Of a stretch of 64,000 nt of DNA, positions 1-64,000 are shown piece by piece. The position numbers and the translations under genes were made by a program. Below the pieces are notes generated by a model. That model was given only the letters and a program-made list of their open reading frames with translations. It was not told the DNA's origin and did not search any database. The stretch comes from Glomus cerebriforme (lineage: Eukaryota > Glomeromycota > Glomeromycetes > Glomerales > Glomeraceae), in the NCBI GenBank assembly GCA_003550305.1, contig QKYT01000302.1, forward strand, positions 63,422-127,421. The letters are read 5' to 3'. Each line of letters starts with the position of its first letter. The stretch's first letter is position 1.

Positions 1-880
1 AGAATCTGGTTTCGATATCAAGAACTGAGGCAGTGGATGGATATTTTTCTCCAAAAAATTCGGCCAAACGTTTAAACTTATCTAATTGAGATTCAGGAGG
101 ATCCTTTTGACAAATTTCATTAAATTCTGCAGCCAATTCGTCAATTTCACGGGTTATATCCGTAACATCAATACGTTCGTTATAAAATGAAGCCATTAAT
201 GCGAACCCCTCCAAATTAGAAACGTCCAACTCATAATTACGCCATGCTTTCCATTTCTCAATGACACTACTTCGACGAATAAATTGAAGAGCTCGCTTTG
301 CAAAGTAACAATGAGTGAGAGTTGTCTAGAATAATTTATAAATTACGCGTAATCAACAAATCAAATTTAATTATAAAAATTGTTTGTATAAAAATGACAA
401 AATACCAATTGATTAACTACCTCATTAGGGTTATCCATAATCCATAATAACATATCACGACAATTATCACCTAATTGCCTCAATTTTTTCATGTTCGCCA
501 AGTAAAATGGACCACCAGCACTTAATTCATCTAAAATTTCGAACGCCCATCGATCGGTTGCCATTCGTGCGAGGAAAATTTGTCTCCACCCATCTGCTTT
601 CTTAGGTTTTGACTTCCAGTATTTCCATCTACACGGATTAAAATTATAAAAAATTCAGCAAAATATTAAATAAAAACGAAAAATTTTGTCAACTATAATG
701 CACGATTTAAACATTCACATAAAAAAAGAACCTTTGCTCGCAAAATTTTTTCCATAAAGATTCCACGTAGCAGGCGTCTCTCCATAACCTTGAAACTTGT
801 GCGCATCGTGCAACATCTTCTGCCTCTAAATGAAGCAGAATATGTTTAAGGCAAGGGGTTGGGATTTGCGTTCGTGCCAT
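1..880 (-). CDS. F-box protein, FBXO21-like (partial, 3' end outside window)
   Basis: Three exons can be read: 880-732, 628-421 and 325 to beyond position 1. The frame stays open across both introns (donors at 731 and 420). The first exon holds an F-box-like segment starting MARTQIPTPCLKHILLHLEA, followed by a tryptophan-rich stretch (WRDACYVESLWKKF). The second exon continues with an alpha-helical region around ILDELSAGGPFYLANMKKL. The third exon begins a SirB1/transglutaminase-like region (LEGFALMASFYNERIDVTDI, then EIDELAAEF). This order matches the FBXO21 family, in which an F-box precedes a SirB1-like domain and a hemimethylated-DNA-binding YccV-like domain; the last would lie outside the window. 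The family acts as a substrate receptor of SCF ubiquitin ligases. The gene is divergent from the pyruvate dehydrogenase gene. The family call is from pattern recognition only. Confidence 0.75.
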
Positions 881-1768
881 GCTCGTTTATTGACGTTAAA
901 ATCGTTAAAATCTAATAAAAAAATGTTTAAAAGAGCATCTTATATAAAGCTTTTGATATGTTTCACAATAATTGGGGCAAAGCACATCAGATTTTATGCA
1001 ATCAGTATGTAGTCATAACGTTTTACTACATTATGGTTGCATCACAGTTTTACAGTTGCAGACAATAATAAACTCACATTATAAAAAAGACTTTCGTGAA
1101 AATGTCGTGAGGAACTTTGTTTTTTAAAGTTTTTATGGATGATCTCAAACTTTCTCTAATTTAACTGGCTTTTCCTCCTGACGTGATCGAATTCGCATTA
1201 CTCCCATTACTTATATAAAATGTCGTTAATTTATTTACTTTTTTATTTTTTGAAATTAAATTATTATCGATAAACCGGTTATGTTCTATATCTAGTAATC
1301 TTTAATCCACAATGCCACTTTAAGAATAAATAACTCGTAAAAAAATGTCTATTGATATCATTAATTTTCCAAGAACAAAAGAAAACTTGTTGCTATTCTT
1401 GAGGTTTTTATATGATCATATGAAAGCCTTTAACAAGTTGATTTCTTGTATTTACAAACAAATAGCTAGTTTGTGTTTCGATCAATATTTTCTACGATGA
1501 TCTATATGTTGTTATAAGTTGATGGATGAATACGTGCCCCTATACTGGCCTTAGACGTCATATAATAGAGAACCTATTTTCTGTTTAATATGGGGTTTTA
1601 AACATAAAGTTGTTTACAATCACGTGAGAGTTGAAGAATTTTACCTAGAATTACCATTAAAAAGCTGGCCAAATAGTATGCATATGCATCGCATCGTGAA
1701 TTCGCGATGTACAATGCATACATGTTTGTAATACCTTTATATGATTCCATATCTACTCGGTTTCTGCG
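881..1768. promoter_or_regulatory. Intergenic region between two divergent genes
   Basis: This stretch of about 890 bases separates the starts of the FBXO21-like gene and the pyruvate dehydrogenase gene, so it should hold both promoters. I see no coding signal. Short self-complementary motifs around 1678-1722 (repeated GCAT, CGATG and ATGCAT words) lie just upstream of the dehydrogenase start. No TATA box or factor site stands out clearly. Confidence 0.4.
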
Positions 1769-3278
1769 ATGATATTGAACATGTTTTCTTCTATCACTTC
1801 ACGTTTATCTTTAGCGAAACGACATATTTCGGTTTTTAATGGAAGATCGTTCTTACGTCAATTTGCTTCTGCTTCAGCAGAAGCTGTAAATATTACATTA
1901 CCCGAAAGCTCTTTTAGAACTTATGAATGTGACCCACCTTCATTTGAAATGGAAGTTACAAAAGACGAATTGATCCGCATGTATAAGGAAATGACGGCTA
2001 TGCGTAGAATGGAAAGTGCTGCTGACACGCTGTACAAATCAAAATTGATTAGAGGTTTCTGCCATTTAGGTACCGGTCAAGTAAGTTGAGAAACGTGAAG
2101 CGCTTATGAAAGTTAAAATGGAACAGAGTATTGATTGTAGTTACTATTTTGTTTTTTTTCCTTAAGGAAGCAGTTCCAGTAGGTATGAAAGCTGCAATTA
2201 CGAGAGATGATGCAATCATCACAGCATATCGTTGTCACGGATTCACTTGGATTCGCGGAGGAACTATTCATTCAATTCTAGCTGAGCTTATGGGTATTTA
2301 TTTTTTTGTGATTTACGGGATATCCGATTAGAATATTAAGAAATTTTAATTTTTGTATATAATAAGGTCGTAAGACCGGCATTTCACAAGGAAAAGGTGG
2401 TTCTATGCATATGTTTTCAAAGAATTTTTATGGGGGTAACGGTATTGTCGGTGCTCAGGTATTTAAGCCTTTTTTTTTCTAAAAATTCTCTGCAAATAAT
2501 TTATAATATAAAGCCTACTTATTCTTTTAGGTTCCTGTTGGAACGGGAATAGCATTCACACAAAAATATTTGGAAACAAAGAATGCCACATTTATATTGT
2601 ATGGGGATGGAGCTGCCAACCAAGGACAAGTATTTGAAGCCTTCAATATGGCTAAATTATGGGATTTACCGGCAATATTTGTTTGCGAGAATAATTTCTT
2701 TGGAATGGGAACAGCGGCAAGTAGAAGTTCAGCTAATCCACAATATTATACTAGAGGTCAATATATTCCAGGTCTTCAAATCAATGGAATGGATGTATTA
2801 GCGGTTAAACAAGCATGTTCATGGGCAAAAAATTGGACAAATAATGATCAGGGTCCGCTTGTATTGGAAATGGTGACATACCGTTATGGAGGTCATTCAA
2901 TGTCTGACCCAGGTACAAGTTATCGTACACGTGAAGAAATTCAACACATGAGAAGTACGAATGACCCTATTACAGGTTTAAGAAAAAGGATTTTGGATCT
3001 CGGTATTGCTACTGAAGCTGATATTAAGGTAATATAAATAAAAGGGGATAAGAACATGCTGAATTCTATATTCTATATAAGATAACTAAATTATATTTTG
3101 ATTCATTTAGCAATTTGATAAAGAAACAAAAGCAGAAATCGACGAGGCAGTAGCTAAAGCTCAGAGTGATCCACATCCTGATCCTGAAGAATTATTTACA
3201 GATGTTTACGTTAAAGGAACTGAACCTCCAATTATTCGCGGTCGTGAACGCGAAGAATTTGCTGTTATGCAGCAATAG
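1769..3278 (+). CDS. Pyruvate dehydrogenase E1 component, alpha subunit (mitochondrial)
   Basis: Five exons, 1769-2080, 2167-2293, 2367-2458, 2531-3028 and 3111-3278, join in frame to 398 residues, the usual length for the family. The N-terminus is rich in Ser, Arg and Lys and has no acidic residue in its first 35 or so, as in a mitochondrial presequence. The thiamine diphosphate motif is intact: [18 protein letters not shown] followed by CENN in exon 4. The regulatory phosphorylation loop is also present ([12 protein letters not shown], then TSYRTREE). The enzyme decarboxylates pyruvate and passes the acetyl group to E2, feeding the TCA cycle. It is convergent with the TPR gene, 122 bases downstream. 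The start is the first ATG of the presequence; an internal Met five codons later is possible. Confidence 0.96.
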
Positions 3279-3400
3279 AGTTATATTATTTCTATTCATT
3301 ATATAATGTATTTTTTATAAAAATTTAAATACAAAATTGTCCAAGATTTTTTTTTTATTTATTGTTCAAAAAAATTAATTTATGCAGGTCAAGCCCAATT

Positions 3401-4394
3401 TCATTTGCTTCCACCTTCCCCATTTTTATTAGGGGTATTGACAAATTGTATGTTGTAAGAACCCTTTTCATCTTGTATCATTTGAAAATTATCTGTTGAT
3501 AAACCAAAATTTCCTAAAATAGTGTTACCAAATCCTTTGAGTTTATCCATTATTTCAGCTTTTTCTTTTTCTTCTAATTCTTTTATTTTCGGAGGTAATC
3601 TTTTAATCGCATTAGATATTAAACTACGATTATCTAATACTACTCGATCAGATTTATGAGTTGGATCTGATGAAAGTTTCTTGTAATCTTGCGAGAATAA
3701 AAAAAAAATAATCATTTGAAAAATGTGATTTTGAAATGCAAAATAATTAAAATTAAAAAAAAAATAGTACCTTCAAGTGCAGAATTTGTTGAAAGTAATG
3801 TGTTTATTTTTTCATTTGCTTGTGCTCGACGAAATAATACCTTTGTATATGTTGGATCATCCTCAAGTGCTATTTAATATAGAGATAAATAAATATCGGA
3901 ATAAAGATTTATTATTGTTAACGTCCCATACCTTTTGTACATGCATCAACTGCCTCTTTGTGCTTATTCTATAAAAAAATAAAATCATTGAGAATGAATA
4001 AATTAAGTCGGACATACACTTATTCAATATATTACCAATTTAACTTCACAAGCCCCGATATTTCCCCAATAGACAGCTCTCTCTTTCTTTTCCTCAACAG
4101 GACAAGTATCTAAAGCTCTTTTATATTGTTCAATTGCTTTTTCAAATTCTTGTTTACTAAATAGTTCATTTCCGGTTGATTTAAGTTTTTCGGCTGTTTC
4201 TAGTAATTCTGCGATCTCTCTTGGTGTGAATTTTGGTGTTACTTCTACTTTAGTTTCTTCATTATCTTCTTGATTTATTGCAGATTCTGTAGTGAAAAGT
4301 AAAATAATTTTAGTAAAGTAATATGCTAAGAAAGATGGAGAAGTCTGATTTGGATAATTTAATCACCTTGATGGATTTCTTCAATTTTAGACAT
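3401..4394 (-). CDS. Tetratricopeptide repeat protein, TTC1-like
   Basis: Five exons (4394-4367, 4286-4036, 3968-3932, 3869-3771 and 3687-3401) join to 233 residues. After an acidic N-terminal stretch, three TPR units are visible: LKSTGNELFSKQEFEKAIEQ, then the AVYWGNIGACEVKL/HKEAVDACTKAL unit split over introns, then TKVLFRRAQANEKI. The C-terminus holds RLPPKIKELEEKEKAEIMDK and FGNTILGNFGLSTDNF, which matches the conserved tail of TTC1 proteins. TTC1 family members are cytosolic co-chaperone-like adaptors reported to bind Hsp90 and Ras-related partners. The gene is shorter than human TTC1 because the N-terminus is short. It shares a 162-base promoter region with the NDUFA1-like gene. Confidence 0.85.
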
Positions 4395-4556
4395 TCTGAA
4401 GTAAAATCCTAAAAAACTGTCGTCGACCACATTTATATGAAATAACTTGTAGTACAAAAGATTACGCAATGTTCTACAAGAGGTGTACTACTTTGGTTTA
4501 TATAAAAATCGAAAATTTTTTTTGAACAAAAAAGTAAAATTTTGAATTATTACAAT
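4395..4556. promoter_or_regulatory. Short bidirectional promoter region with inverted repeat
   Basis: Only 162 bases separate the start codons of two divergent genes, so the promoters must overlap. A perfect 8-base inverted repeat is present: GTAGTACA at 4449-4456 and TGTACTAC at 4484-4491. It could be a protein-binding site, but its function is inferred only from position. Confidence 0.45.
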
Positions 4557-5071
4557 ATGCCTGTTCCATTTGAAGCTCTTATTCCACTTGGTATGGTATC
4601 GTAAAGTATTATAATAGTATGAAGTAACTTTATTTTGACTTTGAAAAAATATACTCTTTTTCTTCGTGACTTCGTTAGGCCTTGTTACGGCTATGTTTGG
4701 CATAACTGGTTCATTGCTGAATTTATCTAGAAGGTATAATAATGAAGGAAAGGTATATTACTAAAATTCAATTCTTTTCGAGAAAAGTTTGAACAAAATT
4801 CAACAATAAAATTAATTTTTTCATATAAAGCCTCCAAGGTACAGTATGGATAAATGGGATAAACAGATGTTAGAACGAGATAAAAGATTAACAGGAAGTT
4901 CAAGTCGTCAATCAGTTTGTATTCTTTCATTTTTTGAAAAAAAAATTAAGGCCATAATAAATATCTTATTCTTTTTTTTTTTTTTTAAAAAAAAACAATA
5001 AGGCTGAGCCGGCAGCACCACCAGGATTTAATACAAGTAGTATTTATTATTTGACAAACAAGAAACTCTGA
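4557..5071 (+). CDS. Complex I accessory subunit, NDUFA1 (MWFE)-like
   Basis: Four small exons (4557-4590, 4679-4752, 4831-4914 and 5003-5071) join in frame to 86 residues. The protein begins MPVPFEALIPLG, has one membrane helix (LVTAMFGITGSLLNL) and continues RRYNNEGKPPRYSMDKWD and MLERDKRLTGSSS. A short N-terminal helix followed by a conserved charged segment is the pattern of the fungal MWFE/NDUFA1 subunit, a small membrane-arm subunit of NADH:ubiquinone oxidoreductase needed for assembly. The length fits the family (about 70-90 residues). Pairing with the upstream divergent TPR gene may be incidental. Confidence 0.85.
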
Positions 5072-7271
5072 GATTTGTTCCCCGTTTAGTAATTCTAAAA
5101 GATGTGTTTTAAATACATATTATATATGAAAAAAACATAAATCACAATATCAAAGGAAAAATATTTCTTTCGTTTATCAGTTACAAATAATTTTTCTTTA
5201 TCTCGCTTGCATTGATCTATTTTGATTGAAGAATTCATGTATCTTCAAAAGAAAAAAGCTTGAACGAATCAAAGAGAGATGTGCAAGAAATGATTGATGA
5301 TAATTTTTTTTCGAGAAAGATGTATAATTTTTTGAAGACTAATAAACCGGAGAAAAAATTTATCTTTTTTATTATTTAGAAAGTGTTTCGTGAATCGTGA
5401 TAGTACCACTTGCACCCTCAAATATTCCTACAAGTTTAAGTCAAAGGTTTATTCTCGTGACAATTTGGCGGATTCAACCAAATTTTTCGTTCCACATGAT
5501 TTTGGCCGGCATTACGACGTTAAGAAATTAACCACCTGATAAATGAAAATTTTAATTTCGGCTGGAATTAAAATGACTAATTAATTCAGGCAAAAATTAA
5601 GTAGTTCTAATTCTGGCCGGAATTAACATGATTTTCAGGTAAAATTATAAAACCCGTGACTAAGTTCGGTATATCGAAAATTTAAGTGGTTAAGTCAGCA
5701 TATCAGATATGTAATATTGAATTTAATATGATATTCGGTATATCAAGAGTTCGCTATATCGTGGGTTCGTTATATCGAGATTATACTGTATGAATTTGTG
5801 ACAATAGAATTTCACACAACCACATCTAAAAAAAAATTCCAGAACACATGGAAAACAGAAAGTCACACGAGGAAAAGCTTTAAATTTCATTTAATCCGCA
5901 GTCAATATTGTAATAAATCATGTATCACAGGCTTTGTCCCGCATTTTATTTTTCGAAAATTAGAATTTCCATACAAAAATTGAAGAATAAATGTGTCGAA
6001 GATACGTGTATATATATGCATACATACATACGGCTTTTCTTTTCATTCTTTTTTTTTTTAACGAGAAAGAAAATATTATATTATTATTATTATTTTTTTT
6101 ATAAATGCATATACTGTATATATATTTTTATATGAAAAATAAAGATGGAAAAAAGGTAAGAGGGGGGGACTTCCTCGCATACACTCTACGGATTCTTAAA
6201 AGCCCCTTTATTGATTTTTATATATGGATAAGCGTCAGACCAATTTGCAATAATCCGCGTCGATTTCGATCCTCTGATAAACTACATCATCATTTAACTT
6301 TTAACAAACATGAAGCACTTTCTACCTCATTGTTTATGTTATTATACAGTATAACAGTATATTAAAATTAAAATGCTAAGTCAGCTAAGATATGTTTTAT
6401 ATTTTTCTTCTTTGTTAAGTAAACAAGATAATACTTCTGTTGATGAAAAACGAAATAGATTAAAGATCGAGTTTTTATGAAATTCATGTTATCATACGTG
6501 GATAACTGAAGATAGAGATTAAGGCTCCAGATTTCTATGGTGCTATAATATTAACGTAATTTTCCCAAAGATGTGATACCGCCGCGATACGCATTTTTTC
6601 AGGGCAGAATTATAGTAATGTCAGTCGGTATAATAAGTAATAAAATTCCGACCGGCATTATCAATAATCATCTAAAAAAGGAAAGATCCACGTGATTGTT
6701 TTTACGCAAACTTCTATATATATTTCTAGAACCTAGTAAAACAAAATCAAACAAAGAATACGAATAATCAATTACATCGAAAAATAAGGACAATGCACTA
6801 ACGTTTTGACCAGATTCGAAAAGAATCTTCAAATTTCTGATTTTATAGTCAAAGCAGAGGAGCTATCATTTTTGATATCATAACTATCACGTGTCTACTT
6901 TTTGCGGCTTCACATCCTAATAATAAAGATTGGAACAGCATGAATAAGAAAAATAAAAGTAAACGTGGGAGGATGTTTGTTTTCATTTATGCAACTGAAT
7001 TTTGCAACATATTTGATGTTATGACTATTGATCTATTTAATCGAAATAAATCTGAGATTTTGGAATAAGTTTATTCTAAAAAGAGCAATACTGATAGGAA
7101 GGAATTCCTACCCTATAATTTATTGTAATCTGAAAATAATAAAATTTTACTGAGCTTGATTGTAATTAGGTAAAGTTGTTCAACCTAATCCATAAATCCC
7201 GTAAGGCCGTAAGTATATAAGATAAAACAATTCATATTATCGAAGTTTGTATTTACTCAAGAACTTAAAAC
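5072..7271. other. Repeat-rich intergenic region, no gene seen
   Basis: About 2.2 kb without a supportable gene. It contains a transposon-like terminal segment (5665-5790), poly-T and poly-A runs, and scattered CCGGAATT/CCGGCATTA words near 5505-5640 and 6645-6660 that hint at old related repeats. Open frames here are short and low in complexity. Confidence 0.5.
5665..5790. repeat. Transposon terminal repeat, pogo/Tigger-like
   Basis: The unit TTCGnTATATC recurs four times (near 5668, 5734, 5751 and 5766), and the segment ends in TATCGAGATTATACTGTA. Read on the minus strand it starts TACAGTATAATCTCGATATA, which resembles the CAGT-starting terminal inverted repeats of pogo/Tigger elements of the Tc1/mariner superfamily. 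The opposite end was not found, so this is probably a solo or truncated end. Confidence 0.5.
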
Positions 7272-7850
7272 ATGGAAAAGCCCGCTTACACACATAATAT
7301 CTCTCAAATATCTTTAAAGGAACAAGACCTGGAATTGGATCAAATAGACATCCATTTTAAGGATTCAAGATTCATTGATAATTGAGGTCAAATTACTGAT
7401 CATTTTGAATATAAACAAATGGAAACATATGAAAGAGAAATATTCATTCCAACATTGGCAGAAGTCGATAATGTGAGTTCTAAGAGAGCCTTTAACAAAA
7501 TACAACAATTGGAGTACAAATCTGACATTAATAAAAGGTTTTTCCGTAGAAAACATGTATGGCAAGATTTAAATGCCGAAAGTACTTTGCTAGCCTTTAC
7601 TCTCAAGATTTGGAAAATTTATTGTTCCTCTCTATTGTGACTGACATTTTATTTGCTCTCACAGAAAGAACGCAAATAAACTGTCCGTTATACGAAGAAT
7701 TTTATGCAGATCACATTCATGAATCGCCAAAGGTATGTTTTGTTTATATAATATTATATATATTACATACAGGTGAAATTTACTACGATAATCTACCATA
7801 ATAATTGAAAATATTTGTGGAAATTTTAAAGATCAATGGCCACCGGCTCT
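7272..7850 (+). pseudogene. Broken gene of unknown function
   Basis: Reading from MEKPAYTHNISQISLKEQDL at 7272, the frame meets one TGA at about 7383 and then continues in the same frame with YKQMETYEREIFIPTLAEVD and RAFNKIQQLEYKSDINKRFF. Near 7560 the frame shifts and continues as RKYFASLYSQDLENLLFLS and ALTERTQINCPLYEEFYADH. The last segment is followed by a plausible intron donor at about 7734 and a possible acceptor near 7832. I do not recognise the family. The TGA is a CGA-type position (C to T). The fragment looks like a copy of a repeated lineage-specific gene rather than an intact gene. Confidence 0.4.
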
Positions 7851-10800
7851 CATCATTTCAAAAAGTAATTTATCATTAATTTATTTATGGAATAGTTGTA
7901 TTTTTTTATGCAAAAGAAAGCTTTATTTTCCAAAGTACTCTTGTCGATTCTTTCTTTTTTTTCTATTGACCCAATCCAGACGTGTATTATGATATAGTAT
8001 TTAGATTTAATTGATTAGTTCCTATTAATAATAAATATTAGTCGTATCTGAAAATGTTCATGTGTATTAATGATCATTATCGGTATGAAGTTATTTGCGG
8101 AGAATGGACGCGCAAATATGCTAATGAATATAGTCAATTATATGACATATCCTATTGCAAAATTTTATTTGATATAGCGTAATGAGAATCTGGATTCAAA
8201 ATTCAAATGATGTCTTCGTTTTTCATAAGTAATATAGAATAAATATGATACTTCCGTAATAAAAGTTGTTTTTTTTTTGCCAATTTATTAATATATAGCA
8301 TCTGTAAATAATTATATTAAGAACGTGAATATTATATCGAATGCCATATTGCGACATAATGGAAATTGATGCATCAGTAAATATATTTTATTAATATATC
8401 ATAGTATGGCCTGATCATAACAGAAAGTTTATCAATAGTAGTAGTATTTAAATAAATAAATTTTCATTCTTCATTCTTAAAAATGCTACCTCAAAGAAAG
8501 GTAATAACTTGTTCAAGTTTTTGCATCAAAAAAATTTATTTATAATTTACTTTATTATTTCATGGAACAAGAAAACATTTTATCTATACTGCTATACTGC
8601 AACTATTCAAATGGTTATATATAATCATACGATAATATAAATTACTTACTGTGCTTTTATTAAAGCATGTTTTAAACATGACAAAATTTAAAGTATAGTG
8701 AGGATATTTGAAAAGGATTATGTTGAAAAAGATAACATCATTGAAAGATTAATATCTTTTTAAACTGTGATGCAAAAAAAAAAATATTGTTTAATTTTAA
8801 TTAATAATAAGAGGGCCATTCCATTCTTATTGGTAGTTTTGCCAATTTGTTAGTTTCGTAACCTGCTTCCTTAAAATAATCTTTAACATCATTGAATAGA
8901 GATAACTTATTATTTCTGAGTTTTTCTTCGATATTTTCGATCTTAATTACAGTTCTCAGGCTTTATTGTTGGTAGGAATTTCCTAAGTCTGCAAAAGTGT
9001 AATGTCTGGGGAAGGCAATTGATATCACATGATCATGATTAGATCATCAGTAAAAGTGAGAAGGCAAAAACGAGTCTGAAAAAATATTTTCTCGCCTCTT
9101 ATTTTTCTCCGATATTTCGATATCAGTTCTCGACTCTGAAACTCTTAAAAGTCTCCGGTAAACTTCTGAACTTCAAACTTTTATAATTATAGTTAATAGG
9201 AAGAAACTTAAGTCTCTCTTCATAGATTACTGGAAACGTGATCCATCCCTGTAGGGAAGTGTGAGCGATTGGGATTTTTATTATATTAATAGAATACCTG
9301 GAGTTTTCGAAATGCAATCGCATCAAATCTTGGAGCTGAACTGAGCGTTATTCTTAAAGTATTCTACTAAAAGCTGAGAATATTACAAACAGAAGAATTG
9401 AAACATCTTTAAAGATAGTGTTTTTTTTTTGTTCTAGCTAGAAAGATTCTCAGTAATGTCACTATGTCAGGAACAACAATGATACATGTTCCCTGCAATT
9501 TATTGAGTGAACTTGTCGCAGAAGACAAAACGTTCTCTTGCCTGAAGTGGGAGTGTGTAACACCTGGGATCTTCAGTTTAACTGTACTGGCATTACATTA
9601 CACTTGAATGACTTGATAGTTCTGTTGATAAAGGAGTCCTGCAATGCAATTGAGTGACCTTGTCGCATATGGCAAAATGGTGCTTTTTTTGCCTGAATTA
9701 TAATCTGTCAACTATTCATTAACTATGATAAGATAACTTGTAGTATTTATTATATTTCTTTCTTTCAAAAAAAAAAATCAGGTAAACATTGAGTTATGGC
9801 AATAACATTTCACAAAACTCAAAGATCTGACTATTAAAAATCGAGTTAATAAGGTATGTAATACCTATGATTTTATTTATATACTAAGACCTGGATGTAA
9901 CCTTTCTTCCAATTGGATGCAATTAGTGCGAGATCTTAACTACTACATGTGGCAATTGGAACAGTATGGTGGCTAAATTTCCATGTATATTAAACTTTCA
10001 AATTATTTTTAAACAACAACCATTATTAATTTACACTTTTATAATTGTACTAAATAATAGTGAAGCGGAAGTCTGATAAGCCCCATTCTCCAAGCGATGA
10101 TAATTATGAAATATTGACGAAAAAGCAAAAGTGAAAGATGAAAATCAAAAAAAAAATCAATTTATTATGGCAAGAATTTATCAGATAGTATATTGATCAA
10201 CATGTTCCTATGAGGCCTATTTCAAAAAATATTTTTTCATCAGGCATAACAAAAAGGTATTGGGAAGTTAATTAACTTTTACGAAAACAAGACATCTTGT
10301 TCTTAAATGAAAAGCATTTTGAAATTTTACGCAAACAAAAAATTATCAGTTGTGAATAAATAAGACTTCGAGTGTAGGTTAGAAATAGGACCGGTAATAA
10401 AACTTGTGGATTTTGCTAGGGAGCTTAATAATCAGAGTAAGTAACCATAATATTATAATATAGTTTTGGGAATATATTCTGGTAATGTAGGTGAAAATTT
10501 GTGTAAGACATCTACAGTAAGATATTACCAAATTTGATCTAAATAAGTTTCAAAAAGAACTCATCAAAGATCTTAGTGCAAGTCTTCGTGGCGAATTCAG
10601 AGGGATATGGAAAATTAAGTGTTATATGAAAAAAAAGATAATGCAGGAAAATATCTTGAGCAAAAGGAGGATAGAGAAGAAGTGATTTTGTAAATAATAA
10701 TATATAATGTTGTTCATAATACCTTAATATTAGCTGAACCAAGTATATATTGCCTATTTGCTTATATAGCTAGTGTTTCAACCATCGTATTGCAAGCCAC

Positions 10801-11620
10801 TGAAATAAATAAAGTATTTGTATTTGCTCATATTATGTTTGACAAACATTCATATAATCAGAAATTGTCTCAAATCACTTTATTCGTATTTATTATACAA
10901 AATACAGTATTATTTATTAGACACAAATAATTACAAAGTGTAAGTGGAATCTGCATCAAATTTTCTCAAGTGTGACCATCTGGTCATAGCTACCAATTTT
11001 TTTCTAGGGTTGGTATTGTTCTGCGTTGAATTTTATTGCTTTCTTGTGATATGCATGTCATCAGAAAAATAGAGCTTGGATTATTTACAGATAAATGATT
11101 TTAATTAACTGAAAAGATGCTAAATTTTTCTTCATAATCAGTTATGCTAAGTCAGTAAGTTTCGAATTTTTATTTATCAATGAAAAATTATAAAATCTTA
11201 ATAAAGTATTTGTATTCCCCACATTACACTAGTAATGAATAGCCAATTTATTATACAGTATCTGTAACATGCAATGAAATTTTTTCTTTGCAAATGTTAC
11301 AATTGATCACGTATACGTGATTTTTTTAATGTGTATGTGATGTATTTCTCTGATAAAAAGTATATTAAACTGAGGATATTGCACATTTTCAAATACTTGA
11401 ATATTACACAGATAAAGTAAATTCATTTCTAAATGGCAGACATCAAAGAGATCATTGAATTCCTTTTTTTTCATGAGAATTATTCAAGTCTCCTTAAACG
11501 ACTGCTTCTACTATTAATAAATAAGGCGAACGTTTAACAACCAGAAGCGGGATCATTTTCTTTAAGTAATGCCAGCTGTGAAATCCTAGTATAGAGGCAT
11601 TTTAAGAACGAAATTGTAAG
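7851..11620. other. AT-rich region with decayed repeats
   Basis: About 3.8 kb without a supportable gene. A diverged direct repeat lies at 9492-9700. At 10062-10330 coding-like residues can be read between stops (for example KRKSDKPHSPSDDNYEILTK), which suggests a worn-out element ORF. The rest is simple AT-rich sequence. Confidence 0.4.
9492..9700. repeat. Diverged direct repeat, spacing about 146 bases
   Basis: A block starting CCTGCAATTTATTGAGTGA at 9492 recurs at 9638 as CCTGCAATGCAATTGAGTGA. Each is followed by a CTTGTCGCA...GACAAAA or GGCAAAA stretch and TTGCCTGAA. The copies differ at many positions, so the duplication is old. No coding role is evident. Confidence 0.5.
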
Positions 11621-13131
11621 GTATGATCAAAGAAGCAACGCAGTCTAATAGTCAAACAGAAACTACTGATTTCTCAAACAAAGTGGATAAAGCAACACAA
11701 ATAGAAGATATTGATTTCTCGACTAAGATAGAGCAGGCTAATACATTATTAGTTAATGAAATTAATATTTTGGCAAGCTTTCACAAATCAATTTAAAAGA
11801 TAACATTATTCAGGAGTTAGCAAGAAAAATTTGCATAACTTCCTGGGGATTTTTTATTTTTCAGGAATCTTGGTTCACGCAAATTTTTGGCCAGTTTGTT
11901 AAAGCAAACTGAGTAGAAACTTGAGGAATACCTGAACTTCTTGGATATTGCAAACTTTCCAGCATTTTTGGATTTTCCAAATTCTTTCCTACTTTCTCAT
12001 ATACATTCAAAGCTTGAGTGTAATTACAGTATCTTCAGATAATCTTATTCACGGCTATGAATGAAATGAATGGGCGGATGACCAGTCAACTGTGTTTTAA
12101 TAGCGCTACTATAATGACTTTCTTGAACAGTTGTCTCCATCAATAAAGAGGGATATATGGAAGCGTTTTACAACACGCAAATATAATCTATTATTAGGAA
12201 AACAAGCTGATGAAATCCATCTAGGCATTGAGGAAATACTTACGAAGGAGGTTAATAGGTACTATAAGAAAAAAGATTGCTAGCGTCTCAAAGTAGATGC
12301 TAATACTACTCCAGATAGCTCCAGCACTTTGTCTTGATTAGATGAGTTTGAGAAACAATTGGAGAAGCGAGAAGCTTTGCTAAAACAAAAGGAGAATAAC
12401 ATTAATAATACTATTGAATCCCAGCTAGGTGAAGAGCGCAAACGACTAAGAGATGAATATGATGTACTTCATTTGCGCCTGTAAGATCAATATAATAAAT
12501 GCTTTGAGAGACACGACTCATACATTCAAGCAGAATTTGAAGAACCAGCATAAATATCGCTCTACTGCATTGGAGAAGTAGTATAAATCACGTATCTCCA
12601 CTTTAGATAAACCTATGATTGAAAAGGTAAGAAATTGGCAATGATCCTCCACTGTTTCCCAAGCCAAGAAGAGTATGAAGGATTTGAAAAGTCAGCTAAG
12701 CGCAAATATAAAGAGTTGGAAGATGTTATTTTTGTTGACTTAAAAATTATTGCACTTTATAAACAGATCATTTCTTTTGCTCCATATGAAGGAAGAGATG
12801 GAACAATAGAACCAATAGGTAAATTTAAAAATTTCACTCTATAGTAAAATGAAGGCTCCTTATACTTGTGACTACCTCCATCTCTGGTAAGATTTGCGGT
12901 AAAGCTTGCACTCAACCTGAAGGACGCCGGCATCGTTGAAGGCTAAAAAGCGTTGTTATCCTTGTGCCAATTGTGGTAAACCTACTGCTACAGCTTATGG
13001 GCGCTGTGCTTTACATATCAGAGGGTATTATGTGATGCAATACTATAATAAATTGTGGGATAAAGCTCCGAGATTAGACCTTGAACATGCTGGTATATCC
13101 AGAGGTAAGACTCAATATATGTATGCCTAGA
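11621..13131 (+). pseudogene. Remnant of a repetitive coiled-coil protein gene with a zinc-binding-like tail
   Basis: Coding character persists through several stops and frame changes. From about 12136 one reads KRDIWKRFTTRKYNLLLGKQ and IEEILTKEVNRYYKKKD. A coiled coil follows (LDEFEKQLEKREALLKQKEN, then EERKRLRDEYDVLHLRL). Near 12635-12841 comes a short open stretch with FEKSAKRKYKELEDVIFVDL. A Cys-rich segment follows: ICGKACTQPEGRRHR in one frame, then CYPCANCGKPTATAYGRCALH in another (12936-13130). The stops read as TAG, TGA and TAA at likely CAG, CGA and CAA positions. The family is unknown but resembles the coiled-coil gene at 57.1 kb in style. It was probably carried by a repeated element. 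Confidence 0.45.
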
Positions 13132-13350
13132 GGTGAGACTTTTTTTTATCTGAGCGGTGAGACTTAGTATACCCAAAGGTGAGACTTTTTTGTCCTAGAA
13201 ATATGGTAAAGAGATGACTCTAGAATGAATTCTAGCATATCAAAAAAAAAAAAAAAAATAAGATAAGCTTGAAAATATATAACAGATTTCAGGTTAATAA
13301 CTTGCTAAATCTCACCTCGTTGAGGTGTATTGTATACCCAGAGGTGAGGC
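13100..13350. repeat. Cluster of short AGAGGTGAGACTT repeats
   Basis: The word (A/C)(G/A)(A/C)GGTGAG(A/G)CTT, or a close variant, appears about five times in 250 bases: near 13102, 13130, 13163, 13182 and 13340. It is often preceded by TATACCC or TATGCCT. An opposite-strand copy (CTCACCTCG) lies near 13311. This is iteron-like spacing at the edge of a decayed element; function is unknown. Confidence 0.55.
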
Positions 13351-13632
13351 TTAGTGACACTATGTATTTTATAATGAATCGTATCTAGAATTAATTCTAG
13401 AATATCACAATGTATATTAGGCTTACAGTGTCACATCTCATGCATTTCGGATACTTTGTATCCCGATGATTTTCTAAGGCAAGCAGTATAGCATAAAATT
13501 TTGATATCCTAGAATCAATTCGAGATATGGCTAGAAAGGCTATATGATATGATATATAGATTTTGGCATTCTGAGACTTAATTTAATGCAAGAAAAATAC
13601 CATAAATTTTCGGTATCCTAGAATATGGTCAA
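13208..13632. repeat. Repeated palindromes TCTAGAATnAATTCTAG
   Basis: Related palindromes occur near 13214 (TAGAATGAATTCTAG), 13386 (CTAGAATTAATTCTAG) and 13507 (CTAGAATCAATTCGAG), with a half copy near 13617 (CCTAGAATATGG). The last two lie in a longer diverged direct repeat with spacing of about 115 bases. Each is followed by an ATATC or ATATGG word. This spacing suggests protein-binding or hairpin sites in a mobile element's non-coding end. Confidence 0.5.
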
Positions 13633-15803
13633 AAAGGCCTGAAGCCTTGAAATCAATCATTATATTCCTTAGATTCGCAGGCCCTTAAAATATAGTAAGA
13701 ACTATAACATAAAATTGTATAGCAGGAATTGAGCCGAGATAGGGCCAGATAACCAGATATACGAATACCTCGCTCTAGGTGATTTTTGTCCTTTGCCCGG
13801 CTAATCCTGCTGCAATACACATAATCCGAGACCACGGTCCAGTTCTAAAAAGAGCAGGACTATCTTAAGGACCATTGACCATCTTTAAAGACGATATGTC
13901 CCTATCCAATAAGTGATACATAGAATAATGCATCAACAATACTGTTTATCGGTCTCTTAAATCCCTAAATCCCACACATTCCTGATCGACTGATCGACTG
14001 AACTATAAAATGGATATTATATTTTGTATATACAATACAATATTTATTTAAAGAATGTTGCCAAATATGAACTATTAATATCATACAGTCGCATAAATTA
14101 AAAAAAAACTTCTCAATGGAATTACTGTATTTAAAAAGAGCAGCTCAGATAAACCAATAACAAATATTTATTATAAAATAACTAGAACCTTTTATTTTAA
14201 AACGTATTTTCTAATTTTAAAATTGTAGCTGAAATTACGCATTAACAATTTTTTGTCTTAAATAAGACTAATTATAATACTGATCAACATTGACACTCCA
14301 GCAAAAAGTGGTCTAAGAAAACGTTATTTTGTTAGAGAGTAAAAAACATGTATGTTTATTTGAATATCAAAATAGTTTATTACAATTAATTTAGCTACGA
14401 TGAGAAAACAAAAATATTTATATTAATCCTAAATTATTAAATTGTTTATGTTTTACTTATAATCTTGTAATATAAACTAGTACAGTATATTGTATTTTGT
14501 ATCTATGTAAAGTAAGATTTTAATGGTTTTTTAAAGACGAGAAACAAAAAAAGCTAATTAATAAAAATTAAAATTATATCAAGTAGTTAAACATTCTAAT
14601 TATATCTAAAAGGAGAAATCAAGTTTCAAAATTCCTTTTTTAAAGCAACATTTTAAGAGTAAAATTTTATAATATTTCTTATAATTAAAATCAGATTGTA
14701 TGAATATAACATTCATATCGAAATTTGTCCAGATACTATACCGAAAAATTCCCAAAAATTATCCGGAATCAATATGTACTTATTAATACAAGTTTTGCAA
14801 ATTGGTTCTTAATAGAAAAAAAATGAAATTAAATAAATTAAATGAAATCCCAATCAATCATATTTAAAGGAAAAAAAAACTAAAATCCAAGTCCAATAAT
14901 TCACAAAGAAAAGAAAGCAAAATCAAAGTTCCCAATTGTCGTCGCCTACCAATTCTACAGTATCATACCTAAAGAAAAAAACGTATATCGAAAACCATTC
15001 CTAGCCATAACTAAAAAAAAATGTGAAAGTTTTTTTTTAAAAAACAAAGTTTTCTATTGATCTATCGATAGCTCTTATAATGCTATAATGATTTAAAAGT
15101 AATCAGATAAACAAAAAAAAAATAATAATAATAATCAAATGTTCTCTTATTTGCTTGTTTTAAATAAAAAATAAAAATATTTTTTATTAATTAAGATTGA
15201 AATATATAGTAAAATATCAGTATGTTTGCTTAGAAAATGCCATCATTGGTATTTTTTGTTGGTTTCCTTTCCTTTAAAACAGATAATTCCAGTTAATCAG
15301 TTAATCTGTAAATAATATTGAAGTAACATTGCTAATACTTAACAATTTATTTATATCCAGTATCTTACAAATTATATATTTAAAAAATTAGTTATATCTA
15401 TTATACATAGAACAATTTACTAGTTAAACTTTATAAAAAAACTCCTAAAGCTCACTGGCGATGATTACCTTTTAGTTAAAAATCTTTTATTAAAAATATA
15501 AAAGTGCAAAAATCAAATTATTAGTAAATTATGTAATAAATTTCATTGTATTTAATAAACTAAGAAATAATTATAATTGTAAGTTGTGTAATACAAAGTC
15601 ACAAGTAATAAAGATAATAAAACATTTAGTTTATTCTTGAAATATCTGTCCTACTGTTCAGTAGTTCTCTTGCGCTTCTGCTGCTGGAGATGATCAGATT
15701 TCATTACATTAAAATCATCATATTTACTTTGCAATAATAAAAATAAAAGTAAAAAATATTTTATTACAATTATATAAATATTATTTCTTAAAAGCTTTTT
15801 ACA
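13633..15803. other. AT-rich region downstream of the IML1 gene
   Basis: A GC-richer stretch at 13650-13860 has no recognisable coding content. The remainder to 15.6 kb is extremely AT-rich. Two short coding-like stretches that end in stop codons and follow acceptor-like sites lie on the minus strand at 14967-14923 and 15726-15651 (see findings). No complete gene can be built from them. Confidence 0.35.
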
Positions 15804-18800
15804 TTATTTTAATATTGTCAACGGTGGTTCACCTTCACCACCATCATTATTTCCTTCTGTTATATTATCAAAAGAATGTTGTTCTGTATTAATATTATAA
15901 GGTTGAATAACATCGTCGTCCGGTGGTTTAAAATCTTCAATACTATTAGTGACGTCTTTCCAAAACTTTTTAAGAACAGCCTCATCATTACAAAAATTTT
16001 GAAATTCTTTTAATAATTGATCAGGATTAGGAGAATAATTCTTGTTAGAAACAGCATGAGTAGTATATGCTCTGTTATTCACCCATAAAAAACCTTCACC
16101 GGGATTGCAAATTTGTATAAAAGCAACACCGGATCTATGAATATATTGAGAATATTTATAAGGAGTTTTATGATAAGAATAAATTATATCAACTTCTTTT
16201 GGAAATCTATCATCAGCTTCAACATCTAATATAAATTTAAAATGTTTAACTAATTCAATTTCAAAATATAAATTTTGATTAATTTCAGGATTTAATTTCT
16301 TCCCTAATTTTTCTAATTCTTCTAATGAAGGAGGTAATACCGATAATTTAATTGATGTTGGAGATTGAAATGGATTGTTATCAGTTAAGCTCATGGCTTG
16401 TTCAACAGGCGCTTCAACTAATTTTAATCCATATTTGTCAGCATTTCTACTCCATTGTTGTAATAATTCTTCAATTAATCTTGCTGTACATCCAAGCCAA
16501 TTTAATTGAAAATGATAACAAGTATCAACATTATAAATAACATCATAATGTAGTGTTGCCGTTTCTCTTCTGTCACTCTTTTTATTTGGATCAATATCAA
16601 TATGAATAGCTTTTGTAAATTCAATTTTCATCGGTTTTGTTGGTTTTTCTTCAATTTTATCAGAATCTTTTTTTGGTACCTTTTTAAACCACCTTTTAGT
16701 AGCTTTTCTTGGGGCGAATTCTTCTTTAATTTGATAAAAAAAATATCCATCCAAAAATCGATGTCTTTTTTGACAATGCTCATATAATCCTCTATCTAAT
16801 AATTCATTTCCAAATGCAACAGCATCAGTTCTAGTTTCGATATCATGAAATCTAGCTATTAACCAATCAACAAATTCATTTCCAATAATTGCATTTTGAT
16901 AAGGTCTAAAATGCCATTGACGATCTTTAATAATCCCAGTTGTATTATTTTTCATTGCTTGATAAATTTTTTCAAGTCTAGAATCTTTTGTAAGTTTTTC
17001 ATCTACTGGATGTACGGAAGATCTTCTTGGATATAATCCTTCAGGAGCTATAACAAAAATTGATAAATCATCCGTTGTAGGTTTTAAATGTGGAGATGAA
17101 TATTCCTTTTTTTTATTACAATTAACCTCTGTTATTTCATGTGGTGATACCCAAAGAGATTTATCAAAAAGTTCAAGAAATTTATAAATTCCATTTAATC
17201 GGACTTCTTCTTCTTCAAATAATTCATTACCATGTTTTAATAAATTATCAGGAATATTTTCCACTGGAATTAAAATAAATCTCGTTCTCCAAAATTTCAA
17301 ATGTTCATAAAGATCAACTTGATATCCACAAATTAATTGATCTACATAATTCCATTTATAATCAATATGTGGATAAGTAAAATCAACAGTTCTAAGTTCA
17401 TAGGTTTCTTGACATTTAGGCCAAACAGCACAATTATATGGAATTGGTTTTGGTTCATATTGAATTTTTCGAACATATCTTTTGACTTCAACAACTTGTC
17501 CTGATGGATCATAAGTTAGTTTATGAACATGACGACCCATACTAAGATAATATGGCTTAGAAGCCAATAAAGTTAAAGAATTATCTTCCCAATTTGGTGA
17601 TTTAATTTCACTTGGAATCACTAATTGATAACCTTGAGCCAATCGTTGAGATATCATTTCTTTTAATAAGATTTCAGTTTTACTTTCTTCTGTTATATCA
17701 TGTTCTTTATTCATTATGAAATTTTCAGGTTCAACTGAAATCGTATAAGTATATTCATCATATGCTCCAGGCTCATCAATTGGAGAAAGATAATCAGTTG
17801 TTAAAGGAAGACAAGCGGGAGTACATAAAGCAGGCCATTTTATTGAATTAATTGATAGAGGTCTTGGAAAAACATGTCTCCATCTACGAAGATGTGTACT
17901 CATTCCATAACGATGATTAGATTTTGAAGGATTCCAAGGATTAACTAAAGGAGTACGATAATTTGGAGGATGATGAATTAGAGAAGGATTTGAAGAAAGA
18001 GGAATTGGATGATAGTTTGGACGTGGTAGATTTTTAAAAAAATAAGAACCTTCAGTGTAACTATCTCTTTTTGGAGATAGAGAAACATAATTTCTTTGTT
18101 GTTGATGATGATTACGATTTGAAGATTTTATTTTTATGGGATCAACTGTACTTGAAGTTACGACATTTTCAACATTTTCATCATCATCATCAGTAAGTTC
18201 ATTACTTTTAGAAGGTCCATCTTGATAACTATCATGAGAAGTTTGTGAATAAGATCTTGATATACGGTTCATTATTGTAGGATGTAAAGAATTTTCTTCT
18301 ACTAAAAGGTCAGTTAATCGAGGTTTGAAAATATTTCCTTGACGTTGTGAAATAGGAGAATCAGAATTTTGCAGACAAAAAGATGGAGGGGATGAATCAT
18401 TTAAATGATTTAAAGAATCTTGACTTTTTTGTTGCCGCAAAGGAGATTCATTTTGTTTGAATGTAACAAAAACATTATCATCATAATTATCAAATTCATT
18501 ATTAACAGATGATGATGATTGAGAATCATCATTAAGAAAAGGAATGATAATACAAGAAATTTCATGTTCCATAATTCCCATCATTTGAATTTCATACATT
18601 TTACATCTTGTAATAAATTTATCAGGTTTAAAAGGTTTATCTTGATGCCTAGAATAAAAATTACAATCAATCCAATCAGGAGTTTTATAGTAATTATGAT
18701 TTGAATCATCATTTGGATCATCATCATAGTCTAAAGGATCTCTTAACTCTATTTTTGAATCTTTTGATTGCGAAGAAAATTTACTTCCAAATCTACTCGT

Positions 18801-20387
18801 ATTTTTATTCCACCAATCTGGTAAAGGAGCTTTTGATAATTCTTGTGAAGTAAATTTAAATAAAGGGACTGTGTGAAGAGGGATTCTTGAAAGACAAACT
18901 AGATCTAATCCAATTCCATTGTCAATCATTCGTTCAGCTGTTAGTCGTAAAAGTTTCTTATCAACCTCAAATCTACAACATCCCGGAGTTACTATTATAA
19001 TTGATAATCCTGTACGTAATAAATCTCTATCTACATAATGCCTATCAAATGGATTTAATGCTAAATTAATAGCTTCCAATATATTTCCTTCAAAGGCATA
19101 AGAATTTTTCCCCAATAATATTTTATAACTTTCACCATTTTGACCTTTCTTATCTCTTAATAAAATATTTAATTGATATTGAGTAAGTTCTTCTTTAAGT
19201 TGTTTAAGTGCAGAATTCCAATCGGTTCTAGTTTCCCAATCAACAATAACCTTATAAAAATCTTTATACCATTTTCTTCTAATTTGCCCAAGTGAATCAT
19301 CATTTACTAATTTATTGTCTATAACCTCTTCATTTTCATAATATACTCTTGAAAACAATACTATTGATACTACGTGATTTGTACCTAAATCTTTCCAACG
19401 TTGAAATAATTCTGTAAAAAATCCGTCAATAGCTTTCTCGTAATATAATTCTCCATCTTCATCAAATTCCCACATCTCTCTTGACATTTGTACAAATATA
19501 AATAATTTTGCTGATTCTGATCTAAAAATTGGTTTTGTGTTTTCTGTTACATATCCGCATGATACTTGTTCTCCTTTAACAAATATTTTTTTCACTTGTG
19601 CTCTTATACATCCTGCAAATATTATTTTTTGTTTTGTATAAACGCATGTGTCAATAAGATTTCTACTCAGCCTCCACATATCGCTTCTACCAATATATTG
19701 ATCTTTAAACGTAAATTCTATATAATCTGCTGCTACTAATTCCGCATCGACCTATATTTAACGAAAAAAAAGGGATTAACGTTAACAATTAATATAAACA
19801 TCAAATAAATTATAACTTATTTACCTCTCTTACAAGTACATTAGTCCTAGTTTTAAATTTGAATATATTCGCAATATTACTTGACACTGAAATCTAAAAA
19901 AAATAAATAAATAAATAAATAAATTAAAATTTGCGTATAATTTTTAACATAAGGATGTTTAACCAAATAAATAAATATATAAATTATTTATTTATTTATA
20001 TTTATTTACCTGTAAAATAGGTTTTTCTTTACCAATATTCTCTTTATCCAAAGAATCAACTTTAACAATTAAATGTTTAGCAACATCAGACTCTTCGTTA
20101 GAAGGATAAATCTCTAATAATTGTCCTAATTTTATACCAGGAAAAAAATCCGGATTCAGTATAAAATCTTGTTTAGAAAATATTTCGTTATGTACCCATA
20201 AATTCAACATTTTATATCTTAGTGATTTAATTGTTATTGTGTTTGTTGTATTTGATGAGGAATATGATGATGGTGGTGGTGGTGTTGGTATTGGTGTTGG
20301 TGGTTTATTTTGAATAGAATATAAAGCGTTGGAGGTTGTAGCATTAGAAGAGTCTGCATCCATTTTTAATTTAATTTTCTTATGCAC
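15804..20387 (-). CDS. IML1: IML1/DEPDC5-like GATOR1 (SEACIT) subunit
   Basis: Three exons: 20387-20010, 19893-19825 and one very long exon, 19751-15804. They join in frame to about 1464 residues (1456 if the second Met at 20363 is used). The N-terminal IML1 domain is clear: KLFIFVQMSREMWEFDEDGE, LYYEKAIDGFFTELF, then VVSIVLFSRVYY. A long Ser/Asn-rich linker follows. A DEP domain is visible as NAIIGNEFVDWLIARFHDIE with GNELLDRGLYEH. The C-terminal part (YHFQLNWLGCTARLIEELLQ, GEGFLWVNNRAYTTH) matches the family. With NPR2 and NPR3 the protein forms the GTPase-activating complex for Rag/Gtr GTPases at the vacuole and switches off TORC1 when amino acids are scarce. A proline-rich N-terminus (PPTPIPTPPPP) is lineage-specific. 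The near absence of introns contrasts with neighbouring genes. Confidence 0.95.
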
Positions 20388-20474
20388 TACTATTATGAGG
20401 TAATATAGGGATAGAACCGGATTTAAATTAATCTAACTGTAAAAGTACAAAAGTGTTTTTTTATTTTTAATTAT

Positions 20475-20895
20475 AAAAATTTATTAAAATTGTGGATTGG
20501 TGCGTAAATAAAAAAAAAATACATCGGAATGAAAAAAAAAAAAAAAAAAGTTAGAAAAAATTAAAAAAATTTAAAAAACAAAAAAAAAATTTTTTTTTTT
20601 ATTTACAACTACAAACGTAATATGTTTCACAATAAATCAATAAAANNNNNNNNNNNNNNNNNNNNNNNNNNNNNNNNNNNNNNNNNNNNNNNNNNNNNNN
20701 NNNNNNNNNNNNNNNNNNNNNNNAAAAATTTATTAAAATTGTGGATTGGTGCGTAAAAAAAAAAAAAAAAAAACGGAATGAAAAAAAAAAAAAAAACGAT
20801 GAGAGAAGATTAAAATAATTTTAAATTTCAAAAAAAAAATTTTTTTTTTTATTTACTACTACAAACGTAATATGTTTCACAATAAATCAATAAAA
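20475..20895. repeat. Assembly gap flanked by near-identical 171-base copies
   Basis: Positions 20646-20723 are N. The 171 bases before the gap (20475-20645) and the 172 after it (20724-20895) are almost the same. Both start AAAAATTTATTAAAATTGTGG and end AATATGTTTCACAATAAATC plus AATAAAA, differing mainly in homopolymer runs. The likely cause is an unmerged contig overlap rather than a true tandem duplication. It lies in the promoter region of the IML1 gene. Confidence 0.8.
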
Positions 20896-21603
20896 CTACG
20901 ATGATCATGAGACTTTCAGCTGACTTTATAATTTGTGTAATAATAATATATTTTACAAAAGCATTATCCGGAAAACGTATCTCCGCATCTCCGATCCCAT
21001 TCAAAAATGCCTTTCAGAACCCATAATTCACCGAAACTAATTATATTGTTATATTCAAAAGATATTCTTTTATTTTTCTGATGAATGTAGTTTGAAATAT
21101 GAATAAACTGCGCCACCTAAATCCTTTCAATCTATATATCCTATCATTTTTTTTCATTATTGAAATTTTTTATTCTGAAAATCGTTAAATGTTGTGTAAA
21201 ATGTGTGTAAATGTGTGTTTTTCTGTCGAAGAATTTTTGATAACTTATAAATGAAATTGTTTGATCTAATGACTAAACGAGTAGTCACGTGACCGAAAAT
21301 TTTAAAATAGTTCCGGTCTATGATTATTATATAACTTTCTTTCTAAAGATATTTAATGAAATCATATTTGGTATTAGATAGATATACAGAATTTTCATCT
21401 AAATTCTTTATCTATTGATTCGTAATAAAATCATACCTTGGAAAAACAAATGTTCTTTTTAATCCTGTTATTGACTTTTAACAAGATATTTAGCAAAGTC
21501 ATTGTACACCAAATCCAACTTTATTTGCGTAAATTAGTAATTGCAAAATTGCAAAATAAACAGTAAATTAAATAACTCACCGTTAAAAGAAACAAAATTA
21601 AGA
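20896..21603. other. Intergenic, no feature seen
   Basis: About 700 bases between the IML1 promoter side and the 3' end of the BTB gene. It is AT-rich, and no coding or structured element stands out. Confidence 0.4.
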
Positions 21604-22869
21604 TTATGGTCCAATCATAACTCTTTTGAATCCATTTGGTCTTGTAGCTAAAGAATAATTGAAATTATTACGAGTTAAAACATTGTCAACAAATTATTAA
21701 AAAGTTTTCTAATCATTATTATCGTACCATATTTTGATAAAGAAGCTCGATATGCCGTGATTTTGGCATAATTTGCTAGAAAAATTATTTAAGAATTATT
21801 ATTTTTTTTTTATAAAAAAAAGTAAAAGAACTTAATATAAGAAAATCAAACATTTACTTTTGAAAAAATTTCCGTTAGCGTAAGGATGATGACGCTTTGG
21901 AAGTATAGAGGAAACATATTTTTTTGGACGATCAGGCTTTAAGAAATGCCAAAGAATATCTTCATACAATTCATCAGGAAATATTTTTCTATAAGGCGAG
22001 ACTTTTGTATCAAAATCTTCCAAAGACATATTAAAAAATCGGATTACGGGCAAAAATTTTGATAAAGTTTTCTTCAACTTATTAAAATCTTCTTCAGTAT
22101 AATCATTAAGATCATCAGGTAAGTCTGTATGTTGCATAATTCCCCAAGTAAGTATATGATACCAAATATCTGATTCTTCCATTTGTAATTCATCTTTTTC
22201 AATTATAGATAAAAGAATTGTTTCATCCAAATGATAAAAATGAGGAGTCTCAAACAACATCCATGGATTTGTACATATCGTTGATACACAACAATTTTGT
22301 AATTCTTTCCAAGATTCATGTTGAAACGCTGAATTTAACGCTTCTAACGGGTGTTCTTTTATCCATGATGATTGATGTAATGCAAAATATCTTTGAACAT
22401 GTTCAGAAAGTACCGGAAGAATCAATTCATCAGAAGCTGATAAAAGACCAAGTAAATGTTGAACATCTTTGCCTTCTAATTTTAATTCACTCGAATACAT
22501 GTACCTAAAAAAAAAAGAATATAAAAAAAAAAATTTTTATTTAAATAAAATTACAAAAATTTTTTTTTTTAAAAAAAATATATATATATATTTTCCACAT
22601 GTTATTTACTTGAGAATATCTTCAAATATCGCAGGTGTAACATTTGGTTTTGATAAACATAATTTGTCACCCTTCTTTTTTCTCCACTGAGCTGATAAAG
22701 CAGTGTGAAAGTAAGGTGTTTGAGTTCGCAGGATTAATGAGTGTACATTAAATGTTTTTACATTATCTCCACTTCCGACAGTAATAGATACATCACAGGT
22801 TTCCTCTTCTTCAAGAAGTTTAGCATAATTTTTAGCCACATTTTGCCATAATTTTGCATTCAATTTCAT
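21604..22869 (-). CDS. BTB-BACK domain protein
   Basis: Four exons (22869-22610, 22504-21858, 21775-21728 and 21647-21604) join in frame to 332 residues. The BTB/POZ domain occupies roughly residues 15-120: LLEEEETCDVSITVGSGD, FNVHSLILRTQTPYFHTALS, then LKLEGKDVQHLLGLLSASDE. A BACK-like helical region follows (LSEHVQRYFALHQSS, FDTKVSPYRKIFPDELYEDI). Many proteins of this fungal family carry a C-terminal TLDc or kelch region; here the protein ends soon after the BACK-like part. Such proteins usually act as substrate adaptors for Cullin-3 ubiquitin ligases. The last two small exons are the least certain. Confidence 0.85.
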
Positions 22870-24012
22870 TATGGAATAAAAAAATAATAATTTTTTTTTT
22901 AGAGAAAAGAGGTTGAGGAAGAAAAAAAAAATTTTTGTGTCGCATGTTCAATAACCCAACTTATTTTAATAGTGTAATCATGATAAGATCATGTTACGTG
23001 ACACGGCATAAGCCATAAACTTAATTTAACTAGTCATTAAAATAACATTTTATACAAAAGAAATAAATAATAAACGATTCCAGTCGTACTAAAGAATTAA
23101 TAATAACCGTTTTTTCCGACCTGAAATTTGATTCGTAAGTCATCACATGTGGAGTATTCCGGACAGGTTCGGATCAACAACTACCAAATTCTCAATAAAT
23201 TCGAAAAATAGATAAATTCGATAAGTTGATAACTAAATATATCTTTACGCCCTTCGCACAAAATAAATAGATAGAATAAAAAGTCCTAAATTGTCAATCT
23301 TAATTAAACATCCGTTCAGGAAATATGTATTTATGGATTAATTTAAATGAAAAATTCCATAAAAAAACATTTTCATCTTTTATTCAGGTAAAGAAAAAAA
23401 AAAAATAAATAAATTTTTTCTTTTAAAAAATGATTCTGCAAACAATATATTTCTTCGAATTATTTCATCTAGTAATTCTAGCACAATTCTAACAAGTTTT
23501 TCTTTGAGAAATTCTATTATAAATGTAGGAACTACCCCTCTTCATCAAAACAGTAAGACAAATAATTTAAGGGACTTAAAAAGTAGGAGAGTAAAAATTT
23601 ATTGCTGGAAATTAAATGGCATGATATTTAAATATTAGTTCAACTGTATTTATTACAAATCCAAAAAGAGTGGCGTGCATAATTTCCATTTTAACATAAT
23701 CGCCAAATACGCCACGATTCGTTGAGGAGTCACTAGACATACGCCTGCGGCTGTTTTTTGCGGTAACGTAACCTCTAGCAGTGTAACATTAATTTTTTTT
23801 TCCAATAATTTTTTTATTTGTATTACCAAGTAAATCATGTATGCGTCGATTAAATTCTAAATAAATACAACAAATTATTTATATTTGGTACCTCTCAAAT
23901 TTTTAATAGACCTCGATTACTCTACTTCATTCTTATTATTGTCGGTAGTGGAATTTTCTTCACTCAACTTGAAATAGTTGCAATTCTAACAGAAATTCGG
24001 CAAAATAATTAC
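22870..24012. other. Intergenic, no gene seen
   Basis: About 1.1 kb between the start of the BTB gene (minus strand) and the F-box gene (plus strand). It should contain both promoters. Short open frames (for example 23838-23653 on the minus strand) have no recognisable content. Confidence 0.4.
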
Positions 24013-24054
24013 TTGCAAAGTTTTTCGTTTGATCTCTTTTGTTTACCGATCCAA

Positions 24055-25456
24055 ATGCAAAAATTTGTGGGGTCAGTTGTACGATGGCGCAGTAAGAATA
24101 ATCTACAAAAGACTAAACAATATATAAACGTTTTCACAAGTATACCACATGAAATTATATTAATTATCATAGAATATTTGGATTATGATGCTCACGATAT
24201 TGCTGCTTTATCCAGAGTAAGTAAAAATATATTCTTAATAAATATGTCTGATATAAAAGATGTACATTGTATATACATATGTTTTTCTTAATAGGTTAAT
24301 AGAAAATTAAGATATCATACGAAAGATAATTTTTTATGGTGTAAATTATGTTTAAAATATTTTCCTGATAGTCTATTAGAATTATCTAATAAATTAACTA
24401 AAAACGAACAAAATGGTCAAACAAAAGATTGGAAGAAAATATTTAGACAACTATGTAAGTATCATACGGACTTTATTCTTATTTTAGTTAATTTTTTGAT
24501 TAACTCGATTTTTGTTAGATTGGAAACGTCATATGATTGTATTCGCAGAAAAAATTGAATCAACCGAATTGATTAGTTACGGATGGATACCAAAATTCGG
24601 TCAATTTTCGGACATAAAAGTGTAATTAATTCTTTTTTTTTCGACTGTTTCTTTTCGATTTTTATCAAAGATTATCTTTGAAATTTTTTTTTTTTATCCG
24701 TTTAGTGATTATGAACATCCAAATATAGTAAGAGCGATTCAAGAATCTTTTGACGTAGGGTTTTTTTCCCATTTCCTTCATTCAAAATAAAATGGAATAA
24801 ACAAATGATATTTATTTATATATTTTCATTTTTTTTAGATGGATGTTAAGTTTGAATCTATTTCACCAGGAATTTATGAAGTTTTATGGGAAATGAATAT
24901 TTATAATTTACAAAGAGCTCAAAGATTTCAGTTTATAACTAAAATCTTCCACAATGTAATTATGCCTTTTATAAATTTCTTACAAAATTCTTTAATTTTA
25001 ACATTTTTTTTTTTTTAAAAAAAAAAAAAAAATTTACATTGTAGAATTGTGATTTAAGTACCATAAAAGAATATTCGGACACTCCAGCACCGGAGGCATT
25101 TAAAAAAATATCAGATAAAGGATGGTTTAAATATCGAATACCTAAAAGAATTACGATTGATCAAAATCAAATTATTTCCACCAGATTTATTGGTCATGCT
25201 AAAATGTGTTGCAGTAATCCACAAGATTGGCCAGCTCCTATGGTTAGTATTTATTTAACGTTAAAATTATTTAAGTCGGAACTTTGTTAATATAATTATT
25301 AATTAAAAATCTTTTTTTTTTTTTTGAAAAAAATATTTAAAGGCATTACATTGTGTATATTTGAAAAGATATAAAAATATAAATGAAACAAATGAAACAA
25401 ATTGTAAAAAAAGACGATCTAAAAAAAATTTTATCAATAGATTATTACATAGATAA
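24055..25456 (+). CDS. F-box protein with possible PP2-like C-terminal domain (copy A)
   Basis: Seven exons (24055-24216, 24295-24454, 24519-24621, 24706-24754, 24839-24955, 25045-25242 and 25343-25456) join to 300 residues. The F-box lies near residues 30-75: IPHEIILIIIEYLDYDAHDI, then AALSRVNRKLRYHTKDNFLW. The C-terminal part has a spaced-tryptophan beta-strand pattern (PGIYEVLWEMNIYNLQRAQR, then KISDKGWFKYRIPKRITI) that resembles plant F-box/PP2 lectin-like proteins. An upstream in-frame Met at 24013 would add 14 residues; 24055 was preferred because its start MQKFVGSVVRWRSK aligns with the paralogue. Copy B lies 229 bases downstream in the opposite direction and has three exons of identical length. 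The protein is probably an SCF substrate receptor. Confidence 0.8.
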
Positions 25457-25685
25457 TATGAAATGTTATATAAATATTAAATAGAACTTTTAAGATATTA
25501 ATTATTATAAGGAAAATTAAATAAACGTATAAATTGAATATATATATTTTATTTATTATATTAAAAAACTTCTATTATTATAAGTTCTATTTTCTATATA
25601 AACAAAAGAAAATATATTATTTATACATAATAAATGAAATTACACAAATATAATTATGTAAATATTTTATTATATTATAATTATT

Positions 25686-27067
25686 CTAAGAATTGAATAT
25701 TTTAGTTAATCTTTTAATACTTTTTGAGATTTTTTGGCCTTTTTTCGAAGCGTCACTTGTGCATCTTTGTAAATGTACACAATACAATTCCTACGATGAA
25801 AAAAAAATAAAATAAAAAATAAAAGGCGTTAGTTACTAAACAAATATTTTTCTTTTTTTCTTAACTTAGTTACAGAGTTCAAGTAAACTTACTAATGATT
25901 CAAACCATAGAGATCCTTCGTTTTCTTCAAGTGTAGTATATCTTCTAAATTCGGTTTTAACATGTTGTTCATGTTCTATTACAATTTTATTTGGTATCTT
26001 AAAATTACACCACCCTCCTTTTTTTGACATTTTTTCAAATTCTTCAGGTTTTGGTTTATATGAATATGTCTTTAAAATTTTATTCCAATTCTTTAATATG
26101 TTTAAAAAAAGAATTTAGTAAAAAAGAATTTAATGGAATTATACTTAAAAGATACTATAGAATAATATGCTTACATGATCTACCACTTTAGTGTTAAATT
26201 TAAAATTACAACCTTCGTGAATTTTACCAATTTTCATTTCCCAAATTAACTCATAAGTTCCTGGATAAATTGATACAAAAACCGCAAACAACTATTATGT
26301 AGGAATTGAAGGAATTGGTTTGTATTAGCAAAGGTTAACAGGATGGGTATAAAAATATAACGATATACAGTAGATTTCCCCTCGCAAATCATTTCTTACC
26401 TCAAAGAACTCATGATTCGTCTTTATTGTTTTTGGATGATTTTTATCGCTACAAATCGAATGATGATATAGAATTAATTTAAAGAAATTCATTCCTAAAT
26501 AATATTAATCTCGATTGGTCAAAATATATTTTACCTGGTTGATTCGTACCAACGATGTGGAATAATGAAATTTTCTTTCTCGGTAAAAATATATGTATAA
26601 TTTTTCCGATCTAAAGTGTATTAATAAATAAATAAATTCTTTTAAAAAAAAAATCATCATAATTTCTTATAAGTTTTGATATTTACCAAATTCTTTCCAA
26701 ATATCTATCCATTTATAATCTCGTACAAGGGGAATTCTTCTTTTATCTTTAATAATCCCCATAATATTTACAGGATATTCTCGTAAACAAACTTCCAGCC
26801 AAAGTAAATTATCCTGTGTATGATATCTTAACTTCTTATTTACCTAAAATTTTTCGAAAGTCTTAAGAAACATTGCTAACCCAAAAACTGTAAAAAAAAA
26901 AGGTATAAATTACGCACCATTGATAAATTTAATAATGAAGTACCATCAAGAAAGTACATAATAATCAACATAATTTCATGAGGAATTTTCATAAAATTAT
27001 CCATTCTTTGGATTTTTTCATTTTCTTTACTGCGCCATATTGATTGTCTTTTAACGATTTTTTCCAT
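25686..27067 (-). CDS. F-box protein with possible PP2-like C-terminal domain (copy B)
   Basis: Seven exons (27067-26918, 26843-26687, 26610-26535, 26448-26400, 26291-26175, 26090-25893 and 25790-25686) join to 283 residues. The N-terminus MEKIVKRQSIWRSKENEKIQ and the F-box KIPHEIMLIIMYFLDG parallel copy A. VNKKLRYHTQDNLLW is followed by a C-terminal domain with PGTYELIWEMKIGKIH and MSKKGGWCNFKIPNKIVIE. The last Lys-rich stretch differs. Exons 4, 5 and 6 are 49, 117 and 198 bases, exactly as in copy A. The two genes are convergent. The lectin-like assignment of the C-terminus is tentative. Confidence 0.8.
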
Positions 27068-30045
27068 GTTTATAATAAATATAAACTAAACATAAAGTAT
27101 ATGTTCCAAAAATTATTTTATAAATATGAAAAAGATTATTTAATTAAAAAAAAAATGTTTATAAGTAGAAGATTGTTTGTTAAATAAATTTAAAAGAATA
27201 AGAATCCATATATGCGTAAAATGGAGTACAAAATAAATTATGAAAAATATAATAAGCCACGGCAAAAGAGCCGCGTAGTTCGGATCGTCATGAATTTCTT
27301 TTGTGTATTGTGTAAAGAATGTCGTGTCACAACGTGTAGTGAATTTATTTAATTCGGTTATTCAATTTACCGTAAAATTTAATACATAAATAAAAATCCG
27401 AATGGCGCTTTTATAATATGTATATACCCATATAATTGCGTTAACTTTATTATTTTCAAAAATTACAAATACTTATAAAAAAAATTTGAGGAAATACACA
27501 CATATGGGTTATATTAATCCTTCTTCGGAAATACAATCCATTGGTCCTTTTAACGATCTAGTCCCATTTTGTTCCATTTGGGCTCATATCCGATTTGCTA
27601 CGCATAGCAGCAACAAAATTCAATGTACATATTAACGGTACGAACTTTCCTATTGCTTCAAGTAATTTTGAATTTCTCAACAAAATTTTTAATGTTCTTG
27701 GCAGCATTCAAATTAAAGATTGGCATATATTTTTAAAGAGATTTATAATCCTTTTGTAATAATATTTCCTGAACTAATTTCATGAGTTCTAATCATTATA
27801 AGATTTTTTAAACTTTGATTTTAATTTCTAACTTTGGTTTATTCTATTTTATTGAAATGCTTCTTTACCATTGTAAAAATAAATAGAATACTTCTTTCTG
27901 CAATTTTTTGACCAGGTGAAACAAGTTATAACATTATCAATATGCGCATTTCATCTGAAAATTATTACGGCTACTGGTAAAAAAAAGGTAACGGTTTAAC
28001 AATTTTATTTAAATGTTAAAAATATTTTTTACCGATATATGTTTTTTTTCTAATATTTCTGGATTTTCTATTTTTTTTTTTTTTTTTTAACTTTTTCAAT
28101 CATGGAAAATAATAATTCACTTGTTGAAGACGATGACGTAGATTCGAGTTAATTAATTATAGTATACCTTTGAATAATTTTATTTCTTACTTTATTCATA
28201 ATATTGTTGTTATTATTGTTTTACCCTGAATGTTACATTCATATTTCTTTTAATTGCTCCTTTAAATTATTTAAATTGTCTAGCTAGACTGCATTTATAG
28301 TGATATTGCTATTTAAGGAAAATATGGTTTTTGCTTTTTAACATTCTCTATTCGGTTAATCAGAATAAGAGATTAGGAGTCAGAATTTTCATATTAAAGA
28401 ATAAAATTTGACTTTCAAATTAAATAAATTTTTAATTAACAGAACGAATTTAAAAAAGAAATTTAAACTGGACAACTGACTCAGAAATTTTCTAAGCGAT
28501 CGTCGTACAAAATTTAACTGAAAGGGTAAAATATTAAGATCATGTAAATGCATATATATGCAAATGATAAATTAGAAAAATAACGTGACATTTATTACCA
28601 ATCACAACAGTTTTTCTATTGCAAATAATAAAGTTCAATTAAAATCGGATGATCCACACGATAGTTCGTTTTAAAAAATTTTTACAAATTATTATTCTTA
28701 CTTCATCGTCCAATTCCCGTGGATCAAATCTTTGTAATAATTATATGTTAGCCTTTAATGCCTTTAAATTAAAATAGGTATAAGAAATCTAGAAGCATAA
28801 CCATTTACCAAATTCAAAAAGTATTTACTATTTTGTAATTCAATCATTTTTGATTCTCAAAGCGTATTAAATTAAAATTTCGTTAATGGATAACAAAATT
28901 ACAAATTTGTTCATTGTTCAACTAATTCTGGGCAATTTGAAAATTCAAAACAAAAACCTAGTTCTTTTTAAGGAGTATGACAAGCATTGGTTGGGTCAGA
29001 TTTTATTTGCGGAGGGTAAATAATTGGTCAAAATATGTCATGTCCCATGGGACATATCGTAATTACATAAGATTTTCTTAATATAATTTGATATCATTAA
29101 TCGGCGATGATAATCCAAAATCTAACGTATCGACTAATTTAATTCCATATATGAAATATTAAGCATCAAGTAAATGAATTCAAAAATGTTATTCAATTCG
29201 TTAAAAATGAACGAAACTTTTGTTTTTGTTATTAAAATAGAATTAAATATCGGACTATAAGATTATTATTTTTTTTTTTGGAAATTTTTTTAAGAATTGT
29301 TTGATCTTTTAATTACGATATATGGATATAAGTAAAGGTAAATAAGAATTATTACTGTTTAATGCTTCTATACTTTTTAATAACCACGACTTAATTCGTG
29401 TAACATTAAAATTCAAGAAAAACATAAAGACGCATATGAATTTTCCGATTTCTCGTATTTTAGAGCAAAGATTATTTATTATTGTTGATATTTTTAAAGA
29501 ATAAATTACAGTAGTTATGTAACAAACCATAATTAATCACGCAAGAATTGAAATAGGATTAATTCAAGAGCCTATTGGTTTAATGTAACGACAAGTACTA
29601 ATGAAATTTCCTCTTAATACATAAAGGTGCAATTGGAAATCTGATATACATGTATCTAAACGAACAACAATAATAAAGTTCATTGACCACATAATAATAA
29701 ATTATTAATTAATTATGGTAAAATGTCAAAATGTTTTTTTTTAAAAAAAAATGTTATCTAATGATTGGTTAAGCGGAGATCATTTAAAGAGTTTTTTGCA
29801 AACAATGATCGATGATTTTAACCAAAATTTATCATACCGAGATTAACAATGGACAAAGTAAATTTGCATCGACATCAGACATATTTAAAACCTTAATTAT
29901 CAACTATATTAACAACCATGTACTGTACGTACAGTATTTGCCTCCACAACTTTAAGGATTTAGAATGCAATTTTTGACTTTAAACAACTTTCATTAATCC
30001 TGCGCTACTAGATACCATATTTTAACACCCATAGTTCCCTTCACG
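27068..30045. other. AT-rich intergenic region, no gene seen
   Basis: About 3 kb with no supportable gene. One 16-codon open stretch at about 28102-28152 (starting MENNNSLVEDDDVDSS) follows a poly-T tract and could be part of a lost exon. Open frames elsewhere are low-complexity. Confidence 0.4.
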
Positions 30046-31509
30046 ATGAAACTGCTCCATATTAAATTATCATACTCATTATGGATTATATTGATAATGT
30101 TTATTCAAAAGGTTTCCTCTCAACAATTAAATAGGACTTATTCCGTTGCGCCCGGTTATCCAAATAATGATAAAGTTGGTTTATATATTTTGGCTATACC
30201 GTGTATAATTAGCAATCAATTAAGCCTTGCAGGTAAATTCGAGAATCGGAACATTTTCCTTTATTGTCTAATTATTAAAGTATTAATTATTAATTATTAT
30301 TTCGAAAAAGGATGCCTTTACGTACTTTTTGGAACATTTTGTCGATGGAAAATTGCGCCGACTGGGATGCTTCCAATGTCATTAAGAATTCCATTCTACG
30401 TAGCGATCACTGGTATGACAAAGAAAACTTCACATTATTTTATTATTATTATTATATATATATGTATATTTATTATTATAATTAATAGATTTATTGCTTT
30501 ATACTATGAATTTTACAAATATCGTAAGTGTATCACATTATTTAAGTTCATAAAAGTAAGTGAGTGCATTAAACATTTAACAAAACTCATTTTTTTTTTT
30601 ATAGTTATTCACATTTATTTTCCATCAACCGTGGCCTGATCCAATATGCGGAATAATTGGAGCTGCAACTAATTTCTTCATGAACCTAAATATGACCCTT
30701 TTTTTAATGTTATCAATTGTAATATACGTGAGGTTCGTGCAAAGATTACTTTTTCTACGGTTCTATGTAATGTCAATCTCTCATTTCTTTTTTTTTTTAT
30801 TATCATTTTTAGAGTGTGTCGAAATAAATATTGCTCATTGGGATCATATGATTGGAAATTATTAGCAGCAGTACTAATATTATCAGTAATATTGGCATTT
30901 GGTGATTATGGAGAAGATACATGGTGGTGTGCTTCTTCACGTAAATATGCTTCTTATAAGATAATACTCAGTACTTTTGCCATTATTAGTATAAATATTT
31001 TTTTTTACATTAGAATTATACGTAAAATTAATTCAATAGATAAAATTTTATCGGAAGATATGGAAGATAATAATCGTAAAAGATTAGCTGAAATTAATTA
31101 TAAATTCGGTTTAAAAGTTATCACTTATATTTTTATTTTTGTGATTCAATGGTAAGTGGACATCAAGTTTTTGTTTAATATCGTCTTTTTTTTTAAATAT
31201 TGTAAATAATAAAAAAAGTTATTATTAGGTTTTTTTCATTTCCTTATCATATTACACGTTTCACTGGAGTAAGTGGGTTTATATAATTTTGATGTGTAAG
31301 TTTAATCGTTGATTAATAAATAATCTTTTATGTTACAGGATCGAAATTTATGGTCATTTTTATTATTTGGCGTATCAGTAAATTCAGGAGGAATATTAAA
31401 TGGCATACAATATCATTTAAAGGAAGGTTGGCCAGTAAAACAAAATAATTCAAATAATTCAACACAATCAACAATGCAACAAAAAATATTAGGTATAACT
31501 ACCGTTTAA
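30046..31509 (+). CDS. Seven-transmembrane receptor-like protein (fungal GPCR family), with signal peptide
   Basis: Seven exons (30046-30232, 30311-30412, 30489-30523, 30605-30732, 30813-31151, 31229-31268 and 31339-31509) join in frame to 333 residues. The protein begins with a signal peptide (MKLLHIKLSYSLWIILIMFI). Hydrophobic segments follow: VGLYILAIPCIISNQLSLAG, IPFYVAITDLLLYTMNF, AATNFFMNLNMTLFLMLSIV, LLAAVLILSVILAFG, IILSTFAIISINIFFYI, KVITYIFIFVIQW and SFLLFGVSVNSGGILNG. The WWCASS motif after helix 4 and a charged third loop (DKILSEDMEDNNRKRLAE) fit a cAMP-receptor-like or class A-like fungal GPCR. A ligand cannot be inferred. The cytoplasmic tail is short and rich in Asn, Ser and Gln. 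Confidence 0.75.
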
Positions 31510-31616
31510 TCAGCGAAATATGATAATGATGTATGATAGTGATAATTTTTTGTCATAATATGTTCTGGAACATTTTATGAGACCATGGTGATACATTCCA
31601 TAAATATTTAAATGAT

Positions 31617-31740
31617 ATTCTAGACTTTTATTTAACCATTAAGTAATTTAAGTGCAGATTCATTAAAAGATATTTTAGTCTAAATATTTACTACATATGT
31701 TATTCTAAACTTTTATTTAACCATTAAGTAATTTAAGTGC
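31617..31740. repeat. Direct repeat of 39 bases, spacing 85
   Basis: The block ATTCTAGACTTTTATTTAAC, continuing to AAGTAATTTAAGTGC, at 31617-31655 recurs at 31702-31740 with one or two changes (ATTCTAAACTTTTATTTAAC). It lies just downstream of the receptor gene's stop codon and could belong to its 3' untranslated region. Confidence 0.6.
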
Positions 31741-34700
31741 GTCTATATGAACCAAGAAGTTATATTTCAATGTTATTTTTAATATAAAATATTCGTGACT
31801 TGCACGAGCTTTCACGAGTATATTGAGGCAATATTTGGGTGTTTCTTACCTTCTTTGTGCTTAATTATTAGTCTATTGCCAGGCCGATTTTGTAATATGT
31901 TCACAATATTGCTTCATGATCCTCAACTTGCGCTGAATTTGCGAGTTAAATTGTAAATCCTAACACATTTGCAAAATATAAGACTTTATAAAATTCATAT
32001 AAATTGTTCACTGGTTGATAAAAAGACAGATGGTAATAATAAAGCTCTTCTAAGCAAACCAAACAAAAAAATGAGTAAAAGAATTTAAGGCTACAGAGAA
32101 TTGAGTAGATAGACATCCTGCAAGTAATAACGAGAGTATAATACAGCTCAAAACTTTTCCAATAAAAAGTCTGTAATTCCGCTCATATTATCTTTATACA
32201 AATAGCTATAAATTTCCAAGGCTTGCATCCACTCCACAATTAGAAACTGCATATACTATACATATGGCATTGTCATCTTTATCACATTGTAATAATCATT
32301 TTGTGCAGGGTTGTAGAAATACAAATATTCCCATGTATAATTAGTATTGCTGATAGTATACATAATGACATCCATATCATCTTTCAATGTATCATCAAAG
32401 TCGAGAAAACATTTTTGAATTTCCATATGATTTAATATTGATTTTTGCTCCTCTGGTCCAATCTGGCAGATGTGGTTGATCACCATAAATTCCATTAAAA
32501 CCGACAAGATACTGCCAAATGATGCCTTTAGAGTATTTGAGCTGTCTTTATAATTAGCAGATTGTCATAATTCATATAAGAGATTCTCAATCAGTGGTTC
32601 AAAAATAGATAACAATTATCTCTAAAGTTATTTAAAAGAGATACATTGTATATTATATATTGTCTTATTGAAATTCTCCAAGTATCTTTTAGAGAATTTA
32701 AATAGAATTTAGCATTTATCAATCTGAGTTGTATTTGTTAGTTTCATAAATGATAGATCTATTTGAAATATGCTTTGCCATTTCTGCAATTAGAAATATT
32801 AAAAACACCCTTTTAGTTGATGTTTTTATATAATGAGTGAGCAAGCTGTGAGATATTCAGAATCCTTTCATAAATTTTCTAAGAAAGTTTATTTTTAATT
32901 CATAGAATTTCCTATTTTTATAAAAGATGGCTTGGAATTTTTTAAAATAAGTTTCAACTTCTTTTTGGATTTAATATATATTTGACCATCACAATAAATA
33001 TTTAAAAAAGCTCAAATATTCTTTTTTTTTTATATCTGGTTTCTTATCATGTTTAATTAAAAAATTGTATACAACCATTTAGTAATTAATTCTTTTATTT
33101 AATTCTAGATATATTTTTGTAATATAACTATCTGTATCATTTTTTAGTATATAATAAGTCATAACTAGAAGTGTGAATTGTATTTTAATTATAGAAGTTA
33201 ATTTATAAAGTAAAATATCATTATTTTACAATATGTCATAATAATCTGTAATAAAAATTATCTGTTGATTGAGTTTTACTTCTTTATTAGTTATCATAAC
33301 AAATTAAGATATATTACTAATTAGAACAGAAAATCATAATATACAGTATATTTTATGTAACTTTATAAACTACAGTATATATTCTTTTGTATTGTCATTT
33401 AATCCCAATTTCTATAAATGTCAATTGGTGAAAGTGTATCGGTTTCTTCAAACTTTCTGTTTCCCACTTTCTTGCTAATTTATGATCAGTTCCATAGGAG
33501 GTTCAGGAACAATATCATTAAGTAAATATACACAATTCTAAGTCTATAAAATTACTTTATAATTAGGTTCAGTTCTTTTGTATAAAGTAAACAATATGAT
33601 ATGTTACTTGTATTAGTTGTAAAAATGGGATTGCAATTATCTAATTAATTATTCCAGTTTTTAATCCCTGGTTGAATAATAGTTATCAAGATGCTTTCAA
33701 CAACAACTAAAATTAATCAGCATTGCCCAAATATTCAACCAATATATTTAATTATGCAGTTCATAATATTTTGTTATTAATTCATAATATTAAAATAATT
33801 TATAAAATACTTGTCATTCTCTTAAAAATTTAAGTAATAAATTTAGCAAAAAAAAAGCTTATTTTTTTTTTTATGTTTTATATAAAAAAATACTTTTCTG
33901 ATAACTTGAAAATTCGATTATTTATGTTCCTTATAGATTTTAGATTTAAATTTTTGGATAAATATAGTTTGATAATTATATACCACATTTTGAAATCAAT
34001 GAATATTTAATAAATTATTTTATTATTCATAAATAGTTATATATAATAAATTGTAATAATTTTATAAATACCATAATACAAACTATTTTTACTTAAAATT
34101 GGAAGGTATGCAGTTAAAATTAAAGAAAAACTCTATCAATTTAGCTTGTTGAAATTTTTATTTTTTGCTATTTTTATTAATCACATAATCTTATAAACTT
34201 AATTCATTGAATTTTATTGAAAGCAAATCAAAAAAATTTATTTAAAAAAGTATTTAATACTAATCTTTTATTTTAAATTTTTTACACTATAAATCCATTG
34301 AAATATTTTTTTTATTTCTATAATCTTTTACTTGTCTAAAATATTTATTAATTAATGGTAAAAAAAAACTTTAAATGATTATTGTAAACAGTATAAAAAA
34401 TATTGAATTATAAAATATGTAAATTATAAGAGAATTTTAATTTATTTTTAAGAAATTTTTTTATAATAAATCATATAATAACTTATATTTATTTTGAACT
34501 TTAACTGGATAATTTAATATCCGTTTCCTGTTCATACATACAAGCAAAAGTAAATTATAGAATGATTTACTATACAAATTATTTTTTTTTTATTTAAATT
34601 ATTCAGTTTTAATTACCATTTTTTTTTATTCATAATTAAAATAAATTAAATTAATATATTTTTAAGTTATTAAATACTAACCTTTCAAGTAAGTTTAAAA

Positions 34701-35171
34701 CAAATATGTTAATTTATAATATTACTCTGAAGCTTTTTTTTTATAATTTAAATTAATACATTATTTTGCAATTTAAATATCAAATATCATATAATTTTAT
34801 AAATTTCATAAAATTAAATTTAAAAGTATGACATATTATTTTAATTCTTCAGATAATTTCTATAAAGCTATTATTATATATATACTGTAGCTCTTATCAA
34901 TAAATGTTTTTCATTCTCTAGAAATTATTAAAATACCAAATTCCATAATATACATAAATAATATAATTTTAATTTTAAAATTGTTTATTGTATAATCAAA
35001 TTGAAAAAAAATCAATATAATATTATTTAGGATATTATTCTTTTATGCTTAATTCTTATACTTTTCCGTTTTCGATTCCAAAATTCTAAGCCAGAATCTA
35101 TTTAAATAATAGATAACTATACTTATTTATTCTATAGTTATAAACTGATACTATCTAATTTAGAATTTTTA

Positions 35172-35282
35172 TAATAATTTAATAAATTTATATTTTGAAA
35201 CTTTTATATTTTTGTAATAATTTAATAAATTTATATTTTGAAACTTTTATATTTTTGTAATAATTTAATAAATTTATATTTT
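35172..35282. repeat. Tandem repeat, 43-base unit, 2.6 copies
   Basis: A unit starting TAATAATTTAATAAATTTAT and ending in TTTATATTTTTG recurs at 35172, 35215 and 35258 with almost no divergence. The near identity suggests recent slippage or unequal exchange. Confidence 0.8.
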
Positions 35283-37571
35283 AGGCAAGTTCCTCCTTGT
35301 AATAAATTAATAAAATTTATAAAAAAAAATAAATTCTATGATGAAGTTATTATTAATTTGCTACACATACTTTTTTATCAGTATACTTGTATGATCAGGT
35401 TGTATTCTCATTGATATATAAAATATGAAATATATAATTGTTTTTGATGATAATATTATTTATAAATTGCAAGAATCTTAAAGACTATAAGGCTATGTAT
35501 TTGACTAAATATTGAATATATACTAGAAAAAGTTAAGTTTTTCTAACATTTTACTAGAGATTTCAATCACTATAAGATTTTTTAAAATTTTAAGTGTGAT
35601 TTAATATTTTAATCATTATATAAAGAAAGAATTCTCAATTAAAATTAATTGTAAGATAATTCATTTATATTCTAATTAAAGGAATGAGATACAATGCCCA
35701 AAATTTGGTATAAGTTCTTTCCAATATGTTATTGATTATATTATAATAAGCTACTGTAATTATGATTTAATTGTTAATTTTAACTATATTTTTAATAGGA
35801 AGTTAAAATTAACAAATTTATTTGGTGTATGTCAACTATCAATGGGTTGTAATAATGATCTTTTTGAATCAACTTTTTTTTTTTGTTACTAGTTTTTTAA
35901 TATTTCATTTAATACCTAATAAGTATAATATTAAAAAAATATATATTTTTTTAATAATGGCAAGCAAATTACTAAACCCTAAGATAAATATATCTTTTCT
36001 TGACAAATATTCAAAATAATTGTATAAACTCATTCTATAGAGAATTGCATCAAGATTATGTATATTAATGTTTGATTTTTTTTGGAGTCATAACTGTACA
36101 AATTGGTCCTTTCAAAACTTAAAGTTTTTATTTATTTTATATTTAAATAAAATAAAAATTTAAATAGGTAACTTTAGACTGATGTTTTAAATTAGTTTTT
36201 TTCGTATATGAGTCAGCCAACTCAAGAATATAAGAAAAATTAATGATATCTTATATAATTTTAAACTTACAAATGTTGTGAATGATTTCTTTTTTATGAT
36301 AAATGAAAATTGGGTTGGCTCTGAAATTATTTTATAGAATCTAAATTATCTTTAATTTTCTTAAAAAAAAAAATTTTTTTTTTTCCTGAATACACTTTCA
36401 CAAAGGAAGTATGCATAATTGCACATATTTGTATGAAATAAGGTAAGCATTGTTATTATTTGATTGATCACAATTTATAATTCTACATACAGTATATATA
36501 TATATAGCTAGTTATTGTTTGCCTGAAAATAACAATCATAAAAAATAAGCAAGTTATGCAAAAATACTGTATTAGTATTTGTGAAATAAATTCTAAATAG
36601 AAGTAATAGAAGTTTGTAAAATTCTTTGGTTTTTAGTTTTTAAAAGGAGTTGGGCATTGGGGCATTAAAGTTTAAGCCCACATTCACAGATGTTATAATA
36701 TAATATAGATGCCCGGAAAATATATTATCGTTCGTATAAGTAAAATTGAATATGATGTATAATTGTTTTATCAATTTTGTGTAATCTATAAATTAATTTA
36801 CGTAAAATCATATAAATTATAAAATTTTTAATAAATTAAAAATTATGATTGATTGGTTTTCCTTCTCTCATTTATTAACGTTCTAATTTCTTGAGATGTC
36901 CAGACCATTGTATCTCTGTCTTCTTTGGCGCCATATTTATTAAGAAGTTAATTATGAGAGAGAGGTAGTATTTTATTATTGAAAAATAAATAAACTTGTT
37001 CTATATGTCTTCCTGATATGAAGAAATGAGATGAAATCTTGGAATCGTATCTCTTTCTTTTAGTCATAGATTGTTTATGAAATCGAATATGAAAATTATC
37101 ATAAAGAAATTATTTTAACGAATTTTATAATTTTAATAATTTTATAATTTTTTAAAATTTTTAAAATTTATTATATATTTTTTTATTNTTTTTTTTTAAA
37201 AAAAAATTAATTAATTAATAAATAATTTTATGGTATTGATAATTTGATTAACTGTGTATTTATAAATCATTTAGATAATTCATGTAATTTAAGTCGATTA
37301 TGAAAGATATGAAAGATGTATTTAAATATGTACAAACTTTTATATATTATTATATATATTTTAATGATCAAATATATATTAATGAGTATTGATAACGAAA
37401 AATGGGAAGGAATTGGAGGAATTTCAAAAAAAAAAAATTATAAATACAAATAAAATTTCGGACATAAATACAAATAAATATAATCAAATTAATATAACAA
37501 TACCCAATAATAATGATCCTTCTATTCCCAAAACCAAATATAAACTGAAAACCCAAATCTAATTAATAATA

Positions 37572-39601
37572 TCATAAACTATTTTTACCTTTATAATTAT
37601 CTCTATCTTTATACACAGGACGATTAAGAGCAGGAGCAGGTCGCCTAATTAACCATTCTCTTCTTTGATTACTACTACTATTAGTACTATTATGACTTTC
37701 ATTACTTATAATACTATTAATACTTTCCCTTTGACTAGTAACACTATTTCGATGTATCGGAACCATAGGAATACTATTATATGGTGAAGTAGGTGATGAA
37801 GGAATTGATGAAGGAAATCGAGGAGAAGCAGGTGTTGAATAAGTAAATGGAGAAATTGGTCTGGTATTACTACTAGATCCACTAGTGATTAAAGTAGAAG
37901 AATCTGAAAACATAGTTTGACTATAATAACCATAACTTTCCCTTCTTCCATTAGGATTTAAAGAATCCAAATTTTTAATAATATTATTATTATCATTCTT
38001 AATTAGTATTCCATTATTTGAATTAAAGTTTTCACCATTATTAAGATTACTAGTATATTGATCAGAATATCTTATACTTGTTTCTCTTTTAGGATAACCA
38101 TTATACGTTTCTTCTATAATTATTTCCGATTCAAATCCAGTCCTATTATTAACGCTATTACCACTAAACCTTTTATCGTTAATATTTTCGTTAAGAGTTT
38201 TTACATTAGTTGTTGATTCACTATCATTACGAGAATTCTTATTTATATTTCTACTGATAGAGTTTCTCCCAGAATTATTTGATGGAGTAGTAATGATATT
38301 ATAAATCATAAACCATTGAGTTACGTTTATTATTAAAGGGAATACAAAATACCATATAAACATATATAGTAAATTAATCTTATAATTAAATATTGTATTT
38401 GAACGATGATATAATCCATATAATATTAATGTTGGTATATATATAATTATTGTTATTGCTTGTCCATAAACTGGTAGAGATAACTATAATATACGTTTGA
38501 AAATCGATCAGCAATTATTAGAGAGAAAAAAATAAAAAATAAAAAATAAAAAAATTATAAATAAACTTACATTTCGGGTACCTTTTCTTAATTGTTCAAG
38601 CTTATTTTGTAATTCAGAATTTTGAGTTTGAGTTGTTAATTCATTAATGTTCTCCAATACAATATTAATAAATCTAAACCAAAACCATATCATTATCACT
38701 ATATAAAAGAATCCCCATATTGCCCATACTAAATTTTGTATTAAAAAAAATTTATTTGCATTTGTATAATCAGTTATATCAGCGTAATAACCTGTTAATG
38801 CTGCTACCGTTAAAAAAAGACAAAAAGTCAATATAAACGCAAATATACAAGTTAAGTCTGCCTTTATGGCTTGTCTTGTTACGGGTACTTCTGATAATAC
38901 ACTTGACATTGATACTGGACGTGTTGATGCAAAATTTGTTCCAACTTCAAATGCTGATATTGAATATACTAAAAAAAAAAAAAATTGGTTTTAATTTTTA
39001 ATATATATATTTATTTATATATTTAATTTCGAAAGATCTCTTACCTATGCTTAATGGGTATAATACAGCGACCGTTGCTGTTAATGCTGTTGGTAAAGTA
39101 TGTCCAAATTCTGCCCAAAATATATTTGGGTAAGAATTCGTTAATAATAATATTGAATGAATCATTTGAACTACAAAAAAAAAAAAAATTACAAAAATGT
39201 GAAATTTTTTTTTTTTTTAAAAAAAAAAAAAACAAATAAAATAATAAAATAAAACATTCAATTTTTCTGCGCCACAACTTACATGGACAATAAGTCAAAC
39301 TCATGGTAAAATAAATATGTTGTGGTCTAGGTCTTATTTTACCTCTATCTCTTCTCGAAGGAAGAAAAAAAGCTTGGTCTTTCCTTTTAATTAAATGCCA
39401 TAAACTTGTTGCAGCCGTTATACTTAATAAACCGCAATAAGAAAATAGTACCCAATTTGATATTATTAATGTTATCGATTCTGGACAATTATAAATATTT
39501 ATTCGAAAATCACAAGAACATAATTGTGTTGGTGATATTGTTGAAATCGGTATGGAAGAGACATTTTTACAAACTATTGCGTAAGGTGATATTAATTTCA
39601 T
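37572..39601 (-). CDS. Seven-transmembrane protein with long Ser/Asn-rich tail (fungal GPCR-like)
   Basis: Four exons (39601-39283, 39170-39045, 38968-38571 and 38483-37572) join in frame to 584 residues. An N-terminal extracellular part with several Cys (CKNVSS, CSCDFRINIYNCPESITL) is followed by helices: LIISNWVLFSYCGLLSITAA, a segment around the exon 1/2 join, GHTLPTALTATVAVLYPLSI, TCIFAFILTFCLFLTVAALT, NLVWAIWGFFYIVIMIWFWF, LSLPVYGQAITIIIYIPTLI and MFIWYFVFPLIINVTQWFMI. The last 230 residues are hydrophilic, rich in Ser, Asn and Pro (SPTSPYNSIPM), and probably a phosphorylated cytoplasmic tail. The layout suggests a receptor, but no subfamily motif is certain. Confidence 0.7.
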
Positions 39602-39924
39602 GTGTGAATATGTATAAATTGAAAAAAAGGGAGAAAAGGAGAAAAAGGGAGGACGACGTTAAGAAGATGGTTATATTTTCGCTACACGGTAGCGAAAACG
39701 ATGAAACGAATGATGATAATTTTTTTTTTATTCCTCAATAATAAAATAAAAAATAAAAAAAAAAAATCATCAAAACTGAGTAAAAGGAAAAAAAAATTAA
39801 AATATAAATTATTTAAATTAAAAAAAAAAAAATTGGTCGTACATACGAAAAAAAAGAAAAATATGTTCAATTAAAGAAATTATACAAACATTTTTTTTTT
39901 ATTTGTAAAAAAAAAAAAAAAAAA

Positions 39925-39975
<51 letters not shown>

Positions 39976-42735
39976 AAATTGAAATTCTGTCAAGTAAGAG
40001 TCAAACTTCAAAAATAATAATAATAATAATAATAATAATAATTTCGCTTTCTTTAATTGATACCGATAAAATTTTCAAGTCTCACAAAAATCATTATTAA
40101 GCGAAAATAGATAAATTAAAAATAAACACAAATAAATACAAAATGTTGTGTTTATTAGAAAAAAAATCGAATTTTTTTTTAAACTATTTTTTTTTTTTAT
40201 AAGCTATTATAAAGTTAACTATAAAGTTAACTATAACGATAAATTATGAATAAGAAAATCCGAATGATTTACATTAATTCAATTATGTGATGCATTGGAA
40301 CCGTGTACTTTGAGGAAAAAGATGGAATTCCATTATAAATTACTTTTTTTTAGTAGTTGTTTACTACACGAAAATTATGTAATAAAATTTACGTAATTTG
40401 ATTCAAACTATTTTAACTATTTTAGGATTAAAACGTAAACACGAAATGATTTTGTAGATGATACGATGTCATGTGAAACTATTTAGACGTACTGTACGTT
40501 TGTCGATGTCAAGGCCCGGATTTAAATTTTGTACGATCGAATATAAGAAGATTTAATATAAATAGACAAATAGAATATTTCAGATAAATTATATAAATTA
40601 TATGAACGGGAGTCTAAACCATTTGTATTGGTGTATTTCTCCTTTCTTTTTAAGCATATGCATCATACTTTATTTATTGTTTGTTTTGTATATCTTTATA
40701 TATTAAGCAAACCTCCTTTGTTTCAGAATATGTTAATGAAGACACGATTTTTTAATATATTACACATAACATTTACACATGTGTTTATTTATATATCCTT
40801 ATTAAAAAGTCTCGAGATAAGTTTTAAAAAAGTTTGTTTTAACCTTATTTAAATTTGCTGCGCGGTGGCGTAGCACAAGTACTTCATAATACTGTATTTT
40901 TAAGTTACAACATAATAAAGAATTGAAATTACTGGTTTAAAATAAATTACTTATAAATACTGTACATTTTATATTTTTTTAAATGAAAAAAAACAAACTG
41001 GTCCTCCGAAATTTGGTCGACAAAAAAAAAAAAACTCCTGCATCGTTTCAGAAATGAATTATCTATCATCCGTATTACAAGAATTTATCAATCTTTAAAA
41101 AAAATAATAATAATAAAAAATGGTCAATTTTCTCGAAATGTGTAATCATGCGTTAAAACATTACCATAAAATGATCCTTAATGAAACAATCGTTTTTAGC
41201 CGATTTTTACCCGATAAAATAACTTTTTTTGAATATTTCTTGTAATTCAGAACACAATTAACCGCAAAATATTTTATATAAATATATTTGTAATCTGATG
41301 AGGATAATCTAAAGCCGAATGTATGTAACAAGAATTGCTAAATATACTCTAGTTTCTCTGATTTTGGAAGACACTTGTTAAGCTTAATCGGCATTATATT
41401 TATGATTACAAGTGATCATCTGATATGTTTATTCTAATTTTCTCGTTCATGTGGGTAAATTCTTTTTCAATTACCGCAGTTGATTCGACGTTTTTTTTTC
41501 ATTATAAAATCACTTCAGAAAATTTTATTTTATTATTATATATATACAGTATATTTCTTTTTAAATTATGAAAAATGAATATTACTAAATGTCACCGCAG
41601 GTGATTGTCATCACCATATGGTAGAAATTAAATTTTCTTATCATAATAAAAGAATTAATAATAATTATTAAAAACAATTAATTATATAGAGTACCTTTCT
41701 TCCCTATTTATGCAAAAATATATATGTACAGTATATATATATATATTTAATTTAATAAACGGTGGCTTGCGGCTTATCAAAAGAAATTCAGCATTTACAG
41801 TATATTCACAAAATTTTTCTTATTAATCACGATTGCCATTAACATATTAATCAGATTTGATCTAATACGATCGATCTTCTTTTCATCCTTTTCAATTTTC
41901 AATTTAATTGGTACGGTAAACACATTATAGACCATATTTTGTGTATCTTTGTCTGTTCTACAATTTATTTAAAAGCTAAAGAAGGGTTTTAAAATGCCAT
42001 TTTTGACTTTTATATATGAAATTTTATTGATGGTGACTTATTTTTTTTTTTTAAAAAAAAATGTATTACGACAATGCAATATCTAGACAATATTTTATTT
42101 TATTTGCGTGATCATACTGTATAACAAATAATATATTGACACGAAAAATTCCAAATGCACTTTGAAATTGTAGACCTTCAAAGTTAATTAATAATGTAAA
42201 AAATTTGTCAGTATCCAAACAGAAAATCATTTGCTTTAAAGCGTTCTTTTTTAGTACCTTACATCCTTGTTATATGTCTTATTTCGATATTGTGGCTTTA
42301 ATAAGAGATCCAAAGATTCTTCGTTCCAGTCACCTGATACATCGTAACAGGAAAAAAAGTCGGGTCATGTGATTTGGAGTTAACCGACTGCTACGGAAAT
42401 ATAGTTTGTAATTTATTCATATAAAAAAAAATGTAAATCGAAAGTATTACCTTCCGAAATTAAAATTATAAATTTTAATATCACGAAATATAATAAGATT
42501 TGAAGATTTTAGACATAATGGATTTATTGCATATCAAAAAATGTCAAATAAAAAGAACCTTTAAGAACTGATAAAAATTCGTCATTTTCTACCTTGTGAG
42601 TTATGGCTTCAATTGCATCCTCTGATCCAAAAAAAAAACTATAATAAACATTGCAAAGAAAATTTGAAATTTATTAAACCTATTGATGGTTATTCGGCTT
42701 ATAAAGCTTGAACTATTATGGTATGTATAAGTATT
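39602..42735. other. AT-rich region with simple repeats
   Basis: Homopolymer and (AAT)n tracts fill 39.7-40.05 kb. Beyond that are several TACAGTA/TACTGTA words (40490, 40889, 40961, 41545, 41727, 41798, 42115). I see no gene. The open frame at 40628-40852 is hydrophobic and low in complexity. Confidence 0.4.
39909..40043. repeat. Poly(A) tract and (AAT)n microsatellite
   Basis: A run of A with a single TT interruption covers about 39909-39972. About 10 copies of AAT follow at 40012-40043. These are simple sequence repeats upstream of the seven-transmembrane gene. Confidence 0.9.
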
Positions 42736-42815
42736 ATTTATTTCATGGGGGGTTAGGAATATTATGGGTTTTTCCCGAAGGGAAAAAACCCATGATGTTC
42801 CCCCATGAAATAAAT
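42736..42815. repeat. Long imperfect hairpin
   Basis: The left arm ATTTATTTCATGGGGG (from 42736) pairs with CCCCCATGAAATAAAT ending at 42815. An inner arm ATGGGTTTTTCCC pairs with GGGAAAAAACCCAT around a GAA loop. Only a few bases between the arms fail to pair. An 80-base foldback directly next to another inverted-repeat element (42818-43070) suggests a foldback MITE or a terminator-like structure from a mobile element. Confidence 0.75.
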
Positions 42816-42817
42816 GG

Positions 42818-43070
42818 GTAATCCCCCGGAGCGTGTCACTCATTAAATAGCATGTGACTTTACATGATTAACTATTTTAAACTTTTTTTTTTACATTATT
42901 TTTCTACAAATTATTAAGTTATTATAAGACATTTTAAACAGTTCTTATAAAATTAGTGATTTCCGGCTGTCTATATGAGACTGAGGAATAAGTGAATGAA
43001 AATTCCTGGTTAGCTGATCACATGCAAAAAATTATAATCATGAGTGACACTTAGTGCGACAGGGGATTAC
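42818..43070. mobile_element. MITE-like element with 25-31 base terminal inverted repeats
   Basis: The left end GTAATCCCCCGGAGCGTGTC, continuing ACTCAT (42818-42843), is the imperfect inverse of ATGAGTGACACTTAGTGCGA, continuing CAGGGGATTAC (43040-43070). About 200 AT-rich bases lie between with no coding capacity. The structure is that of a short non-autonomous DNA element. A clear target-site duplication was not identified. Confidence 0.6.
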
Positions 43071-43923
43071 GTATTAAATTTTATTATTTAATTTTAATAC
43101 TTAGGTAGATTAATTAGATTAATTAAAGTTTTTAAATTCACGCTTTTAGTTAATTATTTATTTTATTTGTATGAAGTTCCTCTTCTTGATCGATAAAGTT
43201 TGAATAACTGATAATGCTAAATATTTCATTACTGTAAACTTTTTTAAAAGATACGATAGTACAATAGTAGTACAATCGTTCGCAAATCTAGAATCTTTAC
43301 CATCATAAACGAAAAAAAAATATTTTTTCTTATCATAGTTTCTTATTGTGAATAAATTCAGTTCTTTATATTTAATAAAATTTAATATAAAGAATGATCT
43401 CTTGTGTTCTTAATTTCGCATGTTAATAAAAGCATTGTTTAATATTACTTGTAAAATTCTTGGCTCTATAAAGCGGATTCTGCGCGTAATAATGCATAGA
43501 AAGACTTTGGAAATGTAACATAAAGAAATAATCTAAATATTATCAATCTTTGAAACAAAATTTACTATTCTTATTTAATAATGTTCATAATCCAAGCGTA
43601 TTATAAGCATAAATTATGCGATCTTCGTGTTAATTTGACAATAAATATTATGGAAAAATATGACAATTTGAACAGCCAATTGATTTCATCACGGAATGTG
43701 ATACATGACTTACTTGAGCACGATGTCGTCACTATTCGCTAGTGTATATTCTCATTGTGGCGCAGGTATGCGGCCATTAAATATTGAATAGTATTATAAC
43801 TATTATTCATTTGCAATAATATTACGTAATACGTGTATTATACATGATTTTTTGTTATTAATCATGTATGTTCAGATGTCCTCATGACTCATTGGCTTCT
43901 GTGTTACTCTAAAGATTATAAAA
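43071..43923. other. Intergenic, no feature seen
   Basis: AT-rich, without a recognisable gene. It probably contains the promoter of the candidate secreted or membrane protein that starts at 43924. Confidence 0.35.
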
Positions 43924-44872
43924 ATGCTCGTTCAGTTTTCTTTTCTTCTTTTCTTAATCACTAATGCTTACGGTGAGGTTCTTCCCAAATTTTTCTTTTT
44001 TAATCATTTTCTTAATTAATAAAGTTAAACTAACTTTCTCTGCAATGTTTCTTTTTATTGAATGAACAATTCGATAAACGAAGATTTCCAAAAATTACAA
44101 ATGTGACTTTTGGNTTNAATCTTCGACCGGTTATTTAATAGCCGCGAAGACGTTCTTTCAAGCTTCCGCGAAAGTGAAGTGCCGGAATGGTCTTGGTAGC
44201 GAATCCGGACAAATCCGGGGAACCGCTCCTTTTTAGGATACCGGTCCGGTACACATTCTCCGGTTNATGTCTCTNGGGGTATGCATATTCAACTATGTAA
44301 CTCTATTCCCAGACATGTTAACTATTTAGCGACGATACTAACCTTAATTCTAAGATTATTTCTTTATTATTTTTGAATTATTTTTTTTTTCTTTTGAGAA
44401 AGGTGTTATTACTGGCCTTTCTTTAGTTAAATTGAATCTTTCAATTATAATTTAGATATGATCTTATCCAAAATTTTTTGAGTTGCAAATGGTGTTGACG
44501 TCCTCGTCGTGCAACTTGGGTATTGATATTAATACTTATTAATATTGATAGCGAACAAACACCACCAAAAATTTATTATTCCCCTTTTATCTGGGTAAAC
44601 ATAGTCAAATCCACTCTTCTAGGGAGTATAAAAATTTTTAGAAATATATTTATACAAGTAATATATAATTTTTTTGATTGATTTAAATTTCCAACGAAAT
44701 CGACGAAATCTGCAATTAACTAATTTAATATACAAAAAAATTTCTACCCGATTTTGAGGTAAGATGATATTCATCGGTACTTTGTGTTTATCGTTGGAGT
44801 TATCGTGGGAATTACTGCAGTAGGTATCAAATGTGGGCATCGAATATGGTTCGAAGTGCAATAATATGATGA
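43924..44872 (+). CDS. Possible fragmentary secreted or single-pass membrane protein
   Basis: A short first exon at 43924-43972 encodes a clean signal peptide (MLVQFSFLLFLITNAYG) and ends at a GTGAGG donor. Further coding-like pieces on the same strand include DKRRFPKITNVTFG near 44078-44117 and EQTPPKIYYSPFIWVNIVKS near 44549-44610. At 44766-44872 a membrane helix with a basic tail is followed by a stop (RYFVFIVGVIVGITAVGIKC, then GHRIWFEVQ). Together these would be a type I membrane protein, but ambiguous bases at 44114, 44117, 44266 and 44275, and stops between the pieces, prevent a continuous model. It could equally be unrelated fragments. Confidence 0.25.
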
Positions 44873-45767
44873 TGTACATTTTAGGAGAGTAATTATTTAA
44901 TTATTTCTTTTATTTCTTTTATTATTACAGCAAATAATTTAAATTCTTATAATTTTTTTGGTTACGTTCAATTTCCTTGAATAAAGGTATATATATTCGT
45001 GTAATTTTTTTAAAAACAATAATAGATTTATTGGATAATAAAAAATATAACAAATACAGATCTCTAAAGGAGATTATAAAGATAAAGAATCGCAAGTAAA
45101 TTAATTCTTCCTTATTTAGTTATTCACTTATTCTAATAAGATTATTCCTGATTTTAAAAAGCTTGTCTCTCATTTAATGCGTGACTAGTTGTTTTTCGGT
45201 TTTGTACATATTCTGCATTAAAAAAATAGAGTAAATTGATCTTTCTTCATCTATCTAAACGTAAGATTGAATAAGCGGATTATTGTGTAGCCGATTAAGC
45301 AAATTTGTTAATAATAGAAAATGATCAAAAGAACATTTTTTAAAATCACTCGTATTTTGAAATTTTTTTAATAAATTTTTCTTGTTGAAAAGTACATTGC
45401 AAAGAAACTTTCTTAAATATTCTTAAATAATATTACTAATTTAAATAAATAATTATTTAAGTAAAAAAAAAAGTGTTTACATGCAAATGATTTTTTTAAG
45501 AAAAAGAATGTGTTTCATATTTTCATGGAAAGTATAATATAAAAGAAAAGAATGATACAGAAGAAGCTAGAGAATTCCTCCATCGCCACTAGGATGGGGA
45601 TGGTCGTCGAGGTCGTTCATTTGAGAATAAATAATTAATTCAAGGGTAATATCTATTTAAATACTAAGATAATAAATAATCTATGACTTTTTCCAATAGT
45701 TTCTCTAAAATATTTGTTATCTATAAAAAATGTTATTAAGATCAGTATAACATACTGTACCTTCACC
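44873..45767. other. AT-rich intergenic region
   Basis: No gene seen. A short GC-richer stretch at 45566-45630 reads on the minus strand as MNDLDDHPHPSGDGG and could be the last exon of the RBR ligase remnant that follows. Confidence 0.35.
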
Positions 45768-46350
45768 AGTAACAGGACCAATAACATTATTTTCTAAGAG
45801 ATTAACATCTCTTGCTTCAGGGTGTGATTTTAAAAATTCATTAAAAATCTTTTATAGTAGCTTCTTTAATAACTTTTTCTCCAACTTCAGTTTTATATAA
45901 ATCACATTTTTTACATTTTTTACATTTTTGTCCTGGCATAGGACGAAAATGATCGCAAACTATATTGATAAGCAAAAGTTAGATTTTGGCTGTTTGACAA
46001 AAAATTCGAAAGTTTAATTTTAGAGTAACTTACAATGTACATAAGATTTTTGTCTTAAATCTTTTCTACATAAATAACACATAACATAACCATATCTGCA
46101 TGTCATTTTATTACATCCATTAGCTTTTGTGAATGTTATATGACATTTTGGACACTAAAGTTCAAAAAGAGAAAATTTAATTTCCTTAAAAAGAATTGAT
46201 CACATTTTATTTATTTCATTTTAATACTTACAGTTTATTTAACTTAAACTATCTTGTTATTGTTCGTAACATTTATGAAAAGGTCTACTTTCCCTGCTAC
46301 GTAACAAACAAGATATTTCACCGCATTCAGGATTTTGACATTTAAATGAG
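45768..46350 (-). pseudogene. RBR ubiquitin ligase remnant, RNF216/TRIAD3-like
   Basis: Three exon-like pieces on the minus strand keep good splice sites (46154-46034; next exon from 45959). The first (46350 down) reads SFKCQNPECGEISCLLRSRE and then meets stops. The second carries RING2-like CPKCHITFTKANGCNKMTC and RYGYVMCYLCRKDLRQKSY. The third reads CDHFRPMPGQKCKKCKKC and then DLYKTEVGEK. GCNKMTC contains the catalytic-type Cys of RBR ligases, but a later zinc-binding Cys has become Tyr (CRYG instead of the usual CRCG). A surplus T near 45859 shifts the frame. The upstream part (RING1) is missing where a 148-base inverted-repeat element abuts the exon. The normal protein would transfer ubiquitin through a Cys thioester. 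Confidence 0.75.
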
Positions 46351-46351
46351 G

Positions 46352-46499
46352 AACTGGCGTAGTACTAGAGTGGTTCTATTAGTTTGCTAGTTTCAGACCA
46401 CCTATATGCCAGCTTGGATGCCGAGTTATTATGTTCAAGGCTCTGGCCGAAATCATGGAATAGTGTTGGCTGAAATTAAACGAGTTTACTGCGCCAGTT
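46352..46499. mobile_element. 148-base MITE-like element inserted at the RBR ligase remnant
   Basis: The ends AACTGGCGTAGTA (46352-46364) and TACTGCGCCAGTT (46487-46499) are inverted repeats matching at 12 of 13 positions. The interior is GC-richer than its surroundings and has no coding capacity. The coding homology of the RBR ligase stops at the left end, so insertion here probably broke the gene. No target duplication could be proven. Confidence 0.65.
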
Positions 46500-46699
46500 A
46501 TATGACTTTTGCTGACTGCGGGTCAGAGAATTCGAAATGCAAAATATAAAAAACTATGCATTACTATAGCCAGCTTGCACCATCTTGCAACCCAACTATT
46601 ACCTATTTGTTGGCAGTATATTGGTGGGATGTTGTAAGCACTTCTGAGGCCCGATCGTGGTTTAATCTTGGACGAGACAATAAGTATGCTATTTTTTGA

Positions 46700-47110
46700 G
46701 CGTCACTAATATCACCAATTAGTATATGGAACCAGTGACAGAACTAGTGACGGGTTTGCTATCTTTCTTAAGATTATTAGGCTATTTTATTTCTTTTTTG
46801 ATTAGTATCACTAGTGTCACTAGTAAAAAGTAGTAATTTCTAGAAAAAAAATTAAAATTTTTCTATGCTATCCCTATGGTCTATATGGGATATAATATGA
46901 TGTATCTATGGTATATGTGTGATGTATGTATGTACAGTATGTTAAAAAAATAAAAAAAAGTTAAGAAACTCAGATTTTTTCCAGTGACAGTAGTGATACC
47001 AGTGACATTTATCAAGAAAACTTTCTTTCAGCCTAGAATTCCTAAAGAGCCTATCATCTGTGTCACTAGTTCTATCATGAGCTTTTTTTCCTGTGATACT
47101 AGTGATAAGT
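46700..47110. repeat. Cluster of ACTAGTGA/AGTGACA motifs upstream of the replication-recombination element
   Basis: Related words recur in about 400 bases: CCAGTGACAGAACTAGTGAC (46733), AGTATCACTAGTGTCACTAG (46804), CCAGTGACAGTAGTGATACC followed by AGTGACA (46981), TGTCACTAGTTC (47061) and GTGATACTAGTGATA (47093). The core is the palindrome ACTAGT flanked by GA/TC. The array lies directly before the primase gene and could be iterons or recombinase binding sites; that role is inferred from position. Confidence 0.5.
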
Positions 47111-47170
47111 TGTATTATTTTTGTTTACCTCTAAATTACCTACCAGTATCTGCATCGAAGCTAACTTAGC

Positions 47171-47443
47171 CTACTTTTTCTGATGATAATGTTCTCTTTT
47201 ACGGTGCTTTCTAGTATGTGGATCATAAAATCCATATTTGGAATAAGTTCGTTTACCACATTTAATGCAAGGTATATATGAGGAAAAATTCTGATGTATT
47301 TGGCACTTTTTTGGGTGAAAGCACCCCCCGATTACAAACTTCTCCAGTCCTGAGAATATATGGACATCGATAAAATGCCATTTTTGATAACTATGAATAG
47401 TTTGATTATATATCAATTTATATATTTCAGAATTAATTTTCAT
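47171..47443 (-). CDS. Small Cys/His-rich open frame, doubtful
   Basis: A 90-codon open frame whose last part reads CIKCGKRTYSKYGFYDPHTR, then KHRKREHYHQKK: two Cys followed by several His and Lys, as in a small zinc-binding peptide. An upstream GCFHPKKCQIH could supply more ligands. It is divergent from the primase gene and lies between it and the repeat cluster, so it could be a cargo or regulatory gene of the element. The first 40 residues overlap AT-rich sequence and are not convincing. It may be a chance frame. Confidence 0.2.
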   Translation of the reverse strand: MKINSEIYKLIYNQTIHSYQKWHFIDVHIFSGLEKFVIGGCFHPKKCQIHQNFSSYIPCIKCGKRTYSKYGFYDPHTRKHRKREHYHQKK

Positions 47444-47506
47444 TTTGAACTTTTTTCTCCCGAAGTATATACTTTCTCTCGAACTGTATATTTGTTATAT
47501 AACACC

Positions 47507-50500
47507 ATGACCCAATCTGAACTTTTAGAGTTCTCTGACGCCCCCGCCCCATATGAGTTTAAAAGCGCCAATGTAAGTGAATACCGTTATAAAATTTGGG
47601 ATGATAGTGTCAGACTAAGACATTTTTTTGGCGCAGACCATGAGGATGGAATAGAAGCCATACTCTTAGAACGCGAAGGCCATTTCTTATATGAATTTAT
47701 TAGTGGAGATGAGCCACTCCATCCTTTCATAAATTTTGATCTACCAGTAAAAACCTTAGATGCTATTACTCCCAAGCTCTCAGATATTCAGGCTAAAAAT
47801 ACACTTTATAATGCTTTTAGCAGAGATGTCTGTCTAGAAATATTCCCAAAATGGGATAAAAAACTATATTCATTGCTGATAGTAGTGATGCAAAAAAAAT
47901 ATCTCTCCATGTCTCAACTTTCGGTATGAGACTTCCAAGCATCGCTCAAATTGCAATATTTACTGAGCTTGTTCATAAAAAACTCCTGCAGGATTACAGG
48001 ATAAAGGTATTGTTGACAATATAGCAAACAAATGATCATTTTTCTTGTGAATGCTTGGATCACCCAAATACAATGAAAAAATAGAGGAACAAATTCGTAT
48101 AATAAAAAAAACTATTTGTCCAAAAGATGGATCTATCTTTGACTTCATAATCCACCCACCCAATAATGAATCAGAAATCATTGACAACAGTTCTCTCTTG
48201 ACCATTCCAGAAATAGAAAGTGTAAAATATGCTAACATAAGTAATGAGACAATCATAGCTGAATTCGAACTAGTAGAGACATTACTTCAAGAGGCTGGTA
48301 TCAAAGGGTATAGTCTCTCATATCCATCTGAAAATTTTCCTGATAAATTTCCACTATTGCACATCTCCATCACACTGTCCAATATGTGACCGAGAACATG
48401 ATAATGATAATGCATATATTATTCAAAATAAAAAATCTTACAGCTTTTTCTGCTACTGAGCAAACAATGATAGGGAACTCAGCTTTAGAAAACCTTTGAA
48501 AAAAACTTACTATTAGTAAAACTGCATTGGATCGAGAAAGGAAACTTCCAACTCCAGTAAAATTAGAACAACCCAGAATTATGAATCCAAAAGATCAATT
48601 TGTATTTTGGAACTTATTACTCATGTGTACTTTAGGTAGGAAATTCTCCATGCTGAAGTTTATGAAGCTATCCAAGCAACAGTTGCCTGTGTGCAAGGAA
48701 CTTCGAAATTATGGTTTCTTAAGCATAAAGATGCAGAAAATGGCCTTTTCTTTGATATAAGACCTAAACTAAAGCTTGCCGATTATAAGATTAATATAAT
48801 TGAATATGGTGGAAAATCGATAAAGTTAAAATCATTGATAAACCAAGCAGATACTAAAGGTCTAATACTTTATGAAGATTATAATTTCCTTCCATATCTA
48901 CCAAATGCTCCCAATTAGTTATGCATTTCTTCAAACTTTTTCTAGGATTTTTGGCTAAGCCAGCACCAGAAATTAATAAAGAAATTATGGATCTAATTCT
49001 CTGGCATACAAAGAATATAATTAGTGATGAAAATGAGAAGCTTCATGAATATCTTTGGAAATGGTGGGCATATTTAGTGCAGAAGCCAGAGTCAATCTTA
49101 GTCCTAAAGTCTAAACTACAGCAGTGTAGAAAAAATATTATTACTGACTTTATTGGTGACAAAGTTCTAAGAGAACATCTTCATTATGCTACATCAGATT
49201 TGAAAAAAATTCTTGGGCGATTTAATAATGCCATCCAAGCTCGAAAGCTTATTATTATGAATGAGACTGGAATGTCTAGCGGGGATTGGCATAGATTTAA
49301 TGGACATCTCAAATCTCTTATAACAGAAGAAATGGTGACTATAAAGTGCAAAGGTTTTGAATCTAAATGACTAAAAGATTTTGCTGGGTATATGATTACA
49401 AGCAATCAGGATGTCCCGCTTAAAATAGATATAGAGGATTCTCGTGTAGTCTGTTTTGATGTTTCTTCATGATGTAAAGGAAATACAGCATATTTTAAGC
49501 GACTAGAGAAAGTTCTTGATCATCCCGATGCATCAGGAGTAGTTATGAGATATCTTCTTAGTCTTGATCTCTCAGATTTTGAATCACAAGAAATTCCTGT
49601 AACTAAAATGAAATCAGATATAATGCGAGACTAGCTACCTAATCCCATTCGATTTATAATTGACTATATTGCATCTCGAGCTGAGAATAGTGTAGTTGAG
49701 TTAAGTAAGAAAGCATTATATCAGAAGTATCTTGAATGGTATGAAGAGAATGGCGAAAAGCCATTTTCTAATAACATTATTGGAAAGAAATTCTCAGATA
49801 TTGGTATTGATAACAAATAAGCACGAACAGGTGGTGAAAAAAAGGAATGGCAATACATTCTCGACCGCTCCAAGATCATAGCTAAGCTTCGTAAATCTGG
49901 TCTAGGAGATATGGAAGAATTTTTTGATATACCTGAGTTTGCTAAAGTGAACCTCCCTCAGCTTGACTTACCTGAAAATAAGACTACAGACATACCCATA
50001 TTCAATGTACCAGAAATTATTTCTCCAAAAATAACTCTGCATCACCCAGAAAAGAATACGCCTCCACCTAGCACTAGTAAAAATAAGAAGGTGGATAAAC
50101 AGGATGGGGAAATCCAGGATCTTTTCAACTATGTGGCAGAAAAAACTGAAGCTCCAATCGCCTCAACATCTGGAACATCTGAAACTACTAAGGCTTCTGA
50201 ACCATCTGAGTCAGTAATCGATAAATCTGAAACCAGCAAACTTTCCTAGCCTATCAAGCATATCAGTAATGTGTTGAAAGCACCTAAATCCAGTAATAAT
50301 GAAATATTATCTATGAGAACTCAGCGAGAAGAGCGTCTCAGAAAATGGGTAACCGATCATAGTGAAGACCCTAATAAGTTTATGATGATTACAGAAAAAG
50401 ATGTCAACTTATCTTGAAAGTTTCGAGACAGGATGATGGTGGATGCAGAAGTCATCAAATTTGCTAGAGAAAATAAGCTGGACCTGAATGATTTATTTTA

Positions 50501-50600
50501 CATGACTAAAATGGAAAGGTTAATAAGCAAAGAAATATATCTCCAGAAGTTCAAGAATATGAAAAAACCTCAGGAGTATATTTACGATGACAAGAAATAG
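47507..50600 (+). pseudogene. Decayed primase-helicase gene: AEP-type primase plus SF3-like helicase domain
   Basis: The likely start is MTQSELLEFSDAPAPYEF. The N-terminal part carries FLYEFISGDEPLHPFINFDL, DAKKISLHVSTFGMRLPSIA and MLGSPKYNEKIEEQIR, in the style of archaeo-eukaryotic primases. A zinc motif follows (CPICDREHDNDNAYIIQ, then FFCY). From 48921 the helicase-like part reads LWKWWAYLVQKPESILVLKS, a Walker A-like KLQQCRKNI at about 49110-49139, then MNETGMSSGDWHRFNGHLKS, AGYMITSNQDVPLKI and DYIASRAENSVVELSKKAL. This is the layout of viral and plasmid primase-SF3 (DUF5906-like) proteins. A low-complexity tail (50.0-50.25 kb) and a short terminal domain end at 50600. The gene has several frameshifts (about 47870, 47982 and 48700) and many in-frame stops. 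The usual GK of Walker A is RK. Not functional as read. Confidence 0.75.
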
Positions 50601-51059
50601 CAAAAAAATGTAAGTATACTCCAGGAGAATGGTATGCTTTGGTAATGAGCGAATAAAAGCAGGATAATAGTATTGGTAGAGATGGGACTTTCTTTCAGCT
50701 TAGCGCTCATTCTTTACAACTAGGTGATATATAATTCCAAATTATTATTATTTTTTTCACTTATCTTATCTATCCACAAATTTTAAATCAATGAAAAACA
50801 TATCCCGGCCAGAGTGGGTGGTTTCATAGAGACCCTACAATAAATTATAATATTCTTTTCTTTCTCCCTAACCCTCTGAAAACTTTTACCGACTATGAGA
50901 TAGTGAAATGTCAGAATATTTTTTTCAAATTGAACTTTTTTGGATATAGAATAACCTAAGAGTTGCACATAATCTAGTTACTTCACAAGCTATATTCACA
51001 TAACCATATTTGCAATTGTAACAAAGTATGTTGCAGAGCACAAACTCAATAAAGATATG
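50601..51059. other. Spacer between primase-helicase and recombinase genes
   Basis: About 460 bases with no clear gene. It contains the end of an old 3' untranslated part and the likely promoter of the recombinase. AT content is similar to that of the flanking ORFs. Confidence 0.35.
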
Positions 51060-52159
51060 AGTAATGAAGAACTTAGTTAGCACGTCCCAGAATTATTTGA
51101 ACTTTTATCAGATAAACTGAAAAGAGACAAGGGTCATTAGCGCTTTCAAAAAGGGTATAATTTTAGCAGAGAGCAGGCATTTGTATTAGTCTCTGATCAA
51201 AGAATTTGTTGAAATAGAAGTCGAGTATTCCCAAAAAAGGAGGGAATGAAGCAGGAGAAGTTAATATATGCAGTGCCAAAGGCACTTGCCAAGTATCTGA
51301 TATCATTCCAGATGGAAAAACTATCGAAAGTATAACCCAGCATATTGTGTTAGCAAAGCTAACTGAAAAAGAAGTAAAGATGATAGCCAAAGCTTTAACT
51401 ATAACGTCCCCTAACCCTGTCGCCACTACATCCCATCTTAGTAGGCTCTGAAGAGAGTTGCGAAAACTTAATATTCCAGAAAAAATAATCTCTGCTATAT
51501 TAGACAACAAAACAACCTGTGCATCTAATAAGATTCAAAAGGAATGTAGGGTTCAATGTGAAAATGAAGGAATTGATTTTCCAGATCACTTTTCATTAAA
51601 ATCTATTAAAGAAAGGTTAGATTTGTATGATATGTCTAACACACCCGATATGCAAGCCCTAGCCGATGTAATGATCATGCTTTGCATCCGTCCCGCTGAA
51701 ATTAAAGACTTGCGCATTTCTAATGGAAGTGTAACTGAATATTCAAAAAATTGAGATCAGTAGAATAATCCTCAGGTATTTAGATCATTAGAAAGAGATG
51801 AAGAGCAGGCTAAACTTCTTCTTACTTGAATTCAGGATGCAATTTCTTTTGAACAGTTAAGGGATCCAGGAGTGCCAGGAGTTAAATAGTTTAATACGTT
51901 TCTGCAAAAAGATAGATTTCTTCCTGAAACTGGTAAATCACTCCTCCCTAGCTATTTGTGCAAATTAGGAGTAGTATTTGTGATCGTATTGAATGGTGTG
52001 AAGAATTTATCAGAAGCTATGACCATCACCAGTCAAGCCCTTTGACATTCATCAGACAACCATGCCTTCCCAGCACAAAACTATACTATAGTCAATTTTC
52101 AAAAAAGAGGACAGCCTTATGATCAGGTAATGGCATTCGAGCTCTTCGACAAAAACTAA
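51060..52159 (+). pseudogene. Decayed tyrosine recombinase (Crypton/YR-like)
   Basis: The N-terminal helical part is spread over two frames (AEVNICS-like start, then ITQHIVLAKLTEKEVKMIAK, LRKLNIPEKIISAILDNKTT). The catalytic domain follows: LADVMIMLCIRPAEIKDLRI, with the box I Arg at 51689-51691, then LPSYLCKLGVVFVIVLNG, VKNLSEAMTITSQAL, a TGA at 52043, HSSDNHA, and QNYTIVN with the candidate nucleophile Tyr at 52082-52084. The order Arg, His-rich box, Tyr is that of phage-integrase-type tyrosine recombinases. Stops at 51752, 51761, 51827, 51887 and 52043 interrupt it. It would insert and excise the element together with the primase-helicase gene, which it follows on the same strand. Confidence 0.7.
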
Positions 52160-52246
52160 TCACATACAGTAGATGGATTAGACAATATTTATTAAATTTT
52201 ATTTTTTCATTCGCCTAAGATCTAGCATATATAAAATATCACAAAA

Positions 52247-52711
52247 ATGGTAGCCGATCAAAATCATTTACCTGATAGTATACATAATGAGCAAGAAGTT
52301 ATCAGGCGTACAGAAAATATAGCCAAGTTATTAGGGCTAGATGAGCAAAATGTAGAAGTATATAAAGCACTCTCTAGACAGATTTTGGAGCTTGAAAAAC
52401 AATTAGAAAATTATCATTTTGAATATATAAAGCTTAAAAGAAAGGTCAATTTATTGGAAGCTGAAATAGAAGATCTGGACGAATATATAGATAGGGAAGC
52501 TGTAGTTGACTTAATACATGAAATAGTTCCCTTGCTGATTGGTAAAAAATTGCCAAAAAAAGGCAAGGTTAATCTTGCTACTGTAGATTTCTACGAGTCA
52601 AGTTCGTCTGAAGAATCAGAATCAGACGTAGTAAAAATAAAAAAGATTATTCATAAGCAACAAAGAAAGTGGTTAGCTGATGAACAGCAATCTAAGCCCA
52701 ATCAATGTTAG
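52247..52711 (+). CDS. Intronless coiled-coil protein of unknown function
   Basis: An intact 154-residue frame. Residues 40-85 form a coiled coil (QILELEKQLENYHFEYIKLK, then RKVNLLEAEIEDLDEYIDRE). A Ser/Glu-rich acidic stretch (YESSSSEESESD) and a basic tail (IHKQQRKWLADEQQ) follow. I do not recognise a domain. It starts 88 bases after the recombinase stop, on the same strand, and has no in-frame stop although its neighbour has several. It could be a young cargo gene of the element or an independent lineage-specific gene. Confidence 0.5.
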   Translation: MVADQNHLPDSIHNEQEVIRRTENIAKLLGLDEQNVEVYKALSRQILELEKQLENYHFEYIKLKRKVNLLEAEIEDLDEYIDREAVVDLIHEIVPLLIGKKLPKKGKVNLATVDFYESSSSEESESDVVKIKKIIHKQQRKWLADEQQSKPNQC

Positions 52712-52809
52712 TCCAGACACCAATTAGCATCTGGCTAGTCAATATACAGTATAATCCCAGCATAATATTTTTTCTGATCGAAAGGTATTCCAGTTATATA
52801 TATAAAACA

Positions 52810-53219
52810 ATGCATACAAATAATTTACTTGATCTTCTCCCACCTAAACTAATACTATTCATTCTAAAGTATCTTCCAGTACAGAATCTAAAAAAGTGTT
52901 GCAGTATAAATGATATATGGAAAAGTGAGGCAAATCTTAAATGGACTAAAATAAAAACTCTTTTTAATTTTCATACTATGTCATTGGTTCAAGGCAAAAA
53001 TACAGTCAAGAAATTTTATTCGAAGCTGAAAAAGTATAACAAGAGTTTTGGCTATAATGAAGAATTCATTAAAAATGCATTATTAAAAGGATTATCACGT
53101 GAAAATATGATTAAAGTTTTAATGGGTGGTTTACAAGCACTTGCATTAGATGAGATACTGGAGAGGCTGGAGAGTGATTGCGTAATTTTTCCAAAGGTGC
53201 TTTGTTATTTTTTCATTTA
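52810..53219 (+). CDS. F-box protein, short, unknown C-terminus
   Basis: Starting at MHTNNLLDLLPPKLILFILK, the F-box motif (LPPKLILFILKYLPVQNLKK, CCSINDIWKSE) occupies the first 50 residues. About 85 residues follow without a recognised repeat (WTKIKTLFNFHTMSLVQGKN, ENMIKVLMGGLQALALDEIL). A GTGCTTTG donor after PK (53196) and an acceptor near 53252 would join it to the next segment, giving one protein with two F-box-like parts. Unspliced, the frame ends at 53219. The 53.26 kb segment contains several stops, so the intact protein may be only this part. Confidence 0.45.
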
Positions 53220-53258
53220 AAGATACAACATATAAAATGGAATATTTAGCCAGAGGTG

Positions 53259-54470
53259 CTTCGCATGGCACATACAGACGTTTTTATTATACCAGAACTA
53301 TTAGAACATATTTTACATTTTTTAGTGATAGATAAATCCCTCTATCCTACTCTATATATTTCCTGATTGTGATACAGATGCGGTGCTCCTATTTTATGGA
53401 AATGCATTGAGCTAAAGGGAAATGATCTGAATTATAGACATTATTTTCCAGAAGATTATAATTATTGTGCAAGAAACCGTACTCGTTTGAAAAGATTTGT
53501 AAAAATAATGTGTGAAAAGCATAAGCCAGCTTATGTCTCGAATCTAACTCATTTAGAAATTACTTATTATCATTCACTTTCAGATAAAAAAATAAAAAGT
53601 ATTGTGGATACATTTCTGAATATAATTCATTTAGATTTCAAAAATAGTATAAGTTTTGGTGATAGATCACTATTTATAATAGCGGAATCATATCCTAATT
53701 TAAGATATCTCAATTTGTGGGATGCTTAAGTAATAACTGATAAAGGCTTATATGCAATTGCATGATCATGTTGTAAATTAGAATATCTAAATATTTCTTT
53801 CTGCAGAAATATTAGCGATAAATCTTTATTTGAAATCGCGAGAAGTTATCATGTATTACAAGAATTTCATTTTGCTGAAACACGTTGGATAATAGATAAA
53901 TCTATAAGTTGTATCATAAACTCATGCCCAAATTTATGTAAGTTTGACATTGCATTTAGTCATAGAAAAATCGAGGATGCTAGTATGTTAAAACAGAGAT
54001 GCCTTAATATCAAGTATCTTGATTTTAGTAGTATTATGAGTTTTGAAATGAATGAATTTATTGAAGCTATCATCAAAACATTTCTGAATTTAAGACATTT
54101 AGAGATCAATGGTAATGATATCTGTGATAAAGTTACTGAAGCAGTGGCTTATACATGTCATAAATTAGAATATCTTGACCTAAGTTGTTGTTCATTTGTC
54201 GGCGAACTATCAATTTGTAATATTATACGTTCCTGCCCAAGACTTCAGCATCTTAAACTCAGATATTGTAATATTACCAGTATGACTATCAAAGAAATTG
54301 CTTGCTCATGTCTTAATTTAAAATTTCTAGATTTGAAAGGATGTGAAAATATTAGCAAAAAAGCCATGAACCAGCTAAATCCAAATATTCATATCAAAAA
54401 TTTTGATGAAGAATACTGCTCTGATTCAGAATCTTCTAGCTCTGGCTCTGAAACTAAATCAGAGTGCTGA
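53259..54470 (+). pseudogene. F-box/LRR protein gene, broken by nonsense changes
   Basis: The frame from 53259 (MAHTDVFIIPELLEHILHFL) gives an F-box followed by the standard post-F-box stretch (YRCGAPILWKCIELKG). At least nine leucine-rich repeats of the AMN1/FBXL type follow, for example [55 protein letters not shown] and [18 protein letters not shown] Ser/Glu-rich tail ends at 54470. Stops occur at about 53361 and 53367 (an expected Arg and Trp), about 53727 and 53763. All fit C-to-T or G-to-A changes. The rest of the frame is remarkably well kept. Relatives act as SCF substrate receptors. Confidence 0.7.
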
Positions 54471-54977
54471 TCACATAATAGGTCTGAATGTCATTTTCGC
54501 ATATTAATTTCACATATATATTCGCTAACCAATATCTTTATCTTTTTTCCTAAACAAATGTGAGAAAAATGTAAAAGGAAGTCTAGTTGCAACACAGGAC
54601 TTACCATAAAAGTAAATAGTGATGACAAAAGCATATGTTATAAAAGGCTGAGAGACTCGCAATTTTGAGATTGCTAGGCGTAAAACTAACTATATGTCTT
54701 TCTGGTAGATCTCCATATGAAAAGGTATGAGAATTCCATTTGCATGTGCTTTCACAGAGTTCTTGGCATCAGACGACAATATTAATTATGCCTCATGTCT
54801 CCTTAACTTTTTCCTAGCAAGATATAAAACATGTAGTAGTATGTGGAAGTTCAGCCAACTTTTTGCAAAAACTCTTGTAAAATAACGCAAAATAAAGTAT
54901 ATATATACCCTAAATTATGTAATGTATAGGAGCGAGTTTTTTCTCACTATGAGCTTTGTATTTAGAAAAGTGAAAAA
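54471..54977. other. Intergenic, no feature seen
   Basis: About 500 bases between the F-box/LRR remnant and the first Crinkler-like frame. No coding signal. A start-proximal AT-rich stretch with ATATATATACCC near 54898 could be a promoter. Confidence 0.35.
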
Positions 54978-55280
54978 ATGGCCAATATCACTCTCAACTG
55001 TCTTATTGTCCCAAAAGGAGATCTCATGAATATTTCATTTATTAAAGTAATGCAAGCGATTACAATTAACTCAAGCAATCATGTTAGCAATCTAGAAACT
55101 GCAATTCAAGACAGACTGGAGGTACCATTCAGCAATACACTTCTCAGACTTTGTAAGATTCAACCCAGTAGTATTGTTAAAATTGAAATGCATCGGCAGA
55201 GCTTAATTTCTGCTTTTTTTCCTAAAGAATTTCTAGCAGACCACTTTAACATTCTAGTTTACTCTCTATCTCAATTGTAA
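54978..55280 (+). CDS. Crinkler-like N-terminal domain, diverged
   Basis: A 100-residue frame opening MANITLNCLIVPKGDLMNIS. The opening MxNITLNCL, a middle INSSNHVSNLETAIQDRLEV and a final FPKEFLADHFNILVYSL correspond in order to the ubiquitin-like header of Crinkler (CRN) effectors: MSxITLxCLV, an ELRxxIKExK helix, then FxxxPADxHIxIIV. No C-terminal effector domain follows before the stop. It is in tandem with a much better header 250 bases downstream. It may be a degenerate or decoy copy. Confidence 0.5.
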   Translation: MANITLNCLIVPKGDLMNISFIKVMQAITINSSNHVSNLETAIQDRLEVPFSNTLLRLCKIQPSSIVKIEMHRQSLISAFFPKEFLADHFNILVYSLSQL

Positions 55281-55530
55281 TTTTCAGTATCATGTAGTGT
55301 TATAGTCACAATTTTTATGTATTGTAGGCCAGTTTTAGGCAATGTTTTTTTATTTCATAAATAAAGTATTATTTTATTGGTACATGAAAAATGGGTTACA
55401 TAAAATGATGTAATCCCTGTGTAACATAAAAATATATATTAACATTTGCGTTCCCACCAGAAATAAAACTCTATTTTTTCTCTGGACATAACACATTTTT
55501 ATCTGACCCAAATATCCCTATAAAAGCGCC

Positions 55531-55869
55531 ATGTCTATTATCACTCTTAGCTATTTAGTCGTAAGTGAAAACCCTTATAAAAATACTTTCGATGGTAATA
55601 TTGAGATAAACAAGTCTATTAGCAAATTCAGGAATGCTATCAAGGAGAAGAAACAGAATGACTTCACTAACGTTGACGCTGACAAACTCAAGCTATGGAA
55701 GGTTGACATTTCCCTCGAAGAAGAAAATGAAAAACTTAATCTCATTAATACAAAAATAAACATGAATATCAAGGACGAGCTTGGTGGTGTGGAACTGCTT
55801 TCACTTTCGAAGATTAGCAAACATTTTACCTCCCAGCCAGCTGATGAACACATATATATAATCGTATAG
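55531..55869 (+). CDS. Crinkler-type (CRN) N-terminal ubiquitin-like domain
   Basis: The 112-residue frame starts MSIITLSYLVVSENPYKNTF and continues with INKSISKFRNAIKEKKQNDF, NVDADKLKLWKVDISLEEEN and GGVELLSLSKISKHFTSQPA, ending DEHIYIIV. This is the conserved header of CRN proteins as found in oomycetes and in large numbers in Rhizophagus, which directs the attached C-terminal toxin-like or effector domain. A TATAAAAG sequence ends about 7 bases before the ATG. The frame ends in TAG (a CAG-type position), beyond which further codons read on (HSVKTKEVHCIITYGCKS), so the gene was probably longer. The nuclease-like remnant at 56.0 kb may have been its C-terminal part. Confidence 0.7.
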   Translation: MSIITLSYLVVSENPYKNTFDGNIEINKSISKFRNAIKEKKQNDFTNVDADKLKLWKVDISLEEENEKLNLINTKINMNIKDELGGVELLSLSKISKHFTSQPADEHIYIIV

Positions 55870-55990
55870 CATTCTGTTAAGACGAAAGAAGTTCACTGCA
55901 TCATAACATATGGGTGTAAATCAAAAAAGTTTCATGGACTGTAACCTGCAGACAAATAACCTTATCTGCTTTTAAGTCTTAGCTTCGCAC

Positions 55991-56916
55991 ATGTTTCACA
56001 TTTCCGGATGGGAAGAAGGTGAACATATTGTTATAAATCATGAGTGTGATGGTAATGAAAAGAAAATTATTTGTTTGGTTAATGATGAGGATTTGGCAAG
56101 TGTAATCTGGACTCAAGGATTCAAGGTAGAGTTTTCAATCATCATGAATACATGTAAGTATCAGTTTGCTATTTTTTAAGAATAAATCATGATAGGTGTG
56201 ACATATTCCTAACAAAAAATAATTTGGATGTTTTATAGCGCAACAGCCATTTTCATCGTGAACATTTTCCCAAATTAAGACATTATTCAGGTTAACAGCT
56301 GATAGTTATATTGATCTTCCTAGGTTCAATGAAAAGTTAGCTAACACAGCCAATTACGAAAAGATATTGGAGCACGTTTTGAAAGATATATATAGTTATG
56401 AAGTATAAGACTTGCATTTACATCACTAGTGTGAACGAAGCAACAAGATGTGAATTTATTTCTTCCGTTCTTCATGGTGTTGTCTCTTGCTATGATAGTG
56501 AAGTAAAAGTATGTCCAGAATATGAGTTATCTGAAAGCTATGGTAAAGGGCTAATGGATTGGGTTATCAAGATTGGAGATACGATTATTATCATTACCGA
56601 GGCTAAAAGGGAGGATATTAACCAGGATGTTAGCCAGAATGCAATTCAGTTACAAGCTTCATCTCAATGTAATAAAAAGAAACACATATACAATGAGGCT
56701 TTGCGTGAAGATGTAATGTATGGTATCATTTTGACAGGGGTCGACTGGGTCATAATTAAGTTAGTCACTACTGGCGAATGTAATGACAATGATAATGGGA
56801 ATGTTGTGATATTATTGAGTTCACGAATACCATTTACTTTTCTTATTAACGAAAGTGTGTTTGATAAAAGTTTTATGCTTGAAAAATTCAAGAATTTGTT
56901 CGGGCAAATTAAGTGA
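55991..56916 (+). pseudogene. PD-(D/E)XK nuclease-like domain gene, broken
   Basis: A first segment (MFHISGWEEGEHIVINHECD to SIIMNT) ends at a GTAAGT donor at 56155. An acceptor at about 56239 continues as QQPFSS, a TGA at a TGG-type position, then TFSQIKTLFRLTADSYIDLP. A frameshift near 56395 leads to the well-kept C-terminal part (56398-56916): NEATRCEFISSVLHGVVSCY, KVCPEYELSESYGKGLMDWV and IIITEAKREDINQDVSQN. The order E...D(WV)...EAK is the core of PD-(D/E)XK nucleases. This same arrangement is known as a CRN C-terminal domain in the lineage. A catalytic role is inferred. Confidence 0.6.
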
Positions 56917-57147
56917 ATGTTTGATCGCCAAATTGAATCGCAAAAATCATTGAAGTGGGTAAAAACAGAAAATAAATAAAATAGTCTTATCTTTTTTGAA
57001 AAAAATAATTGTATGTATAGACATTAGTATAGAAAAAAATTGGCATGTATTACAGGCAAAGTTCTGATCTTTGTATTTATTTTTTATTTCTGTATTAATA
57101 AAGCAAGTCTTTTACATTCACAACATAATATTGAATAATTCATATTC

Positions 57148-58818
57148 TTGTATAAAATTTTATTGATGTCAAATACTCCATCCAATAATTCATTAAGGGA
57201 ATTAAATACAAAGCTCTTAGCTGAAATTGGTGAGCTTAGGAAGAAATTTGCTAAAATTGAAGGTAAGAATGGTGAGCTTAAGAATGAGAATGCAAAACTG
57301 AGACAGATTATTGAGGAGAATGCCAGGCATGATGCTGAGAATGCTGAACACAAGATCAGAATCGAGGAATTGGAGAAAAATAGTGCAGATATTTTAGCTG
57401 AGAATGCTGAGCTTAAAGCTGAATTAGCCAAACCAAGACATGATTTTGATTCTTCTAATCTCACGAGACCTCTGCAACCACAGCACGTTACTAATGTGCA
57501 AAACTTATGTTCTGTTGGAGAAGAAGAGATATCAAAGGTAACAACTGTATCACAGCCAGATACTTCTGATCCTGTAAAAGATCAGCCTATAAATGGAATA
57601 CCTAGTAATAACACAAACATCAAGTCAATGGAGGAAAGGAAGATGGACACTTTCTTAGGTGAGGTATATAAGAAAAGGGTTAGCAATGAAATTAGGCAGA
57701 GGAATAGGAAAAAGAAATTATTATGTGAATCAGCTATCCAGGACTCTTCTTCTGTAATGAAGGACAAAAAATCTCAATCACATAAGAACAGAGAAGTGGA
57801 AAATATTGTACAGGATGCATTTGATTTCACAGCTACTTCGACACCTGAGAAAAATCATGTGACTAAAATTTTCATGACGGGAAACCTACTTTCCGTCACT
57901 GAAAATACTGATAAGAAAAATTCTGTAATTATGTTATCTGTAGCGAAAAGCAAACCATTACTAAATTTAGCCTGTTTATATTAGAAAGCTTGCGATGCGG
58001 AAAAGCAAAGAATTAGGACCAATCAAGATGAAATTTTATGTTGGTATCATTATGTTATAGAATTTGTTAATCAAGTAAAAAATGTTATGAAAACTAATCG
58101 AATTGATGAGAAAAAAGTGAAAGGGCAAATTTATGATTTTATTATTACGCAACTCGGTACTAAACATAACACATTACTAAAACAAACTCAAAGAGTAAGA
58201 AGCATATACAAATTATTTGAGAAAATAGGAACATATAGTGCGAATTCTATATCAGAATTATCTGATAGTCAAATTCAAACTTTTGTTGATTATTTCTCCA
58301 AGAATCCCAACACTGAATTACCCGATGATCAAGAAAGCTCTATTATCGATTCTGAAGAAAAGATTTTGGATGACCAGAATAATGCATTGAAGGTCTTGTC
58401 TTCAAAGGAATCAACTACTATCCCATTAACCCATGTCTCTGCTGAAGGTGCTAAAGGCAATTTTTCTGATAATTCCAAAGAAGAAATGTGGTTTGATGAA
58501 AATATGTTTTTCAATGAGATGAATCCCAGTAAAGTGAACACTGTCACTTCAGACGATGATGTGTATTTTGGTAAGGCGAATGAAGTTAATAAGTACGATG
58601 GCGACCCCAATTCAATCAATGATGACTCCGATTCTGATAGTAATTCTGAAGATGAGATTCCAGACGATTCAGATGATGATGGATATAATAGATATGGTGG
58701 ATATGGTGGATATAATGAATATGGTGAACATGATAGAGGTTATTACTATCGTGACAGAAGATACGAAAGGAGAGGGTCCCCAATGATGAGTCCTATTATC
58801 TCTCTGGTAACCATCTAG
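57148..58818 (+). pseudogene. Repetitive coiled-coil protein, one in-frame TAG
   Basis: A frame from MYKILLMSNTPSNNSLRELN (a likely real start is the Met at 57166) opens with a long coiled coil built of repeated AENAEL-type units (LLAEIGELRKKFAKIEGKNG, ELKNENAKLRQIIEENARHD, ADILAENAELKAEL). A hydrophilic Ser/Lys-rich middle follows. At 57982 a TAG (CAG-type) interrupts it, but the same frame continues without further stops: MKTNRIDEKKVKGQIYDFII, LSDSQIQTFVDYFSKNPN. It ends in an acidic run (DDSDSDSNSEDEIPDDSDDD) and a Gly/Tyr-rich tail (YNRYGGYGGYNEYGEHDRGY). I know no function. The style recalls multi-copy coiled-coil genes in this fungal group. Confidence 0.5.
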
Positions 58819-59006
58819 GAGAATTATCAAGCGAAATCACATATTCGCATAGACTGAAATATCATATAAATTATTTCTTTTTTTTCAAATCACGTAGGTG
58901 GCTTAGATATTGTGTACAGTAATTCTTCTCCGCAGTATTTATGTCACATGTTTTATAATATTTTTTTCCTTCAAGATTTTGAATTCACTCTTCTAAAGTC
59001 AAGAGT

Positions 59007-59534
59007 ATGGCTCGTAAAAAGAATAAAAGACACATTCAATCCATACCATCGGCAACTTCAACATCAGCCAATGAGACCCTGTCCAGAAGCCTCACAGTAA
59101 TGGATACGGAATTGCAAGAACTTATTCGTCAAGGTCTAGTAGTTGATGAAGTTCACGAAGTATTATCATATAATCAAAAAAGTATGCCTTGGGTTGATAA
59201 CTTTATTAATCTTTCGATTGAGCTCAAAAACCAATGCGATGATCCAAGAGAAAAAGCATATCACGCCTTAATGAGAGAACTCTTTAGCATGAAGGCATTT
59301 CGTGATGCATCCAGTCAAGATGATCTCATTTCTAAGGCAGAATATTATGGAAATAAAATAGACAACTGCATAGCAGATTTCATTATTCGAATGGGAAAAG
59401 GTAAAAAAGGGTGGTTGAGCCGTGAATCAGTTGCAACATTGCGCCAAGTGACAACTACGAAAAGAATAATGGATTTGCTTAATGTTGCTGAAAATAAAGG
59501 CTCTGAATCGCATAGCCAAATAATCATTTTTTAG
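59007..59534 (+). CDS. Intronless 175-residue protein of unknown function
   Basis: The frame is intact, starting MARKKNKRHIQSIPSATSTS. A basic N-terminus is followed by a helical part (MDTELQELIRQGLVVDEVHE, LSYNQKSMPWVDNFINLSIE, EKAYHALMRELFSMKAFRDA) and a C-terminal helix (ESVATLRQVTTTKRIMDLLN). No domain is recognised. Balanced composition and absence of stops suggest a real gene. It follows the coiled-coil gene on the same strand after 190 bases. It may be another cargo or lineage-specific gene. Confidence 0.45.
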   Translation: MARKKNKRHIQSIPSATSTSANETLSRSLTVMDTELQELIRQGLVVDEVHEVLSYNQKSMPWVDNFINLSIELKNQCDDPREKAYHALMRELFSMKAFRDASSQDDLISKAEYYGNKIDNCIADFIIRMGKGKKGWLSRESVATLRQVTTTKRIMDLLNVAENKGSESHSQIIIF

Positions 59535-60244
59535 AAGTTTACATATATGTCAAATACTACGGATTAGTTTTGAATTGTAATTATTTTTTGTTATCTCGTA
59601 ATAATAAAGCTACAATACATCGTTAAAAATCACGTGGTGCGTGACTTCTGCAAAAATACCGCAGTACATTTATTTTTAGTGGATCTATTAATACCCGGCT
59701 AAGAAAATTATTTTTGTGTTACTTGTGTAGCTTGTCATTTTTTTACTCAAAAGTTCTATTATAAATTAATTAATGATTTGTGAAGATTGATCCAGAGTCC
59801 CTGAGTGCCAAAGATCATGATGTTAGAATGAAATGAAAATAGAAATTGGGAGGTGGATAAGCAGATTGACCCAATTGCCACGGAATAATTTTTATTACCT
59901 GTTAGCATTAGCCAAAGACGCGTAATCCCAATTAGTATTCCATTTTTGGTGAGTTAATCGGATTTGTTATATTAACGAAATTTTTCCCCAAAGATCTTAG
60001 ACCCACTGCGAATTATATAAAAAGGTGTCGCCCCAGTTAGTGAATCCATTTATCCACCTTGTGCAATTAAGAAAATGAAAAATTAAGCGAAACATTCAAA
60101 CTTACCATAATTTACATCATCAATATTAACAATCAAACAGACTCCTATATTCCGCAAAGCATTAATAAGGTATGTTGATTTATTGCTCGACTAGCTTCTT
60201 GAAATATGTCATCACGATGTTAATCTATTTTTCCTCCTCTATAG
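59535..60244. other. Intergenic, no feature seen
   Basis: About 700 bases. A TATATAAAAAGG sequence near 60013 could be a promoter for a downstream transcript. No coding signal was recognised. Confidence 0.35.
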
Positions 60245-60592
60245 ATGTCCCAAAATAAAACAGACATATTACTCTTCTTACTATATATCGGCATTTTGAT
60301 CTTCGCCGAGAAAATCACTGACCATCATCACGCATATAATAGGCGCAGTAAAATTACTCACATAAATCTCGTCACATGCAACAGCACAGCAAAAGTCTGG
60401 CGCAGTGCATCAAAAAATTTTTCCGGCATAAGCATCTTCACGTGCCAAATTCTTAAAACTTTGCGCAGTATCGTTCGGCAGAAAAAATCAAGTAATCAAT
60501 TCCTTGTATATGAGGCGGAATGTAATATTGTGAAAACGAAGTATATCGGTAAGTGTGAATTGGAAATACTGTATCATTTTTTTTTACCTTAG
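60245..60592 (+). CDS. Doubtful open frame with N-terminal hydrophobic segment
   Basis: A 115-codon frame starts MSQNKTDILLFLLYIGILIF, a hydrophobic segment like a signal anchor, then becomes basic (RSKITHINLVTCNSTAKVWR). A second frame runs straight on after the stop (60593-60847: LISWIYAVDSKLLNLGEVFL) and has similar composition. No family is recognised. It may be part of a decayed gene. Confidence 0.2.
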   Translation: MSQNKTDILLFLLYIGILIFAEKITDHHHAYNRRSKITHINLVTCNSTAKVWRSASKNFSGISIFTCQILKTLRSIVRQKKSSNQFLVYEAECNIVKTKYIGKCELEILYHFFLP

Positions 60593-61270
60593 TTGCTAAT
60601 CTCCTGGATTTATGCTGTAGATTCAAAATTACTTAATCTCGGTGAAGTTTTCTTGCAGGGAATATTATTTTATATTGTCTGTGTGGGTGGGAGAGATCAC
60701 AAATTCTGTAAATATGGGTGGGATAATTTATTTCGGAAACCTAGTGTAGTAAAAGAGTGTGGGGTTGAGAATCTCATAGTTAGCAATAGAGATAGAAATA
60801 AAACAATTAGTTATAGAAATTATTTCGAAAGCAAAGAAATAACTTGATGCTGGGACTCGCATTAAATGGCCTAGGATCCGCGTACTCCCTCCCTCTTTGA
60901 TAGCATCATTTATTTCTTTTGCTGACTCTAGTTTTTTTTATGTATCTGAAAAATTAATAAAGATTTCTATATTGAGTCTATTATTTTTAACGTGCGTTAC
61001 GAAGAGCCTCTGAATAAGGTTGCACATGTGCTCAATACTGTAGTACACATCATAGATTCTCATGACCTTCATCTGATATAAATTGTAAACGCGTAAAACT
61101 CGCGCCGATTTTTCCGCGCTAATAAGAAAATAAAATTGAAAGACTACCTTTGCTAAGTTTGGGCGATTACTATTTTTTTTTTGCATTATCGACGTTTTTT
61201 TCACCATCAAGTAAGTTTATAAAAATTCTCGTTGTAAATTATATCGATAGTTTTGTTAAGCGCGAAAGAA
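60593..61270. other. Region with a short open frame, no supported gene
   Basis: Contains the open stretch up to 60847 noted above, then AT-rich sequence. Nothing else stands out before the GC-rich direct repeat. Confidence 0.3.
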
Positions 61271-61452
61271 GTGTCTGTGGTAGGGCTAAGACCTATCAGA
61301 AGCCAGTTACGGCGAGTCGCCATCAAGCGGTGGCCGGCTGATTTCGTTGCATCAGAACTATTATGGGTTTGTTATCATGAAAGATGTCTGCGGTAGAGTT
61401 GAGAGCTATCGGAAGCTAGTTATAGCGAGTCGCCATCGAGCGGTGGCCGGTC
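61271..61452. repeat. GC-rich direct repeat of about 70 bases
   Basis: Copy 1 (about 61271-61340) and copy 2 (about 61383-61452) share TGTCTG(T/C)GGTAG(G/A)G(C/T)T and GCGAGTCGCCATC(A/G)AGCGG followed by TGGCCGG. Most differences are transitions. The repeat is far more GC-rich than the surroundings and lies just upstream of the gene that starts at 61486. It could be a regulatory or RNA-derived element, or part of a small transposable element. Confidence 0.6.
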
Positions 61453-61485
61453 TTAAATGAAGGACTGCCATTTTTTATTACTTGC

Positions 61486-63474
61486 TTGATGCTTTCGTTT
61501 ATGGTAATACTCACAATTCTCTTTTTTGTCAAAGCAATAATGAGAGGGGAGAAAAGAAAAATTTCTAGGAAGAATCGGCGAGAAATGGATATAAACTGGA
61601 TCCTGAGTTCTCAAGAACCAACTCCAATTGCTTTTTTTCGATTAACCCATCCAACAGTACGTGCACGAGCTATAGAAAAATATAAGAAATGTTTTGATCT
61701 TGCTCTAAGTCGTAGTGAGAGTGATAAGCTTGATAAACTTATAGCCGTGAATAATGACGTATGTATTTAAGTATGTTGACAATTTTGACGTAAAACAAAG
61801 TATTTCTAATGTCTGTCTCTTAAATAGGAAGAAACTTTACAAAGAGATTGGGAAACTTGGTTAAAAGAAAAAAAAGCTGTACGTCTATTCCACATATTTT
61901 TGAGTTATAGTTTCGTGGTTTCTAAAATTCAAATTTATGCTTTAGATCCTAGCTTGTCGAGCAAGCCATGATGCAGGTCTGCGCATTCAACAAGATTTTA
62001 CATCAATTATGACCAATGTAAGCCATTTATTAATTAGTATGATCTTGGAGTTCTTTCAACGTTACTTAAAAATATTTTTACCGTAGATTGTCAGTTGTGA
62101 GGATGGAGCTATCGCGGAGATATCTGTTAGAGAGTCCTATTTTCCTGTATTATCATTGATTTTCATTATTAATGCTTTACTATCGTTATGATCAGAAACG
62201 AAAGCATGATGATCCATCAACACCCAATAAACCGGTAATTCGACCGGAAATGAATATCATTTATGAAAAAAGTCAAATTTGCTATTGAAGAAGAACCTGA
62301 AGATGAAAACTCGATTGAGTCAAAAAATTCAGAGGAGAAAGGTAACAAGAATATTGATTGGAGAAAGTGGTTAGAGAATGTTCTAGAGGTCAGTAAAATG
62401 GCTACCTATGAGAAATAATTGTCAAATGATTATACTTATTTTTTCTATTGTCATACAGTCCTCGATAGAGGAAATCAGGGTAAAAATTTTGAGTCCATAT
62501 ACTACAAAAAATAAATTTGATGATACCATGATACGATACATTGGAAAGGTGTTGATGGATTTGTAAGTTGTTTTTATCTTTTTTTAGTATTTGCGATATT
62601 TCATTCTAATCCATGTATTATAATAATAATATCAATTAATAATTAGCATCAACAAAATAATTGATGTTCCCGGTCATGTTATGTCTATCGATGAAGTTGA
62701 GCGAGACTGGATATTCAACAAAATATCTCCGCTATTTACATTCCTACAAGCAACCTTTACAAATAAAATATTATTCCATTGGTAAGTGCTATTTTCTTCC
62801 GGAAATTTTCAAAACTTATAAAACCTACCTACTTGTGTACTCAAACTTATAGGATTGAACATGACATCGAGCCTATACATGAACGTCTTGTCGCCGAAAA
62901 CAACAGTTCAAACAAAGGAAGAATGAAAGCGGACATAGTAGGAGTTCGTCTGTCAGACGACCGTCAGGTTGTGTTCCTAGAAATGAGCGGTGCACCAACT
63001 GACTTCTTAAATACTCATACTGTGGGAGATACGTATAAAACAGTTCAAGAAAGAATTGATTCGTTAAATTCTATACTCCTAAACTTTTTGAACTATGATG
63101 TAAGATACGCGAAAAAAATACGTTCATTAACGATCCAAGGAATCAGTGAGTATTATTTTTTTGGTTGACTATTATTCAGACCAAAATCATTTATATCTTT
63201 TTTTGACTGTTATTTCATAGGAGATCGTCTTACGCTCAGAACTATTTTCCTAAGAGGAAAGAAAGACTACGCTGATGAGGAAGAATTGTCTGTGGTCTTT
63301 CCGCTTAGTTGGGAATTCCGCTTTTAATTTCTTGAAGTTTTTGAACTAATGGAACGTGTAATACAATACATTTTAGAGTACCCTAACGTCGTCAAAGAAC
63401 TAATGAAACATCCGGCAAAATCATCTGAATTTTCCATTCGACACTGCATTTCATGTGATACTGATCAAATCTAA
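61486..63474 (+). pseudogene. Multi-exon lineage-specific gene of unknown function, frameshifted and stopped
   Basis: The gene starts with a hydrophobic segment (MMLSFMVILTILFFVKAIMR) and has about ten exons with good splice sites (exon starts 61486, 61828, 61946, 62087, 62196, 62459, 62647, 62853 and 63221). Readable parts include THPTVRARAIEKYKKCFDLA, WRKWLENVLESSIEEIRVKI, DVPGHVMSIDEVERDWIFNK and RMKADIVGVRLSDDRQVVFL followed by EMSGAPTDFL. A frame change near 62265 and a TAA at 63325 (CAA-type) break it. After the TAA the same frame reads FLEVFELMERVIQYILEYPN and ends naturally at 63472. KADIV...FLEMS resembles the D...ExK spacing of a nuclease fold with the Lys changed, but this is speculative. 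Confidence 0.55.
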
Positions 63475-64000
63475 CCGTCAAATAATAATAATTCATTACA
63501 CATAAGCAATAAAAATTAATAATTTTTTAACTGTGCAAATTTTTTCTTGGCAAAAGTGATCTGCGTTCCAAATTGGAACGGGCACGTGATTTTTTTTGGC
63601 GAATATTTAACTAGTCCCAGGATGTATAGAAATTTTTGTCAGATGTATCAATTTTAATACTATAAATTGCTGAAGCATAATACTGCGCCCTGGTGACATA
63701 GTGTCCCATCTTGGCAATTAAAAAATAAACACTGCCATGAGTTATGTCGCTTCTTTTTTTAGCTATACAGAATCTGATTGGCCGATCATCTCGTGATTTA
63801 GCCGGGCCAGAGGCGTTCTTTGAACAAGGCGCTGTGCATAGAAACTCGCCAGCTCCTGGAACTCTCCTAGAACTATTGAGAAACTGGCAGGGGTCTAGGG
63901 TGATACATGTGATATACATCATGCCACAAGCCGATTTGAATAAAAATGAATCTGATATTTATTATAATATACTTGCTATAAATTGCTATAAGTCTTTAAA
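63475..64000. other. Window end: no supported gene
   Basis: Contains the palindrome TTCCAAATTGGAA (near 63567) and a GC-richer stretch at 63770-63920. Open frames here on both strands look like chance. No recognised domain. Confidence 0.3.

Follow-up and report, generated by a model that had tools for sequence, protein, structure and literature searches.

The 64-kb stretch of Glomus cerebriforme DNA analyzed here (the window, which forms the right-hand end of contig C417, its base 64000 being the contig end) contains a decayed fragment of a real, repeated mobile unit. In the best reading, to which we assign a probability of about 0.7, the window preserves, in decayed form, the left portion of a large Glomeromycotina mobile element, self-replicating and integrating, with an asfarvirus-like replication module in a unit of about 27–45 kb bounded by terminal inverted repeats (TIRs). 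In its full form such an element would be bounded by inverted ends, each about 2 kb long and tipped with a palindrome of 50–58 bp that can form a hairpin. A primase–SF3 helicase and a probable tyrosine recombinase (YR) would read inward from one end and a family B DNA polymerase (PolB) of the asfarvirus type would read inward from the opposite end, with F-box/LRR and Crinkler-like genes carried as cargo between the two. The primase-helicase and the polymerase, which may descend from an asfarvirus-like virus, would replicate the element as an extrachromosomal molecule; the palindromic tips may act as origins or as closed telomeres, as palindromic tips do in asfar- and poxviruses; and the recombinase would insert the element at a 5-bp staggered target.

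A replication module like that of asfarviruses, a probable YR, TIRs with palindromic tips and cargo for interaction with the host would be united in one fungal element, which may explain the scattering of giant-virus polymerase genes through the genomes of mycorrhizal fungi. If the mobile-element reading is true, many mycorrhizal PolB copies are parts of elements, an alternative to the ongoing asfarvirus-like infection put forward in the passages of Zhao 2023 considered here (PMC10640383), and it becomes possible to test directly whether a transposon arose from a virus and how genes of the Crinkler-like and F-box kinds spread among these fungi.

The copy in the window

The copy adjoins host sequence that it interrupts. 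The host flank (44894–46347, no strand assigned) has an uninterrupted paralogue in contigs C278 and C212; its match to C278 (locus L052; 77.6%) stops at 46347, whereas C278 continues, and the two long frames of the paralogue match no Pfam family. The window resembles other copies at least between 46348 and about 58400, so that the original prediction, which had placed the element at 46700–52159, pointed inside it but drew it too narrowly. Bases 46348–47508 (plus strand) are a remnant of the left TIR, multicopy in the genome, with an inner limit inferred from the TIR of C796. We had considered 46347 as the true end of the element and dropped it, since other copies extend further outward. These copies carry about 0.7 kb of additional element sequence outside 46347, with 19-bp tandem repeats (L048). 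It follows that the outer part of the TIR, with both the tandem repeats and the tip palindrome, has been lost from the copy in the window. Within the remnant, on the minus strand, is a 107-aa open frame with Cys/His zinc-like motifs (47171–47494), similar to a frame in L047 (1020–1355). On its other side the copy is truncated by the contig end, and the window copy itself has neither a tip nor a PolB gene.

Next comes, on the plus strand, a primase–SF3 helicase gene broken across several pieces (47509–50600), with paralogues elsewhere in the genome. Reading the sequence recovered on one strand all of the motifs that had been named beforehand: a CxxC...H...C zinc motif in the primase part (about 48376–48453; also present in L005 and in the database relative P0133), KLQQCRKN (49113–49136), MNETGMSSGDWHRF (49257–49298), RPAEI (51689–51703) and NYTIVN (52079–52096). 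The helicase-like region that had been proposed was borne out. The piece at 48885–49367 (plus strand), which holds the decayed Walker A and the Walker B region at KLQQCRKN and MNETGMSSGDWHRF, respectively, matches DUF5906 in Pfam (E = 4.1e-11; 44 bits against a cut-off of 27.6), and with a profile of database relatives the NrS-1 primase helicase aligns with the KLQQCRKN region (E = 5.5e-14). The counterpart of KLQQCRKN is TLQQCGKN in P0133, P0174 and L005 (P0148, the third of the database relatives compared, differs), and TLQQCGKN itself departs from the textbook P-loop. A C-terminal piece at 49635–49817 (plus strand) resembles Pox_D5 with a score (21.3 bits) marginally below the Pfam cut-off of 21.4; the paralogue L005 reaches 30.5 bits against the same cut-off and matches DUF5906 with E = 1e-19.

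A predicted model of the primase-helicase (pLDDT 60) has NrS-1 as its best match (E = 1.4e-8), followed by AsfvPrimPol, MPXV E5, SaPI5 and vaccinia D5, and is therefore good at the level of the fold only. By sequence and model we assign the helicase to the D5/NrS-1 type of primase–SF3 helicases: its helicase domain is like those of NrS-1 and of SaPI/poxvirus D5-type proteins, whereas its identity to relatives on viral contigs is 25–28% or less and its P-loop is off-canonical. The N-terminal part is a candidate AEP primase, judging from the zinc motif and its position; it has no Pfam match, and its best match among solved structures (E = 0.031) bears an unrelated name. Among the viral contigs of IMG/VR, the primase-helicase alignment retrieved nine loci at 25–28% identity, and the helicase piece as query retrieved no relative. 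Six of the nine gave us, by their frame layout, the impression of being phages.

The frame at 51218–52159 (plus strand) contains seven stops, six of which are premature, because the last is the natural end of the frame. The split primase-helicase and these six stops agree with the earlier claim that the element is broken here. Besides RPAEI, the frame contains a candidate Tyr (52082–52084) in NYTIVN, and the family alignment shows an R, R, H, Y signature, in which H331 and Y343 are conserved at 90% or more and R212 and R302 are majority residues at below 90%. From these motifs and an insignificant fold match we judge that the family is very probably one of tyrosine recombinases; this assignment is the weakest point of the whole interpretation. 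In the fold comparison, which used a weak model (pLDDT 60), the first 12 Foldseek rows are Cre chains, versions of one protein, with E-values of 0.1 or worse that are not significant. A Pfam search with 44 family members gave neither a recombinase nor a captain-type (DUF3435) match among the 25 of 38 weak families listed. Comparison of the YR profile by hhalign with Cre, lambda Int and a set of six integrases gave no support and was powerless, because the positive control (the lambda set against Cre) failed as well. Five YR proteins matched only function-unknown families in PHROGs (best E = 0.0033), the YR alignment retrieved no relative from the IMG/VR viral contigs, and a second look with VIA-align gave nothing exceeding the level that this tool calls common. 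The names that depositors gave to the relatives are mixed, being integrase for P0015, P0038, P0103 and P0111 and helicase-primase for P0106.

Linked genes, inverted ends and palindromic tips

Searches of the host genome (112.5 Mb in 1117 contigs) gave 51 matches to the helicase piece, 67 to the YR piece and 40 to the N-terminal piece, often co-linear, and the association of these genes is therefore more than chance. Indeed, a YR lies downstream of the helicase, on the same strand and at a distance of 2195–3361 bp, in 19 of the 36 helicase clusters, against a chance expectation of 0.04; the other 17 have no YR within that distance. This linkage supports the assignment of the primase-helicase and the recombinase to one element, as the original prediction had it, and it is the opposite of what genes always found at unlinked loci would give. 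For the TIR we used merged match sets (40 of 40, 52 of 60 and 3 of 45 rows, the 8 left out of the 60 being fragments beside listed ones). A TIR is located 0.5–9 kb upstream, on the same strand, of 13 of the 36 helicase clusters (chance, 0.09) and of 17 of the 46 PolB clusters (chance, 0.12), and 3–12 kb upstream of 16 of the 62 YR clusters (chance, 0.16). Within 45 kb, PolB is convergent with the helicase or YR at 10 of the 46 PolB clusters, divergent at none and on the same strand at one. Counting against a single unit, the partner is absent in the tested range from 17 of the 36 helicase clusters, 29 of the 46 PolB clusters and most YR clusters.

Less-decayed relatives, which had also been predicted, do occur: related copies with longer open frames are found in the host genome and in other Glomeromycotina. 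(An 899-aa frame of L008/L049 was rejected as an intact gene; it is an assembly gap of N.) The source organisms of the protein matches listed (best 120 of 451, 127 and 644) are, we take it, Glomeromycotina. In Gigaspora, Rhizophagus and Diversispora, genes of the element have adjacent locus tags or common contigs, which points to the same linkage there. Thus, C2G38_2160557 (a YR, P0093) adjoins C2G38_2160558 (a helicase, P0180), and RhiirA1_402625 (P0020) adjoins RhiirA1_402626 (P0220). One 70.8-kb contig of Diversispora carries both the PolB gene Glove_207g8 (P0306) and the helicase gene Glove_207g24 (P0148), and in R. clarus a YR (P0008), a helicase (P0140) and a PolB (P0327) are on contigs of equal size (270,278), which we infer to be one contig.

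The polymerase gene is close to the opposite TIR of the copy in C796 (DNA_pol_B in Pfam, E = 2e-14). The profile of the family scores 1198 bits against 8ywg, which is presumably the ASFV polymerase, and 1189 bits against 9l8u and 9l8t, the next score being 158 bits for a polymerase delta; by these profile scores the PolB is classed as being of the asfarvirus (giant-virus) type. One member, P0241, matches PF00136 and PF03104 only, and no protein-primed PolB family of Pfam. With the PolB alignment as query, the best 80 of 544 relatives on IMG/VR viral contigs are 24–33% identical.

The TIRs of the copies are about 2 kb long. In C796 the left-end sequence recurs, inverted, at the opposite end, with 93% identity over 808 bp and 89% over 943 bp; only four inverted pairs were found within 60 kb (C200, C205, C796 and C986). 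Searching the genome with a motif of the outer TIR gave 22 matches, and its reversed control gave none. From these matches we fetched 20 tips (C1084 was left out, and the right tip of C796 was taken from L069), and 13 of the 20 contain a palindrome of 50 bp in which no more than 3 of the 25 pairs are mismatched, against 1 of 453 background tiles of the window; the full palindrome is absent from the remaining seven. The palindromes are bordered by unlike DNA. C200 has a distinct 58-bp palindrome, perfect at the right tip and imperfect at the left. Single-strand folding predicts hairpins, with z = -4.8 for a stretch that has only the inner part of a palindrome and z = -12.6 for the whole C200 palindrome. 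In both of the two elements whose tips are both readable, 5 bp of the flank are duplicated (CCTTT in C796, ACTTT in C200), and the two elements measure about 27 and 45 kb. C205 and C986 are without clean tips: the end stretches of C205 contain degenerate palindromes only, and those of C986 have no terminal palindrome.

The nature of the element and its relation to known systems

The strongest alternative is a provirus, that is, an endogenized asfarvirus-like fungal virus that integrates by means of its YR and whose capsid genes are in unread parts of the copies or come from a helper virus. Such a virus would account for the asfarvirus-type PolB, the D5-like primase-helicase and the TIRs with their tandem repeats and palindromic tips. 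The passages of Zhao 2023 considered here (PMC10640383) describe a 1.5-Mb asfarvirus-like endogenous region in R. irregularis and 15–33 PolB copies per R. irregularis genome, from which widespread, ongoing infection is inferred, and integration by a YR is described for phaeoviruses in the corresponding parts of PMC13236599. On the other hand, the frames scanned, in copies that were read in part and have assembly gaps, contain no capsid gene, nor do they contain an RVE integrase. Known asfarviruses, moreover, are far larger than the full copies of about 27 and 45 kb. We therefore regard a provirus as unlikely. Also against a provirus, the same passages of Zhao 2023 (PMC10640383) report no MCP in five R. 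irregularis strains; they report no D5 in these strains either. As in the present case, they deal with a mycorrhizal genome that carries many copies of an asfarvirus-type PolB. There, however, the copies are read as infections, with a recombinase or an inverted repeat going unmentioned in those passages, whereas here PolB is part of a TIR unit alongside a probable YR and a D5 gene in derived form.

As far as the parts of the report considered here go (PMC13236599), the phaeovirus proviruses of brown algae are the nearest precedent for a YR combined with palindromic telomere sites: like our element with its probable YR, they combine replication genes of giant-virus type with a tyrosine recombinase and with palindromic sites resembling telomeres. 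They differ in that they insert at CC dinucleotides, use a separate enzyme as telomere resolvase, have the palindrome internally and form virions, whereas the element has palindromes at both tips and duplicates 5 bp. The hairpin telomere site of the N15/phaeovirus type, of about 56 bp, is matched in kind by the palindromes of 50 bp (13 of the 20 tips) and 58 bp (C200). A bolder proposal, which we hold to be rather doubtful, is that the recombinase serves both as integrase and as telomere resolvase. The element would then be a linear nuclear plasmid copied by its own asfarvirus-type polymerase and primase-helicase, with covalently closed hairpin ends formed from the 50–58-bp palindromes and with end-wise insertion, a capsid-free replicon derived from a giant virus that has spread through Glomeromycotina with F-box and effector-like cargo.

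The polinton-like-virus or Crypton frame of the original prediction is not supported, given the TIRs with palindromic tips, the giant-virus-type PolB, the 5-bp duplications and the cargo; the element is neither a Crypton nor a classical Polinton. A derived Polinton/Maverick or polinton-like virus, its integrase replaced by a YR and its polymerase by a cellular-type or viral PolB, would likewise be large, bounded by TIRs and equipped with a DNA polymerase of its own, a PolB, in a similar size range, and some polinton-like viruses do carry a YR and an SF3 helicase. Yet this derivation is very improbable: the PolB is of another type, as judged from the Pfam matches of P0241, what was scanned contains neither an RVE integrase nor a capsid gene, and the duplications in two copies are of 5 bp, whereas Polintons duplicate 6 bp. 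In the portions of repeat studies considered here, Maverick, Crypton and other classes are listed (PMC8647823, PMC11075540), a recent expansion of Mavericks in R. irregularis is reported (PMC8647823), and genes named helicase-primase are excluded as transposon-related (PMC8647823). In the full-text literature, with subscription papers, preprints and supplements outside the scope of the search, we found no description of this element.

Like Starships, the element is fungal, large and probably YR-based, with short direct repeats and cargo genes; Starships, to our knowledge, have no PolB and no primase-helicase, both of which the element has, and DUF3435 is not among the families listed for its YR. 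Like Cryptons, it is fungal and probably a YR element, but it links a helicase, PolB and TIRs, whereas the Cryptons known to us have a recombinase only and are without TIRs. Finally, chance neighborhoods or segmental duplication of a host region, with no mobile unit at all, would suit the many partial copies and the YR and PolB genes that lack partners at many loci but are scarcely credible in view of the order, spacing and orientation fixed at many loci, the unlike DNA beside the tips and the target duplications.

Cargo and sequence decay

The changes private to the window copy show an excess of C>T/G>A (68 of 88). Classical RIP was rejected as their source, since the excess is not at CpA. 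No Rfam family reached its gathering score in 44000–64000.

Beyond the YR, on the plus strand, the window contains a small coiled-coil-like frame (52247–52711) that has counterparts after the YR in other copies, an F-box/LRR gene (52810–54470), a repeated segment that is likewise found after the YR in other copies (54493–54920), Crinkler-like frames (54966–56916, with an N-terminal piece at 54966–55277 and a later piece at 56383–56913) and coiled-coil frames (57139–58818). The last of these match the C12 copy at 90% to about 58393, which is the last stretch that can be placed within the repeated unit. By its profile match (LRR_6, E = 4.1e-12) the gene at 52810–54470 is firmly assigned as an LRR gene. 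The names F-box and Crinkler are tentative, because the F-box score is below its cut-off and the Crinkler score is 17.1 bits against a cut-off of 24.6; the Crinkler-like frames also match HSDR_N (E = 0.018).

F-box/LRR and Crinkler-like genes appear, tentatively, to be common downstream of the YR as cargo. A YR is located upstream, on the same strand, at 14 of the 22 F-box/LRR loci (the window's own included and the short-match loci C303, C332 and C447 left out), at 17 of the 26 loci of the 54493–54920 segment (the window and one short C730 match excluded) and at 14 of the 40 Crinkler-like loci, and in none of the three sets does it lie upstream on the opposite strand.

Base changes in the window copy

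The substitutions private to the window copy of the element have the appearance of deamination-type decay. Across positions 48767-50200 and 50842-51712 of the window, 68 of 88 such changes were C>T or G>A, and the excess exhibited a mild preference for CpG and CpC. For comparison, the same two classes of change accounted for 14/38, 26/82 and 47/113 substitutions in three other copies over 48767-50200. Classical RIP was rejected as the source of the window-copy changes, as the excess does not fall at CpA.

The left break and the interrupted host sequence

A second, imperfect inverted repeat is present within the terminal inverted repeat of the copies in L054, L055, L058, L060, L064, L065 and L067 (stretches fetched from the host genome), and its center lies at most about 7 bp from the left break of the window copy (46347). 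The host sequence interrupted at this break has an uninterrupted paralogue on contigs C278 and C212. The match coordinates are identical for both contigs, which may represent one region present twice in the assembly. A separate repeat in the window (60550-60966), not assigned to the element, gives over 30 genomic matches.

Contents of other copies

In the middle of the element in L080 (C860:224000-232000) is a frame that, as judged by eye, resembles a retroelement gag; therefore, insertions may nest inside elements. The C796 element, which has inverted terminal repeats, contains a 535-aa frame with a P-loop (L068:2097-3701; nSTAND3, E = 1e-4, under its cut-off), which is perhaps a Crinkler-type ATPase, judging by resemblance.
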